From: Thelephora terrestris
Taxonomy: Eukaryota > Basidiomycota > Agaricomycetes > Thelephorales > Thelephoraceae
Assembly (NCBI GenBank): GCA_015956445.1
Contig: WIUZ02000002.1
Location: forward strand, 3,162,001 to 3,226,000
DNA length: 64,000 bases
Direction of reading: 5' to 3'
Under the pieces are notes generated by a model that saw only the letters and a program-made list of their open reading frames with translations, was not told where the DNA came from and searched no databases. The stretch's first letter is position 1. Each line of letters opens with the position of its first letter. Both the position numbers and the translations under genes were made by a program. Below, one piece after another: positions 1 through 64,000 of the stretch.

Positions 1-1615
1 AGCATCTTCTGGGGAAATACCCTCCCTTTGCAAACGCAGTCTCTCCTTAGCTTCGTCGCGTTGGGCGACCTTCATCTCTAAATCGGCCTTGAGCTTTCTC
101 AAGGCATCCTCGAAACGGCGCTGCAAACAACACGATGAATTCATAGTGTGAAGGTGAGAGGGAGGGGACTCAAACCTTGATGAGAGGATTCGAGGAACTG
201 GCGATTTCGTGCTCCTTCTTCGCCACGGCTGCCGAAAGGTCTCGAATTTCCTCGTTCAGAAGTTTCATTGACTGCGAGGTCTCATCATCTTCATCCTCTT
301 CCTCTTCTTCGCTGTCGTCCTCGTCGTCTTCGTCGTCGTCATCATCTTCGTCACCCTCTTCGCCTTGATCACCGAACACCATATCAAGCTCTGCCGCCAG
401 CTCTTCGTCGATCTCACCATCTGGCTCCTCGTCACTCTTGTCATCGTGAGCGCCCTCGTCCTCACCGAAGTCGGCCGGTGTTGCGAGGTCTCCGGCTTCT
501 GAGGTGGGGCCTGGAGTAATCGGGTTGACTATGGGGTCACGATCCACCAGTTCCGAGTCTGAGAGATCTGGATTGACGTTTTCGAGTATCTCTTTTGACA
601 GGGGTTACCCGGAGTAGACTTTGGGTGATAGGGCGGACGTACCGTACTTCACGTCCGATGCTTGCGCATCGGCTTCCAACAACCGTTCAACCGCCTCTTC
701 CACGCTCTCAATCGTCTAATATGGGTCACACATTATTCTGTTGCACGCAACTGAGCGAGTCAGCGGGGAAACGTACTCTCTTGTTGATTCGTTTGCGGAA
801 CCGTCGTTTCCGGACCCAATGTAGTGGAGGCGTGATTCCGTGCGGCCACAGGAACTCGTCGACGTCGAACTTTCGCTCAGGCTGGTGGTGTTCATCAACT
901 ATCTTGTCTTGAACCACGAGCATCTACAATCTCGCGAGTCAACAGGGTCCTGGTTGATTTTAAGGCAACCCCACGAAACCTGACAGATATCCGCGACTTT
1001 GAACATCTGCTTGTTGTCCAAAGTCTTTTGTGATTCTATCACACATGGCAGGTCGACGAGTCGAGAGGAGTAGGTCGAGTTTCCAACGTGAAAGACGCCG
1101 CGCCGTGAATCTGACACCAAACGTAAGCTCGCGGCAGTGCGGTATGTCCTGGATGCGAGAGACGAACCTTTGAACTTGAACCAGACGTCGTCTGAAATCT
1201 CTCTCGATGATACAGTCTTCCTCAGCTTCTCACAGTCCTCCCCTGGCGGCAGTCTCAGGATGAATTGTTCTTCAAATGCCAGTTCTTCCTCGTCGTCTGA
1301 GTCGAGCTCGCGATCGTATGGCCCCAAGAATGACATCCCAGGAGCTTGGGCGGCAGCCTTCTCGCTCAGCTTCAGTTTCAACTTGGGCTGTGATTTTGCT
1401 TTCTGCAGGCCGCGCAACCTATCAGAAGAGTCGGAAATAATCGGTGTCTGAGCCATTGACACTGTTCTGCGCGGTCTGCCAGAGGTGGACACGCCGGTGG
1501 ACATTGGAGTTGCAGGGGTCGGAGGGTTTCCGTAGAAAGAGTCAGGATTTGTCGTGATGTCCAGTCCAAACCCAGACAGGTCATTGTCATCGACGACTAT
1601 CAAATCTTCTTGCAT
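1..1615 (-). CDS. TAF7: TFIID subunit TAF7 (TAFII55), 3' end outside the window
   Basis: Component of the TFIID general transcription factor, acting in the nucleus at RNA polymerase II promoters. The TAF7 core domain is clear: EEQFILRLPPGEDCEKLR, then DDVWFKFKDSRRGVFHVG, LVDLPCVIESQKT, MFKVADICQMLVV, DEFLWPHGITPPLHWVRKRR and FRKRINKRTIESVEEAVE. These pieces join in frame when GT-AG introns at 1111-1167, 924-979, 716-776, 592-642 and 121-175 are removed. A long Asp/Glu run follows the core (about 280-370) and then a heptad-like basic/acidic helix that leaves the window at base 1. I chose the ATG at 1613-1615 (MQEDLIVVDDNDL); the frame stays open upstream to about 1810, where a TTGCAG acceptor-like site suggests a possible extra 5' exon. 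The sequence and order of blocks are seen; the function is from the family. Confidence 0.9.
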
Positions 1616-1908
1616 GGCGATGGATTGTTGAGCAGACCGGAGGACAGATGGGCACAGACCCAGTCGCTCACGGTTGCCGATGAATCGACTGACCATCTGC
1701 GGTTTGTCCTCTACTTCCACTTGGTCGCTCTTTTCCCACGGTCCCCTCCTGCGAGGATTCGTCCCCTGGAGGGCCATCGCTGGACATCGGTCACTCTGGA
1801 ACATCTGCAACAGTCAATTGGGGTAAGTTGGTTGTAGAGATCAGGTTGGATCACGTACTGGAAGCGGATACAAAGCCTACGGGCCTCTCTGCTGACGGGT
1901 AAGGTCTG
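1616..1908. other. TAF7 upstream region, possible 5' exon and promoter
   Basis: The frame of TAF7 continues upstream of the chosen start to an acceptor-like TTGCAG near 1806-1811. A donor-like GTACGT on the minus strand lies about 45 bases further upstream. A short 5' exon or leader exon is therefore possible. No other gene is visible. The outer family-L LTR is inserted at 1914, about 300 bases upstream of the chosen ATG. Confidence 0.4.
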
Positions 1909-1913
1909 CTACC
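1909..1913. repeat. Target site duplication CTACC, left copy (outer LTR)
   Basis: CTACC directly precedes TGTCAGG. The same five bases follow the other end of the outer element at 19434-19438. Five-base duplications are usual for LTR-element integrase. Confidence 0.85.
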
Positions 1914-2541
1914 TGTCAGGCCGACGCGACCTCTACAGTTCAATAGCACTCTTGCTATCCAAACCTATCACACTCAGGGGTCAAACACACAGTTATGACC
2001 CTGTTGCAAACCCAGGGATATCGGAAGTCTCTTCACAGACTAGATAAGAGAAGAGGAGAAAGAAGGAGACAAGGGTCTTCAGGCACTCTTGCTCTAAGCA
2101 CACAGCAGTAGAGGTCACGGAGAGTCTGATGATAACAAATCTAAGGAGTACAGGCTAAACTACTCTGAGTATATATACTACTTAGATTTGTGATGTGACC
2201 GTTACATGTAACTACCCTAAAGATACAAACACAGACAAACATGGTCCGTGCGCAGCACTGCATGGTCTGTGCGTTACGTGGTGACTAATGCTACAAATTA
2301 TCAGCTGATAAACGAAAGTGTGGCGGCCAATAGCAATTTGAGAGCATTACAGAGCAATTACAAAGCATGACGTAGCCTGGGAATGTTCGGAAGGAATGTG
2401 GATATGACTGACTAACAGCCAATGGCAAAAGGGGAGCATATGACTAAGAAATAGGGGCATATGATGTCATGTGGGTCATGCGCAGTAAACAATAGAAATG
2501 ATGACTCAACTCCTGAGTTGTGAAAGGGGCGTGGCATTTGG

Positions 2542-2548
2542 TATATAA
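2542..2548 (+). promoter_or_regulatory. TATA box of the family-L LTR gene
   Basis: TATATAA lies about 60 bases before the ATG at 2608. A short leader with pyrimidine-rich stretches and the start context GCCAACATG follow. The same box is kept in the inverted family-L copy, where it reads on the minus strand at about 18724-18732. The spacing is typical of a fungal core promoter, so it is likely to be the promoter of the coiled-coil gene rather than of the retroelement. Confidence 0.5.
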
Positions 2549-2607
2549 CCAAAGGGGGTTGGATGACTGGTCTTCCAACAAACCTCCCTTTGTTACACAC
2601 AGCCAAC

Positions 2608-3872
2608 ATGCCTCGTGCTTCTACTCGCAATCCCACTCGTCGTTCCTCCTCCTATTCTCCTGTTCAGGAGAACAACTACAACATTGACCGCTTCTCCCAT
2701 GCCCGCCGTGATCCGTCCCGCCCTTATCCTACTTTGGGAGCGGTTATGGACCGGACCGCCACCGCCGACCCTAATGAGGGGTTCTCTGATTTAGGTGGGG
2801 GCCCTGCTTGCGCATTCCGATTTAGGAAACCAAGCTAACTCCTTTTAGGTTTCAGGGACTTTCTCCAGGCCGCTCGTAGGGTGTCTCGGCGCAAGTTGGC
2901 GCGTATCGAGACTAACCCGTATGCGAACGAACTCCTCAATAGGGGTGTTGAGTTCGTGACTGAGGCCAACGAAACCTTCAACTCCGTGTTGGAGGCCAGC
3001 GTTCTCCATACGGGGAACGTTGGGTCCATGTTGATGGACGAAGTGGCTCACGTCAACGAGCGTATTGATGGTCGTCATGAGGAGATTGAAGCCTTGGAGA
3101 ATTGGAAGGAGGATATGCAGGGGGTCATTCATGGACAGGAAGATAGTGTTGTTCGGCAGGGGGCCGACATTGATTTGCTGAAGGTAAATGTGGGGTCGGG
3201 AGATAATTGACTTCTCTAACCCAACATTTCCTTTTTAGGGAGAGGTGACTACTTTGAAGGACTTGGTCCGGGCTCTGGTTACCAAAACCGGAGAATTGGA
3301 GGACGATAAGGTAAGGGGTAGGGGTTGAAGATAATTGATCTCTTCTAACCCTATTCCTTTAGGTTCGCCTTACTCGTCGTGTCTCCGAGTTGACCGGAGA
3401 AGTTCGGGATCTCCAGAGGAGGTGCATCGAGCCGGAAGTCCGAGTCGAAGAGGAGGATGAAGAAGAGGTTCTGCATCGGGCCGGGTCGCCGATAATTCCC
3501 AATCGGGCTGAGTCGCCTCCCGCTCGTCTGTTAGTTCGTCACGAGAACAGGTTGGTTCCTGTTGATGATGAGGTTATCGAGATCGGGAGCGACGAGTTCT
3601 ATCAGAACTTGGGAGTTGTTCGTAGGGACACCCCTCGTCCTGGTTTCGTATCTACTCCTTGGGGTAGTCGCCGTCAATGGCCTGCTCTGGAGTATGATCC
3701 GTATGCCGAGTTCGTTCCTGATAGCGAACCGAACTCTGACACAGAGCTTCCAGATTACGACGACTTGTCGGACGTAGACCCGAACGAGATCTGGGAGCAG
3801 AACTGGGTGAATGAGGAGTTGGTGAGATCGGCGTTGGAAGTAGTACAAAGGATTCGAAGAGATATTGATTAG
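2608..3872 (+). CDS. Family-L LTR-borne coiled-coil protein, four exons, function unknown
   Basis: I do not recognise this family. Exons 2608-2794, 2849-3183, 3239-3310 and 3363-3872 join in frame at GT-AG borders and give about 367 residues. The N-terminus is basic and Ser/Arg-rich (MPRASTRNPTRRSSSYSP). A long charged helical region with heptad-like spacing runs from about residue 65 to 215. The last 150 residues are acidic and Pro-rich, with DDEVIEIGSDEFYQN and a tail ending VVQRIRRDID. A TATA box precedes the ATG by about 60 bases. The inverted copy encodes nearly the same protein, with changes that leave the frame open across the last exon. That pattern suggests past selection on the protein. 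It could be a captured host gene or an element accessory gene. Confidence 0.6.
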
Positions 3873-4267
3873 ATAACTCTTTTGTACTGTCGGCTTCCAA
3901 TTAATCTTCTTTCTATTTTGTCTATTGTGCGTGATCCATGAGTCATAAAACATAATGGTTTTCGTAAGTCCAATCCAAGGGTCAGATTAATAAGCCGGTT
4001 GACTTCTGCGAGAGGTCAGCGCGCGACGCTTATTAATACATCCCTTGTTGTCGGTAGCCTGAATATCTACTAGTCGTCCAGGGGCAACGGAGGGCCAGGT
4101 AGGGGGGATCTTCGTATGAAGGTCCGCCGGTACATGTTCACGTATTATACCTCGGGTCTTCTGGGGTATCTTGACTAGTAGCACGTTCCACGTATTGGAC
4201 TTTGAGTCGTTAAGCATAGAGCATACTGCATAATAAACAGTTTACCGCCGTGTTTAGGGCAGGGCAC
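3873..4267 (-). other. Non-coding 3' part of the outer family-L LTR
   Basis: No gene seen. This stretch is the end of the outer LTR up to the point where the inner copy is inserted. It contains a 20-base motif (4038-4057) shared exactly with the chromovirus LTR at 6676-6695. The last five bases, GGCAC at 4263-4267, are the left target duplication of the inner LTR. The reverse complement of most of this stretch recurs from about 4345 onward in the inner LTR, which produces the apparent palindrome. Confidence 0.7.
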
Positions 4268-4731
4268 TGTGATGATTTCGCCGTTTACCCCCTTTCATTT
4301 CCTTTATTTAACGCCTCATCACCACTAAGTCAGTTGGTGCCTTGCCCTAAACACGGCGGTAAACTGTTTATTATGCAGTATGCCCTATGCTTAACGACTC
4401 AAAGTCCAATACGTGGAACGTGCTACTAGTCAAGATACCCCAGAAGACCCGAGGTATAATACGTGAACATGTACCGGCGGACCTTCATACGAAGATCCCC
4501 CCTACCTGGCCCTCCGTTGCCCCTGGACGACTAGTAGATATTCAGGCTACCGACAACAAGGGATGTATTAATAAGCGACGCGCGCTGACCTCTCGCAGAA
4601 GTCAACCGGCTTATTAATCTGACCCTTGGATTGGACTTATGAAAACCATTATGTTTTACGACTCATGGATCACACGCAATAGACAAAATAGAAAGAAGAT
4701 TCATTGGAAGTCAACAGTACAAAAGAGTTAT

Positions 4732-5892
4732 CTAATCAATATCTCTTCGGATCCTTTGTACTACTTCCAATGCCGATCTCACCAACTCCTCATTCACCCA
4801 GTTCTGCTCCCGGATCTCGTTCGGGTCCACGTCCGACAAGTCATCGTAATCTGGAAGCTCCGTATCAGAGTTTGGTTCACTATCGGGAACGAACTCGGCG
4901 TACGGATCATACTCCAGAGCAGGCCATTGACGGTGACTACCCCAAGGAGTAGAAACGAACTCAGGAAGAGGAGTGTCCCTACGGACGACTCCTACGTTCT
5001 GGTAGAATTCGTCGCTCCCGATTTCAATGACCTCATCATCAATAGGAACCAACCTATTCTCATGACGGACCAACAGACGAGCGGGCGGCGACTCAGCCCG
5101 ATTAGGGATAATCGGCGACCCGGCCCGATGCAGAACTTCCTCTCCCTCTTCTTCTTCGACTCGGACCTCCGGCTCGTTACACCTCCTCTGGAGATCCCGG
5201 ACTTCTCCGGTCAACTCGGAGACACGACGGGTAAGGCGAACCTAAAAGAATAGGGTTAGAAGAGATCAATTATCTTCAACCCCTACCCCTTACCTTGTCG
5301 TCCTCCAACTCTCCGGTCTTAGTAACCAGAGCCCGGACCAAGTCCTTGAGAGTAGTCACCTCTCCCTAAAAAGAAAGTTTGAGTTAGAAAGGTCAATTAC
5401 TCCTGACCCAAACTTTCTTACCTTCAACAAATCAATATCGGCACCCTGCCGAACGATGCTATCCTCCTGTCCGTGAATTACGCCTTGCATATCTTCCTTC
5501 CAATTCTCCAAAGCTTCAATCTCCTCACGACGACCATCAATGCGCTTGTTAACGTGAGCCACTTCGTCCATCAACATGGACCCAACGTTCCCCGTATGGA
5601 GAACGCTGGCCTCCAACACGGAGTTGAAGGTCTCATTGGATTCCGTAACGAACTCAACACCCCTATTGAGGAGTTCGTTCGCATAAGGGTTGGTCTCGAT
5701 GCGCGCCAACTTGCGCCGAGACACCCTACGAGCAGCTTGGAGGAAGTCTCTAAAACCTAAAAGGAGTTAGCTTGGTTTCCTAGATCGGAATTCGCAAGCA
5801 GGGCCCCCACCTAAATCAGAGAAACCCTCATTAGGGTCGGCGGTGGCGGTCCTATCCATAATAGCCCCCAAAGTAGGATAAGGGCGGGATGG
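4732..5892 (-). pseudogene. Inner family-L coiled-coil gene, major part, interrupted by the chromovirus
   Basis: This is the counterpart of the gene at 2608-3872, on the minus strand. The last exon (ending at 4732) and the upstream coiled-coil exons are preserved with the same intron positions. The first exon is cut at 5892, where the 12.7-kb chromovirus lies; its remaining 5' piece is at 18563-18666. Treated as a fossil of the interrupted LTR. Confidence 0.7.
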
Positions 5893-6675
5893 TGTCAGGG
5901 CCACTCTACCCTAACCACTACCAGTGCACTGAGCCGACTCCGCAGAGTACTCACTAGTCCAACTAGTTTGTGAGAGAACGATCACGTCTCTATTCTTCCG
6001 GTAGGTTGTCCGAGGTCACTACAAGTCAGGTCGAAATCCTAAAGAGAAACCCAACCTAAACCGTACTTCGTTCGGTTTAACAAGCAAGGGTTTATCCCTA
6101 CAACAGGATTGATGACTCCACCAGTTGATCGACTGGACGCTCGAGGTGTTCTAATATGACTGCTGGGAGTCTATAGTTACGAGGCGCAGTTGACGCGCAG
6201 AGCGGGAGGGAGAGCAGATGGGGGTGTCTTGGATCAAACAAAAAACTCTGACTTGTCCTTAACTGCAACTGGGCTGAGAAGGGCAGAGGATTTCCTGAGG
6301 TAACAAAACTAAGGTACTACGATACAGCCACAGTTGCTACTTATACTTAAAGGAGTGGCCATGACGTCAATACCCTAATATACCCTTATCAAGCCAGAAC
6401 AAAGGGAGATAAGGAGTGTGAGAACGCTAAGTAAGGGAAGCGAACAAAGGTGACGCGTGAGAGAATAAAGGACAAAGGGCCTTACTAGCGTGTGAAGGAT
6501 TGCATAAAAGATAACGAATGTCCGCATGAAACATAGGGGTAGAGATAACACTAGTCCTAAAAGAAAGAGGGGCATGGGTCATGAAAGTTCGTACCTGAAT
6601 CTAGACCACACCCAAGGGTCAGGTGAGCACCGTCTCTGAGCTTCTGTGATTGGCTAGAGATCAAAGGCACTCTAC

Positions 6676-6695
6676 ACATCCCTTGTTGTCGGTAG
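6676..6695 (+). repeat. 20-base motif shared with family-L LTRs
   Basis: The sequence ACATCCCTTGTTGTCGGTAG occurs here and, in the second LTR, at 16017-16036. It also occurs in the outer family-L LTR at 4038-4057 and in reverse complement in the inner one near 4552-4571. The flanking sequence is not alike. It could be a conserved regulatory or packaging site, or a trace of common descent. Confidence 0.5.
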
Positions 6696-7220
6696 GTGGT
6701 ATGATACCAACGGACAGGCAGTAACCTGGGAGTTGCAGCCGTAATCGCTTGATCAGACCCAGTCTTGATTAGGCATAGCACCTGGGAATATCGTTCTTCC
6801 TAAGTGGCACCAGGGATTATATTCTTCGGCCGCCGTTCTCGGCTCGGGCCTACTCTGCTTCCAAAGCACAACTAGATCAGATAGGGTTACTATCCGATTA
6901 GAAGCACAGTGTCCAAATGTTGATACCCCGTGCCCACGTGTGTGTTCCAGGGTCTAGGGTTGTTCGTAATCGTAAAGTCATGAGGGGTCGTAAAGAGGGG
7001 TTCGTGATGTCATAAAGGGGTCATCAGGGTCTTGAGACCTATTTTTAGTGCGCGCGCGTTCTAGGCGTTCCGGAACGAAGTTCTTCCAAGGCCGTCCCGC
7101 GGGCCGAGGTGTCAGCTTGATGTAGTAAGCCGACGATGATGGTACAGGGGCGGAAGTTGATGTGACCCGGACCAATGAGGTTCGTCGAGGTAGGTCACGT
7201 GAAGGATCACCGATCTAGGC

Positions 7221-7230
7221 TATAAGAAGG
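7221..7230 (+). promoter_or_regulatory. TATA box of the chromovirus LTR gene
   Basis: TATAAGAAGG lies about 73 bases before the ATG at 7294, followed by a leader rich in CA and CT. The same arrangement is found in the second LTR at 16562-16571. It is on the opposite strand from the retroelement's own promoter. Confidence 0.5.
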
Positions 7231-7293
7231 ACGTCTTCTTGGAGCCATCCTTGATCAGCAACACCAGCAACTTCCCCATCCTCTTACCAAAAC

Positions 7294-8897
7294 ATGTCCT
7301 TCCCCAACAACCATACCTACAAAGTCGCCAATGGTATCTCTACCATCTCTCGCATCGACCGTCGTGCCGCCGCTCGCAAGACCTATGCCTGTGCGGCTGG
7401 GACTCCCTATACCACGGATGATCAGGTATGGGGGAGAGCTAGAGCTTCGTGTGTTTGCACTAACGCCTTCCTCTAGGTAGAGGTTACGTTCTTTAGGGCG
7501 TTGATGTCCTGCTAACGGCTTCTAGATCTTGGAGGTTGTCACAGAAGTGGACCCCGAACGTCTCAGGGAGACGATGCCTCATTTGACGGGGTTGACCTGG
7601 GACGACGAGCTCTGGGTCCGTACGATCATTGCCGAGAAGGTGGCCTTCCGGATGAGGGGTAGGTTCGGGGAGCTGGAGCATCCGATCAAGAAGGAGCTCT
7701 GGTATACCCTGCAAAGGGGAATCTACGATCAAGACCTATTGGAGCACGGAGCAACCGTTCCTCGGGCCGTCCGCCATGCCACCGCCGCCACCTCGTTACT
7801 GTGGTCGCTCGTTCGGGAGGGGGAGAGCAAAGTAGGTTCTCCGTTTGGATATTCGAGTATGACTCTCGACTAACCAAACTGCCTAGGTTGAACGATTGGA
7901 GCGTGAAGTGAAGGAAGCGAAGGCAGACGTCCTTCGTCTGTCAGCAGAGGGTCTTCAGATGAAAGAGACCTTGGCGGCCTTCCAGCAGGGGACGAACGAG
8001 GCGTTGGAGGCAATGGTCGCCAACCATCAAGAGTTGATCGCTGGGTTGAAGGTTCGGGACAACAACATCAAGGGGGCGTTGGCCAGGAGGGATGAAAAGG
8101 TAATGCCGCTTTCATCATTGCTTAAGATGATGGAAGCTGACATTTCCTAGACCGAAGAACTCGAGAACGTGGTGGCCGTGTTGACAGCGCAGGTCGAGTC
8201 CTTGCAGGACAAGACCTGTAACTGCAAGGAGGGTCCCAAATTGGTTGGTCAGGGGACCGCCGATGTTCCGTTCGAGTTGGAGTACGCCGACGAGGTGGTA
8301 CTCCCTTCTCCTAACCCGTCGTCCTATGCGACGCCTCCGATCGAGAACTCGGTTCCCGTTCCGACTCCAGGTCCGGCTTCCACCTTGGCCGCTTCCGACA
8401 AGGAGAACTGTGGGCGCTGCGTCTTGCAGCCGATCCATCAGTTGGTGAAGATCGAGGATGAGGTCATGGAGGTTGACCGAGCCGAAGATGCTCCGAGGGT
8501 CGCCGAGGTACGTCCGGTGACTAAGGGGCAACGTTGCAAGCGCTCTCGACGCCGTCCTGCTCATCGCATGGCTCCATCGGCTAATCCTTACCCTCGACCA
8601 GTTGAGTCGGATGGTGACCAATCTGATCGAGGTGGGGGACGAGAGTTCCGCTATCGGGTCCACCGTCCCTACCGACAGGTCGAGTCGGAGATCCAGCTTC
8701 GCCACCAGCTACGACTCGCAAGACAGGATCCCACCCAGGGGTCCGACGAGGGAGACGGAGGGTCGCTTGCCGACTACGTCGATAGTGCTGTCGAGCAGTC
8801 ACCCGGTGATGGCGATGTGGGACCAGGTGTTCCAGAGTTCAGTGACATCTGGGAGGCTGATCGGTCCGCTCGAAGGAGTCTCTTCCTATCGGCTTGA
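7294..8897 (+). CDS. LTR-borne antisense coiled-coil protein, four exons (left LTR copy)
   Basis: I do not recognise this family. Exons 7294-7425, 7526-7831, 7887-8099 and 8151-8897 join in phase 0 at GT-AG borders and give 465 residues. An N-terminal helical region contains LTWDDELWVRTIIAEKVAFR (about 70-90). A coiled coil (about 147-240) follows, starting VERLEREVKEAKADVLRLSA. Then come a Cys pair (CNCKEG), a Pro/Ser-rich disordered stretch, a basic patch (KRSRRRPAHR) and an acidic C-terminus. It lies wholly inside the LTR and antisense to gag-pol. It resembles the family-L LTR gene in layout (TATA, four exons, coiled coil, acidic tail) but not clearly in sequence. Expression and function are unknown. 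Confidence 0.6.
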
Positions 8898-9216
8898 ACT
8901 AGTCGTTCAGCTGAGTGCCGAAGATGGTGACGCCATGTTCGGGGAGGTTCTTGCGAGGAGGGGCCAGCACTACGATCTCCGGGATGGACGGTTGGTGACC
9001 TTCAGGCCTGCCGTAGATAGAGTCGACTTTTAAGGACGTAGGATAGCACTTGTATAGCTCGTTGTGGATTCGCTGGGAATAGTACGCGCGTGTGTGTGTT
9101 TCGAATGATTGGCATGAAGGATAAGGAGTGTGAAGCATTCAAAACATAAGAAGTGGTAAGAAAAGTTCGAAGAAAGAGCGTGTTATAAAAAGTTTAAAAA
9201 TACCATGTTCCTGACA

Positions 9217-9230
9217 TTATCCTCTTCCTG
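9217..9230 (-). other. Polypurine tract of the chromovirus
   Basis: Read on the minus strand, CAGGAAGAGGATAA directly precedes the 3' LTR. A purine tract next to the 3' LTR is the usual plus-strand primer of these elements. Confidence 0.6.
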
Positions 9231-9236
9231 GATTGA

Positions 9237-12200
9237 CTAGTCCCTAGTCAATGATCCAATAGGCCATTTTCGAACATCGGTATGAATTGTCATGGGACGA
9301 TGATCTAAAAGGCCTATCCTCTTCCTGCCGCGTTTCTTCCTGGTGGTAACGGGTTTGCCTGCCATTGTGCCATCAGGTAGTCGTCGTGGTGCGCCTGGGA
9401 ACTGCTTATAGAATTCAGCAATTAGTTCCGGGGAATTCTCGAGGTTGTCTTCATCTTCCCAAGAATTTTCAGTGTCCGGCCAGCCTAACCACTTGACGAG
9501 GTATTTGAGGTTACCGTGTAAGAACTTGGCATCGAGGATTTTCTCTACTTCCCATTCGGGTTCGCCTTCGACGATATCCGGGGGTGGACGAGGGTGATTG
9601 GGGTTAAGAGGATCTTCGTGGTAGGGGAATATCTTGGAGACATTCCAGACGGAATGAACGTTCTTCCAGTAGAGGGGTAGCTTGAGTCGATAGGCATGTG
9701 TGCCAATTCTCTCGATGATCTCAAAAGGACCAGAGTATCGCTCGGATAGCTTTCGGGAAGGACGGTTCAAAGCTAAGTCTGAATTGTCCAAGAGGACCTT
9801 GTCTCCAACATTGAACTCGGGGGTCTTGTTCCGATGACGATCGTAGAACTTCTTCATATCTTCTGCTGCTTTAGTCAAAGACTCTTCCGTTTGTTTCTGC
9901 ACCTCGTGAAGGTGAGATACAAAGTCTTCGACTGACTCGATGGGGGATTGAACTCGAGGGAGGGAACCAATGTGAGGGTGATAACCGTAATTCGCATAGA
10001 AAGGCGTGGTTTTGAGACCAGAATGATAACGGTTGTTAAGAGCGAATTCGATAACAGGGATCCAGTCGACCCAATCGTCTTGATGATAGGATATGACTGT
10101 GCGAAGGGCCTGTTCGACTTCTTGGTTGGTTCGTTCCGATTGTCCATCGGTCTGTGGATGATAAGCAGTAGACAGAGCAAGTTCCACACCTAGTTGTTTG
10201 CAAATTTCCCTGAACGATCGTGAAGACATTTGGGGACCTCGATCAGTGATGATCTTCTTGGAGGTACCATGACGTTTCCAAACGTTCTCCAGGTATAACT
10301 TGGCAAAACCACTAGTATCAAGGGTATCAACGGTGGGGGCGACGTGTTTCATCTTGCCTCGTTTGTCGGTATAGGTAACGACCGAATTATATCCTTGGCA
10401 AGGAGGAAGACCGGTGATCAGATCAGTGGTGACGACTTCCCAAAACCCTGGTGTAACGTCAATAGGTTTGAGGAGTCCGTGGGGTTTCTGATTTCGGTTT
10501 TTCTGAGTTTGGCATATGTGGCAGTTCTGAACTCGTTCCTTGATTTCTGTCCGCATCAGTGGCCAATAGAAGTCCCTCTGTATGACTTCTAGACTGCCTT
10601 TGATTCCGGGATGAGCTGCAGGTCCTGAGGCGTGCAACTGCTGGAATACTTCCGAGCGTAGGAGGGATGGAACGTAGATCTTGCCACGATAAGTCCATAG
10701 TTCGCCTAGTAAAGCCCAACCGTTGGGTAGACCGTCAATTTCGGAAGACAGTTGACTTTCAGTCATCGTGTTGAATCCTTGGATAAGTGGATCCTGTGAT
10801 TGAGCGATGGCAATTTCTTTTCCAAAGTTTCGCTCATTGAGGGTTTCAGTGATGACCGAATTGATCTTCTGTGCTTCGAAGTGGTCTTTGAAGAGGGAAG
10901 GAGGTAGGAGGATTTGTTCTTCGTCGGGCACATCCTTTGGGACGTGGTCTGCGCGACGAGAGAGATGGTCAGGGACAGATGATTGTCTGCCTGGTCGATA
11001 ACGAAATTCGAAATAATAGTTGGCCAAGATCTGTGACCAACGTGCCTGTCGCTTGGACAGTTTTCGTTTCGTTTTGAAGTACTGAAGGTTGTTGTGATCG
11101 TTAAGGATGGTGATGGGGAACTTGGTTCCCATAAGGAAGTGATGGAAAGCTTCCAGTGCGCGGATAATAGATAGGAGTTCTCGGTCGTGAGTGTCGTAAC
11201 GCGTCTCCGGATCTGTGAAACCTTGAGAAAGACAGCCAATTGGTCGCCATTTTCCTTCGTCATCTTGCTGTGACAAAACAGCACCCCAGGCATAACCTGA
11301 AGCGTCCGTTTCGAGAATGAACTGTTTCTCGTTGTCTGGATGAAGGAGAAAGGCTTCCTGAAGGAGGAGGTCCTTCAACTTTTGGTAGGCGTCTTGTTGA
11401 GGAGTTTCCCATTTCCAGGGAGCGTCTTTTCGTAAAAGGTCGTTGAGAGGTCGTGCAATGATGGAGAAGCCAGGGATGAAACGGCGGTAGTAGCTCATGA
11501 TGCCTAAGTAGGCTCGTAGCTCGGAAACGGTAGTGGGTATCGGCCAATCTGTAATTCCTGCGAGTTTGACAGGGTCTGGACGGATTCCTTTGCCCGAGAT
11601 ATAATGTCCTAAATAAGGAATCTCTTTCTGCATGATAACACACTTTTCCGGTTTAAGGGATAGTTTGTGTTCTCGACAGAGTTGGAAGATTTCTTTAAGA
11701 ACAGAGAGATGAAATTCTTCAGGGCTGAGGAGTTTCCGTGGATCGTAGGAGGTTCCGATGCCTATGTCGTCGATGAAGGTTCCCGTATCGCCTCGTCGTA
11801 TCTGAACGATGAAGATAGAGTCCATCATGGTCTGGAAAGTGGCAGGAGCATTGCACTGTCCAAACGTCATGACGAGGGATTCGAAGAGTCCTCGGTTGGT
11901 GGTGAACGCAGTTTTCCATTCGTCGCCTTCGCGCATTCGGACATTGTAGTATCCAGAGCGAATGTCGAGGGCAGAGAAGTACAGACAGCCTTTCCATTTC
12001 TGGATAAGCTCGTCAATACGAGGAAGGGGGTAGGCGTTCTTCTTGGTGATGTCATTGAGTCTTCGGTAATCGATAACCATACGTTTCTTGCCATCCTTCT
12101 TATTGATAAAGAAGACGGGGGATGCCAAGGGAGACTCTGAACGACGGATTCGACCATTTGCGAGGTTTTCTTCGATGAAGATATCGAGTTCCTTTTGTTC

Positions 12201-13055
12201 ATCGTAGGAAAGGGGATAGGTGTGTGGTTTCCAAAGCTGTGATTCCCAATCGGGTACTAGCTCGATTTTGTGATCCCATTTTCGATGTGGGGGTAACTCT
12301 TGATAGGTCATTTCTTCGAATACGTCAGCATACGCCTTGAGTGGTCCTTTTCGAATGTCTTCGATGGTCAGGACTTTCTTGTTCTTCAAGTCGTCTATAG
12401 CCCAACGCATAGCGGCGTTTTCTTTGGCATTGATGGAGTGAGTGATGCGATTGATGTCGAATTGAGAAGAGTACTCCGTGATAACCGAAGCGAAATCAAG
12501 TGCAGAGGGTAGAACGTCGGATAGAGATTGATGAGCGATGCATGAGGAGGGACATCTGGTGAATGAGACCTGTCCAGTTCGCCAATCGATTTCCGGATTG
12601 TGGGTTCGTAACCAGGTCATACCAACGATCATAGTCTTGGTGCCTATGTCCGTAACAAGGAACCATTCGGTAGAAATGTGTCCTTTGAAGCTAAGGGTAA
12701 GCTTCGTTTGATGGGTAATGGTAGTGGCGTTGAACGTGTCGTCTGCGTTGATGGCATAGATAGGGGTAGTGAGCTTTCGAGTAGAGAGAGCATGATCTTG
12801 AACAAATGAGCGTGAGATGTAGGTGGCGGTTGCGCCAGAATCAAGGAGGGCTTCGATGTCGTAAATTTCGTCAGATGAAACTGCAATCTGCAGTTTGATC
12901 ATGGGGAATAATCGTGAAAGTCGTGACGATGTTCTGTTGACAACTTTTTGGTTTTCGAGAGCGGCGAGGGGATGCAATGAGAGTGGGAAAGCAGATTCAA
13001 TTCGCTGCTTAAGGGATGCTAAAAGTACATGGGATTCAGGAAAAGAGGGGATCAT
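9237..13055 (-). CDS. pol: Chromovirus Pol polyprotein (protease, RT, RNase H, integrase, chromodomain)
   Basis: One open frame of 1272 residues encoding the replication and integration enzymes of the element. Domains in order: aspartic protease with LLDSGATATYI (about 70-80); reverse transcriptase with FIDDIGIG at about 427; RNase H with ILETDASGYAWGAVL; integrase zinc-binding region (HPGIKGSLE ... CHICQ, about 815-860); integrase core with TTDLITGLP, DRGPQMSS and HPQTDGQSERTNQE; chromodomain near the C-terminus (WEVEKILDAKFLHG ... LVKWLGW, about 1165-1225). The chromodomain is known in this group to guide integration to heterochromatin. The domain order and full length suggest a whole, recently active element. 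Confidence 0.95.
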   Translation of the reverse strand: MIPSFPESHVLLASLKQRIESAFPLSLHPLAALENQKVVNRTSSRLSRLFPMIKLQIAVSSDEIYDIEALLDSGATATYISRSFVQDHALSTRKLTTPIYAINADDTFNATTITHQTKLTLSFKGHISTEWFLVTDIGTKTMIVGMTWLRTHNPEIDWRTGQVSFTRCPSSCIAHQSLSDVLPSALDFASVITEYSSQFDINRITHSINAKENAAMRWAIDDLKNKKVLTIEDIRKGPLKAYADVFEEMTYQELPPHRKWDHKIELVPDWESQLWKPHTYPLSYDEQKELDIFIEENLANGRIRRSESPLASPVFFINKKDGKKRMVIDYRRLNDITKKNAYPLPRIDELIQKWKGCLYFSALDIRSGYYNVRMREGDEWKTAFTTNRGLFESLVMTFGQCNAPATFQTMMDSIFIVQIRRGDTGTFIDDIGIGTSYDPRKLLSPEEFHLSVLKEIFQLCREHKLSLKPEKCVIMQKEIPYLGHYISGKGIRPDPVKLAGITDWPIPTTVSELRAYLGIMSYYRRFIPGFSIIARPLNDLLRKDAPWKWETPQQDAYQKLKDLLLQEAFLLHPDNEKQFILETDASGYAWGAVLSQQDDEGKWRPIGCLSQGFTDPETRYDTHDRELLSIIRALEAFHHFLMGTKFPITILNDHNNLQYFKTKRKLSKRQARWSQILANYYFEFRYRPGRQSSVPDHLSRRADHVPKDVPDEEQILLPPSLFKDHFEAQKINSVITETLNERNFGKEIAIAQSQDPLIQGFNTMTESQLSSEIDGLPNGWALLGELWTYRGKIYVPSLLRSEVFQQLHASGPAAHPGIKGSLEVIQRDFYWPLMRTEIKERVQNCHICQTQKNRNQKPHGLLKPIDVTPGFWEVVTTDLITGLPPCQGYNSVVTYTDKRGKMKHVAPTVDTLDTSGFAKLYLENVWKRHGTSKKIITDRGPQMSSRSFREICKQLGVELALSTAYHPQTDGQSERTNQEVEQALRTVISYHQDDWVDWIPVIEFALNNRYHSGLKTTPFYANYGYHPHIGSLPRVQSPIESVEDFVSHLHEVQKQTEESLTKAAEDMKKFYDRHRNKTPEFNVGDKVLLDNSDLALNRPSRKLSERYSGPFEIIERIGTHAYRLKLPLYWKNVHSVWNVSKIFPYHEDPLNPNHPRPPPDIVEGEPEWEVEKILDAKFLHGNLKYLVKWLGWPDTENSWEDEDNLENSPELIAEFYKQFPGAPRRLPDGTMAGKPVTTRKKRGRKRIGLLDHRPMTIHTDVRKWPIGSLTRD

Positions 13056-13120
13056 AGGGGTATCGTCCGCAATCTGAGAAAATTCAAGACTCGCCGGTGT
13101 TGTCTGTCCGGTTTGTCCAT

Positions 13121-14575
13121 CTAAAAAGACTCCTGGTCTTCTTGTCCCATATCTGGTCCATAATTTGGGGCTCCTGGGATCGAGCCAAACGGTTCTTCTT
13201 CTAAGTCAATAAGATTTTCTTCTTCTTCTGCTTCTTCTTCGTTGTCAAACACTCCTGCTTCTTCGAATGCTGCCAAGGGATCTTCCAATTCGTATTCGTC
13301 GTTCGCTTCCTGTCCAAAACCTTGAATACCATAGATGTATTCTAGAGCGTGCTCTAGTTGTTGAACATGGGTGGAGTCCAACTGTCGAATGTTGGCCGTG
13401 CAATTCCTAGCGTAATGGCCAGGTTGGTTACAGGCGTAACAAATGACCTTTCGAGGAGGGGGTTTGGATCCAAAGGGTTTGGAGGGATTTGGTTTCTTCG
13501 ATGAAGATGACGGTTTGAGATTTCCACCAGTAGGATAAGGAGCTAGACGAGGGTGTGCGGCTCTGACAGGAGGTTTGGACTGTGGTCGACGTAGAATGAC
13601 TCGGGGTTGTTGGCGCATGGCGTCGACTTGCATAGGTCCATAACCTTTGACAGTGGAAGGTTGGTAGTTTTGGTGTTGAGTGTTCTTTCCAAAACTATTT
13701 CCGTATTCGTGCCTGTCATATTCCCTAGTCGAGTCTAGCTGTTCTTGCATTTGAATCAACGCGTCCCTCCACTCATCGTAAGTAGTAGGAGGTCTTTCGC
13801 GCATAAGGAGTTGTGTGCGAAAGGTTGGAAACGTGTTTTGCTTCAAATGGAAGAAGGCCTGTGGTTTGGTGATATCAACCGCTTGTCGTCTGAAATCTTC
13901 GAATGCGTCGTAGAAAGCTCGGCACTTTTGACCCTTGTTTTGCTTATAGGCCATCATCCTTCGATGGAAGTATTGGGGAGCGTTTTGTATCCCGTATAGC
14001 TTCAGGAATTGTGCAGTGAAGGCATCCCAATTATCGAAGTAATGAGGTTTGACGTTTCCAGCGGTACTGGTGGCCAAAGCGTTGCGAACATTCTGCGCCC
14101 ATTGCTTGGTTTTATTGCACTTGCTGAGAAGGTTAAGGGTGACAAGAATTCGATTCTTCGTGTACCTCATAGCTTTAGGCTTCGTTTTGAAGTAAGCGGC
14201 AAGTCGGTCCAAGAAGGGTTGTGCGTCCGTTTCAGCTCCAGAGAATTCTTCAGGCATGGGAAAGTCTTTAATGTCTTCAACTCCAGGTTCCAACGGAAAC
14301 GACTCATAGTTGACGTTAGCTGTTGGGGTGGATAGGATAGGATTGGTGACTGTCTGAATCCGTTGAGGAGGAGTGATAGCAGTAAGGAGGGCATTGAAGT
14401 TAGCTTGGGTAGCTAATGGTGCGGCCTGTGCAGCTGTAAGCTGTTGGTTCAACGCTTGGTTTTGTGCTTGAAGTTGTGTTTGTAAGGCTGCCGATTGTAC
14501 CAAGTAGCGTTGCAGATCAGTTGCATCTGCTACGTTGTAGGTGTCATTGCCCAGGGTAACGTTGTTGACTGCCAT
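13121..14575 (-). CDS. gag: Chromovirus Gag with CCHC zinc knuckle
   Basis: A 484-residue frame upstream of pol. It has a Gln-rich N-terminus, a capsid-like helical region (RILVTLNLLSKCNKTKQWAQ ... DNWDAFTAQFLKLYG) and a basic linker. A nucleocapsid zinc knuckle, CYACNQPGHYARNC, and an acidic tail follow. The reading frame stays open for several hundred bases upstream as a Pro/Ser-rich stretch without an obvious ATG (up to about 15130), so the true N-terminus may be longer. How Pol is expressed relative to Gag cannot be told from sequence alone. Confidence 0.9.
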   Translation of the reverse strand: MAVNNVTLGNDTYNVADATDLQRYLVQSAALQTQLQAQNQALNQQLTAAQAAPLATQANFNALLTAITPPQRIQTVTNPILSTPTANVNYESFPLEPGVEDIKDFPMPEEFSGAETDAQPFLDRLAAYFKTKPKAMRYTKNRILVTLNLLSKCNKTKQWAQNVRNALATSTAGNVKPHYFDNWDAFTAQFLKLYGIQNAPQYFHRRMMAYKQNKGQKCRAFYDAFEDFRRQAVDITKPQAFFHLKQNTFPTFRTQLLMRERPPTTYDEWRDALIQMQEQLDSTREYDRHEYGNSFGKNTQHQNYQPSTVKGYGPMQVDAMRQQPRVILRRPQSKPPVRAAHPRLAPYPTGGNLKPSSSSKKPNPSKPFGSKPPPRKVICYACNQPGHYARNCTANIRQLDSTHVQQLEHALEYIYGIQGFGQEANDEYELEDPLAAFEEAGVFDNEEEAEEEENLIDLEEEPFGSIPGAPNYGPDMGQEDQESF

Positions 14576-15219
14576 GACTAGTGGAGGTGTCTGAAGAGGT
14601 GGTAAAGGTAGAGGGCTTGGCGCTGTCGGTGTAGGAGGTCGTGAAGCAATTGGAGATTCTGGAGAACGAGGAAGATTTGGAGAAGTAGGAGGAAATACCG
14701 GGGAGGAATGGTGAGACGAACGAGGAGATTGTTGAGAGACTGGGGTGACTCTTCGAAGAGCGTCTTCGTAGACTGAGTGATCTGAAGAGGCCGGGGTAAC
14801 TGGCCTAGGCTCTAGTGGTTCGTCGTCGTCAAGGAAACCTCCAGGTAGATCTGAAAGTTGAGAAGAAGAGGGGAGAAGAGCGAGTTGGCGTGGGACTGGG
14901 GTGTTAAGAGGGGACTGAGAAGTAGGAGTTGATTGAAAGGAGGGGATACGAGGGGTGAAACGAGATAAAAGAGTTGAGCTGTTCGAAGCGAGAGTAGCAC
15001 GGTACGCTCGAGCTTCAGCTGGAGATGAGAGACGTTGTAAAGAGGGTTGAGAGGGTGAAGGCTGTGTACGACGCCTTTGAGGGGTGTCTTCTGTAGACGA
15101 ATCTGATTCCTCTCCTGAGACAGGGGGCCGAAATATGCTTCTGTTAGACGAAATGGTTGTCCGTCTTTAAGTAACAGTGATAGTTTCGCGATGTGGTGGG
15201 TGAACAAGGTACCGGCTGG
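14576..15219 (-). other. Chromovirus leader between 5' LTR and gag
   Basis: In the gag frame this region is an open Pro/Ser/Thr-rich stretch (for example SSHHSSPVFPPTSPNLPRSP). It may be an N-terminal extension of Gag or untranslated leader. No other gene is supported. Confidence 0.5.
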
Positions 15220-15231
15220 TAGTTTTGTTAC
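15220..15231 (-). other. Candidate self-primer binding site
   Basis: On the minus strand GTAACAAAACTA starts three bases inside the 5' LTR border. The complementary 12-mer TAGTTTTGTTAC lies in the LTR (plus 15641-15652). It sits about 35 bases downstream of a TATAAGTAG box, where the transcript is expected to start. Annealing of the RNA 5' end to the primer site is the known self-priming mode of Tf1/sushi elements. The complementarity is seen; the mechanism is inferred. Confidence 0.55.
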
Positions 15232-15233
15232 TC

Positions 15234-18200
15234 TGTCAGGGCCACTCTACCCTAACCACTACCAGTGCACTGAGCCGACTCCGCAGAGTACTCACTAGTC
15301 CAACTAGTTTGTGAGAGAACGATCACGTCTCTATTCTTCCGGTAGGTTGTCCGAGGTCACTACAAGTCAGGTCGAAATCCTAAAGAGAAACCCAACCTAA
15401 ACCGTACTTCGTTCGGTTTAACAAGCAAGGGTTTATCCCTACAACAGGATTGATGACTCCACCAGTTGATCGACTGGACGCTTGAGGTGTTCTAATATGA
15501 CTGCTGGGAGTCTATAGTTACGAGGCGCAGTTGACGCGCAGAGCGGGAGGGAGAGCAGATGGGGGTGTCTTGGATCAAACAAAAAACTCTGACTTGTCCT
15601 TAACTGCAACTGGGCTGAGAAGGGCAGAGGATTTCCTGAGGTAACAAAACTAAGGTACTACGATACAGCCACAGTTGCTACTTATACTTAAAGGAGTGGC
15701 CATGACGTCAATACCCTAATATACCCTTATCAAGCCAGAACAAAGGGAGATAAGGAGTGTGAGAACGCTAAGTAAGGGAAGCGAACAAAGGTGACGCGTG
15801 AGAGAATAAAGGACAAAGGGCCTTACTAGCGTGTGAAGGATTGCATAAAAGATAACGAATGTCCGCATGAAACATAGGGGTAGAGATAACACTAGTCCTA
15901 AAAGAAAGAGGGGCATGGGTCATGAAAGTTCGTACCTGAATCTAGACCACACCCAAGGGTCAGGTGAGCACCGTCTCTGAGCTTCTGTGATTGGCTAGAG
16001 ATCAAAGGCACTCTACACATCCCTTGTTGTCGGTAGGTGGTATGATACCAACGGACAGGCAGTAACCTGGGAGTTGCAGCCGTAATCGCTTGATCAGACC
16101 CAGTCTTGATTAGGCATAGCACCTGGGAATATCGTTCTTCCTAAGTGGCACCAGGGATTATATTCTTCGGCCGCCGTTCTCGGCTCGGGCCTACTCTGCT
16201 TCCAAAGCACAACTAGATCAGATAGGGTTACTATCCGATTAGAAGCACAGTGTCCAAATGTTGATACCCCGTGCCCACGTGTGTGTTCCAGGGTCTAGGG
16301 TTGTTCGTAATCGTAAAGTCATGAGGGGTCGTAAAGAGGGGTTCGTGATGTCATAAAGGGGTCATCAGGGTCTTGAGACCTATTTTTAGTGCGCGCGCGT
16401 TCTAGGCGTTCCGGAACGAAGTTCTTCCAAGGCCGTCCCGCGGGCCGAGGTGTCAGCTTGATGTAGTAAGCCGACGATGATGGTACAGGGGCGGAAGTTG
16501 ATGTGACCCGGACCAATGAGGTTCGTCGAGGTAGGTCACGTGAAGGATCACCGATCTAGGCTATAAGAAGGACGTCTTCTTGGAGCCATCCTTGATCAGC
16601 AACACCAGCAACTTCCCCATCCTCTTACCAAAACATGTCCTTCCCCAACAACCATACCTACAAAGTCGCCAATGGTATCTCTACCATCTCTCGCATCGAC
16701 CGTCGTGCCGCCGCTCGCAAGACCTATGCCTGTGCGGCTGGGACTCCCTATACCACGGATGATCAGGTATGGGGGAGAGCTAGAGCTTCGTGTGTTTGCA
16801 CTAACGCCTTCCTCTAGGTAGAGGTTACGTTCTTTAGGGCGTTGATGTCCTGCTAACGGCTTCTAGATCTTGGAGGTTGTCACAGAAGTGGACCCCGAAC
16901 GTCTCAGGGAGACGATGCCTCATTTGACGGGGTTGACCTGGGACGACGAGCTCTGGGTCCGTACGATCATTGCCGAGAAGGTGGCCTTCCGGATGAGGGG
17001 TAGGTTCGGGGAGCTGGAGCATCCGATCAAGAAGGAGCTCTGGTATACCCTGCAAAGGGGAATCTACGATCAAGACCTATTGGAGCACGGAGCAACCGTT
17101 CCTCGGGCCGTCCGCCATGCCACCGCCGCCACCTCGTTACTGTGGTCGCTCGTTCGGGAGGGGGAGAGCAAAGTAGGTTCTCCGTTTGGATATTCGAGTA
17201 TGACTCTCGACTAACCAAACTGCCTAGGTTGAACGATTGGAGCGTGAAGTGAAGGAAGCGAAGGCAGACGTCCTTCGTCTGTCAGCAGAGGGTCTTCAGA
17301 TGAAAGAGACCTTGGCGGCCTTCCAGCAGGGGACGAACGAGGCGTTGGAGGCAATGGTCGCCAACCATCAAGAGTTGATCGCTGGGTTGAAGGTTCGGGA
17401 CAACAACATCAAGGGGGCGTTGGCCAGGAGGGATGAAAAGGTAATGCCGCTTTCATCATTGCTTAAGATGATGGAAGCTGACATTTCCTAGACCGAAGAA
17501 CTCGAGAACGTGGTGGCCGTGTTGACAGCGCAGGTCGAGTCCTTGCAGGACAAGACCTGTAACTGCAAGGAGGGTCCCAAATTGGTTGGTCAGGGGACCG
17601 CCGATGTTCCGTTCGAGTTGGAGTACGCCGACGAGGTGGTACTCCCTTCTCCTAACCCGTCGTCCTATGCGACGCCTCCGATCGAGAACTCGGTTCCCGT
17701 TCCGACTCCAGGTCCGGCTTCCACCTTGGCCGCTTCCGACAAGGAGAACTGTGGGCGCTGCGTCTTGCAGCCGATCCATCAGTTGGTGAAGATCGAGGAT
17801 GAGGTCATGGAGGTTGACCGAGCCGAAGATGCTCCGAGGGTCGCCGAGGTACGTCCGGTGACTAAGGGGCAACGTTGCAAGCGCTCTCGACGCCGTCCTG
17901 CTCATCGCATGGCTCCATCGGCTAATCCTTACCCTCGACCAGTTGAGTCGGATGGTGACCAATCTGATCGAGGTGGGGGACGAGAGTTCCGCTATCGGGT
18001 CCACCGTCCCTACCGACAGGTCGAGTCGGAGATCCAGCTTCGCCACCAGCTACGACTCGCAAGACAGGATCCCACCCAGGGGTCCGACGAGGGAGACGGA
18101 GGGTCGCTTGCCGACTACGTCGATAGTGCTGTCGAGCAGTCACCCGGTGATGGCGATGTGGGACCAGGTGTTCCAGAGTTCAGTGACATCTGGGAGGCTG

Positions 18201-18557
18201 ATCGGTCCGCTCGAAGGAGTCTCTTCCTATCGGCTTGAACTAGTCGTTCAGCTGAGTGCCGAAGATGGTGACGCCATGTTCGGGGAGGTTCTTGCGAGGA
18301 GGGGCCAGCACTACGATCTCCGGGATGGACGGTTGGTGACCTTCAGGCCTGCCGTAGATAGAGTCGACTTTTAAGGACGTAGGATAGCACTTGTATAGCT
18401 CGTTGTGGATTCGCTGGGAATAGTACGCGCGTGTGTGTGTTTCGAATGATTGGCATGAAGGATAAGGAGTGTGAAGCATTCAAAACATAAGAAGTGGTAA
18501 GAAAAGTTCGAAGAAAGAGCGTGTTATAAAAAGTTTAAAAATACCATGTTCCTGACA
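15234..18557 (-). repeat. Chromovirus 5' LTR (right copy), 3324 bp
   Basis: Same length and ends as 5893-9216. It supplies the element's own promoter on the minus strand: TATA-like CTTATACTTA (plus) at 15681-15690 and an initiator-like region at about 15641-15652. It also contains the second copy of the antisense LTR gene. Confidence 0.93.
16635..18238 (+). CDS. LTR-borne antisense coiled-coil protein, four exons (right LTR copy)
   Basis: Exons 16635-16766, 16867-17172, 17228-17440 and 17492-18238. The predicted 465-residue protein is identical to that of the left LTR as far as I can see. The two copies stay alike because LTRs are copied from one template at each transposition. In this copy the gene lies within the 5' LTR, so its transcript would run away from gag toward the outer flank of the element. 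Confidence 0.6.
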
Positions 18558-18562
18558 GATGG

Positions 18563-18666
18563 GTCACGGCGGGCATGGGAGAAGCGGTCGATATTGTAGT
18601 TGCTCTCCTGAACAGGAGAGTAGGAGGAAGAGCGACGGGTGGGATTGCGAGTAGAAGCACGAGGCA
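18563..18666 (-). pseudogene. 5' piece of the inner family-L coiled-coil gene
   Basis: Contains the start codon (18664-18666) and the first codons of exon 1 of the interrupted family-L gene. The piece stops at the chromovirus target duplication GATGG. The matching promoter with a TATA box lies just to the right, near 18724-18732 on the minus strand. Confidence 0.65.
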
Positions 18667-19438
18667 TGTTGTGAGTGTAACAAAGGGAGGTTTGTTGGAA
18701 GACCAGTCATCCAACCCCCTTTGGTTATATACCAAATGCCACGCCCCTTCCACGACTCAGGAGTTGAGTCATCATTTCTATTGTTTACTGCGCATGACCC
18801 ACATGACATCATATGCCCCTATTTCTTAGTCATATGCTCCCCTTTTGCCATTGGCTGTTAGTCAGTCATACCCACATTCCTTCCGAACATTCCCAGACTA
18901 CGTCATGCTTTGTAACTGCTTTGTAATGCTCTCAAATTGCTATTGGCCGCCACACTTTCGTTTATCAGCTGATAATTTGTAGCATTAGTCACCACGTAAC
19001 GCACAGACCATGCAGTGCTGCGCACGGACCATGTTTGTCTGTGTTTGTATCTTTAGGGTAGTTACATGTCACTGTCACGTCACAAATCTAAGTAGTATAT
19101 ATACTCAGAGTAGTTTAGCTTGTACTCCTTAGATTTGTTATCATCAGACTCTCCGTGACCTCTATTGCTGTGTGCTTAGAGCAAGAGTGCCTGAAGACCC
19201 TTGTCTCCTTCTTTCTCCTCTTCTCCAATCTAGTCTGTGAAGAGACTTCCGATATCCCTGGGTTTGCAACAGGGTTATAACTGTGTGTTTGATCCTTGTG
19301 TGCGATAGGTTTAGATAGCAAGAGTGCTATTGAACTGTAGAGGTCGCGTCGGCCTGACAGGCACCAACTGACTTAGTGGTGATGAGGCGTTAAATAAAGG
19401 AAATGAAAGGGGGTAAACGGCGAAATCATCACACTACC

Positions 19439-20538
19439 TTGGTGGGAATGGCGGTCACTCAGCCGAGGAATCCCGTCAGACTTCGCCAATTGAGCCAAGC
19501 AGGTAACCCGTATGAAACAGCGAATGTCTGTAAAATCCCGGGTGGACCCCAACCGTTCCCTTTATTGTCCGGCCCCTTTCCCTTCCCAACCCTTTTGGCT
19601 GTGTGCGCCAAACCTTTCCAAATCAAAGCAACAGACCTGCAGCGGACGCCGGTCTACCCTTGCCACTTACCCATACAGTGGTGGCCTTCCCCAACCTCGT
19701 CCACCGTCGACGCAACAGGTGTTTCGCCTCGCGCTGTCAGACCACCCGGACACGCCCTTTGCCTCATGTGCCGCCTCAATAGGCCACGATCCTGCCTCAG
19801 GGCCTTTTTGATCGTAAACACCTCACCCTATCCTTCCTTGGATCCATCCAGGCCCATTGATGATCCTTCCCACGATAACGGCACCCACCCTACATTTGGC
19901 ATGACCCTCTCATCCTGTCCCCCCTCCTCCCCCCTGTGAGCCAATGGCCTAGGTTACCGGCCCTCACCCACGCAGCAATTTGCGCGTGGAACCCGGTCCT
20001 TCCCCCCCACTTCCCTTTCCTCCCCTTCTCCTTCCCCTTCCCTACCACCGATACAGGCCTATCGGAGTCCACTCTCTTTACCAGGTCCCCCATCGACATG
20101 GGTCGCCTGACCACCATCACTCCTTCTATATATGCGACACTAGGATCCGCCGCCGGTGCATCCCTATGGCCACTCTGTCGCCACGAGAAAACGAGCTCTG
20201 CTCATTCAATAACACACATCAACAACTTTTCTTTTGGATTGGGTTCTGTTTCTCTGGTTATGGTTCTGTTCCTTTGTATGTAGCTCTGAACCCCGAATTC
20301 GGTAGTTGCATGGACTTTCTCTTTTTCTTCCCTGCCCCTGCGCAGCTAAAATGGGATGTCAGTCTTCGTAGGAGTTTGGTATTACTTAGTGTTTTACCAC
20401 GTGTTCTGTCCATACGGATGAGCAGTAGGTTAGGAGTTGCTGTAGCACGTTAAATCAGAATTTTTAAATAAAAAAAAATGAATCGACTGACGGTCACCGA
20501 TCGATTGATCCGCGGCTCCCACCTGTACCTTCGATGGA
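19439..20538. other. Intergenic region upstream of the Pol I factor gene
   Basis: No gene is supported; open frames here are short and lack recognisable content. Long C/T-rich tracts (about 19985-20060) and a TATA-like CTATATATGC near 20131 may belong to the promoter of the gene starting at 20539. Confidence 0.45.
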
Positions 20539-23500
20539 ATGGCCTTTTGGCCCGTTGATTCACGCGAGAATGTCCCGGTAACCTCAAAACACTGGAGAAG
20601 GAAAGCCAAGCAAGCGCGTTGGGAGTATCCGTTTGTCACGGCAGGGTCATCAACGGCGGGCTCCCTGATAAACCAGAATGGAAAGTTCGAATGGACTCAT
20701 GTATTGCAGGATAAAGGTCGGTCCGTCTCATTCTATGAGTCAGATTGAACTGAACGTTTAATCAAGGGTTAAGGGTACGTTCAAGAGGGGAAAGGTCTCA
20801 GATATTTCCCGCGACAAGGAGCCCCGACCCTCAGACGTGGGAGAAGTCACCCGCGAAATACCCGGAAGCGAGCGTGAGCAACAATGGTGACCTAGGTTGT
20901 TTTTGCGCTTACCGTTCCCAGGCAGAATTTTTGCGGAAAGCGTATCCCGATGTCGACGTCACAGCTGCCCTTCTGGCAACGGAGACCACAACGAACGCAG
21001 ACATTCTGAGCGAACGACAGGCATTTGATCCTCTTGTTGGCAATACTCTTGAGGTCTTGTATCGAGAACTAGGGCCGAGGAGATGTTTTACGTGCCTGGC
21101 ATTTCCGACGGGAGACTCTGGGCGGCAGCTCAGTTCGTGCCCTTCGCCGCATCCTTGTCGCCGGAATCTGACATGAGGTACAGACGTATCTGCATTCTCT
21201 TATTCCAAGAGAGACCAGCTCCCCATATTCCGACCTACCTCCAAGCCTTTGTGCCAGTTTCCCACTCCGATTCTGCAACTCGATTCACTGAAGAGTTCAA
21301 CTCGCCCAAATATTTCGGGTATGGCACACGTTCACCAGCGGTGTTGGTTCTAGTCACTCAGGCTCTCTTAGGGTCTCTGTTAGCCGCACGAACGATGGGG
21401 TACACTTCAATATCGAGTTTGCAGTACAAGTTGGGACCGGACTCGCTTCCAAGCCTTGCGGCAACGGAGGTGGCTCAAATCCATCACAAGGACGCTGGAG
21501 GACGACCGGCCGTCGACGTGCGATTATTCGACACGATATCTGGCCCTGCAGCTTTCATCATAAATGATGAGGGGACAGTCTTTCAGTCAAACGTGACATC
21601 TAATACTAATGCGACGTGTGTCTTTTGCCTGCTCGACGATTTCACATTCTCAGGAAGCGTCTAGGTACCCTATTTACCAACCTTCCCAGGTAATTGGGGC
21701 ACCAGCAGAAGCGTTTTGGAGATTGGTGCCTGGGACTGCGTCATCAGCCTGCTACGTGGTGTCTTCATACCAAATTCAACAACTGGACCTTAGGGTACGT
21801 CTGTAAGCACAGCCTCTGAGACCCCCCTGACGGCGCATCAAGACACACAATTCCACCCAACCCTTATGGTCACTTTCCACTGCAGAGCGAGCCGTTATCA
21901 CCTCTGCAGAGCCTCCTCTGCAAGGACAACTCTCTAATGTCGTCACTACGGAGGGAGTTTACTGGTTTGATGAGCGATACCTCGGTAAACCAGTTCTCGG
22001 AGTTAAGCACTACCGAAATTCTGATAGGACTCTGGAGGCTCGTACCACCTTACTTCGTAGTGGCGCCGAGGTGGCAAGCCACCCCGTGAGCTTCTTAACC
22101 TCGAGGAAAACGGGTTTGGTAACTGTTTACGACGTCTCGCGTGGAGAGGACGATCTCGTCCATATGTACGCCCCCGCGCATTGCCTTCCGTACATCACAC
22201 CACACGGTGGTCTCCCTATCGCCGGTTGGAACCTATTCAAACACCCTCTCATGGATCCTTCTCATGTGGACGTGCTTCACCTCTCATCGAGGGGTGATGT
22301 CAACCGTCTACACGCTCAAATTTATCCAGGCAGTGATGCTGATCTATCCGCCTCAGACCCAGGCCAGGGTTATATATGGAGTGACGATGTAAAGGAACTC
22401 GCGAGTGCCAACCTGACCGTTACAAGTTCAAGCCGGTTGAGTGAACGTGAGAGTTCGACAGTGGATCTCGGACCTGCATACCAAGGTGGGGCTCCACCAC
22501 CTGTTTTGCTCTGTATGACCTTTGTTCATACACCCTCAAGATCTTTTCTTCCCCGCTACTGAAGGAGATGAAAACGCAGACGCTATGTACGATGCTTTGG
22601 ACCGCCTTCCCTCTTTTTGGCAAAATCTCGACGCTCCAATCGATCACATTATCATAATGTTCGTACTTCCGTTTGGGAGAGGGGTCGTTGCCTGACGAGA
22701 TTTTATATATAGAAATGATATTACTTGCCGGTTAGGCGACGATCCGTCAGACACTCACCGGGCGGATTTTCTCACACCCAACCCTATCACCGGCAAACGC
22801 GGTTACAGAGCCTGGAAACAAGGTCAAATCAGACCTCAGGAGATATCTCGCGGTACCAATTGGAATTTCGACCTTGGGGGGATCCTCAAGTCCTCCACGC
22901 CCGACTTTTCCGATGACGTCGACGTGATGATGAACGGGCTCCAGTCTCACAATCTCCTGCTCGATGATAACAGAACGAAGGAGTCGTTGAAACTCGAGAA
23001 CGATGCTTGTGAACAGCTAGCGTTGGATCTTTGCATGTCCTCGCACGTTTTTGCTTCCAAAGCATTCTCGAAGCCAGACCCCATGCCGCAAGAGCAGGCA
23101 CAGACTTTTGAAGACGAGGTGGCGAATATGTCCTTGGCCACCGGAGCCCTTTCGATCGACACTTCTGGCCCTCCACCTGTCGACTTTGGATTTCTTACGC
23201 CGATTGCTGCCGCACCTATGGATCATGAATCATCGAATATGACACCAGCGAAATCCAGCATACCCCAGACAGGGGAGACGGACCTGATCCCCATGGGAGT
23301 CCGGTTGTTAATTGATGAATGGAAGGTCGGCGAGGACCCTAAGGATTACAGGTACCTCGATCCCTACGGTGATGAAGCGTCAAGTCCAGTAGAACCGAAA
23401 GATGGGCTTGGAATTGGAACATTTGGAGCTAGAAACATTCAAAGCCGACCGATCGATCCATCCCCTCTATTAAACCCTCCAACGATTGCAACCGCCCGTG

Positions 23501-23706
23501 CTCCTCCTCTCGTCGCTCCCTCGAATACCACCGTTCTCAAAGCGAGGGACAAAACTCCCCTAGGAGTTGGAATCACCCAGAGTGACTCGTTGCAAGCTCA
23601 AGGTTCCTCGCAGGATGTGATGATGGTGAGCACGCAGGTTGAGCCAGGCAGATTCGGCGATCGGAAGGGTCAGAAGAAGCGCCAGAAGCGAGTTGGAGGA
23701 TTTTGA
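20539..23706 (+). CDS. Rrn6/TAF1C-like RNA polymerase I initiation factor, multi-exon
   Basis: Probably the beta-propeller subunit of the core/SL1-type factor that recruits RNA polymerase I to rDNA promoters in the nucleolus. The first exon reads MAFWPVDSRENVPV ... YPFVTAGSSTAG. Later exons include AEFLRKAYPDVDVTAALLATE, GGRPAVDVRLFDTISG, EAFWRLVPGTASSACYVVSS and GVYWFDERYLGKPVLGVKHY. After these comes FLTSRKTGLVTVYDVSRGED. The final exon has PPPVDFGFLTPIAA, PMGVRLLIDEWKVGEDPKDY and a basic end RQKRVGGF. The WFDERY block, the LVTVYDVSR strand and the basic ...GGF tail are what I associate with fungal Rrn6-like proteins. Exon borders around 20750-21100 and 22500-22920 are uncertain. It converges with SLT11, 122 bases away. 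Confidence 0.62.
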
Positions 23707-23828
23707 AGCTGTTGGTGTACACGCTCAGCCAGAAGCTATGGAACCAGCCGGGGCAATTAGATTATCACAAATCACAAAGTAGAATACAATCTCGAGCAGA
23801 CGGTGGTTGCCCGAGTGATCTAAAGGAA

Positions 23829-25151
23829 TTATGCGCTAGTTGAGGCGACGGGGGTGGAGGTAGTTGCAGGCCTGGCTACCGAGCTTTTGCCCCGACCCCA
23901 CTTGACATTGACTCTCTGACCATCGATGTCGATGCCGTTAGCCCAAGCTTCCGCGGCACGTTCTGCAGAATCCCGATCCTTGAAGTTTACAAACGCGGAT
24001 CTGAGATGTTATTAGTCGCCTGGGATTCAGAAACCCCTTCGATATTCGCCAACACTCACTTCGACTTCGCGATGTGTACGACCGATCTGAGCTTATCTGG
24101 ATTCATGGAAGGCAGAGACTTGATGACCATGGTTCGTACTGACTGCTCAGTAGCTTCAGCGGGTAACAACGACAGGAACAGCGACATCTATATCACGTAA
24201 ATCGTCGTGCCTCTCCAAACAATGCGGGAACAGCGTACGATTGAGTCATCTTCGGGGGGTTTTAGCCCTTGGTTTTCAGCGTGTTTCGCCATAATTTTAT
24301 TGGCAACAGGATCGTGATGACCATGATACCGGTCTTGGATGTTTTGTTTCGCAAGGGGACCGTCTGTGGGTTTCTCGTGCCTAACGGCCGCGTTAGGTCT
24401 CTCTCAACCGCCGAGAGGAGATGTTCACTCACCTGAACGGACATTGAGTTCCCCGATTACACTCTCCTTTCATGAAGAACGAGCAGATGTGTGGTCTGTT
24501 CCGCTTGTAATAGGGATCCGTTCGCGCCAGTTGCTTCAACATATCTTTCGCTGCCGAACTTGCCCGTGTGGAATCAAGCCCTGATCTGTTAGCCTCCAGC
24601 TGGAACGCGAAAAGGAGTGTGATCAATCACTGGCTGCTTGGACGATAATACAAGACGTACCTTGCCCTCCATGTTCTGCGCATAGTACTCTCTGTTTATG
24701 TCGCTAGTGGGTGCTTCATTCTGCAGCGCCAACGCGGTATCTCTCACTTGCGTTGGTAGGCCATACTCCAAGTCGAGTAGACACGTTTGACAAACGTTCT
24801 TAATCTTGGCACAAGTTTGGCAGATCACGGTCGTCTTGAAACGCATGCCATTGCCGGGGTTCCAGCGAAAGATTGTGAATGGTCGGGCACATGTTCCACA
24901 TTCGCGTCCGAATTCCTGTTTAGACTGTAGGCGAAGGTATGTTAGTTCGTATACTGAGTAGCATGAAGCAATTCGTGCGCACCATTCGAATAAATGGGTT
25001 ATCTCCAAGACCTAAGTTGTGCAGCAGTTGTGTCAGCTTCGCCAAAACATTCTCGAGGATGGAACAGGAACTGTGACATACATGTTTCACACAGGATAGG
25101 AAATTCGCTCTGTTCCCATCCAGCTTTGTTGATATCAGATTTTGGAGGCAT
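23829..25151 (-). CDS. SLT11: Pre-mRNA-splicing factor SLT11/ECM2 (RBM22 family)
   Basis: Spliceosome component of the RBM22/Slt11 family, which contacts U6 and the intron during activation. Start [24 protein letters not shown]. Six GT-AG introns were found; the joined protein is about 330 residues. The N-terminal Cys-rich part has [30 protein letters not shown] and [28 protein letters not shown] finger follows, [21 protein letters not shown] (C-x7-C-x5-C-x3-H), then [20 protein letters not shown]-terminal RRM is present: [19 protein letters not shown] ... CAFVNF-type strand seen as [20 protein letters not shown], ending VKWGRGKS and a short Ala/Thr tail. The gene looks complete and intact. 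Confidence 0.93.
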
Positions 25152-26101
25152 CTGTGATGTTGGATCAGGGCGAAGGATGGAGGAGCCGTGGAAGGTGGAA
25201 GTGAAGTGTTCGTCGCTTTCTTGCTTTGATGAATGGCAGCGGTCGATAGTCTTAGTCAGCGTGCATCACGTGAGACGCTTCGGGTGAGTCCAACTGAGCG
25301 CAGAAAATACATATACATCCATCGGCATAGACCAAGGACGAAAGAATGAGGGGATAGGGTTTATGTCAAGCAGGAGCAAGTCTTCAGCTTCGAGTCCACA
25401 ACATACGTGCAATCTTGCTTCGATATAGCAAAGCTGGTCATTGGCGAATCGACATCGGACATAGACAAAATCATAACGGGGAACTGTCGTCTGGCGACTG
25501 CTATTCTGCATCGTTCTTTATTCTTCTCCTCTGCCAGGGCTTCCCAGCTGGCCCTGGCGATCTACTCCGAGTTCGTTTTCCCGTTGCGGCCTCGAACAGA
25601 CCGCCGACCTGGTATCGTCATGGGTGTCGGAGTCCACTGCCATGCTGTTCAGGAACGGGCGTCGAAACTCCGCAAGCAAACGGCAGGCAAAACCAGCTCG
25701 GCATGGCTGAGTTTGAACGCGGCCCGCCACGGGTCGAGATTCGTCACGCTGTTCAGTGTTCCACGACATCCTGAGAAAAGCGTCCACTGTGAATAGCTCA
25801 ACGTATTCTCTGCGTATACTCCAGGTCTCGAGGGTCAAGTCCTATTGTATGATTCATCAGGAAAACAATTGTTTTCATCCACGCGCTTGTGGAGATTGTA
25901 CGCGCTTGTGCGCTCGATCCGACACCTGCAACGGCTTGCATCGTCCAGATCGACACTTGTAGATACCTGTAGAGAGTGCTTCGGCGCCTCTGCGCCCTTC
26001 CACACTAGGATACAAACATAGATGCGATTACAAACATTGGCCTGTCTAAGGCCTCATGTTCAGGGGCAGGCTGTGTGCAGCACTCGATCTCCTACCGCCA
26101 C
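25152..26101. other. Gene-poor interval between SLT11 and the truncated transposase
   Basis: Overlapping open frames occur on both strands (for example 25415-25838), but none has recognisable motifs, consistent splice sites or a clear start. A minus-strand frame at 25266-25511 (with PRYDFVYVRCRFANDQLCYIEARL) could be an exon of an unknown gene. I cannot support more. Confidence 0.3.
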
Positions 26102-27426
26102 ATGGCTGACGAGGCTCGTCAACGCCAACGCCGCAACGCACTACGAAAATTCTCGCGTCAGAAGAGGGAGGAGCGTATTGCTGTAGGCGGTCTGGACCCT
26201 GAGCGCGACTTTGTCTGTCCGTTCTGTAACGGGGTATACAGTCTTTATTATGGTCGACACAAGCTTCATCTCCAGAAATGCAAACATCGAATCACCCGCG
26301 CCGTCCGAGTGCCTCGTAAACCATCACTACCCCCTCCACTTCCCTTCGAAAACGAGGTCTATCCCATGCCTGTGGGAGCTGGTGAGTAACACGACATCAT
26401 CACATCGCCCTCTCCCTCACGTTCGGACTCGCAGATCCAGGTGGCCAGGACACTGAGATGGATGAAGCTCGACCAGAACCAGAAACCGCCCCAGGGCCCA
26501 GCAAAGACCTCCCGCCCATCCCCGCCAGTGGTTCCGGTGTAACCGGCGACCCCTCGTCATCAGATATTGGCCCAGGAGTCACCCTCCGGCACGGAGAGAC
26601 ACTTGTCGTGTACCATCCCCACTCGCGTCGACCAAGGCGAATAGTCTCCACTGCGGAACTTCACGCTCCTCACAAACACACCACCAGACATGACATCAAG
26701 ACACCGCAAGCTAGCTATGCCCCGTTTCCCACCAGAGCCGACTTCGAGCAAGCAGAAATTTTCATCAACAATGACTGCTCCAACAAACTCATCGACACCC
26801 AACTGAAATTCGGACGCCGCAACGGAGCGGGTCTCAGGGTGAAGAGTTCGCACGAGATGCACAAACTCCTCATGCGTGGTGTTGAAGAGGACGTCACGGA
26901 CGGATCCAAGGTAGGTCCATCTGCTCGATAGCATGAACGATTTGTTCCTCACTCGGGATTCCCTTAGTTTCGTCAAGAGGAGATCACCGTTCCATATATC
27001 AGGGGTGACATTAAGGAACAGCGGGCATACACGGTTCGCTATCGCCCTGCGATGGACGCGGTACTCCAAATGATCGAGGACCCTGACTTGCGAGGGGCGT
27101 TCACCATGTATCCCCAACGTCACTACGTCCGTGACCCTTGCGGTGGGAACATGCGTGTGTGGACCGACGTGCACACGGCAGACGATTGGTGGTCGCTTCA
27201 GGTCTTATCTCCTCGCTCTCTTCCTGCTTTCTCCTGACAGTCATTTCAGGACAAAATTGGACCGGAGAAAGTCGTTGTTCATATGCAGCTGTATTCAGAC
27301 GCAACACAACTGAACAGGATGGGCACAAAGAAGTGGTGGGGGGTATATATGTTTATTGGAAACATTCACCAGGAATTTCGAGTCAGTACATCAGCAAGAC
27401 CGCAATTTAATTTTTTGTCACTTTAA
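26102..27426 (+). pseudogene. Truncated Plavaka-like transposase (5' part only)
   Basis: Starts MADEARQRQRRNALRKFSRQ. A zinc-finger-like segment FVCPFCNGVYSLYYGRHKLHLQKC follows, then SYAPFPTRADFEQAEIFI, EEITVPYIRGDIKEQRAYTVRYRPAMDAV and HYVRDPCGGNMRVW. Next come HTADDWWSLQ and KIGPEKVVVHMQLYSDATQL. These are N-terminal blocks of fungal Plavaka-group transposases. Three introns can be placed (near 26380-26430, 26910-26967 and 27200-27250). The similarity stops soon after GVYMFIGNIHQEFRV, so the catalytic part is absent. The frame then runs into AT-rich sequence and stops at 27424-27426. A plain DNA-transposon remnant, of a different subgroup from the one at 29963. Confidence 0.6.
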
Positions 27427-27764
27427 TCACTCTTATTCCAGGAAAAGTGGAAAATAAGGAAAAACTCGCAACTTCTGTAAGCTATGTCCATTGTTTATAT
27501 AATTGGTGACCAGGAAGTTGCGAAACCGAAATAAAAGTCCAGAATAAGTTGGAATTTGAGTAACGATTGTGATGTGATATGATTATCACATTATTAGTAA
27601 GTGACCGAGAACAGTTAAGCTACGAGAGTTCCATGATCGTGGTGAATGAGATTGAGTCCGGGATAAATACGAGGGTTCTGTGATTACTGTGAAAACTAAT
27701 GAGTGGTGAGATGGAGAATGGAGATCTGTGAGTGTAAGTTGGGTATATAGGGAAAACAGGATAA
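27427..27764. other. AT-rich spacer, likely transposon border
   Basis: No gene seen. The sequence is AT-rich with a short inverted motif (CGCAACTTC near 27469 and GAAGTTGCG near 27513). The TSD and terminal repeats of the adjoining transposons could not be defined with certainty. Confidence 0.35.
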
Positions 27765-29487
27765 TCAATCATCGTGAGCGGGAGAGGGAGGGTCAGAAGG
27801 AGGAAGTGGTACGTGTTCGTCTGACTCCTCTGAGGCACCATTGCGCGTGGCCTCTTCCTTCAAAACACGTGTGGAGAAGGTGGCGAGCGAGATAAAGATG
27901 GAGTTCCACTGCTTTTCGCTGAGGTCTTTGACAATGTGACCCATGAATGTCACAGTGGATGGATCCCAATCATCAGCATTGAATTGCTGGCCAGAAAGAA
28001 TGAAATCCCCGGTCTCGTGCATAAGGTATGCACGTTTAACCTATCAGAGTGAAAGTCATCAGAATGGTGATGTCAGTAAGGAGAGGTAGGACGTACAGCG
28101 GTGGTCGCGAGAGCAAGGACACCGATCGGCCGGCTTCCAACTCCTGGGTCTTCGAGCGGGGATGATTCCATAATCCCAGAGGAGGAGTAGTAAACACGCA
28201 AGGTTTCCAGGATAGGATCCGACTGGAAAACACCACGCCTCGTCTGTGAAATCTTCAGAAGGGAATGGGGCGTAACGAAGGAGGTGACATACAGTTTTGT
28301 ACCCTCCAATCTCAGGGTGGTTCTTGATATTACCTTCGGAGTACTCCCGCCATATGATTGGATGGTCATGCTTCGATTTGAAGAGGTCAGCAATGTATTT
28401 GGCCCTAGCCTCAATGGTATCGAGCTTCTTCTTGCGGAATACAGTGACAAGGTGTCGCTGAACGGCGGTGATAGCGGCAGAAGCAAGGTGGTTTCGGAGG
28501 ACCCCGAGTGCTGAGATGGTCTAGCATGCGAGTTAGCATTGTAAAAGATTCTTGGGCGTAGATCGCTCACCGGGTGGAAAGCGGCGTCATTGTGCCTAAT
28601 TTGTGCAGGGAACGCGGGGTAGGCGAGATCGTACAGTATCTGGAGAGCGTCTACATCTGGATTAACCCAGGGCGACTTCGAGTTAGCCACCTGTCTGATG
28701 ACGAAGCGGATGAAGGTGTTGCGAAAGTCCTGAAAATGCCCAGGGAGGTCTTTGATTCCAGGGTATACTCTCGGTCCCTTCCCGTTGTTCTTCGGGAGAG
28801 CGAAGGTTGGGAGCAGATTCTCCTCGAACTACAGCATAGATGATTAGTTGGTGGTCAGGGTTAGTTCCGAAACAACTTACGTTGAATGAATTTCGAGACA
28901 GCACAGAGGCCGGTGAAGTTGAGGTTGCTGCAGAGAGCGGCGACATGGACTGAAGTGGAGTAGTGCCATGGGGCGACTGCATTCGTAACCTCCAGTCATC
29001 GAAAAGGCCGGTGGCACGGGGATGAACCACCGACGAGGACTCGAATGGGTTGATTGCACGCGATCGCTTCAACCTGATGGTAAACAGTCAGAACGAACAT
29101 GAGACGTGAGCGATTGTACAATGTACTTAGCCGTTGAGCCTATCGATCCCTTGGCCTTGCGTTTGGTACCCACGATGACAGCCTCTTCGGTATCGGTTGC
29201 AGGCTCAGTATCGCCGCCGGCTTCCAGTGACTCCTGGTCAGAACGGTTCTGGAAGTAAATCGTGGTCAGCGGAGCACGGTACAACCAAATTGGATAAGTA
29301 CCAGTGCGACGAGCTCCTTAATGGAGCGAAGTTCCTCCTTCAGAGCCGCAATCTCTTGAGCTTTGGTGGGCTGCTTCGGTCGACGGGGTGTAGACGAAGC
29401 GTGAGAGAGACCGGCTGCCAGAAGTTGTGCCGGTGACATATCAGGAATCCCAGGGTGCGCAGACTTGTTCTTTCCACGAGTGACCAT
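27765..29487 (-). CDS. Unknown basidiomycete protein, divergent partner of the Plavaka transposase
   Basis: I cannot name this family. The start is MVTRGKNKSAHPGIPDMS. Splicing at GT-AG sites links a helical segment (TKAQEIAALKEELRSIKELVAL), a basic acidic linker (GTKRKAKGSIGSTAKLKRSR) and LPGHFQDFRNTFIRFVIRQV. These continue to SPWVNPDVDALQILYDLAYP, RAKYIADLFKSKHDHPIIWREY and IGVLALATTAVKRAYLMHETG, then FSTRVLKEEATRN and the acidic Pro-rich end VPLPPSDPPSPAHDD. At least five introns are implied, and the exons look intact. It diverges from the transposase at 29963 across 475 bases. It may be a second gene of the Plavaka element or a host gene beside it. Confidence 0.6.
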
Positions 29488-29962
29488 TGGATGTATGAAA
29501 AGAGTGGCTGAGGGTAAAGGAGTGACAAATAAGATATGAGACTGGGGCAATTGGAACATGCCTGAGCCATCTTTATATCCTCTGAAGGCGACAGAACGTG
29601 GTCCGTGTCGGTGATCATGGTCGTGTTTCGAAGTGCACGAAGCGAAGGCCAAGGTATGGTCCGAGGGTGAAGGTTGGGCGCAAGAGCAAAGGAATGCTCG
29701 AACGTATCGGCTGTCTGACAGCCCCACCAGAGGCGAGAGAAGGATCATAGGAAGAGGTGGATGATTGTTGGATGGAAGTTGCACGAGGAAAGCTGCGGAC
29801 TCCCATGCGGCTTCGAGTTCGATTGGTACGCGCCAGCCGCCCAATCGAGCAAAGTCTGAATCCTGACCCACCTCTGTCAAGGGGTTATCGATGGCCCGCA
29901 GTCCCTCTATAAAACGGGTCCCCACCCCCCAATGTCGTCTCAGTCAGCAACATCTATATCCT
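29488..29962. promoter_or_regulatory. Divergent promoter region
   Basis: The 475 bases between two start codons pointing away from each other. TATA-like ATCTTTATATCC (about 29568-29579) could serve the minus-strand gene. CTCTATAAAACG (about 29904-29915), 48 bases before the transposase ATG, could serve the plus-strand gene. No other gene is supported here. Confidence 0.45.
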
Positions 29963-32900
29963 ATGGTCTCATTCCAGTGCCCCCAGTGTGACCGAAGGTG
30001 TAAAAGCCTCAGCGGATTGACACGTCATCAAGACTCTGTTCATCGAAACGACCCCGGACTGAACATCCCTGTCACCGAGCTCCGAAAAATCTACCACCCG
30101 AACCTGACTGGTACGTACAAGTCCCTACTGTGGCATCACATTGTACTGATTTCTTCGAAGGCCTGCGCTGTGATCGACACGGACAATTCCTCCCCCCAAC
30201 ACCCCTCCGGAACCACAAACTGCAAAAGCGAACGACGATTGGTCGCCGTTCGCATCGCGCGCTGGTTTCGAACTCGCGGAGTTCCTGTTTACCGAGGCAG
30301 AGCTTTCCCAGAAAAAAATTGACAAGTTACTCGAACTTTGGGTCGCAACACTTCTTCCTCATGGCAGCTCTCCGCCCATCACCACCCATCAACAACTGCA
30401 CCAGCAAATCGACGCCGTAGAGCTTGGCAACCTCCGCTGGGAAAACACTTCCCTCGGGTATGATGGCCCCCTCCCGGAAACCACTCGTGTTCCGGAGTGG
30501 ATGACCGCAAAGTACGATGTTTGGTATCGTGACCCACGTGAGGTGGTCAAGAACATGCTATCAAACACAGACTTCAACGGCCACATGGACTACACAGCAT
30601 ACCAAGAATTCAACAGCGAGAAACGTCAGTACGGCAACATGATGTCTGGCGATTGGTCGTGGCGGCAGTCGGTACGTATTTTGAGCTTAGCGTCTCATCT
30701 GCTTTTACTGACCCTCGCCTAATAGGATGATATTGCTCAAGACCCGTCAACGCATGGCTCTATGTTTGTGCCAATCATCCTGGGATCCGACAAAACAACG
30801 GTCTCTGTCGCTACCGGCCAGAACGATTTTCACCCGGTCTACTTTTCGATCGGCAACATTCAAAACCATATCCGACGTGCACACAAGAATGGCTTAGTCC
30901 TACTTGGGTTCCTCCCAATTCCCAAAGGTTTGTTGTCCTCACTGTTACTCCTGGCTGGCAACGTCTCAACTGTCTGTAATAGGCGCCAAAAAAGACACTG
31001 ACACAGAAGAATTCAGAAACTTCCGCAGGGACTTGACACATAGGTCAATTGCTACGATGCTCCTCCGACTAAAACCCTTCATGACAAACCCCGACATCAT
31101 TCAATGTCCCGACCGATACTTCCGTCGCGTGATCTATGGTCTTGGACCGCATATTTCCGACTACCCTGAACAGGCAGCTCTGGGTTGGATTCTCTATGGC
31201 TGGTGTCCAACGTAAGTACAATGCGCACACTACAAATGCCTCACGCTCAATTTGTTTCAAGTTGTTTGGCCCACCCAGATTCTCTCGACACTCCATGCCC
31301 CCACCGGTCTGCGGTCCACACCGATGTTCTGCTCGGTTTGCACGATGACGAGACCTTGCGAAGGTTGTATGGCATTGTGCCAGGTGCTATGGTATGTTTG
31401 TCTGCATTCTCTGTCGCGCAAAATTAATGTAGAATCCTTGTTAGCCATACACAGGATATTTTCCGAGGGCCGATATATATGAAAACATCACACCTGACCT
31501 ATTGCATCAACTGATCAAGGGGGTCTACAAAGACCACCTCGTTGAATGGGTGGGCAAATTACTTGAGCACGTTCATGGCATTGCAGGTGGTGCACGGGCA
31601 ATTGATGAAATCGATCGCCGGTGAGTGGTTCATGATCTATCACACCATTCCCTCTATCTCATCACACGAAACAGGATTGCACTTGCACCTCCATACCCTG
31701 GGCTCCGAAGGTTCAAGCAAGGCAGAGGTTTCAGTCAATGGACCGGGGATGATTCAAAGGCGCTCATGAAGGTATGCGGTGAATTTATCTTTTTATCCAA
31801 CCTCTACTAATGTGTCCTGTCAAAGGTCTATCTGAATGCAATCCAGGCCTTTGTACCACCCGAGGTCGTCAAGACAGTTTCTGCATTTCTCGAGTTTTGC
31901 TACATTGCTCGCCGAAATATCATCACCGAAGATTCACTCGAACAACTCAACATCGCATTGCACAACTTCCACCAGTCACATCAAATATTCTCAGGGACAG
32001 TTCGAGGAGAGGGCCTATCTGGATTTTCACTTCCCCGGCAGCACGCTATGGTCCACTACTATGATCACATAAAGAATTTCGGCTCTCCTAACGGCCTCTG
32101 TTCTTCGATCACGGAGTCGAAGCACATCGCTGCAGTGAAACGCCCATGGCGCCGGTCGAACAAGCACGCACCCCTCCAACAAATGCTCAGGACAAATGAA
32201 CGCCTTGACAAGATTGCTGCTGCGCGAGTCGACTTTACAGCACGTGGCATGTTGGCGGATTCGTGCCTTGTCCAGGTTATCAGGGATATCCTCGGCAGTA
32301 GTGAAGACTCTATGGATGAAGATAGCAGCGACTCTGAAACGGACAGCGACAGTTATGAGGAGGATGGCCTGGATGGAGAAAACCCCCCTAGCAACAGCAA
32401 CAACACTGACCACAACACTGATGGTAGCCGTGACAGCGACAACAACGACAATGACAACGACCACAGCGATGACCACCACGACAATGATGACGATGACCAC
32501 GGGCCCGTTGAATCGGGACCTCTCATGAATGAGGTGCGCTTCGTGGGTAGGAAAGGTAAGGACCCCTCACCACCATCAATTCACAAACTCAGATATAACC
32601 CACAGCGGCCAGGAAAGATTATCCTCCATCGCTCCGTGCCATCGGTCTCAAGATCGGTCAACACAATCTCCTCGATCTCACTCGCCGGTTCCTCCACTAT
32701 CAACTCAACCCTACATCCACCATTGAACCCAACCACCTGACTCTTGCTGAATGCCCGATGATCCGGGAGTCAAGGGTATCCATCTACCACTCTGCTGCGG
32801 CAATGTTCCGTGCACCGAGCAATCCATCGGGTCCCGGAGGGATGTATCGAGAGGTTATCCGCTCAACTCCTTTTTGGCCAAGAGGCGACATCCCTGGACC

Positions 32901-33288
32901 ACGCAGAGATTGTGTATTTGTTGACATGGGAGACTCAGGGAGTGTGGGAATGAAGGGGCTTCTTGTTGCGCGTGTCTACCTCTTTTTCAGGTTCTCCCAT
33001 AGCGGCGTCGACTACCCTTGTGCCCTTGTGCATTGGTTCACGACGAGCGATGAACCTGACCCTGACACTAACCTATGGATTGTCCAGCCAGAGACCATTC
33101 GCCACGGAGTGCGCCACATGGGCGTCATCCACATTGACTCTATTGTTCGCGGTGCACACCTACTTCCAAGGTTTCCGTCGGACGCACCCGTCTACCGTGA
33201 AATCAATTACACAAATGTCCTGGATCTATTTTCCTCGTTCTACGTCAACAAGTACATCGATCACCACGCGTTCGAAATCGCTTTTTGA
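29963..33288 (+). CDS. Plavaka-type DNA transposase, apparently complete
   Basis: Transposase of the fungal Plavaka group (related to CACTA/CMC elements). It starts with a C2H2 finger: FQCPQCDRRCKSLSGLTRHQDSVH. Then follow VPEWMTAKYDVWYRDPREVV, NMMSGDWSWRQSDDIAQD and THGSMFVPIILGSDKTTVSV. Next are ATGQNDFHPVYFSIGNIQNH, FRRVIYGLGPHISDYPEQAA, GWCPTCLAHPDSLD and ITPDLLHQLIKGVYKDHLVE. After these come LEFCYIARRNIITEDSLEQL, FGSPNGLCSSITESKHIAAV and a C-terminal LVHWFTTSDEPDPDTNLWIV block. Several 50-60 bp introns are spliced out. An Asn/Asp/His-rich linker (about 32380-32500) separates the catalytic part from the C-terminal part. The blocks appear in the expected order and all exons are open, so the gene may still be functional. 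Confidence 0.82.
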
Positions 33289-33487
33289 CATACTTCTATC
33301 ACATGTCGGAAATAGCTTCTTGATGTACTTCTATCACACGTTTGAAATAGCCTTGTTTTGAAATCACATTACTCGTGTCATGAATATAAGTTGAAGAAAA
33401 CCCGGGCCCATCGGTTACAAATAAAGCACAGGTAAGTCGAGAAAAGTGAATAAGTTGAAATAATCTATTTGCCATCTTGCTGATGCC
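33289..33487. repeat. Junction with short tandem repeat after the transposase
   Basis: Two imperfect copies of a roughly 33-base unit (ACTTCTATCACA... GAAATAGC) at about 33293-33352 follow the transposase stop. AT-rich DNA then runs to the edge of the Copia fragment. These could be subterminal repeats of the Plavaka element. No clear terminal inverted repeat was found. Confidence 0.35.
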
Positions 33488-34890
33488 AGGTCTACGGTCA
33501 GGATTACCAGGAGACGTTCGCTCCGGTCACCAGGCTGGAAACCTTACGGCTCCTTCTTGCGTACGCCGTACAGGAAGACTGGGAAGTGCGTCAGATCGAC
33601 GTCAAAACCGCTTACCTCTATGGAGACTTGGACGAGGAAATTTTCATGGAAGCCCCGGAAGGTTACGATATTCCTGCCGGGCATTGTCTTCTTCTCAAGA
33701 AGGCGCTTTATGGGCTAAAGCAGGCTGGTCGTCAATGGTACCTCAAGCTGAAGGAAACGATGGCCGAGTTTGGTCTCACTCAGGTGAAGTCGGAGCCCCA
33801 CACGTTTGTGGCCCACAAAGTCGTGCGAGGAACGCGTTATATGCTAGTACTCCCTGTCTACGTGGACGACTTGTTTCCTATCGGCGACAAGATACTTACC
33901 GACGAGTTCGAGAAATGGATTCCCAAATACTTCGACATTACGCCACCAGTTGACGCCCACTTCTTCCTCGGCATGCGGATCAGTCGGTCCCGTAAACCTG
34001 GTATTACACGAGGCATCTCACACGCCTTTATTGCGTTGGATCAGGTCGCCTTTATCGAGTCTGTCTTGGCTCGCGTTAACGTGACCTTGAAAGCTTTCAA
34101 GACCCCGATGACTACCGCCGGTTACTTGGAACCGAACCCCGATCCCGTCGAGGATAATGACCCTGCCACCGTACGGGAGTATCAGAGTGCTATCGGGTCT
34201 CTGATGTATATCATGCTCGGCACTCGCCCGGACTTAGGCTATGTGGTTGGGAGACTCTCCCAGTTCTCCGCCAACCCATCCGCAAAACACATGCAGGCCG
34301 TCGCCCGCGTTCTAGGCTATCTCTCTCATGAAAAGGAGAAATGCCTCGTCTACTATAGGCAGCCTGCAAACGAATTCAGTTCAGTGCCAGTAGGTTTTTG
34401 CGATGCGGATTTTGGCAACGACCCCGCTCCGGAAGATAAACGGCGATCTGTCTCAGGCAGCATCTTCTTCCTATCGAAAGGCCCGATTTCTTGGTCAAGT
34501 AGAAAACAGGAGCTCACTGCCGAATCGACTATGGAGGCCGAATATATTTCTCTTTGGTCTGCCGGTCGTCAAGCCTCCTAGATCAGGAGCATGGCTGACG
34601 CTATCGGTCGCCCCCTCCGTGGTCCCCTCAAAATTAACTGCGATTCGCAGTCCGCCATCGCCTTGGCTACCCGTGGTGAAGTCACACACAAGGGCTCAAA
34701 GCATTTTGGCGTAAAATTCCACGCGACGCGCAATCGCGTCGATCGCAACGAGATTTCCATTCCTTATGTTCCCTCTTGCGATAACTTGGCTGATTTCCTT
34801 ACCAAGTCACTTCCCGTAGATTCCTTTGTTAGCTCGAGGGATGCATATTCGGCTAACTTAGATCTTGTTCTCGAACGAAGAGACTCTTAA
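33488..34890 (+). mobile_element. Copia-type LTR element, 3' part of pol (RT and RNase H), broken
   Basis: A fossil of a Ty1/Copia element. It opens within the reverse transcriptase at VYGQDYQETFAPVTRLETLR, and the integrase and gag parts are missing. Recognisable are RQIDVKTAYLYGDLDEEIFM, KKALYGLKQAGRQWY, the YVDD-box region, IGSLMYIMLGTRPDLGYVVG and an RNase H/terminal region (AESTMEAEYISLWS, LADFLTKSLP). It is truncated at the 5' side next to the Plavaka element and has at least one further break. Age cannot be estimated because only one LTR is present. Confidence 0.9.
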
Positions 34891-34938
34891 TTTGGTTTTC
34901 TTTCTCTTTTGTCTTTCCACACGTTCAAGTCAGAGGGA

Positions 34939-35217
34939 GTGTTGAAATATTAGACTTTCCGTGTTTCCGAACCTTTCCTTATCTCGTTACGCTTTTAGTA
35001 GTTACTTCCCACGACCGCTACCGCGTACAGGATCAGTCAATTTTCGTTTCGACTCCTCAATCGTCTTTATTCTTGATTGAGGAGTGCGTATATTTTATTC
35101 TCTCTTTCTAGAACCCTCGCTTACCCAGTCAATAGCTTTTCGCTTACAGCGATACGTCTAGGTACAATAAATCGTCTTTATTCTTGATTGAGGACTTTTC
35201 GCTTACAGCGATACGTC
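34939..35217 (+). repeat. 3' LTR remnant of the Copia element
   Basis: TGTTGAAATATTAGAC follows a purine tract (AAGTCAGAGGGAG), as expected for a Copia LTR start. Inside, CGTCTTTATTCTTGATTGAGGA and TTTTCGCTTACAGCGATACG each occur twice, about 100 and 53 bases apart. The right end is not sharply defined. The NLR copy begins directly after 35217, so the element probably cut into it. Confidence 0.55.
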
Positions 35218-36874
35218 TAGGTTTCGCCGTCGTCCAACAGTGTCAGACAAGCGCTGGATGAAATCCTCCAGCGAGTCCCCAAGGTCATCGCAACGCACGA
35301 AGTGGCGGTTTTCACCAAACATGGCTTTGGTTCGGTCGTGGTCCAGGACGGTACGGGCCACAAATGACTTCCCGATGCCGATCGGCCCAAAAAGAGCGAC
35401 TGACGCAACTTGGTCGGTGAGGTCCAATATCTCGTCTGTAATATTTGAGAACCAGTCGGAGGGTGCTGGCGGAAGAACCGGAATAAGAGCTTTTTTATCG
35501 TTGCGACTGATCAGGTGCTTCAACGAGTGTTTGGTTGCCAGGAAGAGGAACACTGACCAGTCATGCAAGATTCCTAATACCTTCAGCATTTCAGGGCGTT
35601 TCCAACAATCTTCCTGCCAGCATTGTTCCATCAATGCCCACAGTTTGGCGGTGAGATCCATGTGCGTCGGCCGTTCCGGCCGTTCCCCCCTTTCCAGAGC
35701 CGACAGTGCTGCGGAATCAGGTTCAGGAAAGAATGGTGCTTGACCAGTGTACACCTATGTCAGGGCGGTGAGTAGTTTGATCAACTGCATGGTTGGGAAT
35801 CTGCGACCCACCTCAACCATGACCATCGCAAAGGAGAAAACATCACCATTCTCATGACATGGCATTTGGGGATCAGCCCATCGCATACAGCAACACACAT
35901 TTGCTCGCGAGGGCCATAAAAACAAGTCAGCTAAGCCGTATTCCATGATGCATGGGCGGCCAGAGTCATCCACGATGATGTTGGGCTGTCTGGACATCAG
36001 CATGGCTGCAATATTGGGCGTCATGCAATTGCGCACCCCACCGAGATCTCCGTGGATCATATCGCGGGAGTGGAGGTGATTAAGGCCATCGGCAATGCCA
36101 ATTAACTGTTAATGGTGTGAGCATATCCCGAGACATGAAGAGAGAGACATCTACAAGATCAAGCCGGTTTGTATCTGGATGATTGGTGATATATTTATTT
36201 AGTTCTACGCCAGGTGTTCGAGCCCAAACAAAATTGGTGGGCTCGTTGGTGATGCCAAGGAAAGGGACGATGTTTGGGTGCATCAAGCGTCCCCACTTTA
36301 CAATTTGATCAAGGTTCCACTGTCAATCAAGTCAATGGGGAAAGTGGGAAAGACAAGAGTGGTGATCAAGTACCTTCTCGACATGCGACCATTCGGATGA
36401 GAGGGAGGGGTTGAGTTTCTTGGCGCAAGCGTTTGAACCATTTATTGACCCTGCGTAGATGATCTCATAAGGCCCATTAGAGGTTGGACCGTCAACGGGG
36501 ACAAAGGAGGAAATGTCAAGGATGTACGACCGTGGTAACCTCTTCAAAATAAAGCATATTGATCGGAGCACGTCCAGGCATTTCTGGTGTGCGAGACCAA
36601 CGGGATCGAGAGTATCGAGGGCCTGTGCAGGTTCAGTATGGAAGGAGTACAGTCTCACACACACACAAACATTGTCCAGATACTCAATGAGCCACGCGTT
36701 ATCCCCTCCCCGAAGCCTTGCGAGAAACTCGTGACGGACGAGGTTTTCCCTGGACAAGACGTTGATGAGCCGATCAGGGAAGTTGGGTGAAGACCTTTCG
36801 AGGTGGTCTAGCTCTAGCAGAATTTCGTCGGATGGTTTGTAGACCAGTCGCAGAGCTTTGCGGAGGCCCAACAT
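35218..36874 (-). pseudogene. Kinase-like/NB-ARC (NLR-type) gene, copy 1, 3' end missing
   Basis: Paralogue of the gene at 40321-43522. The start is MLGLRKALRLVYKPSDEILL. A helical N-terminal part follows, then a kinase-like domain with ACAKKLN (the usual lysine), HPNIVPFLGIT, MIHGDLGGVRN, NIIVDDSGRPCIMEYGLADL and GDVFSFAMVMVEVG. Next is the NB-ARC start with a P-loop, VALFGPIGIGKSFVAR. Sequence stops just after RLSDTVGRR at the Copia LTR, so Walker B and everything downstream are gone. The HRD and DFG motifs appear as HGD and EYG. Introns match those of copy 2. Probably non-functional because of the truncation. Confidence 0.7.
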
Positions 36875-37182
36875 GTAGAGCGGGCCTTACTAGGCTGGAA
36901 TTCAGCCTCAAATCCAGAGCGGGGGGAGGGAGAGGGTGGCTGGGAGGATTCTCGGGCCTTATAGTATACACACCCAATTCGGTGGGCTGATCAACTTGGA
37001 CTCCACTATCTTAGTATCTAAACCTCACGTGTCTGATTGGGAAGTAGCCCGGTTCACGGGCCCCTGACGTAGAGGCTAATTGGTACCTTCAATAGTGTTT
37101 CCACCGACCTCCAGTACCATTTCAAAGCTTCAGGTCCCTATGTATGTCTGTAACATGATGCACAACTGACAGTTCAGGCAAA
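36875..37182. other. Upstream region of NLR copy 1
   Basis: No gene. Similarity to the region upstream of copy 2 breaks off a few dozen bases before the start codon and resumes near 37118, so the two promoters differ. A TATA-like GCCTTATAGTATAC lies near 36956-36969. Confidence 0.4.
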
Positions 37183-37365
37183 ACAAACCACCGATCCATA
37201 GTGGTCGGTCCTTACAACAGCGCGTAGAGAATCGTAACAAGTAACGTGAAGCGATGGTAAGAGGCGGAGAGACAGCAGTTGCTGCACCACCACTCCGCCA
37301 TTGCTTCCATTAGTGCCGTTGCCGCCGTTGCTACCCCCCGCATGACATCAGGAACGATGAGCTAC
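37183..37365 (-). pseudogene. Duplicated 3' end of the glutaminase A-type gene
   Basis: On the minus strand this encodes only the Gly/Asn-rich C-terminal tail and hydrophobic anchor seen at 44183-44341. It includes a Pro/Asp/Val/Met stretch, a Gly/Ser/Asn linker and a hydrophobic end. The surrounding 3' flank (37118-37180) also matches 44080-44182. The rest of the gene is absent: similarity ends at about 37365, right after GATGAGCT. This marks the right breakpoint of a segmental duplication. Confidence 0.75.
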
Positions 37366-37499
37366 GCTGATACCGTCTTGTCGATCCGATGATGCGCCAG
37401 CGACATCACTTCGTTTTTGGGCTGAGATGGCAATACCTTTTGAAGTGAGTTTCGGTAACGTCCTAGTTTCAGCGACAACAACACCGAAATTAATAAGCT

Positions 37500-38130
37500 A
37501 AGATAGGAGCAAGGGATTAGTATGGTCAACGACCAATATTTGCCATCAGGTTCACGGCACTGTCAAGGGCGTTTTAGACACCACCTCCAAGGCTCAACGG
37601 GGCGATAGTAGGGGTTCCAGTCCGTTGAAAATCAATTGCGACGAAGTTGGGACCATGGACGCTGCGGATAGGAGGCGCATAGGAATCAACGCCCGTGTCT
37701 TGCACAATGAAAAGCGTGCGACCTCACATGTCGAAGTTTTGGCCGTTACCGTCGTCGCCAAGCACTTTTACCGCAACGACATTAGGGCCCTTCGCGACAC
37801 CACCAATTCTGAGGGATGCAGAAGCGCATTGAAGTGAAAGATGGAGAGAAGAAGGGAGACGAGGCGAGGCCTCCTAACTGTTCGGAAACAGCAGTCCCGA
37901 CAACATGAGTTCCATGTACATTCCCATCTTCGCTCAGGTTTCCGTCACCTTTGAAGGAGTGTTAAAACCAGATGATTGAGATTTCCCCGAACAACTCACA
38001 ACGCGGCTCCAAAACCCGATGGGACCTTGGAATCCTAGATTTTCGACGTAAATTCCACCATCTGCACCCGCCGATGGTGAACGCTGTGCAGCCAGCTCCA
38101 GAAGTCCCGTCGAACGTGTAGGCGAGTGAC
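37500..38130 (-). pseudogene. Decayed subtilase (peptidase S8) gene
   Basis: The minus strand shows, in different frames, GDGNLSEDGNVHGTHVVGTA, which matches the catalytic-His region of subtilisins. IGGVAKGPNVVAVKVLGDDG and a GVDSYAPP segment like the later VDVFAPG motif follow. Frames change and stops lie between the blocks, and the Ser active-site region is only dimly visible. A host gene relic, probably of a secreted S8 peptidase. No intact reading is possible. Confidence 0.55.
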
Positions 38131-40320
38131 CCATCATCCCGACTGGCTTGATTCGTTTGGGATGAAATTCAATCTAAGCCCCTCGGTGCATTGGTCCTGA
38201 TTGAGTTCCACAGCTATCAGTATGTCACTGGGGTCAAGATGACATCGAAGGAGGACGAACTGGGCAACGGAATCATACCATCCTACTCGATAACCTCAAC
38301 ACGTGGATCAGCCCCAATGTTTCCAGGTCATCGACCGATAACTCCCCAGCACGCTTGCGCGTGGTTTCCAACCGATGGGTGATAATCTACGCAGGCGTAA
38401 TGGTGCTCGAGACAGACACAATGCTGATGGTGTCCGAAGCTCCCTGTGGTTGTTTGTGGGTAAGGTGTATTTCTGGATGTCCTCGTGAGCGGTACGGTAC
38501 ATATGACTTTAGGCGCCCCCGATTTCGACGTAGGTCACGATGATGAAAGAAAAGGAGAATGTATGCGGCGCAGGTGGTTGTGATGGCGTGTTGGTAAAAC
38601 GAGCAGCTATGATCCCGTTTTGGAAGCAGCACCCGGCCCACGCATGTTCATTCGGTTCTCTCTATCACGGCCCCTCCACCAGAAGTTGTCAAGTGCCATT
38701 CCATCTTTAAAATGTTCTTGCCTACGACACGCCCAAACGCACGACGCCCAGGAGAATTAACAGCGTCTATCCCAAAGTCAACCTGCCCCGTTTCACTCAC
38801 TTCCACCTCGCGTCCTGTTCCCTCTCCGTTCTGACGAAGAATTTGTTCGCGTCTGCGGTTTGACTGATGGCTCTGTGCTTGGCATCTAGCTCGAATCTCG
38901 CTTTCAATGATTCCACCTTCCTCTCGATCCTTTTCGTTCCCCCACCCATTCGCTGTCTTCTCGTTCTGTACGCAGCGATCCACTCCCTGACATCGATGAC
39001 AACCCCTTTCAACCTGCTAGACACCGACACCGTCGAACTCCCCGCCCCAAGTCATTACCCAAGCAGCAAAAATTCCACCTGGAATGGACTTTTCGGAGCG
39101 ATACCAAATCGGGTTCGCTGTCGATCCGCCTTCTCGAATGCCAGAGCAACAACTATCCAGAAGGGGTCTTGTTCGGGACAATACAGTAATCAAGGAGGGG
39201 AGCCGGTGCACAAATCGACGCTTCTCGTAGAGTGGTTCGACCCACTACAAAAAGCATGACCGTATCAAGGCTCACTTCTGTCTCGTCACCACCAAACCCA
39301 CATCCTCTCCGCAGGTCTCCTGACGATAGGCACCTCAGACAACCCATGGCTCAGCCACGAGCTCCCCAAGCATTCTACAGCGAAAAACAACCCGGATCAT
39401 TGGCTCCCTTGGTCGGCATCTGAACATCAATCCAAGGGTCTCAGAGAGGTGCGGTTCCGCGAGTCCTTAAGCTCGATGAAGACCGACCACTCCAGACACT
39501 CCCGAGTCTGTACGCCTGACGACGCTCTGGTCAAGGGCAGGGTCCTTGTTATGCGTGAAATGTTTTCGTGCTCTGCACTTCTCCTATCATCACCCTCCCC
39601 CACGACTATCCCCCTGGCCTACTTCGGTTTACGCTCGGACTCCTCAGACACACGTTTGCCTTTTGCGAAGCATCTCCTCTCTCTCCGGACAAACACAAAC
39701 TCCCGAGTAGATTTTCACGAAACCTACACGACAGACCATCCTGAAGAAGCAAATGAAACCTTCACGATCGCCCCCGTTCCGCCCCTAGCGCATTCTTGTC
39801 ACCCAGCGCATCTTTTAGGCGATCTCCCTCTTAGTTCGTAGGCGCACCGCACCTGTCGTTACCTAGGGGTCCATTTGTAGCTAATGAGGAAATGATAACG
39901 TTTTTCACCGTGCAATACACAACCATCCTCGGTGCTCCCAGCACGTCCACGTGAATCGAAGGCTCTGTCGAACATCGTGAAGCTTCTACACGATTTGGGC
40001 AGGCTTCCGGGAAAAACTACAAATTTATTCTTGTGGTTTCATGCGATTCATGCGCTTCCCAACCGTAATGTGATCGTACCAACGCTGAATGAACCCGCAC
40101 AAGCCACAAAGTGGATGCCCAGGTCAACGGCACACCACCACTCGAAGGCTCCTCCAACTGTGCTCGCGCAATTTTTCAGTAGGAAGGGAATGATGATTAC
40201 ATCAGCCTAGGTTTACAGGTCGATTTGCGTCAGCTACAAAAAGCGCCGCTGGGGCGATGCGATGGAGATATTGTTAAATAGGGAAAAATACAGTCGAAAT
40301 CGCTCCAATGCGATTTATCG
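38131..40320. other. Gene-poor interval
   Basis: Only short open frames without recognisable motifs are seen on either strand (for example 38867-39259 and 39449-39841, +). Some C/T-rich exon-like stretches suggest a decayed gene around 38870-39840, but I cannot name it. Confidence 0.35.
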
Positions 40321-43300
40321 TCACCAGTCGATATCGTACCCTGCCCAGGGTGGGATCTGATTCCAAGGGACAGTAAGCGGTATAGCTGCTACATCTTCTT
40401 GTGCGGTGACGGGTGATGAATTCGTGTGATCTTCCTGGATCTCTGGCGAGTCGTCTTTTGTGGCGATGGGTGAAGAATCCGTGGGAACATCCTGTGCGAC
40501 GCTGGATGGGATTTCTTGTGAGTCGTCTTGTGTGGCAACAGGCGACGAATTCGTAGGATCTTCCAGTGCAGCGATAGTCGGGATCTCCGAGGGGTCATCT
40601 TGTACGGCGGTAGCCAGGATATTCGTAAGATTTTCCTGTAGGCCTGTGGACGGGATATCTGCGGGAGCTTCTTGGATGTCGATCAGGATGGTGGGTGCTA
40701 TCCGTCGGCCAAAGAGAGCGAGGAGCCCTATCGAAGAATCAGTGCGATCAGTCAGAGCGGATGAAGATTTCGGGGCATAGTGTTTACTTTTCTTCACGAT
40801 TTGCGGCAGTCTTCTGATCCACTTCCTCTTTCGGGGAGCTTCGCGGTCTGGAGTCGTGTGGGATTGGCTGCCTCCGGTAGGTTCGCACGTGGACACCGCA
40901 AGACCTTTGAGAAGGCGTCACACCATAGCGATGGAACAGATGGAACGGGAAGGACGTACGCAGTTGTCCAGGCGGATTTTCAACGTTCTGGAGGATGGTA
41001 AGGCGTAAGGGGGAGGGATCCAACAAACAACCATCCGGTGGTCCTCGGGTATAGGTAGGGAGCACTGCCGAAAAAGTGTCACACGACGAGCATTGAATAA
41101 ATCTAACGAGGACATACCCCCCTGTGCAGCCATACAGTCTGGACCCCATCTGATGACTTCCGAGTCCGTTTCTGCATATGCGATCATAGACTCCAGGAAG
41201 TAGAACTGGAGTGGCAAAAGCATCTTCAGAGCTCCGCCTCGGCGATGAACGAGGGAAAATCTGCAGAGTACGTCAACTACCTCCCTCACTCCGCCTGTTC
41301 CGCGAAAAATCCTTTCTAATTGATCCTCTCCAATCCCAGATCGGAAGGATGCGATTGCCTCGAGCACGTCCCGAGCCTTGGTACCTAGTTTTTTGATCCT
41401 TGGAAAGCAGAACACCGGCTCGATAGTTTTTTTGAGCGTCTCGTAATAGGTCGTTCTCAACACGCCTTTTGGGTCGTCCCACATCTTCGACAGCGTCTGT
41501 TCATCCCAACTATTTTCGCATATGGTCCTGGTGAAAAGTTCAATGGAAAACGGGTGAAAGTCCAGTTTCGCGATGAGGGCGTCCACTGTGGGTGATCTGG
41601 CCAGGTTACAGAGGCTGTAGAAGATATCGCGTGCATCGTCTTCGGGCGGAGTTGGTACTTCGACCCGATGGAAACCGTGAATGTCCGGATACATCCTGCT
41701 GGTAGTGACCAGGCAGACATGTTCATAGCTACCAAATTCTTCTATCATTGCATAGATTTTCTCAGCTTCAGGGGCCAGTGAGTCGAGGAGAGAATCCACA
41801 CTGTCGAGCAATAATATGAGTGGAGATGGGGACTGGAGGTGTGACTTGAACTGTGTTTTATCAGCGTGGGTGGCGCCAGATAGGCGCCAGAAGAATCCTT
41901 CCAGCGAGTTCTCAAGGCCATTGCAACACATGAAGTAACGGTGGTCACCAAACTTGGCTTTGGTTCGGTCGTTTTCCAGGATGTTACGGGCCACAAAAGT
42001 CTTCCCAACGCCGATCGGCCCAAAAAGGGCAACTGATGCAACTTGATCCGTCAGGTCCAGTATTTCGTTCGCGAGTTGTGAAAACCACTCAGATGATGCT
42101 GGTGGAAGGACTGGGACAAGAACTCGGGTATCGTAGCGGCTGATGGGAATTCTCCAATGAGCGGTTGGCTGCCAGGAAGAGGAACACTGACCAGTCACAC
42201 AAGATCTCTAATACATCCGACATTTTGGGGCGCTTTTCCCAATCATTGTCCCAGCATCTCTCTACCAATGCCCACAGCTTGGCAGTGAGATCCCTATGTG
42301 TTGGCCGTTCCGGCCGCCCCCCCCTTCTAAGAGCCAACAGAGCCACAGAATGAACTTCAGGGAAGAATGGAGCTTGACCGGTGAAAACCTATGTTGGAGT
42401 GGGGGATAGTTTGGCAAACTTTCTGGTTGGGGCTAGAATGTGCGACCTACCTCAACCATGATCATCGCAAAGGAGAAAACATCACCTTCTCTCCAAGACT
42501 GCCAATTGAGATAGGGATCAGCCCATAGCTCATTGCGAGGGAACATGGCTAATGATAGCGGCCCAAACGCTTGGGCTAAGCCGTATTCAGTGATGTACGG
42601 GCGACCAGAGTCATTTACGATGATGTTGGGCTGTCTGGGTATCAGCATGGCTGCAGTATGGGCCTCATGTGATTGCGCACCCCACCGAGATCTCCATGAG
42701 CAACATCATGGGAATGGAGGTAATTGAGGCCACTGGCAATGCCAATTAACTTTTAATGGTGTGAACAAAACCCGAGACATGAGAAGGGAGACACCCACAA
42801 GATCAAGCCGGTTTATATCTGGGTGATTTTTTAAGTATTCAATTAGTCCTGTGCCAGGTGCCTGGGCCCAAATAAGATGGATGGGCTTTTTGGTGATGCC
42901 AAGGAAAGGGACGATGTTCGGGTGCATCAAACGTTTCCACTTGACAATATGACCAAATTTGAACTGTCAATCCGGTTAATGGGGAAAGCGGGAGAGACAA
43001 GAGCGCTGATCAAGTACCGTTCTGAAATGCCACCATTTCGATGAGAATTCGGAGTCGAGTTGCCCGGCCCAAGCCTTCGAACCATTTATTGACTCTTTGT
43101 AGATGAGTTTATGATGCCCAATAAAGGTTGGACCATCGGTAATGTGGACAAAGGAGGAAATATCAAGGATGTGCGACCGTGGTAACCTCTTCACGTTGTA
43201 GCATATCCTTTGGAGCACATACAAACATTTTCGATATGCAGGATCAAGATCAACGGGATCGAAAGTATCGAGGGTCTGCGCAGGTTCAGTATAGGGGCGA

Positions 43301-43522
43301 TACAGTGAAACGCACACGAACGTTGTCCAGATACTCGATAAGCCACACTGCGTCCTCGTCCCGAAGGCTCATGCAAACATACAGATCATAGAATCTTTCC
43401 CTGTTGAGGAGGCTGGCGAGTTGATAAGGGAAGTTGGGTGAAGACCTTTCGAGGCGGTCTAGCTCTTGTAGAGCTTCGTCGGATGGTTTGTAGGCCGGTT
43501 GCTGCGCTTTGGGGGGGGACAT
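40321..43522 (-). CDS. Kinase-like/NB-ARC NLR-type protein, copy 2, complete
   Basis: Multi-exon gene starting MSPPKAQQPAYKPSDEALQE. Order: N-terminal helical domain (LERSSPNFPYQLASLL); kinase-like domain with HPNIVPFLGITKKP, AHGDLGGVRN, NIIVNDSGRPYITEYGLAQA, GDVFSFAMIMVEVG and LWALVERCWDNDWEKRP. Then the NB-ARC: P-loop ALFGPIGVGKTFVAR, Walker B LILLLDSVD, VTTSR, HPFSIELF and a winged-helix-like part (KARDVLEAIASFRSGIGEDQ). The tail (40321-40896) has imperfect repeats with (D)SSPVAT/(Q)DDS. In this copy the usual kinase lysine is replaced (AWAGQLD) and DFG is EYG, which suggests a pseudokinase. In fungi such proteins act in non-self recognition and cell death. The link between NB-ARC and tail exons near 40900 is uncertain. 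Confidence 0.75.
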
Positions 43523-44182
43523 GTAGAACGAGCCTTACTAGCAAGGTGGAAGCGAGTGAGCTGTCCCTGGGGACGCTGGCGTTTTACGTAGCCATCCTTG
43601 AGCAACGTGCAAGCCGCACGCCGGTTGCGGCACCTCAATCCGGGATCAATAGAGGAGCCATGCGGAGGGTCTAGATCCAGGAGCCGTTGGCCACGATGTC
43701 TAGGGCTGTTGCTGAGGATCTGTGGCTTATTCCAGGACTCCAGGAGACGTCTATGCTGGCTTTGCACAAGAGGGGGGACAGTCGAACACTTCCCGCGAAT
43801 TTCCCGATTTTGTTCCCGACCACTCTTCCGCGTTTCTAGAACTTCGCCTCACTTTGAATGCCATTCCACTCGTCTGTACGAAGGTCGTCATGCATTTGTT
43901 CCTCCTCCATTGAATTCACCGTTTGCTCTGCCAGTACAAATCGTCGAGGGGCTACCGGCTACGTGTGCCTTCTGGCAACGCGTACACAATTCTCGGGGAA
44001 CACCAATTCTGCCACCCTAATGCGAGTGGCTGGTGCGGGGAAATTTAAAGTGCTCAGGGATTTTTCCGCTACGAGCCGAGTGATTTCATACCTTCAGGTC
44101 CCTATGTACGTCTGTAACATGATGCACAGCTAACAATTCAGGCGAAACAAACCACCGATCCCTGGTGGTCAGGTCTTAGTCA
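43523..44182. other. Interval between NLR copy 2 and the glutaminase gene
   Basis: Presumed promoter of the NLR gene and 3' flank of the glutaminase gene. Short open frames occur on the plus strand but have no recognisable content. From about 44080 the sequence matches 37118 onward in the partial duplicate. Confidence 0.4.
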
Positions 44183-47100
44183 CTACAACAGCGTGTAGAT
44201 AATTGTAGCAAGCAACGTGAAAGCGATGGTTAGAGGCGGCGAGACAGCGGTTGATACACCACCACTCTTATCGTTATTGCTTCCATTGGTACCGTTCCCG
44301 CCGCTGCTACCCCCCTGCATGACATCAGGAACGATGAGCTAAACAGAACCCAGAATCAGATAAATCAGCACCAACACAAGAAAGATGCCAAAAAAGTCTT
44401 ACAAGAGCGAAATGGCCACCGACGACGGTGCGGTCCATAAACGTGGCCATCTGACCGTTCACGCTGTTGTACCTGTCCGGGAACGGCCCGCTGTTTATCC
44501 CCGAGGTGACGTATTTCTTGACAAGGCTGATCATGGTGGTTCGAAGTGACGAATCCGTCACGGTGGCCGCCGTCCAGAGCTGCCAATCTGTTCGAAGGGG
44601 CTGGTAAGTGAACCGATATAGGGTGCACGGTTTTCGAAATGCTGACCGGTTTTGGCGTCCGAAGATCTGTTGTGATGAGTAATGATTAAGCGTTGTGTGA
44701 GACATAGGGCGGGGTAAATTACCTGCTGTCCAACCGGATTCCGTACTGGTCGAGTTTAGTTGCGTACCACTTCGTCTCTGTGATTCAGATGTTTCAATCG
44801 AAGCAATACCGTCCGTGCACAAAAGGACTCACGGGTCTGATACACGGACGGCGGGAACACGTTCAAACCGAGCAGCCTATCCGCATACAAATTGTACAGC
44901 AGGCTCCACCTGGCGGTCACATCAGGATCGTGAAAATCAGCCGATCTGATGACACGTACGATGGATCGTTCCTGTAGGAAAGGGTATAGTGTGACTTGTC
45001 TAACGAGAGCGCGACGTTCTGCCACTGTGTCAGGAACGAGGCGGAAACACTCTGCAGCGGGCATATCAGCCGTACATCCGCGATGAAAGGGGTCGATGTG
45101 ACCCACATCGTAATGCTGGCTCTTGTTGGTATCCCCGAGAATGAGGAAAATCTCAGACGCTGCCTTGAGCGCGACGATAGACTTGGGGGGATAGAATTGC
45201 AGTCGTAAGCGAGGGTGGCGTATTAGTCGGACGCAGGGCTCACCTTGACGGCGAGGTTCGTTTGATTCGGCAGCGCACCAGCAAAACTGTCAGAGGAAAA
45301 CTGGCTCGCCATGTACAGACCATTTTGGGTGAGGTAGGTGCCAAATTGGTCGTATAAAGATTGCTGTTCGCACATGTCGCATGAGTGCCAACTGTAGGAG
45401 AATGGAACGGTCTTCGTGCTTACGTATTTTGTGATCAGGGTGTTGTCAGATGTCTTCTGAGTGTAACTCAGGGCCATGATCAATTGGTCGCCAGATGCTA
45501 GAGTACGGTCCGTGAGTCGCGATGAAGCCCAACCGACAGGGTGCTGGCACAAACCTTCGACAGGGTAATCTTTCGTACGAGGCATATTGAGCATATGCAA
45601 CGCGTCATGTTTGGGCACCCGAAAGCTTACCTATTGATGATCCCGTCACGTTGGGATACGAGGCCCCTGTGCGGGTGATGAGTAGGGCGATACACGCCGA
45701 AACGTATGAGCTGACTCACCGAGGTCATGAATTGCGTACCCGCCCTGAACAGGGTTGGCGAGCTGATAAGCCAATAAAGGCTCCAAGAGGTATCTTCCGA
45801 TTGCTGGGTTGGTATACAAGAGGGCCGGCCACGCGGAGTAAATGATATCAACCGCGTTCGTAAACTTTGCAGAAATCTATCAGCCGTGTAATAAAAGATA
45901 AAGGGGTTACTACACCGTACTCCATCTACTGCGGGGTCAGCTGGCGGTCGGAAGATCAACAAAATGGAACCGCGTACCGTTCAAAAAAGCCATGATGTCG
46001 GTCTGGACGTAGGTAGTGCCGTCCCATCCAGAGGTCAACTCGATGTTTCCAAACATCTGACGGACGGACAAAGCGAGAATGTTCGCGTAGTCGTTGACTT
46101 GCGGTGTGATATCCAACGCATCTGTAAAGAGCTTATTGTCAAAATCTGTCGCGCGCGCCAAAGCATTTGTGTAATCGTTGAGGAATGCGGTGATCTGTTG
46201 GGGTGGAGGGGTCATATTCGCGCCGATCGCATACGAAGTGTACACTGGACACACCATGTTAGAAATACTGTTGTAGCGAGTGAGATAGTAAGGGCCGCGC
46301 AAGTTGTTGACGTTCGGGAGGTTCGGGAATTGGACGAGAGGGTCTCTGACATATCCTATGGTGTACACGATCGGAGGAGTCTTCGTGGAGAGAACGGTCC
46401 CAAGGTTATGGGCGAACGCGACAGTTGGCCAATTGTTCTGGATCACGCGGAATTGAGGATCCACCGAGTTGTTTAGAGCGCCAGTCGTTTGGAATGCGGG
46501 CTTGACGACACCAGCCGCGCCAGCTTGGTACGTCAATCCGGGGACCTGGAACGTGTTGACAAAGGCTGGCAGGACTGTGCACTAGAGGGTAACGCACCTG
46601 CTCCGTGGAGTAAACGATGCTTCCATATCTCAACCTGCCGTTTACTTCGCCAAATTGGGTCTGGTTCTGGAGCGAAAACTGATGGGTGACGACGTCTCCC
46701 ACCGTGGTATTCCATTGAACAAATTGGTCAGGTTGGGCGAGCCATTCTCCGTCAATATCTGTGAAGAGCTCGACTTGATGTGGGTTCCCGTCATTAGAGG
46801 CAACCTCGACGCCAAGGTAAGAGAGAGGAATCGACTGGTTCACTAAATCCGTCGGCTGGGCTCTCGTCAGAACATAACCTGGCGCGGATCCGGGTGGTTG
46901 ATGGGGCACAAACCTCGATCGGGCTCAGAAAGGTGGCGGTCAAGTCCACGCTCCCGCAAGTCATGGTAATGACTGTCTTCGTCGAAGTGAACTTGAAGCG
47001 ATTCAGCACCCTTTAACGTTTCGTTCCAGAAAAGACCTAAGAGTGGAGAGGTACATACAACTGTTTCTTTTTGGACTGCCGGGGTGTAATTCTGACGATC

Positions 47101-47420
47101 TCCCATCCAATCGAATAGCTGGCCGTCCACTCTGAGAAACCCTGTCCATGTAAGTTTCTGACCGGATACGCCCACTAGTAAGCGTCCAGGGTCTACCGAA
47201 AGAGTTTAAGTGAACGACTCACCGAGCCATCACGATAGGACTGCCATCCAGAGTTCAACGAGCCGTTCGTCACTCCCTGATTCATCCATGACTGAAGGTA
47301 TGGTCCCCTGACAGCCAGTGGCGTCGCAGGAGGGATGAAAGGCGTGACCGTCCAGTTTTGCGCGAAGGCAAACGAAGCCGCGAAGAGGAGTTGAAGGAAC
47401 GACAGAGGGTGGGGTAGCAT
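44183..47420 (-). CDS. Glutaminase A-type secreted hydrolase with predicted GPI anchor
   Basis: Member of the fungal GtaA-like glutaminase family, expected to release glutamate from glutamine outside the cell. A signal peptide is clear: MLPHPLSFLQLLFAASFAFA. Then follow PPATPLAVRGPYLQSWMNQG, LTWTGFLRVDGQLFDWMGDR and DLTATFLSPIE joined to PTDLVNQSIPLSYLGVEV. Next are GLTYQAGAAG, NDYANILALSVRQMFGNIEL, NPAIGRYLLEPLLAYQLANP and VEASGDQLIMALSYTQKTSD. These are followed by FAGALPNQTNLAVK, LLYNLYADRLLGLNVFPPSV and DWQLWTAATVTD. The end is a Gly/Ser/Asn linker followed by a hydrophobic stretch (SPPLTIAFTLLATIIYTLL), typical of GPI attachment. About ten short introns separate the exons and no break was found. 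The last part is duplicated at 37183-37365. Confidence 0.88.
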
Positions 47421-48190
47421 CCGGGCGAAGGGAAAGAAAGAGACTGGGCGGCTCTTCAGAGCCTTCGCCTACGCCAATAAATGCACGACCCTGCACAGGA
47501 GAAAGAGTGGCCATTCAGATGTGTAAACAATCCACCAGCGCCGAGGGCGCAATCGTGACAGGGAGCGCCGGTGGAATACCGCAACGAGAAGTTTCAAGTG
47601 CCCGCCCTGTGCCCGACGCCGTGACCGGCAGTGATGTTATCCGGCAACTGACCCCGTTCATTGTCGGAGAGGTTCAATATTTGAATCAAAACAAGGAGGA
47701 ATCCGGTGATCCGCGCGCGCTACGGCCCAAGCTGCCCTGAGGCTGCCCAACCGACTCTCCTCAAAATTGTACGACCACTGATATCGTCAGACCCGACACT
47801 TCAATCTATGACAACGTAGATTCAATTTTTTTAAGAAACGCTGCTGCAGTTAAACGCAAGGTAGACGAAGGCACCGAACAGAATTACGGAAGGTAACCGG
47901 TTCGGGAAAACTTCTCAGCCAGGGCTGCGTGGTTAAAAAAGTCAACGCGCCCAGCCTGCGGCACCCTGATTCTATCCACAGCGTTCTCCCCCTCCCTCGC
48001 ATCCTCCTCCCCCGCTCTGAATTTGAGGCTGGATTCCAGCCTACCTCATTCCGGTCGCGGGTCATACTGCTCGCCGACGTGATTACGATTTCCCGTGTTC
48101 ATACACTTCGTTTCTTGGTGCGCATATTCCCCCCAGTGATGTATCGGTGACGAGCGACATCCTGTACCTTTAACCACACCTTGAATTTGA
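47421..48190. other. Upstream region of the glutaminase gene
   Basis: A plus-strand frame at 47507-47740 (77 codons) has no recognisable motif. A C/T-rich tract lies at 47985-48015. Nothing else is supported. Confidence 0.35.
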
Positions 48191-50260
48191 TCGAGCCACA
48201 AGCCACACCGGAAAATTCCGATGGGCCACATCATCGTCAAGAAAGACCCGGATGCTCCGCGTTCGAATCGATTCCTACCAGCCCAGAGGACTTCAAATAC
48301 TCCTTGTGCAAAACGTTGACGAATGGACGAGGCGTTGTTCGCGGGTAATCCCGAAAGAACCCAAGCGCTGGCGGATGTGGTGACCGGTTGCTCAATGTCA
48401 CAGCGAGGTTGGGTTCCAGCAGGGGTAAGGCGGCTAAAATCGCATGTAAATCAAGGACGTTGGTGGACCCGCGGGATTTGACTCACATCATCTTCCTTGT
48501 GCGTTCCTGGCCGAGTAAGTTGGAACTTTTCACCAGGACGTGCACATTTTGGCTGGCCATGTGTAGGAACAAAGAGGCATGTTGTAAATGCTTGAGTATC
48601 GCTACATTGTCGTAGCTCCGGCATGACTCCAAGAAGGTGCAGGAATTCAAAGAAGTTGCGTTCGGCCATGCAATGAAAGAGAACCGCACGGCGGAGCGAG
48701 TGTGAATGCGTGTGTTTGGGCTGTTCGCTGAGACTTGTGAGGGGGATGCGGAACATCCTATGAGAGCTGACGACAGGAATGCGAGAGTCGAGTTCCAGTC
48801 GTAGAGGTCGAGGGTTGGATGCGGGTTTTGTTGAAATTGGGTTGAATGCCTGTGTTGTTCATCGTGGGAACGGAACGTCCGAGCTTCAGGTAACTCGACC
48901 AGCTCGACCGTGCTCACTTGCACGTCCTGGGCGCAAAGCAGTGGACACGTCCAGTTTCCCAATTCGGTTTAAGAAATAGACTGGGAGCGCGAAAGGGGAA
49001 ATCGCAGGAATACCGAACCGAACTTTCCTTTCCTCCTCCTACGCGCCAAACTAGGGCGCCCAGCAGCACGACACACCAACTCTCCTCAATGACTCAATCT
49101 TCCTATCTCCTCAACCTTTCTCCCCAATCACGACAAAGGGCACTTGGGCTCACAGAATAACACGCTTCTGGTCGATGTGGCGCGGCGGTGCGGGTCGTCC
49201 TGAGAGAGCCATGGCAAACCAGGACATTGTGCAAAATATTCCGAGTTCGGAGCTGGGTAAGTTTCAAATTCCGTGCGGACGTGTTCTCTCAAAACTCACT
49301 CTGTACAGGAGGTCGATTTACCCTCGCATAAAAAGGGCGTAACGGTTTCCTCTGTACGGTTCATCTCAGTTGGTGGGTTCGAATGCAAGCATGGTCTTCC
49401 CACCTACCGAACTATTGTGGTTTCGTTACGCAGTCTGAACCGCCGAATCAGGGCATCCGCGAGCAGCTTCCCACAGAAGACGATGGACTGTTTGCCATGG
49501 ACCTTTTGTTTAGACTTTCCTGTGAATATCCATGCACACGTCCGGCGAGTAGGAGGATATAAGCCGTTCACCGCGACTGGTGAGTTTCTGCATATCCACC
49601 TTTCCCTCATTCCAGAGCACCCTTCTAACACGCAATCCTCCCCTCCCTCCCACCAATCGCCCTCTCATGGATAAGCAGCAGTTTGTGTTCTACCTCGATG
49701 GCAAGGCTGTGAAGACTCACCTTCACAAGTTCGTAATCCACCGTCTAACCCACCCAAATTCTGTCTCACCTTTATGCCCCCCTCCCTGTGCACGTCGAAT
49801 TCTGGCAGCCCATCAGGTGTGCATACTCTACTCCATTCTGGTCTTGTGCGAGTCGATTGATCGAAGAGTGAAACTGATCCGCGGGTTTCCATTCTTTATA
49901 GCCAATGCCACCTCAAGCACAACGAGGAATACATCGACAAACACGTCGACTACCTCAGCCAGCACGCCATCCACGTCGACCAGCACATCAACTTCGACGC
50001 AACAACCGTCTACAACAGGGTTGAGACCAATACAACCCAAACCTGCCGAGCAGCCCAAGTACGTGCTGTTCCCCGTTCTACTCCAAGCATCGCAACCCAT
50101 GCGCGTAATTCCATCGCAGACCGGCGGGAGATCCCCCAAAGTTTGTCCCGTATGTGCTTTCTTGTTCGCTCATGATATCGTGTGTTGACATTTCTCGCCG
50201 ATTCAAGGTGGAAGTCTAAGAAGACGAGGAAACAGGACAAGGGACCTGAAGACTTCTGAT
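48190..50260 (+). pseudogene. Unknown tandem gene family, unit 1
   Basis: I do not recognise this family. Conserved pieces shared with the units at 51780-53560 and 53560-55510: a block near 49200-49320 ending SSEL just before a GTAAGT intron, then VTVSSVRFISVGGFECKHG. An exon MDKQQFVFYLDGKAVKTHLH follows, then a Thr/Ser-rich segment (about 49905-50030) and PKVCPV before an intron. The C-terminus is KSKKTRKQDKGPEDF, stopping at 50258-50260. Reading frames between blocks shift unless introns are placed freely, so unit 1 may be a gene with several introns or a decayed copy. An upstream portion (48200-48900) also matches unit 3. Confidence 0.4.
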
Positions 50261-51199
50261 TGGAACCCTGGTTATCGTTGTCCACGGACGTTCTGCATTT
50301 GCTTTCTCGCATCATCCGCATCATCGTTTTCCTCGCATTTGAATCTATTCGTCGTTGTCGTATTTTGCTATCATTCTTTTGCTTTCACTCACCTTCAGAC
50401 AGTATTCATCTCCAGTATCGTTTCATTGCATCGCCACCCCGCTAGTACATCGCCTCTTTCTCATGCTTTCGAAATAAACCTTTGTTAACCATCCTCATGG
50501 CAGCCTTGCTGCAGTGATTGCGATCAACAAATTCGTGTTAACCCTGTTCGACGCATGTAACTTCCCAGGTACGAATATTACTGGGAGGGAGAAACTCTAT
50601 CGCATCTCAACAGCCTGGGAAATTGACAACGCTTCGGGTCTGGCTGTGAGAGCCTTCTGTGGTCACACTGGAGGGATCTTGCGGAATTTGTAAACATATA
50701 CATATGGCAGAGAACCGAGAAAGGCTCAAGCGGGAAGGACTTCCAACCCTGACTGATGTTTAGCACCCCGGGCGACGTTCGACTCCGGACTAGTGCTCCC
50801 AGTAAAGGTCTGCCCAGACTCAGAGACTCACGGGAGCTCGTTATGATCACAAATACTATCCGCTGGGGGGTCCCCCTTAATTTGATGCAGATGGGAAATC
50901 ATCGGAGGACTTCTTGGCTTGTTTGCGCGCTCTGCATTCTAGTTCAGTCTCTCGATCACTTCAGCTAGTTTGCAGATCACTTCCGAGCCACTTGACTCAG
51001 GTTCAGAATTTTCATCCGAGATTCCGAACATCCGAGTCTTGAGCAGCCCCTCCCCCTGGCGCCATGCCAAACCTGCCAAGAATCATATGGAGCGGCGGTA
51101 TTTTCCCTTGAGCCTGGAATCCTTTAAAATCACAGTAGTAGTACCAACATAACCCCACCAGCAGCGATCTCCCTTGTCGTGTTTCCTACATCTCTCGAC
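50261..51199. other. Interval between unit 1 and the small secreted protein
   Basis: The first 200 bases are the 3' flank of unit 1 and match the flank of unit 3 (55510-55640) and the inverted copy near 56750-56900. No gene is supported beyond that. Confidence 0.35.
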
Positions 51200-51394
51200 A
51201 TGATCTTCTCCACCGCCGCAGCTGTTTCCCTCCTGTCATGGATCTCTTTCACCTGCGCTGCCACCATGGTCGCTCGTGGTGATAACTGCGCGTTTGTTTG
51301 TCCTGGCAAAGATCTCGATGGTGACACACTCCTCGCATCCATCTCTGGCGTGATTCTCTCTTGCTCCTACATCGGGGAGTCTTCCAACCGGTAG
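51200..51394 (+). pseudogene. Small secreted cysteine-containing protein, probably cut short
   Basis: Begins with a good signal peptide, MIFSTAAAVSLLSWISFTCA, followed by NCAFVCPGKDLDGDTLL and SGVILSCSYIGESS. The frame stops after 64 residues. The next codons in the same frame read TYNS just before a GTAAGT donor, which resembles the usual continuation (Cys-Thr-Tyr-Asn) of this kind of small secreted protein. The stop probably truncates an older, longer gene. It could still give a short secreted peptide. TATA box not obvious. Confidence 0.5.
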
Positions 51395-51779
51395 ACTTAC
51401 AATTCAGTAAGTCGCATTCCCCTTCCACATCCCAGCTCCGACTTACACTGTTACCAAGACCACTGGAGTGTACGTGGGCGATGACAATGAGTGACTGTCC
51501 GCAAGAATAGGTTAGACAGCAAATATACATATCCGCCGTAGAAGGGTGCCAGTTCCCGCATTTCGCGGTGTTCCTGACCCTCCAGAGCGGTCGGGGTCCT
51601 TCGCCTTCCTTAACGGTCCACAAATATTCACCTAGATTCGAGTGTACACTGTGTACATCCCACGGACAGTCACTCAATTGCACCCCAAATGTTTCGTCTT
51701 TCTGATGAAATTATGAAAACAAATTTGGCATTATTACTTACTATAACTTTACTGCGGACTATAACTGCGTCCGCTTTTA

Positions 51780-53560
51780 CAGCTGGTCGATTTCATATAT
51801 CTTTGAGTCACAGAGTGCAGCGTTGGGATACAAGCCCGCAATACACGAGGACCACCGGAGAGTCTCCCCTTCCATCAGCGATCTGTGCTGCGCGTCGAAT
51901 TCTTCATTGGATTGATTCACAAGCGGCACTGGAGAGCCTCAACAAATTACATGCCCCCGCAATTGTGGGCAAGGCGTTCGCGGAAGTCGCAGAGTTTGTA
52001 TCGATGTCCGCTACCACGGCGGGCTTCAAAGCTCCCTCCCGTAGGAGCTGGCAAAGGACACCTCGTTATATGGCACGTGGAGGTGCGACCGCCCAACGAA
52101 CTCGTTCGATGTGAGTAGCAAGTTCAGGAAGCAACTGGGGGGCAGGCGAATGTGGTTGCCTGTGTCGGAGAGGAGTTAAGCTGCGCCGGGGGCTTTCTGT
52201 GGCCCGCGTATCGGGTTCGGTTCACCTAAGCGTTGAGAGCTTGAGCATCGATGCGGGTGACGGTAGAACATCAACTTGGCAGATGGGACTGTAATTGAAT
52301 GTAAATCAACGGCCTCGGTGGGTTGGCACATTTCGGGTCACGATATCTTCAGTGTATGTCCTCGATGGTTCGGGGTCAAGTAAAAGAACACGGCCAGAGT
52401 GATTCGTAATGTTTCCGCTGTGGTGCTCGAACCTTGTTGGTCACGATTAAGAAACAGGAGGCTTGTTCTAAGTGCTGGAGCCTCGTAATACGGAGTCGCC
52501 GAGTTGGCCTCGTGCGCCGGAGCTAAGCCAAGAAAATCTAGTCATCAGGGGTCACATCCGGACACGCAATGAGAAAAACCCGCACGAAAAATAGTGGCAT
52601 GTGGTTTCGTCGGTTTGCCATGATCTGAGGTAGGCGAAAGATCGGCCATCGAGAGAGGTGACGACAGGGAGCGGCACCGATTTTTCCGGAATGGCGTGGC
52701 CGTCAGGTCATAACGCGTCGTCGGTTTCAAGCCCTAGGATTACAATTCGACCGAGTCTCAGGTAGGAAGGGAGGTGGTGTGTGCGAATTTGTCCATTGAA
52801 GGGGAGTAGGTTCCAGTGGGACGGGCCCAGGAGTTGGATGCCGTTGTCATTCGTCATGCCCTGCGTCGAACGTCCTTCAACTAAATTGACTGGACGGGTG
52901 GGCAGGTTCCCGTAAGAAAAACAAGTATGGCTGTTTTCCTAAGTCGGGTTAAGGAATAGACAGGGAGCGCGCAGGAGAATGCACAGGAGCAAGTTGACTG
53001 TCCGTGACTGTATGTATTTGGCGATCCGATCTTTCCTTTCCTCCGCCTTCATCTGGCCATCACTTCACTGAACAGCAATGCACTGCAGCATGGCGCACCA
53101 AGCCGCCGAGTCTCCCGGATTCCTCAAACGTCCTACTTTCTCAACCCTTTGCGCAGTCACGACAAAAAAAACAACTACGACTGGGATAATCACGCTCGGC
53201 GAAAATCCGGTCCGGTTTTGTGGCGGTCGATATGGATCGCTCTGTTTGAACCATGGCAAAACTCTGCACGTTATTCTGAGCTCAGAGATGGGTAAGTTTC
53301 AAATTTCGCGTGGACGTGACCCTCTCCAATTCAATCGCACAGGACGGCGAGCTGCCATCAGATAGAGAAGAAGAGAAGAGTAGTGGTTCCCTCTGTGTGG
53401 CTCTTCTCAGGCCGTGATTTCGCATGCGGTCACCCATTGTCCCCCAGCTCTCCTACATACCCGGGTATTGTTTTGGTCAGGCATTCCGGACTACAAACCC
53501 AGACTTTTTCTGAAATCCATTTCGTAGTGTGCACACCGGATACCTACTGGAACCAAAGAG
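51780..53560 (+). pseudogene. Unknown tandem gene family, unit 2
   Basis: Contains a CACGGCGG-GCTTCAAAG block (about 52015-52030) like unit 3, and a start MAHQAAESPGFLKRPTFSTL at 53090. A stretch ending LHVILSSEM before a GTAAGT intron (53290) and VVPSVWLFSGRDFACGHP (about 53380-53440) follow. The 3' exons seen in units 1 and 3 are missing; sequence passes directly into unit 3. Partial and probably non-functional. Confidence 0.4.
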
Positions 53561-55510
53561 TTCTTAGGACAGAGAACACGGTTCCGTGGATCCACAAACC
53601 ACACCGAAAAATTCCGATGAGCCACAGCGTGTTTTCGGGACGGCCACGCCCAGCGTCCGGGGAGTTCGAATCGGCTCCCGCTAGCACGGCGGACTTCAAG
53701 AGACGCCGGCGATCCCTTGCATGGAGAGCTGACAAAAGCTCATGTCGGAGCGATGTGTCGTGCGAGACCATGTATCGGGCTGGGCTCATCGACGTTATGT
53801 GCATCGATGTGTGTACCGCCGAGGCAGAAAATCTTGAGGTCGCTTTGGGCCATGCGATGAAGGGGAGCTACACGGCGGAACGAGTGTCAGGGGGTGGCAT
53901 GTTGATTTGCCATGATATGAGGCTGATGAAAGGGCGGTGTACGGGAGTGAAAACTGGGATGAGGCGCGAACCTTTTCCAGAGCGGCTCGCTCATCTGGTC
54001 GTAGCGCCTACTGCAACGAAATTGGATTATGTGACCCTCAACCAACGTCTTTGGCTGGAAGTGAAGGTGGTGTCGCGAAGTACTCGAAGGGAATTAAGTT
54101 CCAGTCGAGCGAGTCGCGGGGTCGGACGCCGGTATTCTTCGTTGTGCTATGTTGGTGAACGTCCTTCGATGAAATTGACTGGACGAGCGAGCAGGCCGAA
54201 CGTCCATGACTTGTCCCCTAGGAAGAGAGCGCGCACATGAGCAAGTCCGTGACGGCAGATAGCGAGGACTTGTCCCACGGCTTTGAGTGATCCGATCCTT
54301 CTTGTTCTCTACGTCGACAAAATACTTAGAACACTCAGCAGCATGGCGCACCGATTCGTCAATTCTCCTGGAATCCTCAAACGTCCTGCCTTCGCAGCCT
54401 TCCGCGCAGTTAGAGCAACGAAATCGCCACGGCTGAGAATGACCACACCCAACGAAAAATGCGGTTCTGGTTGAAGTGGCGGCCGACATGGATCGCTTTG
54501 TTGGAATCATGTGGATGCGTCCCTCTTGAACACAATCACACAACCCCGCGCAGGACATCGAGCTACCCGTGTATGGAGAAAGCGTAGCGGTTTCCTCTTT
54601 GTGGCTCCTCTCAGGCTATGAAAACGTACTCGGTCACCCGTTGTTCTCCGATTCTCTCGTACGCCAAGATGGTGCGGTTTGATTGGACATCCCGATATAC
54701 ACAAGCAGACTTTCTGCGAACAACAGCACGTCCTCACTGCATGGACTACGTACAACAGCGGAAGATTTGCCATGGCTTTTTTTCCGTCGGTTTCTCGCCG
54801 TGGACCTCCATGTACACGTCCAACGAGTAGAGTGATTTAAGTCGTTGATTGTGAGTGGTGAGCCCCACCCTCCCCTCAACACAGAGCACCCCTTCTAACG
54901 CTGAACCCTTCCCTTCCCAGCCATCCAAACTCCATGGAAAAAAATAAGCAAGATCCCGCACCCCTCAACAAGGGTTTGAATATTAAATTCAAGATCCAGA
55001 GGTTCGTAAGCCACCGTGTCACCGACGCAACCTTCGCCTCACCTTCGTGTCCCACCGGTTCACCTCAAATTCTCATAGTCCTCCAGGTATGCTCATTCTC
55101 GTCTTGTTCGGGTTGATTGATCGGGGAGTGAAACTGATCTACGCATTTTCACTCTTCACATAGCTAAAACGAATACAATCGTATTGTGAGGGCAGCCACG
55201 CATTTATCATCACACCAAGTGACTAAACAATTCTCGACTAGTGTGAACGCTACGCAGCAGGACACAGCAACGCAAACAAGCCAAACACCTCCCCAGGCTA
55301 CCTCCGAGTGCGTATTCTACCCCGTTTTCCAGGTTACCACAACCGATGTGTGTGATTGTATTGTAGCTCGACGGGGGACCTAAAGTTTGTCCAGTATGTT
55401 TTCTCCTGTTCGCTCACGATATTCGTTTGACGTTTCTCCGTGATTCCAGAGGGAAGGCCAAGAAGACTAGGAACCGCAACCTGGGTCCCGGTGACTTTAA
55501 ATGAAAGGCC
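53560..55510 (+). pseudogene. Unknown tandem gene family, unit 3
   Basis: Shares with units 1 and 2: the CACACCG-AAAATTCCGATG block near 53600, MAHRFVNSPGILKRPAFAAF (54343), VAVSSLWLLSGYENVLGHP (about 54566-54630) and MEKNKQDPAPLNKGLNIKFK (54934). An intron with conserved flanks (GTATGCTC...CATAG), PKVCPV and the C-terminus KAKKTRNRNLGPGDFK follow, stopping near 55503. Frames between the blocks need several introns or are broken. A long plus-strand frame at 53383-54240 covers the 5' part but has no recognisable domain. Confidence 0.4.
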
Positions 55511-56480
55511 AATTGTCGTCGGAGATGCACATTCTTTTTCTACCCCTCACAGATCAGGCTTCTCGCATTATTTGCGTCATCACTTTCCGCACGCTCGCGT
55601 TTACATTTATTTTTGGTGATCCGTCGTTACGCCTTCGCATTCCTTCGGACGATTTTGACCATCTTTTTGTACCACCACCTCTCACAAGTTCATCGTGTAT
55701 TATCACGCGGACGTTATGCTTGCTATGCCCAGCCGTTTTATCTCCATCCGCGACCCTTCGCGTTCACCGCTTTCGACCCCAATCCAGAATCTGCCTAGTT
55801 TTTTCATCGATTAGATGTATCCCTAGTGGTCTCACCTCGCCTTTTTAAGCATTTGGAATGAAACTTTCTCGATCATTCTGACTGGCAGCGCCTCTGGACA
55901 GATTGTTCAATGTCAGACGTTTCAGGTTTCTCCACAGGCTCAAATAAATGAGAAAGCTGGTACGCGTGAGCACGCTGTGTTCCCAGGTTCCTTACCAATT
56001 GCAAGATATCGATGAAACTAGACCGCGGATCAGGGCACGACTTTGAAGTTCGTGACCTCGAAGTAATTTCTCACCGTTTCGATCGAGTATCGTTGACTTG
56101 CACCTTGCACTATATCCTCCGCTGGTCATACTCGTCAGGCTAGATTGCTCCGGTCTTTCCTCTCCCACCAGGGTGGTTTCAGGCGCAGACACGAGTAACA
56201 CAAATCGTAGTTGGAAGATACACGGAAATGAGAAGCTTCACGGGTGTATGAGCGTTCGGTGATGCAATTACCGTTGGATCCGCACCCAGGAATCAAAGTG
56301 TAATTAGGTGGTTTCATCGCAAGTTCAAGTTGCTGATAAGTGATCGTATTGAAAGTCATCGGAAATGACATGAGGAAGCGTTGGAAGACAAACTGGTACC
56401 ACTAGCATTAACTCGAATCCAAACTAGGTGGCGATGTAATAAGATTTTTTCCATGAGAAGGGAAGGGTTTGAAAGTGAAA
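55511..56480. other. 3' flank of unit 3 and gene-poor DNA
   Basis: The first 130 bases match the flank of unit 1. No gene is supported in the rest. Confidence 0.35.
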
Positions 56481-57110
56481 GGGACTACGACGGATCAAAA
56501 AAGTAACGATGGGTGAGCGCGGGCGTTGCGAAAAACACGGCGGATGTGAGAAAGCGGGTCCCGTTCGAGGAAAGGGATGAGCAATCGACTGCGTCGGCTT
56601 TGCAGGTTTGGGTTGAACGGGGCTCAACCCTGACGTGGATGGTTGCTACGTCGAGGTTGAGGTTTTGGTCGGCGTACTTGTCCTCGTAAACGTTATCATA
56701 AACGGAATAAACGACATGTTCGTGTGACGATGCGCGGTGGATGTGTGACTGATTAGGCGAGTGGCGAATAAGATTGTGCCCGAGATGAGCGGCGTCCAAA
56801 GGCGAGCGGAAGCGGAAGCGTAACGACAAATCGCGGAGAAGACCGCAAAGGACTGCGAGTGCGAAGGTGACGACGAAGCGTGTGGTATGATAAGCTGATC
56901 TGGAATGTCCATGGACAACGATAACCAGCGTTTCGATTAGGCTTCTTGTCATATTTTCTCGTCTTCTTGGACTTCCCTCTTCGGTCTGCGTGAAACGTCA
57001 AAACGAAATACCGTGAGTGAACGAGAAAACACGTACTCAGCATACTTGGTTGGATCCCCGCCCGTCTGGTTTTGGTTGGATTGGTCTCAACCCTGACGTG
57101 GAGGGTCTCC
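56480..57110 (-). repeat. Inverted fragment of the unit-1/3 3' end
   Basis: On the minus strand from about 57000 to 56740 the sequence TTTGACGTTTC...GAAGTCCAAGAAGACGAG...TGGTTATCGTTGTCCATGGAC follows the 3' exon and flank of unit 1 (50180-50340). Coding blocks upstream are missing. Two local copies of CTCAACCCTGACGTGGA (56620-56640 and 57088-57106) flank the fragment. This shows that the family spread by inversion as well as tandem duplication. Confidence 0.5.
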
Positions 57111-57906
57111 CTGAGGGGGAGTCGCTGCCGCCCATTTAAGAATGTTCTTCACAAGTCGACCATGCTGACTTGTTTTGTTCGGGTTGGGGCATGGTGAGCA
57201 TTTTTGTCGTCGTTGGACTTGACGATGATTCGCTTGGTGTGTGAGGACAGGAGGGAGCTGGGAGGTGAGGAAAACTCTACCCTTCGACCCAGTATTTATG
57301 GGATCCGGGAGTGCAGCTTCATAGTGCACCAAAACCAATTGTTTGACCCGCGCCATGGCGAGGACCCAGTGACCGTACACCCGCGTGCAAAAACGGGCCC
57401 AAGCTTTTATTATCGAGGCCTGGCGCCACGGCGATAGTCACTGTGAGCACCCAATTGCGAGAGCCACGGAGTAGCTTTGTTCCAAGCTTGAAACAAGGCT
57501 CAGAACGTTAAGGCATGAGCTGGGGACCAGGCCGTGTCTGCAATTTCACTCGGTGGGGGCCACTGAATGGAGGCACTTACCTGAAAGGCGACATAGATTG
57601 ACTGGGGTTCAGTCAATTTAGTTAGATGAATCTCAGTCGTTATATTTTTCCCAGTGGGACTTCATCTCAAAGATTGGAGCACGGCTTGCCCAAGCACAAC
57701 GGGTTGGATTTCCCTTACAGGCGTGATAAAGGCGATCCCCGCCAATGCCAGGGGTCAGAATCGAGCACACTGACATCTAGGGAGTATGAGTTACCCGTGC
57801 CTCCGACGCTCGAAACCAATAAACAAGGGTATTGTTCGTCGCGGTTATGAGAGGTGCATGGATAATGAAAGCGGCTTTCGCCGGATGCACTAGTCGCGGT
57901 TTGATC
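57111..57906. other. Gene-poor interval
   Basis: Short open frames on both strands; none with recognisable motifs. I see nothing I can name. Confidence 0.3.
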
Positions 57907-58842
57907 TCATATACAGCCACCCCCGGAAACGCTGCTCCGCTGATGGGGAGAGATCTTCAAGGTCGTCCACATTACCGGCGTTGCGGTACGCAAAGCCAGC
58001 GACGAGACCGGGGCATTCCAACCAACAGGCGGCTGGCTACCCGTTCTCGTGGGACAGCTTGCAGTCTGGGTGGCAGGCCTGAGTGGTGTTGTGCTCAGCT
58101 CGTAAGCTGCGGAGGGGAGATGGAACGAGATGGGCGACTTCTGGAGTGTTGATGCAGTGGACTGGAACGAGTTATTCGTGGAAAGGGTACATACCTTTCC
58201 TGGGAAGATAGCTGACTGATCTCCCGGTATGCGGTTGGCCAACATATCGCATTGTGCCCTAGAGATGATGTTTGCGCTGTTCTTGCCGGCTTTGCTCATG
58301 AAGCTTCCCAATAAGTAGAAAGTTCCTCCAGCCCGAGCAGACTCAGCTCGTTGATGCCCTCCAAGGGAGCGAATGAAAGAGATAAAATGCAGGAGGGGGA
58401 AACGGACGAAACCGAGAGCTTTCATGGGACTTGAACCGAATCTTCTTGCGGAAACGACAAAGGGGATCGCATGACTACGGCGGAGACCAAACCTGCGAGA
58501 CGAGTGATTCGCTGGATAATTGTGAAGTTGGGTTGGCAGTTGGGGAAAACCGCGGTCCTTCGCCCCAAGTTGGTGACAGGAAGTCATGGTCACCCTCCTA
58601 GAGTTCTCGTCCGGGGAGTTGCACCTGCCGCGAGGACGAATCGCGTCCTGGATGTTAAACCTTTCATCGAGATGCTCGTAAGTTGTGGATACGTTTCCGG
58701 CGCGACGGTTGAAGAGCCCACTTGGCGTGTGAGCGCTCAGCGGCGGCCACTGGCTGAGATGAGGTTTTGATTCGCTGAACCCTGTTGGGATTGTTAGGCT
58801 GATGTTCGGTGATTTGGTGCGTGGTCGACGCGCGTTCGTCAC
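57907..58842 (-). CDS. Open frame of 311 codons, unknown, possibly spurious
   Basis: A continuous frame without introns. Composition is Ser/Arg/Pro-rich with a short hydrophobic patch (VRFPLLHFISFI). No domain recognised and no strong start context. Most real genes in this window have introns, so this may be chance. It lies downstream of ADSL on the same strand. Confidence 0.2.
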   Translation of the reverse strand: MTNARRPRTKSPNISLTIPTGFSESKPHLSQWPPLSAHTPSGLFNRRAGNVSTTYEHLDERFNIQDAIRPRGRCNSPDENSRRVTMTSCHQLGAKDRGFPQLPTQLHNYPANHSSRRFGLRRSHAIPFVVSARRFGSSPMKALGFVRFPLLHFISFIRSLGGHQRAESARAGGTFYLLGSFMSKAGKNSANIISRAQCDMLANRIPGDQSAIFPGKVCTLSTNNSFQSTASTLQKSPISFHLPSAAYELSTTPLRPATQTASCPTRTGSQPPVGWNAPVSSLALRTATPVMWTTLKISPHQRSSVSGGGCI

Positions 58843-59084
58843 CCTAACGCTTCGTATAGAATCCCCCGACGGTGGGCATTGACGAGGTGATTATAGTTTA
58901 TGTTTGCCACCATCCTGTTTTTATTATGCGGTAGGGCGATGTCCACTTCTGGTCCATCTCGTACCTCGAGTGAGGAGGGTTGGAGAGTACACTGCCAGCA
59001 AAAGAGACATCCACGCATACAAGTTCGAGCTCCTTCAAGTTAGGGTGCTGGTCCCCAAATCTGATTTTTGCTTTCACCGCTCTT

Positions 59085-61142
59085 TCAAACATTCAACTCC
59101 GCCTTTGCGCCTCCTTCAATCCCACCGCGACTCTCATCGTTATCCAAAGATGGCTTCACCCACTCCTCAATAAACTTCTCCACCTGCTCCGGTGCCCTAC
59201 CCACAAAACTTTTTGGGTCTAGAAGAGTGGCGAGGTCTTCCTTGATTGGGTCGAAGTACGGATCAGCCTTGACCCGTTCGATAAGATCATTCTCGAGACC
59301 GAGTTGCTTGACTTGATAACCAGCTTGATGAGACAGGACCTAGGAATAGCGTTCGCATTGTCAGTCAGCCGTGTTTTCCTAAAGATCGGCCTCTGCAAGC
59401 CAACATGTATCATACCCTGATCTTTTCATGCGCAACCTGTCGATCCCCACCCTTCTTCACGATAGCCATAATAATGTTCTCGGTCGCCATGAACGGCAAC
59501 TCCTGCAAAATATGCCTCTCGATCACCTTCGGATACACCACCAACCCCTCAGACACGTTCTGCAACGTTTTCAAAACGACGTCAGCCGTCAAAAACGCTT
59601 CCGGCAACGTTATCCGTCGGTTCGCCCTGTTGTAATTCACCATAAGAATCAAACCTACGGCGGAGATTCTCTGAGAACTGACGAATCGTCTAGCGTTCTC
59701 TCAAACCACTGTACGCTTGAGGTCATGACCGCGTTTTGGTGCAGAGTCATTAGGTGTCGTGCCAGGCTGCATATCCTCTCCGAACGCATCGGGTTACGCT
59801 TGTACGCCATCGCAGAAGACCCGATCTGCGTCGATTCGAAGGGTTCCTCGAGTTCCTAAAACCCCGTGATGCATTTGAATTCAAATTCTCAGTATACACC
59901 GCATGGCACACCTTGAGGTTCGCCAGCAACCGGATATCAGTCGCGATCTTGTGCGCCGTCGCACCAAAGCTCGCCAATGGCGCAAGGACGTCGACGTCGA
60001 TCTTGCGAGAGTATGTCTGGGACGTGACGGGGTAGGCGTACTGAAACCCGCATAGTTCGGTGACACGTCTGTCCAACGTCTCTACTTTCTCGTGGTCGCC
60101 GTCGAAGAGGGCTAGGAAACTCGCTTGAGTGCCAGTCGTCCCCTTTGCGCCGCGAAACCCTAGATCGTCACGCGCTCGTTTGAGGTTCCTAAGGTCCCAA
60201 AGGAGCTCCTATCCCGCACGTAGATCAGCATGTGTTTACCACAACTACAAATTGTGGGGGTCGCGGACCTGGATCCACAAGGTAGCACGTTTTCCGACGG
60301 TGGTGAGCTGGGCAGGCTGGTAATGCGTGAATCCGAGCGTCGGCATATCTTTGTATTGACGCGCGAAGTCGGCGAATCGCGAGATCACTATGGAGATTTT
60401 TGAGATGAGGAACGTGAGAGCTTCACGGAGGAATATAAGATCTGCATTGCTGGAAACGACAGATGTGAGCGGGGTCGTGTCGCGGACCGCAAACGAGGAG
60501 ATTCGGGTGGAACTGACTCGGTGACATAACACGATGTCGCCCCAAGACTGTGTGTGGGATGTCGACTAAGTTAGGAATGGTGCTTGGTGGGTGAGGTTAA
60601 GCACGGACTGGATAATCCCTGCAGCAGCGGGAGCGACGACGCCGAACGCGTGCACATGCGCCATGACATCGTGCCTCCTCTTCTTTTCTTCCTCAGCGGC
60701 GATCTCGAACTGCTTCCGGTCGAGATACTACACAAAAATCACCCCACGTATAAGTAGATAAGGCGAGAAGGAGTCCGATATTCGGCGGGGGGACGAACGA
60801 GGTTGCTCTCCATTTGTTTGACGGCCTCATCGGGAATCGGAAGCCCGAGCTCCTTCTCCGCGATCGCAAGATTGAGCCACAGCTTTCTCCAAGTGTGGTG
60901 CCGGTTCTATTCGAACAAACGTCGGAGCGCGTGAGATCTGTTGCGATTCCATCTGGGTGTAGATGAGTGGGGGAGACGGGGACTGACAGCGGCGGAAAAG
61001 AGGTATGCCATCTCCTTGCTCGCATATCGGCTGTATGATTGTCAAAGTTTTCGATCAGCTTCCGCACGAGGGGATCTGGTCGGTAGAGAAACGGGGGGTC
61101 AGACCTGGCAAGAGGAGTCTGGTAGGTCTCCAGGTCCTCCAT
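59085..61142 (-). CDS. ADE13: Adenylosuccinate lyase
   Basis: Cytosolic enzyme of purine synthesis. It removes fumarate from SAICAR and from adenylosuccinate. Start [20 protein letters not shown]. Nine GT-AG introns separate ten exons, all of which join in frame. Visible blocks: [80 protein letters not shown] and [20 protein letters not shown]. The family signature [20 protein letters not shown] follows, then [20 protein letters not shown] and [20 protein letters not shown]. The end is [20 protein letters not shown] ... GAKAELNV. Length about 480 residues, normal for the eukaryotic enzyme. The gene looks intact; the gene symbol follows yeast usage. Confidence 0.95.
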
Positions 61143-61559
61143 TCTTGACGGTGTACGGTGCGAATAGATAGATGATAAGGATACAAGAAGTCGAAAGGGA
61201 GCGGGTGAGAGGGCTTTAGATCGTGATCAACGGAAAATCAGCAGCCGGCAAAGCCCGGGATTCCCGCGGTCAAAATATCTCGCAAACGGACGATGTTGCA
61301 GTTCGTTACCACAAATTTGAATGCATAAAAAAAAATAGCCATGGGTTGCTTGATTATTTGTACACACAGAGGGATCGGAGTAAATTCTGACCCAAAATAT
61401 TCCCTGTTTAGGTTCTGATTTGGTGAAATTTTCCATACATTTCCGGACCTAGTAAATACTATGAGAATTGGATGTGATGGATCAGCAAAAGGGAAATCAA
61501 CTTATTTTTCCCACCAGCCAAATCTGACAGAGTTTGCGGTATAAATGACAGGGCACTTA
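61143..61559. other. ADSL upstream region
   Basis: Promoter and 5' flank of ADSL. AT content rises toward 61300-61560, with poly-A runs. No gene is supported. Confidence 0.4.
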
Positions 61560-62186
61560 GGATATCTTTTATGCAAACCTTCACACGCTAGTAAGGCCCT
61601 TTGTCCTTTATTCTCCCACGCGTCATACTTGTTCGCTTCCCTTACTTAGCGTTCTCACACTCCTTATCTCCCTTTGTTCTATCTTGATAAGGGTATATTA
61701 GGGTTACTGATGTCATGGCCACTCCATTAGTATAAGTAGCAACTGTGGCTGTATCGTAGTACCTTAGTTTTGTTACCTCAGGAAATCCTCTGCCCTTCTC
61801 GGCCCAGTTGCAGTTAAGGTCAAGTTAGAGTTTTCTGTTTGAACGCATTACACCCCCAATCTGCTCTCCCTCCCACTTTGCGCGTCAACTGCGCCTTGTA
61901 ACTATTGAACCCCAGCGTTCATCATATAGAATACCTCAAGCGTCCAGTCGATCATCTGGTGGAGTCATCAAACCTGTTGTAGGGATAAACCCTTGGTGGA
62001 TAAACCGAGCAAAGCACAGTTTAGGTTGGGTTTCCCTTTAGGTTTTCGATCTGACTTGCAGTGACCTCGGACAACCTACCAGAAGAATAGAGGTGTGACC
62101 ATCCTCTCACAGCTAGTTGGACTAGTGAGTACTCTGCGGAGTCAGCTCAGTGCACTGGTAGTTGTTGGGGTAGAGTGGCCCTGACA
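61560..62186 (+). mobile_element. Old fragment of a chromovirus LTR (same family type as 5893-9216)
   Basis: The reverse complement of this stretch follows the left part of the chromovirus LTR (5893 to about 6525), ending at its border GGCCCTGACA. It is clearly diverged, so it is much older than the intact element. The sense-promoter region is the best kept: TATAAGTAG at 61731-61739 and TAGTTTTGTTAC at 61765-61776. It is truncated on the left and lacks the LTR gene. Confidence 0.8.
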
Positions 62187-62767
62187 GTAATTTTATCATC
62201 ATTATGTCATTTTTTCCATTTTAACAATAGATAATTTTTTGGCAGGTCACATGAACTTTCCCACGCCACAGATAGCATATAAACAACAAGGGTTGATTTC
62301 ATCTCTTTGTCTTTCCCCTATCTCATGCTGGTGGAAGTCCTGCCCCCCGTCTTTTACTAATGAATTTTTCCCTCATCTTCTGTAGTGATTTTAACAGGTC
62401 CTGAGCTTGCTATCTCCAAAGATTTATCTCTTTAAGATAATACTGTCCTGTCTATCTGCTGTTTTACCCTTTCTTTCTGTGACAATATTGCTTTATCTGG
62501 ACACCTGTTGCTCTTCCTGTCCTAAGGACCTCATCTAACAGGAACTCCTGCTATCCAACAAACCTCCCACTTCCCTTTGCAGGCTCTGTCTGACCTGTAC
62601 TCATCATTTCTACAAGATGATGCAGTAAGTCAACTTTCCAGACTCAACTTTTACACACCTCAATCCAAGATAAAAATAGATCAAGATGCTGCATTTGTGG
62701 AAAGCAAGTTCAGAAACCTGAAGCACACAGGCAAGAATTCCACACAGACAGCATAAAAGTCCCCCAT
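62187..62767. other. AT- and pyrimidine-rich gene-free DNA
   Basis: Composition differs from the host-gene regions (T-rich, many CTGT/CTTT runs). No open frame or motif I recognise. Possibly old transposon sequence. Confidence 0.35.
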
Positions 62768-63400
62768 CACTGGGGGCAGACCCCTACTTACCCAGCAGGC
62801 AAATTGAGGGGTTTTTTTGAGAGTTTTTTTAACAATTTACTCAGATTTTACCCAGTGGGTACATTGTGAACAAATTCATCAGTTTGCCCATGAGGTACTT
62901 CTTTAACAAAACTCCATGGGTTCTTTCACAAATTACACAAAACGTGTCCATCACATGTTCTGAGTCACTCACCCAGAGTTCTTTCACAAACTACCCAGCA
63001 ATTTGCCCACAATATGTTCAAACACATACACAGTGGGTTTGTCAAGAGTTTGTTGTGATTACATTAAAGAAAACCTAGTGTGTATGTCACTGAGTATATC
63101 GTGAGCAAGTTTTGAAAGAACTCTTGATGAGTGGCTCAGAACATGTGGTGGGCACATTTTGTGCAATTTGTGAAAGAACCCTTGAAGTTTTGTCAAAGAA
63201 GTACCTTATAGGCAAACTGATGAGTTTGTTGAGAACAAATTCAAAACTTACCCAGCAATAAAAGTGGGGGCAAAGTGGTGGGCAAGTTTTGAATTTGTTC
63301 ACAATGTATCCATTGGGTAAAAAAATCTGAGTAAATTGTTTAAAAACTCTCAAAAAACCCTCAATTTGCCTGCTGGGTAAATAGGGGTCTGCTCCCAGTG
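62768..63400. mobile_element. Foldback MITE with CACTGGG ends
   Basis: Begins CACTGGGGGCAGACCCC and ends GGGGTCTGCTCCCAGTG. The two arms are near-complete inverted repeats of about 300 bases. The right arm holds about 85 extra bases (63190-63290), itself built from motifs of the arm (TACCCAGCAA, AAGTTTTGAATTTGTT). There is no coding capacity; a frame crossing it on the minus strand is an effect of the repeat. A target duplication could not be identified. Termini resemble those of CACTA-like or related DNA transposons, but the parent is unknown. Confidence 0.75.
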
Positions 63401-64000
63401 TACCGTACCGGCGTGACCAACCCGGCAACGCGGTCAATGACAAGCGCCCGGCAGCTCTTGTGGTGACCGATGACTGCCAGGTCTGCCGGCAGTTTTTGTG
63501 GTAACCGATTGAGGTGCCAGCAGCCTCGAAGGTAAAATTTTGGGTGCTTTTTTGATTGATTGTGTGGCCTTTGGCCGTGAGATCACTCCCACTCAAGTGG
63601 GCACGTTCTGCTGTAACCTCTAGTATTTGGGTCCAATTTGTTATTTCACTAGATATTGTATGTAATTTTCTTATATAAATGTGCAACAAAATACAAAATA
63701 CAAGGAGAAAACCATGAGGGTTGGATTATTATTTGATACCTGTGTGCACACATCCTGACCAGCACTTCCCACACTTCTTGGACTGATCCTTCACTGATTT
63801 TCACTGATCACCAAATTCTGTCCCCATCTGCTGTTTATCTGGCCTTCAATACCTCTCAGGATTGCAACAAGGCCATCCTCTCTACTTCAGAAGTAAATTC
63901 CCATTGGATTTGCTGTCATATCTGTGCTAGGCTCTCTTCCCCTTATCTGATCAAGTAAGATAAGACCTTCCTGACCCCAGAGGCTTTACTGGACACCTTT
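63401..64000. other. Gene-free DNA at the right edge
   Basis: The first 120 bases are G/C-rich with repeated GGTGACCGATGACTGCC/GGTAACCGATTGAGGTGCC motifs. The rest is AT- and pyrimidine-rich like 62187-62767. No gene seen. Confidence 0.35.

What the first reader, a model, noticed from the sequence alone, without database searches (positions are those of the whole stretch)
7294..8897. A spliced, antisense coiled-coil gene lies wholly inside the LTR of a chromovirus
The 3.3-kb LTR holds a four-exon gene with a TATA box and 465 codons, on the strand opposite to gag-pol. Retroelement genes are rarely intron-containing, because introns in the sense strand are lost in the RNA intermediate. An antisense gene escapes this loss. 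The gene is therefore copied twice per element with its introns. To my knowledge antisense accessory genes are known elsewhere (for example HBZ of HTLV-1 and antisense frames of some plant Gypsy elements), but I know of none that is spliced and LTR-borne in fungi. This could be a new type of accessory system.
Basis: partly seen in the sequence, partly recalled or inferred. Interest (0 to 1): 0.85.

Follow-up and report, generated by a model that had tools for sequence, protein, structure and literature searches.

The report
Spliced antisense gene inside retrotransposon LTR
The long terminal repeat of a young fungal-type retrotransposon carries its own intron-containing, protein-coding gene on the opposite strand; the pattern of mutations in many copies shows that the protein has been kept working, although what it does is unknown.

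Summary
A chromovirus lies at 5893-18557 with two 3,324-bp LTRs (1 mismatch, 5-bp TSD). Each LTR holds, antisense to gag-pol, a four-exon frame (7294-8897; copy at +9341) with GT-AG introns and 465 codons. Genome copies show it is a real gene: no exon indels in the 40 best-matching loci; dN/dS 0.089 over 38 sequences (other frames 1.3-3.5, except one reverse frame sharing its third positions: 0.19, full of stops); coding constraint missing from the introns; exon order kept down to 68% protein identity; TATA box invariant. In six full-length elements dN/dS is 0.063 (a pol piece: 0.015). Common variants are strongly filtered, singletons much less: selection acted on the transposing lineage.

Two corrections. 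Constraint leaves the main frame near 8815 and continues in the +1 frame to 9033 (frameshift or second ORF; no convincing fourth intron). And 31 of 39 LTRs examined are solo LTRs with exact TSDs: losing gag-pol leaves the gene.

No Pfam or PDB relative. I favour a nuclear coiled-coil regulator of the element's own LTR (HBZ/APH-like in position), about 40%. Expression was not testable. New variant of the known antisense accessory genes.

The parts
5893..9216 (-). 3' LTR of the chromovirus (left copy), 3,324 bp, TGTCAG...CTGACA
15234..18557 (-). 5' LTR (right copy), 99.97% identical
5888..5892 (.). target-site duplication GATGG, left
18558..18562 (.). target-site duplication GATGG, right
7221..7226 (+). 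TATA box TATAAG of the antisense gene, invariant in 35 aligned sequences and in L041, L048, L053
7294..7425 (+). exon 1 (44 codons)
   Evidence: dN/dS 0.044
7426..7525 (+). intron 1 (100 nt; 8 distinct indels among copies)
7526..7831 (+). exon 2 (102 codons; helical in a low-confidence model)
7832..7886 (+). intron 2 (55 nt)
7887..8099 (+). exon 3 (71 codons, coiled-coil-like heptads)
   Evidence: (dN/dS 0.014)
8100..8150 (+). intron 3 (51 nt)
8151..8897 (+). exon 4; this frame is constrained only to about 8815
8815..9033 (+). +1-frame coding segment (72 codons plus stop at 9031-9033), C-terminal part of the gene's product or a second ORF
16635..18238 (+). second copy of the four-exon gene in the right LTR (coordinates +9341; exons 16635-16766, 16867-17172, 17228-17440, 17492-18238)
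18156..18374 (+). second copy of the +1-frame segment
13121..15166 (-). gag frame (CCHC; Retrotrans_gag below its cut-off)
9237..13205 (-). pol frame: protease, RT, RNase H, integrase, chromodomain

Best explanation
SHOWN: a protein-coding gene with three introns sits entirely in the LTR, antisense to gag-pol, with its own TATA box, and has been under purifying selection while the element multiplied; it is present in both LTRs and in solo LTRs that have lost gag-pol. INFERRED: as an antisense gene its introns are not spliced out of the genomic RNA, so it is copied whole as LTR sequence. The TATA position puts the gene in U3, back to back with the element's sense promoter. The product is probably a nuclear coiled-coil protein (heptads across exons 2-4, KRSRR basic cluster, acidic Pro-rich C-terminal half) that acts in trans on the element's own LTR chromatin or transcription, as HBZ and the APH proteins do for HTLV LTRs, tuning how much gag-pol RNA is made. 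Likelihoods: real coding gene 0.97; spliced as modelled 0.92; +1-frame segment in the same protein 0.6; self-regulator of LTR expression 0.4. The confidence below is for the whole statement with its mechanism.
For: Gene: dN/dS 0.089 and 2 stops against 175-764 stops in the other frames; 141 of 150 scored exon 4 matches without a stop in the matched 222-224 codons; all four exons in order with introns at the same places in L053 at 68% identity. Introns: in-frame reading of introns gives dN/dS 1.20, 2.90, 0.79, indels in intron 1 but none in the exons of 40 loci, GT-AG at all three introns in 40 of 40. Element gene: full-length elements carry it intact in 8 of 8 LTR rows, dN/dS 0.063, and singleton variants are far less filtered than common ones. 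Promoter: 7100-7293 differs 1.2% against 3.8-6.8% in exons, TATA invariant. Regulator: position, basic cluster and heptads, and analogy to HBZ/APH, described as spliced, nuclear or partly nuclear, and down-regulating LTR expression (PMC10186651 passages).
Against: No RNA or protein evidence. No Pfam or PDB relative, so function rests on position and weak sequence features. No bZIP or known DNA-binding domain. A trans-acting self-repressor is not obviously favoured among many copies in one genome. The single-sequence model of exon 2 is too poor to use (pLDDT 57). The mode of the frame switch is unresolved. One reverse frame also shows a low dN/dS, 0.19, though with 629 stops. Some copies are broken: 2 of the 40 loci have early stops, 2 of the 8 added are a frameshift and a stop, and several divergent copies are truncated, interrupted or carry stops.
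Confidence: 0.42

Rival explanations
1. The protein is a cis-acting helper of replication or integration (nuclear import, chromatin tethering, particle assembly) rather than a transcriptional regulator.
For: Selection on the transposing lineage is easiest to explain if the protein favours the element that encodes it; basic cluster and heptads; the review of plant antisense ORFs proposes nuclear roles (PMC7264820).
Against: pol of this element already has a chromodomain; expression from a separate antisense promoter gives no evident link to particle packaging.
Confidence: 0.22
2. The protein is an anti-silencing factor that keeps LTR copies expressed against host RNAi or heterochromatin; convergent antisense transcription would itself make dsRNA that such a factor must counter.
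For: Many copies with few private changes; the gene is convergent with pol at the 3' LTR.
Against: No similarity to any Pfam family above its cut-off; silencing state unknown.
Confidence: 0.2
3. A host gene captured by the LTR that now serves the host; solo LTRs are a domesticated gene family.
For: 31 of 39 LTRs examined are gene-bearing solo LTRs; the spliced structure resembles a nuclear gene.
Against: Singleton variants are only weakly filtered (relative N/S about 0.4 against 0.09 for common ones), so recent changes in mostly solo copies show relaxed constraint. Whether a copy exists outside any LTR was not tested: match lists were capped and flanks of most matches were not read.
Confidence: 0.08
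4. Chance open frame or non-coding antisense RNA.
For: No direct expression data.
Against: Frame-specific constraint, exon-intron contrast and conservation to 68% protein identity.
Confidence: 0.02
5. For the C-terminus: a fourth intron, not a frameshift or second ORF, joins exon 4 to the +1 frame.
For: Other introns exist; many possible GT/AG pairs restore the frame in the window.
Against: The acceptor at 8902 is absent in 13 of 50 sequences (in L053 an AG stands three bases on). Frame 0 is constrained to about 8815 and frame +1 from about 8820, leaving little room for an intron, though in the window 8790-8834 all three frames lie between 0.40 and 0.62. No GTA donor or CTAAC-like branch site seen there by eye.
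Confidence: 0.15

Closest known systems
Antisense additional ORFs of plant Gypsy elements (Grande gene23, RIRE2, Retand) - PMC7264820 (parts 1-2 of 3 read), PMC11963269 (passages)
   Same: Antisense to gag-pol, conserved in most copies, own promoter in Grande, some products nuclear, function unknown
   Different: Those lie in the internal region between pol and the 3' LTR; here the gene is inside the LTR, has three introns, is present twice per element and survives in solo LTRs
brtn of Boty elements, Botrytis (Zhao 2011; cited title and mentions only)
   Same: Antisense gene of a fungal LTR retrotransposon
   Different: Described as between pol and 3' LTR; whether it has introns was not seen
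HBZ / APH genes of HTLV-1 to -4 (PMC10186651 passages)
   Same: Antisense gene expressed from the 3' LTR, spliced, product down-regulating the sense LTR promoter
   Different: Those belong to retroviruses, start in the 3' LTR and are not known to me as wholly LTR-contained genes (recalled); HBZ has a bZIP; none found here
MMTV sag (recalled, no call)
   Same: Protein gene inside an LTR
   Different: Sense strand, retroviral superantigen
Mytilus Steamer-like element antisense ORF (PMC10974842 passages)
   Same: Antisense mRNA from the 3' LTR of an LTR retrotransposon with an ORF
   Different: 67-codon ORF; no conservation evidence in the passages seen

Membership tests
Chromovirus (chromodomain Ty3/gypsy LTR retrotransposon) | LTRs with TSD, gag, pol with integrase followed by chromodomain | tested here: met
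   3,324-bp LTRs, GATGG TSD, RT/RNase H/rve then Chromo at residues 1218-1267
Antisense additional ORF (aORF-3R) | Antisense to gag-pol and present in most copies | tested here: met
   of 40 LTR-end matches 34 coincide by position with an exon 2 match; the other 6 were fetched: 5 hold the whole gene region, 1 is truncated inside it
Antisense additional ORF (aORF-3R) | Lies in the internal region between pol and the 3' LTR | tested here: not met
   gene 7294-9033 lies inside LTR 5893-9216
Antisense additional ORF with TRP28 domain (Retand type) | PF04195 domain | tested here: not met
   not among the families listed at E up to 10
HBZ-type retroviral antisense gene | Antisense transcript initiated in the 3' LTR | not testable with these tools
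   no RNA data; TATA in LTR only
HBZ-type retroviral antisense gene | Spliced coding sequence | tested here: met
   by substitution pattern and splice sites, not cDNA
HBZ-type retroviral antisense gene | bZIP domain (HBZ; APH-2, -3 and -4 lack it) | tested here: not met
   no bZIP family in Pfam scans
LTR-resident gene such as MMTV sag (recalled) | Sense-strand ORF in LTR | tested here: not met
   gene is on the strand opposite to gag-pol

The most novel reading that the evidence does not exclude
The LTR itself is a self-sufficient gene cassette: the element multiplies its trans-acting nuclear protein by seeding solo LTRs, so that deletion of gag-pol by LTR recombination turns each insertion into a lasting, intron-bearing helper or immunity locus. 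The gene's C-terminus is made by a +1 frameshift or an overlapping second ORF in dual-coding sequence.
Probability: 0.28. Interest if true: 0.88.

Novelty: new variant of a known kind. Interest (0 to 1): 0.7.

Why it matters
Antisense genes of LTR retrotransposons are known, but the review seen here says their functions are unknown (PMC7264820). This case gives unusually clean evidence that such a protein matters to the element: frame-specific selection on the transposing lineage, weaker on recent changes. Its place inside the LTR means introns are tolerated, each element carries two copies, and solo LTRs, usually regarded as dead, keep an intact gene. That makes the question 'what is an antisense retrotransposon protein for?' testable, and it warns that long LTRs should be scanned for spliced genes.

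Tried and rejected
Rejected: chance frame; unspliced frame (introns lack codon signal); main frame ending functionally at 8897 (dN/dS above 1 in that frame from about 8820); fourth intron with acceptor 8902 (AG lost in 13 of 50); host-maintained solo LTRs as the main source of constraint. Corrected: the three reverse-frame rows were one and the same frame by a fault in my script; one search repeats all six frames and shows one reverse frame at 0.19 (third positions shared with the real frame, 629 stops). Led nowhere: search of relatives' genomes (none held); Pfam and PDB by sequence and by profile (weak hits only, mostly to coiled coils); AlphaFold2 of exon 2 alone (pLDDT 57, not used for a fold search); five contig ends (their outer 130 bases printed) and an rDNA pattern to place the host: no telomere-like repeat seen, no rDNA match. 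Phrase searches for LTR-borne genes gave nothing comparable: one search returned 0 papers and one search returned 6, of which I opened one (PMC10974842).

Full report
1. The element. The window's self-comparison gives two direct repeats, 5893-9216 and 15234-18557, 3,324 bp with one difference. They begin TGTCAG and end CTGACA and are flanked by GATGG on both sides. Between them, on the minus strand, are gag (CCHC) and pol with RT, RNase H, integrase and a chromodomain. It is a young chromovirus on the minus strand; the right LTR is its 5' LTR.

2. The gene model. On the plus strand, 7294-7425, 7526-7831, 7887-8099 and 8151-8897 join in phase 0 to 1,398 nt, 465 codons plus stop, with introns of 100, 55 and 51 nt. 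The same stands in the other LTR at +9341, whose only difference lies outside the gene.

3. Is it a gene? The genome holds many copies: a DNA search gave 42 matches, 40 of 560 candidates being scored. I took 40 loci. The list is ranked by similarity to the window, so it leans towards well-kept copies; two of the loci (L001, L002) are the window's own LTRs and L039 repeats L007, which leaves 37 others. Nine short pieces of further, mostly older copies in the same loci were set aside. Against the window, none of the 40 has an indel in any exon, while intron 1 has 8 distinct indels, introns 2 and 3 none, and the 181 nt from 9036 on have 16. Two of the 40 have an early stop, at codons 350 and 458 (L009, L032). 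GT and AG stand at all three introns in 40 of 40. Over 38 sequences (the 41 rows less L001, L002 and L039; two twin LTR pairs remain) pS is 0.192 and pN 0.0194, dN/dS 0.089; codon positions 1, 2 and 3 vary at 102, 59 and 278 of 466. The two shifted forward frames give 1.87 and 3.01 with 412 and 764 internal stops. The three reverse frames give 1.30, 0.19 and 3.53 with 175, 629 and 434 stops. The 0.19 frame is the one whose third positions coincide with those of the real frame, so it inherits the real frame's pattern; with about 17 stops per sequence it is no gene. By exon dN/dS is 0.044, 0.057, 0.014 and 0.174; reading the introns in frame gives 1.20, 2.90 and 0.79 (introns 2 and 3 are short). 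So both the frame and its exon borders look real.

4. Depth. A protein search with exons 2-3 gave 164 matches (150 of 1,026 candidates scored); two of the listed rows have stops, and the weakest listed is 71% identical. I fetched 13 of the most divergent, plus one copy beside L007. In L053 all four exons are present in order with introns at the same places, and the four-exon product is 68% identical to the window's. Of these 14 divergent rows several are truncated or interrupted: L042 and L050 have insertions; L043, L047, L049, L051 and L052 match only part of exon 4; L041, L042, L047, L048, L051 and L052 among others carry stops. These look like old, decayed copies. With the first 224 codons of exon 4 as query, 141 of 150 scored matches (of 538 candidates) have no stop; the 9 with a stop all have TGA.

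5. A sample less biased by the gene. A search with the other end of the LTR (5893-6500) gave 40 scored matches of 457 candidates. By position (checked by eye) 34 coincide with exon 2 matches; I fetched the other six. Five hold the whole gene region and one is truncated inside it (L070). Of those five, three have the full open frame, one has a 1-nt exon deletion with a stop at codon 154 (L067) and one a stop at codon 86 (L072).

6. Who is selected? In 36 sequences (one per element), variants seen once are 98 silent and 102 replacing; seen 2-3 times 83 and 34; seen four or more times 152 and 36. Against an expectation of about 2.6 replacing per silent (kappa 3) these are relative rates of 0.41, 0.16 and 0.09. 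Common variants have been filtered hard, private ones much less: the signature of an element gene selected while the element transposes and relaxed afterwards. In six full-length elements the gene's dN/dS is 0.063 and all 8 LTR rows examined have the intact frame; a 1,500-nt pol piece of the same six elements gives 0.015 with no stops. Synonymous divergence is alike in gene and pol (0.187 and 0.169), so they seem to have travelled together.

7. Solo LTRs. Of 40 loci (39 distinct LTRs), 31 are solo LTRs with an exact 5-bp duplication, six are paired LTRs of three elements, one lacks a matching duplication (L009) and one is truncated (L022). By eye, 15 of 150 matches fall into seven same-strand sets spaced 8.4-9.3 kb apart; a further pair on C25 at 8.2 kb was not counted because one of its LTRs is a solo with its own TSD (L023). 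LTR-LTR recombination thus often removes gag-pol and leaves one gene copy. One search gives no sign that the host maintains these.

8. Promoter. 7100-7293 differs from the window by 1.2% on average, less than any exon (3.8-6.8%). GGCTATAAGAAGG with TATAAG at 7221 is invariant in 35 aligned sequences and in L041, L048 and L053. A TAAAAA on the minus strand at 7047 could serve the sense promoter; that the two promoters stand back to back is inference.

9. The 3' end. Heterozygosity by codon position shifts frame near 8820. Sliding dN/dS over 50 sequences (36 copies, eight further loci and six divergent ones chosen because they cover the 3' part) shows the main frame constrained to about 8815 and the +1 frame from about 8820 to the stop at 9031-9033, weakening after about 8955 (0.46-0.69); from 8820 on the main frame exceeds 1; around 8790-8834 all three frames lie between 0.40 and 0.62. 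TGA at 8895 is kept in 50 of 50, which the +1 frame's codons explain; ATG at 8815 is kept in 50 of 50 and a TAA or TGA at 9031 in 50 of 50. The acceptor that could join the frames (AG at 8901-8902) is absent in 13 of 50, though in L053 an AG stands three bases on. Searched with the L053 version, the +1 segment has no stop in 145 of 150 scored matches. I favour a +1 frameshift in the conserved stretch before 8858, or a second ORF from 8815; a fourth intron is less likely.

10. The product. No Pfam family passes its cut-off and no PDB chain matches below E 0.04; the weak hits are mostly coiled coils. A simple heptad score peaks at residue 140 (5.82 against a shuffled maximum of 4.0 +/- 0.5) and is high in windows starting at 122-154 and 211-220; residues 124-245 lack proline; there is a KRSRR cluster at 347, a KEN at 301 and a net charge of -12 in residues 218-465. 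KEN, and the KRS of the basic cluster, are kept in L053. Nuclear location and self-regulation are inferences from this and from position.

11. Literature. Antisense extra ORFs of plant Gypsy elements lie between pol and the 3' LTR (PMC7264820, two of three parts read; PMC11963269 passages), as does brtn of Boty. HTLV antisense genes are described as spliced, starting in the 3' LTR and down-regulating LTR expression (PMC10186651 passages). A term search inside 'LTR Retrotransposons in Fungi' (PMC3248453) found none of antisense, additional ORF or intron. Eight searches listed no paper that I recognised as a spliced gene wholly inside an LTR retrotransposon's LTR; most listed papers were seen as titles and abstract starts only. 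The library holds open-licence papers only, so this is not proof of absence from print.

12. Verdict. A real and unusual gene; existence near certain, function open. New variant of the known antisense accessory genes.

Noticed in passing
1912-5892 and 18558-19441: The chromovirus sits inside one arm of a large palindrome (2716-4267 against 5889-4337 at 92.6%; 1912-2717 against 19361-18558 at 96%).
   Followed up: partly
6597-6930: This LTR segment does not align in many of the copies, although the LTR parts on both sides do; L015 and L033 align through it. LTRs seem to carry exchangeable segments here.
   Followed up: partly
61563-62187: A truncated minus-strand LTR end (91% to LTR positions 1-621 or so).
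   Followed up: partly
L039 (G000:C58:1760000-1768000): A solo LTR of this family lies against, apparently within, exon 4 of an older, divergent copy of the same gene.
   Followed up: partly
G000:C23:1029857-1049148: Three gene copies on one strand at 9,310-bp spacing, as a tandem element sharing its middle LTR would give.
   Followed up: no
genome copies of exon 4: All nine stops found in 150 exon 4 matches are TGA, as CGA-to-TGA (CpG) decay would give; the codons they replaced were not checked. The window CDS has 9 CGA codons.
   Followed up: no
40921-42207 (-): AAA/NACHT-like frame (NACHT below its cut-off); 35262-36893 and 41894-43541 are tandem relatives at 77.6%.
   Followed up: no
899-1813 (-), 22696-23706 (+), 33484-34581 (+): Frames with TAFII55 and RRN6 K-rich domains near the element, and a copia-type RT (RVT_2) frame.
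   Followed up: no
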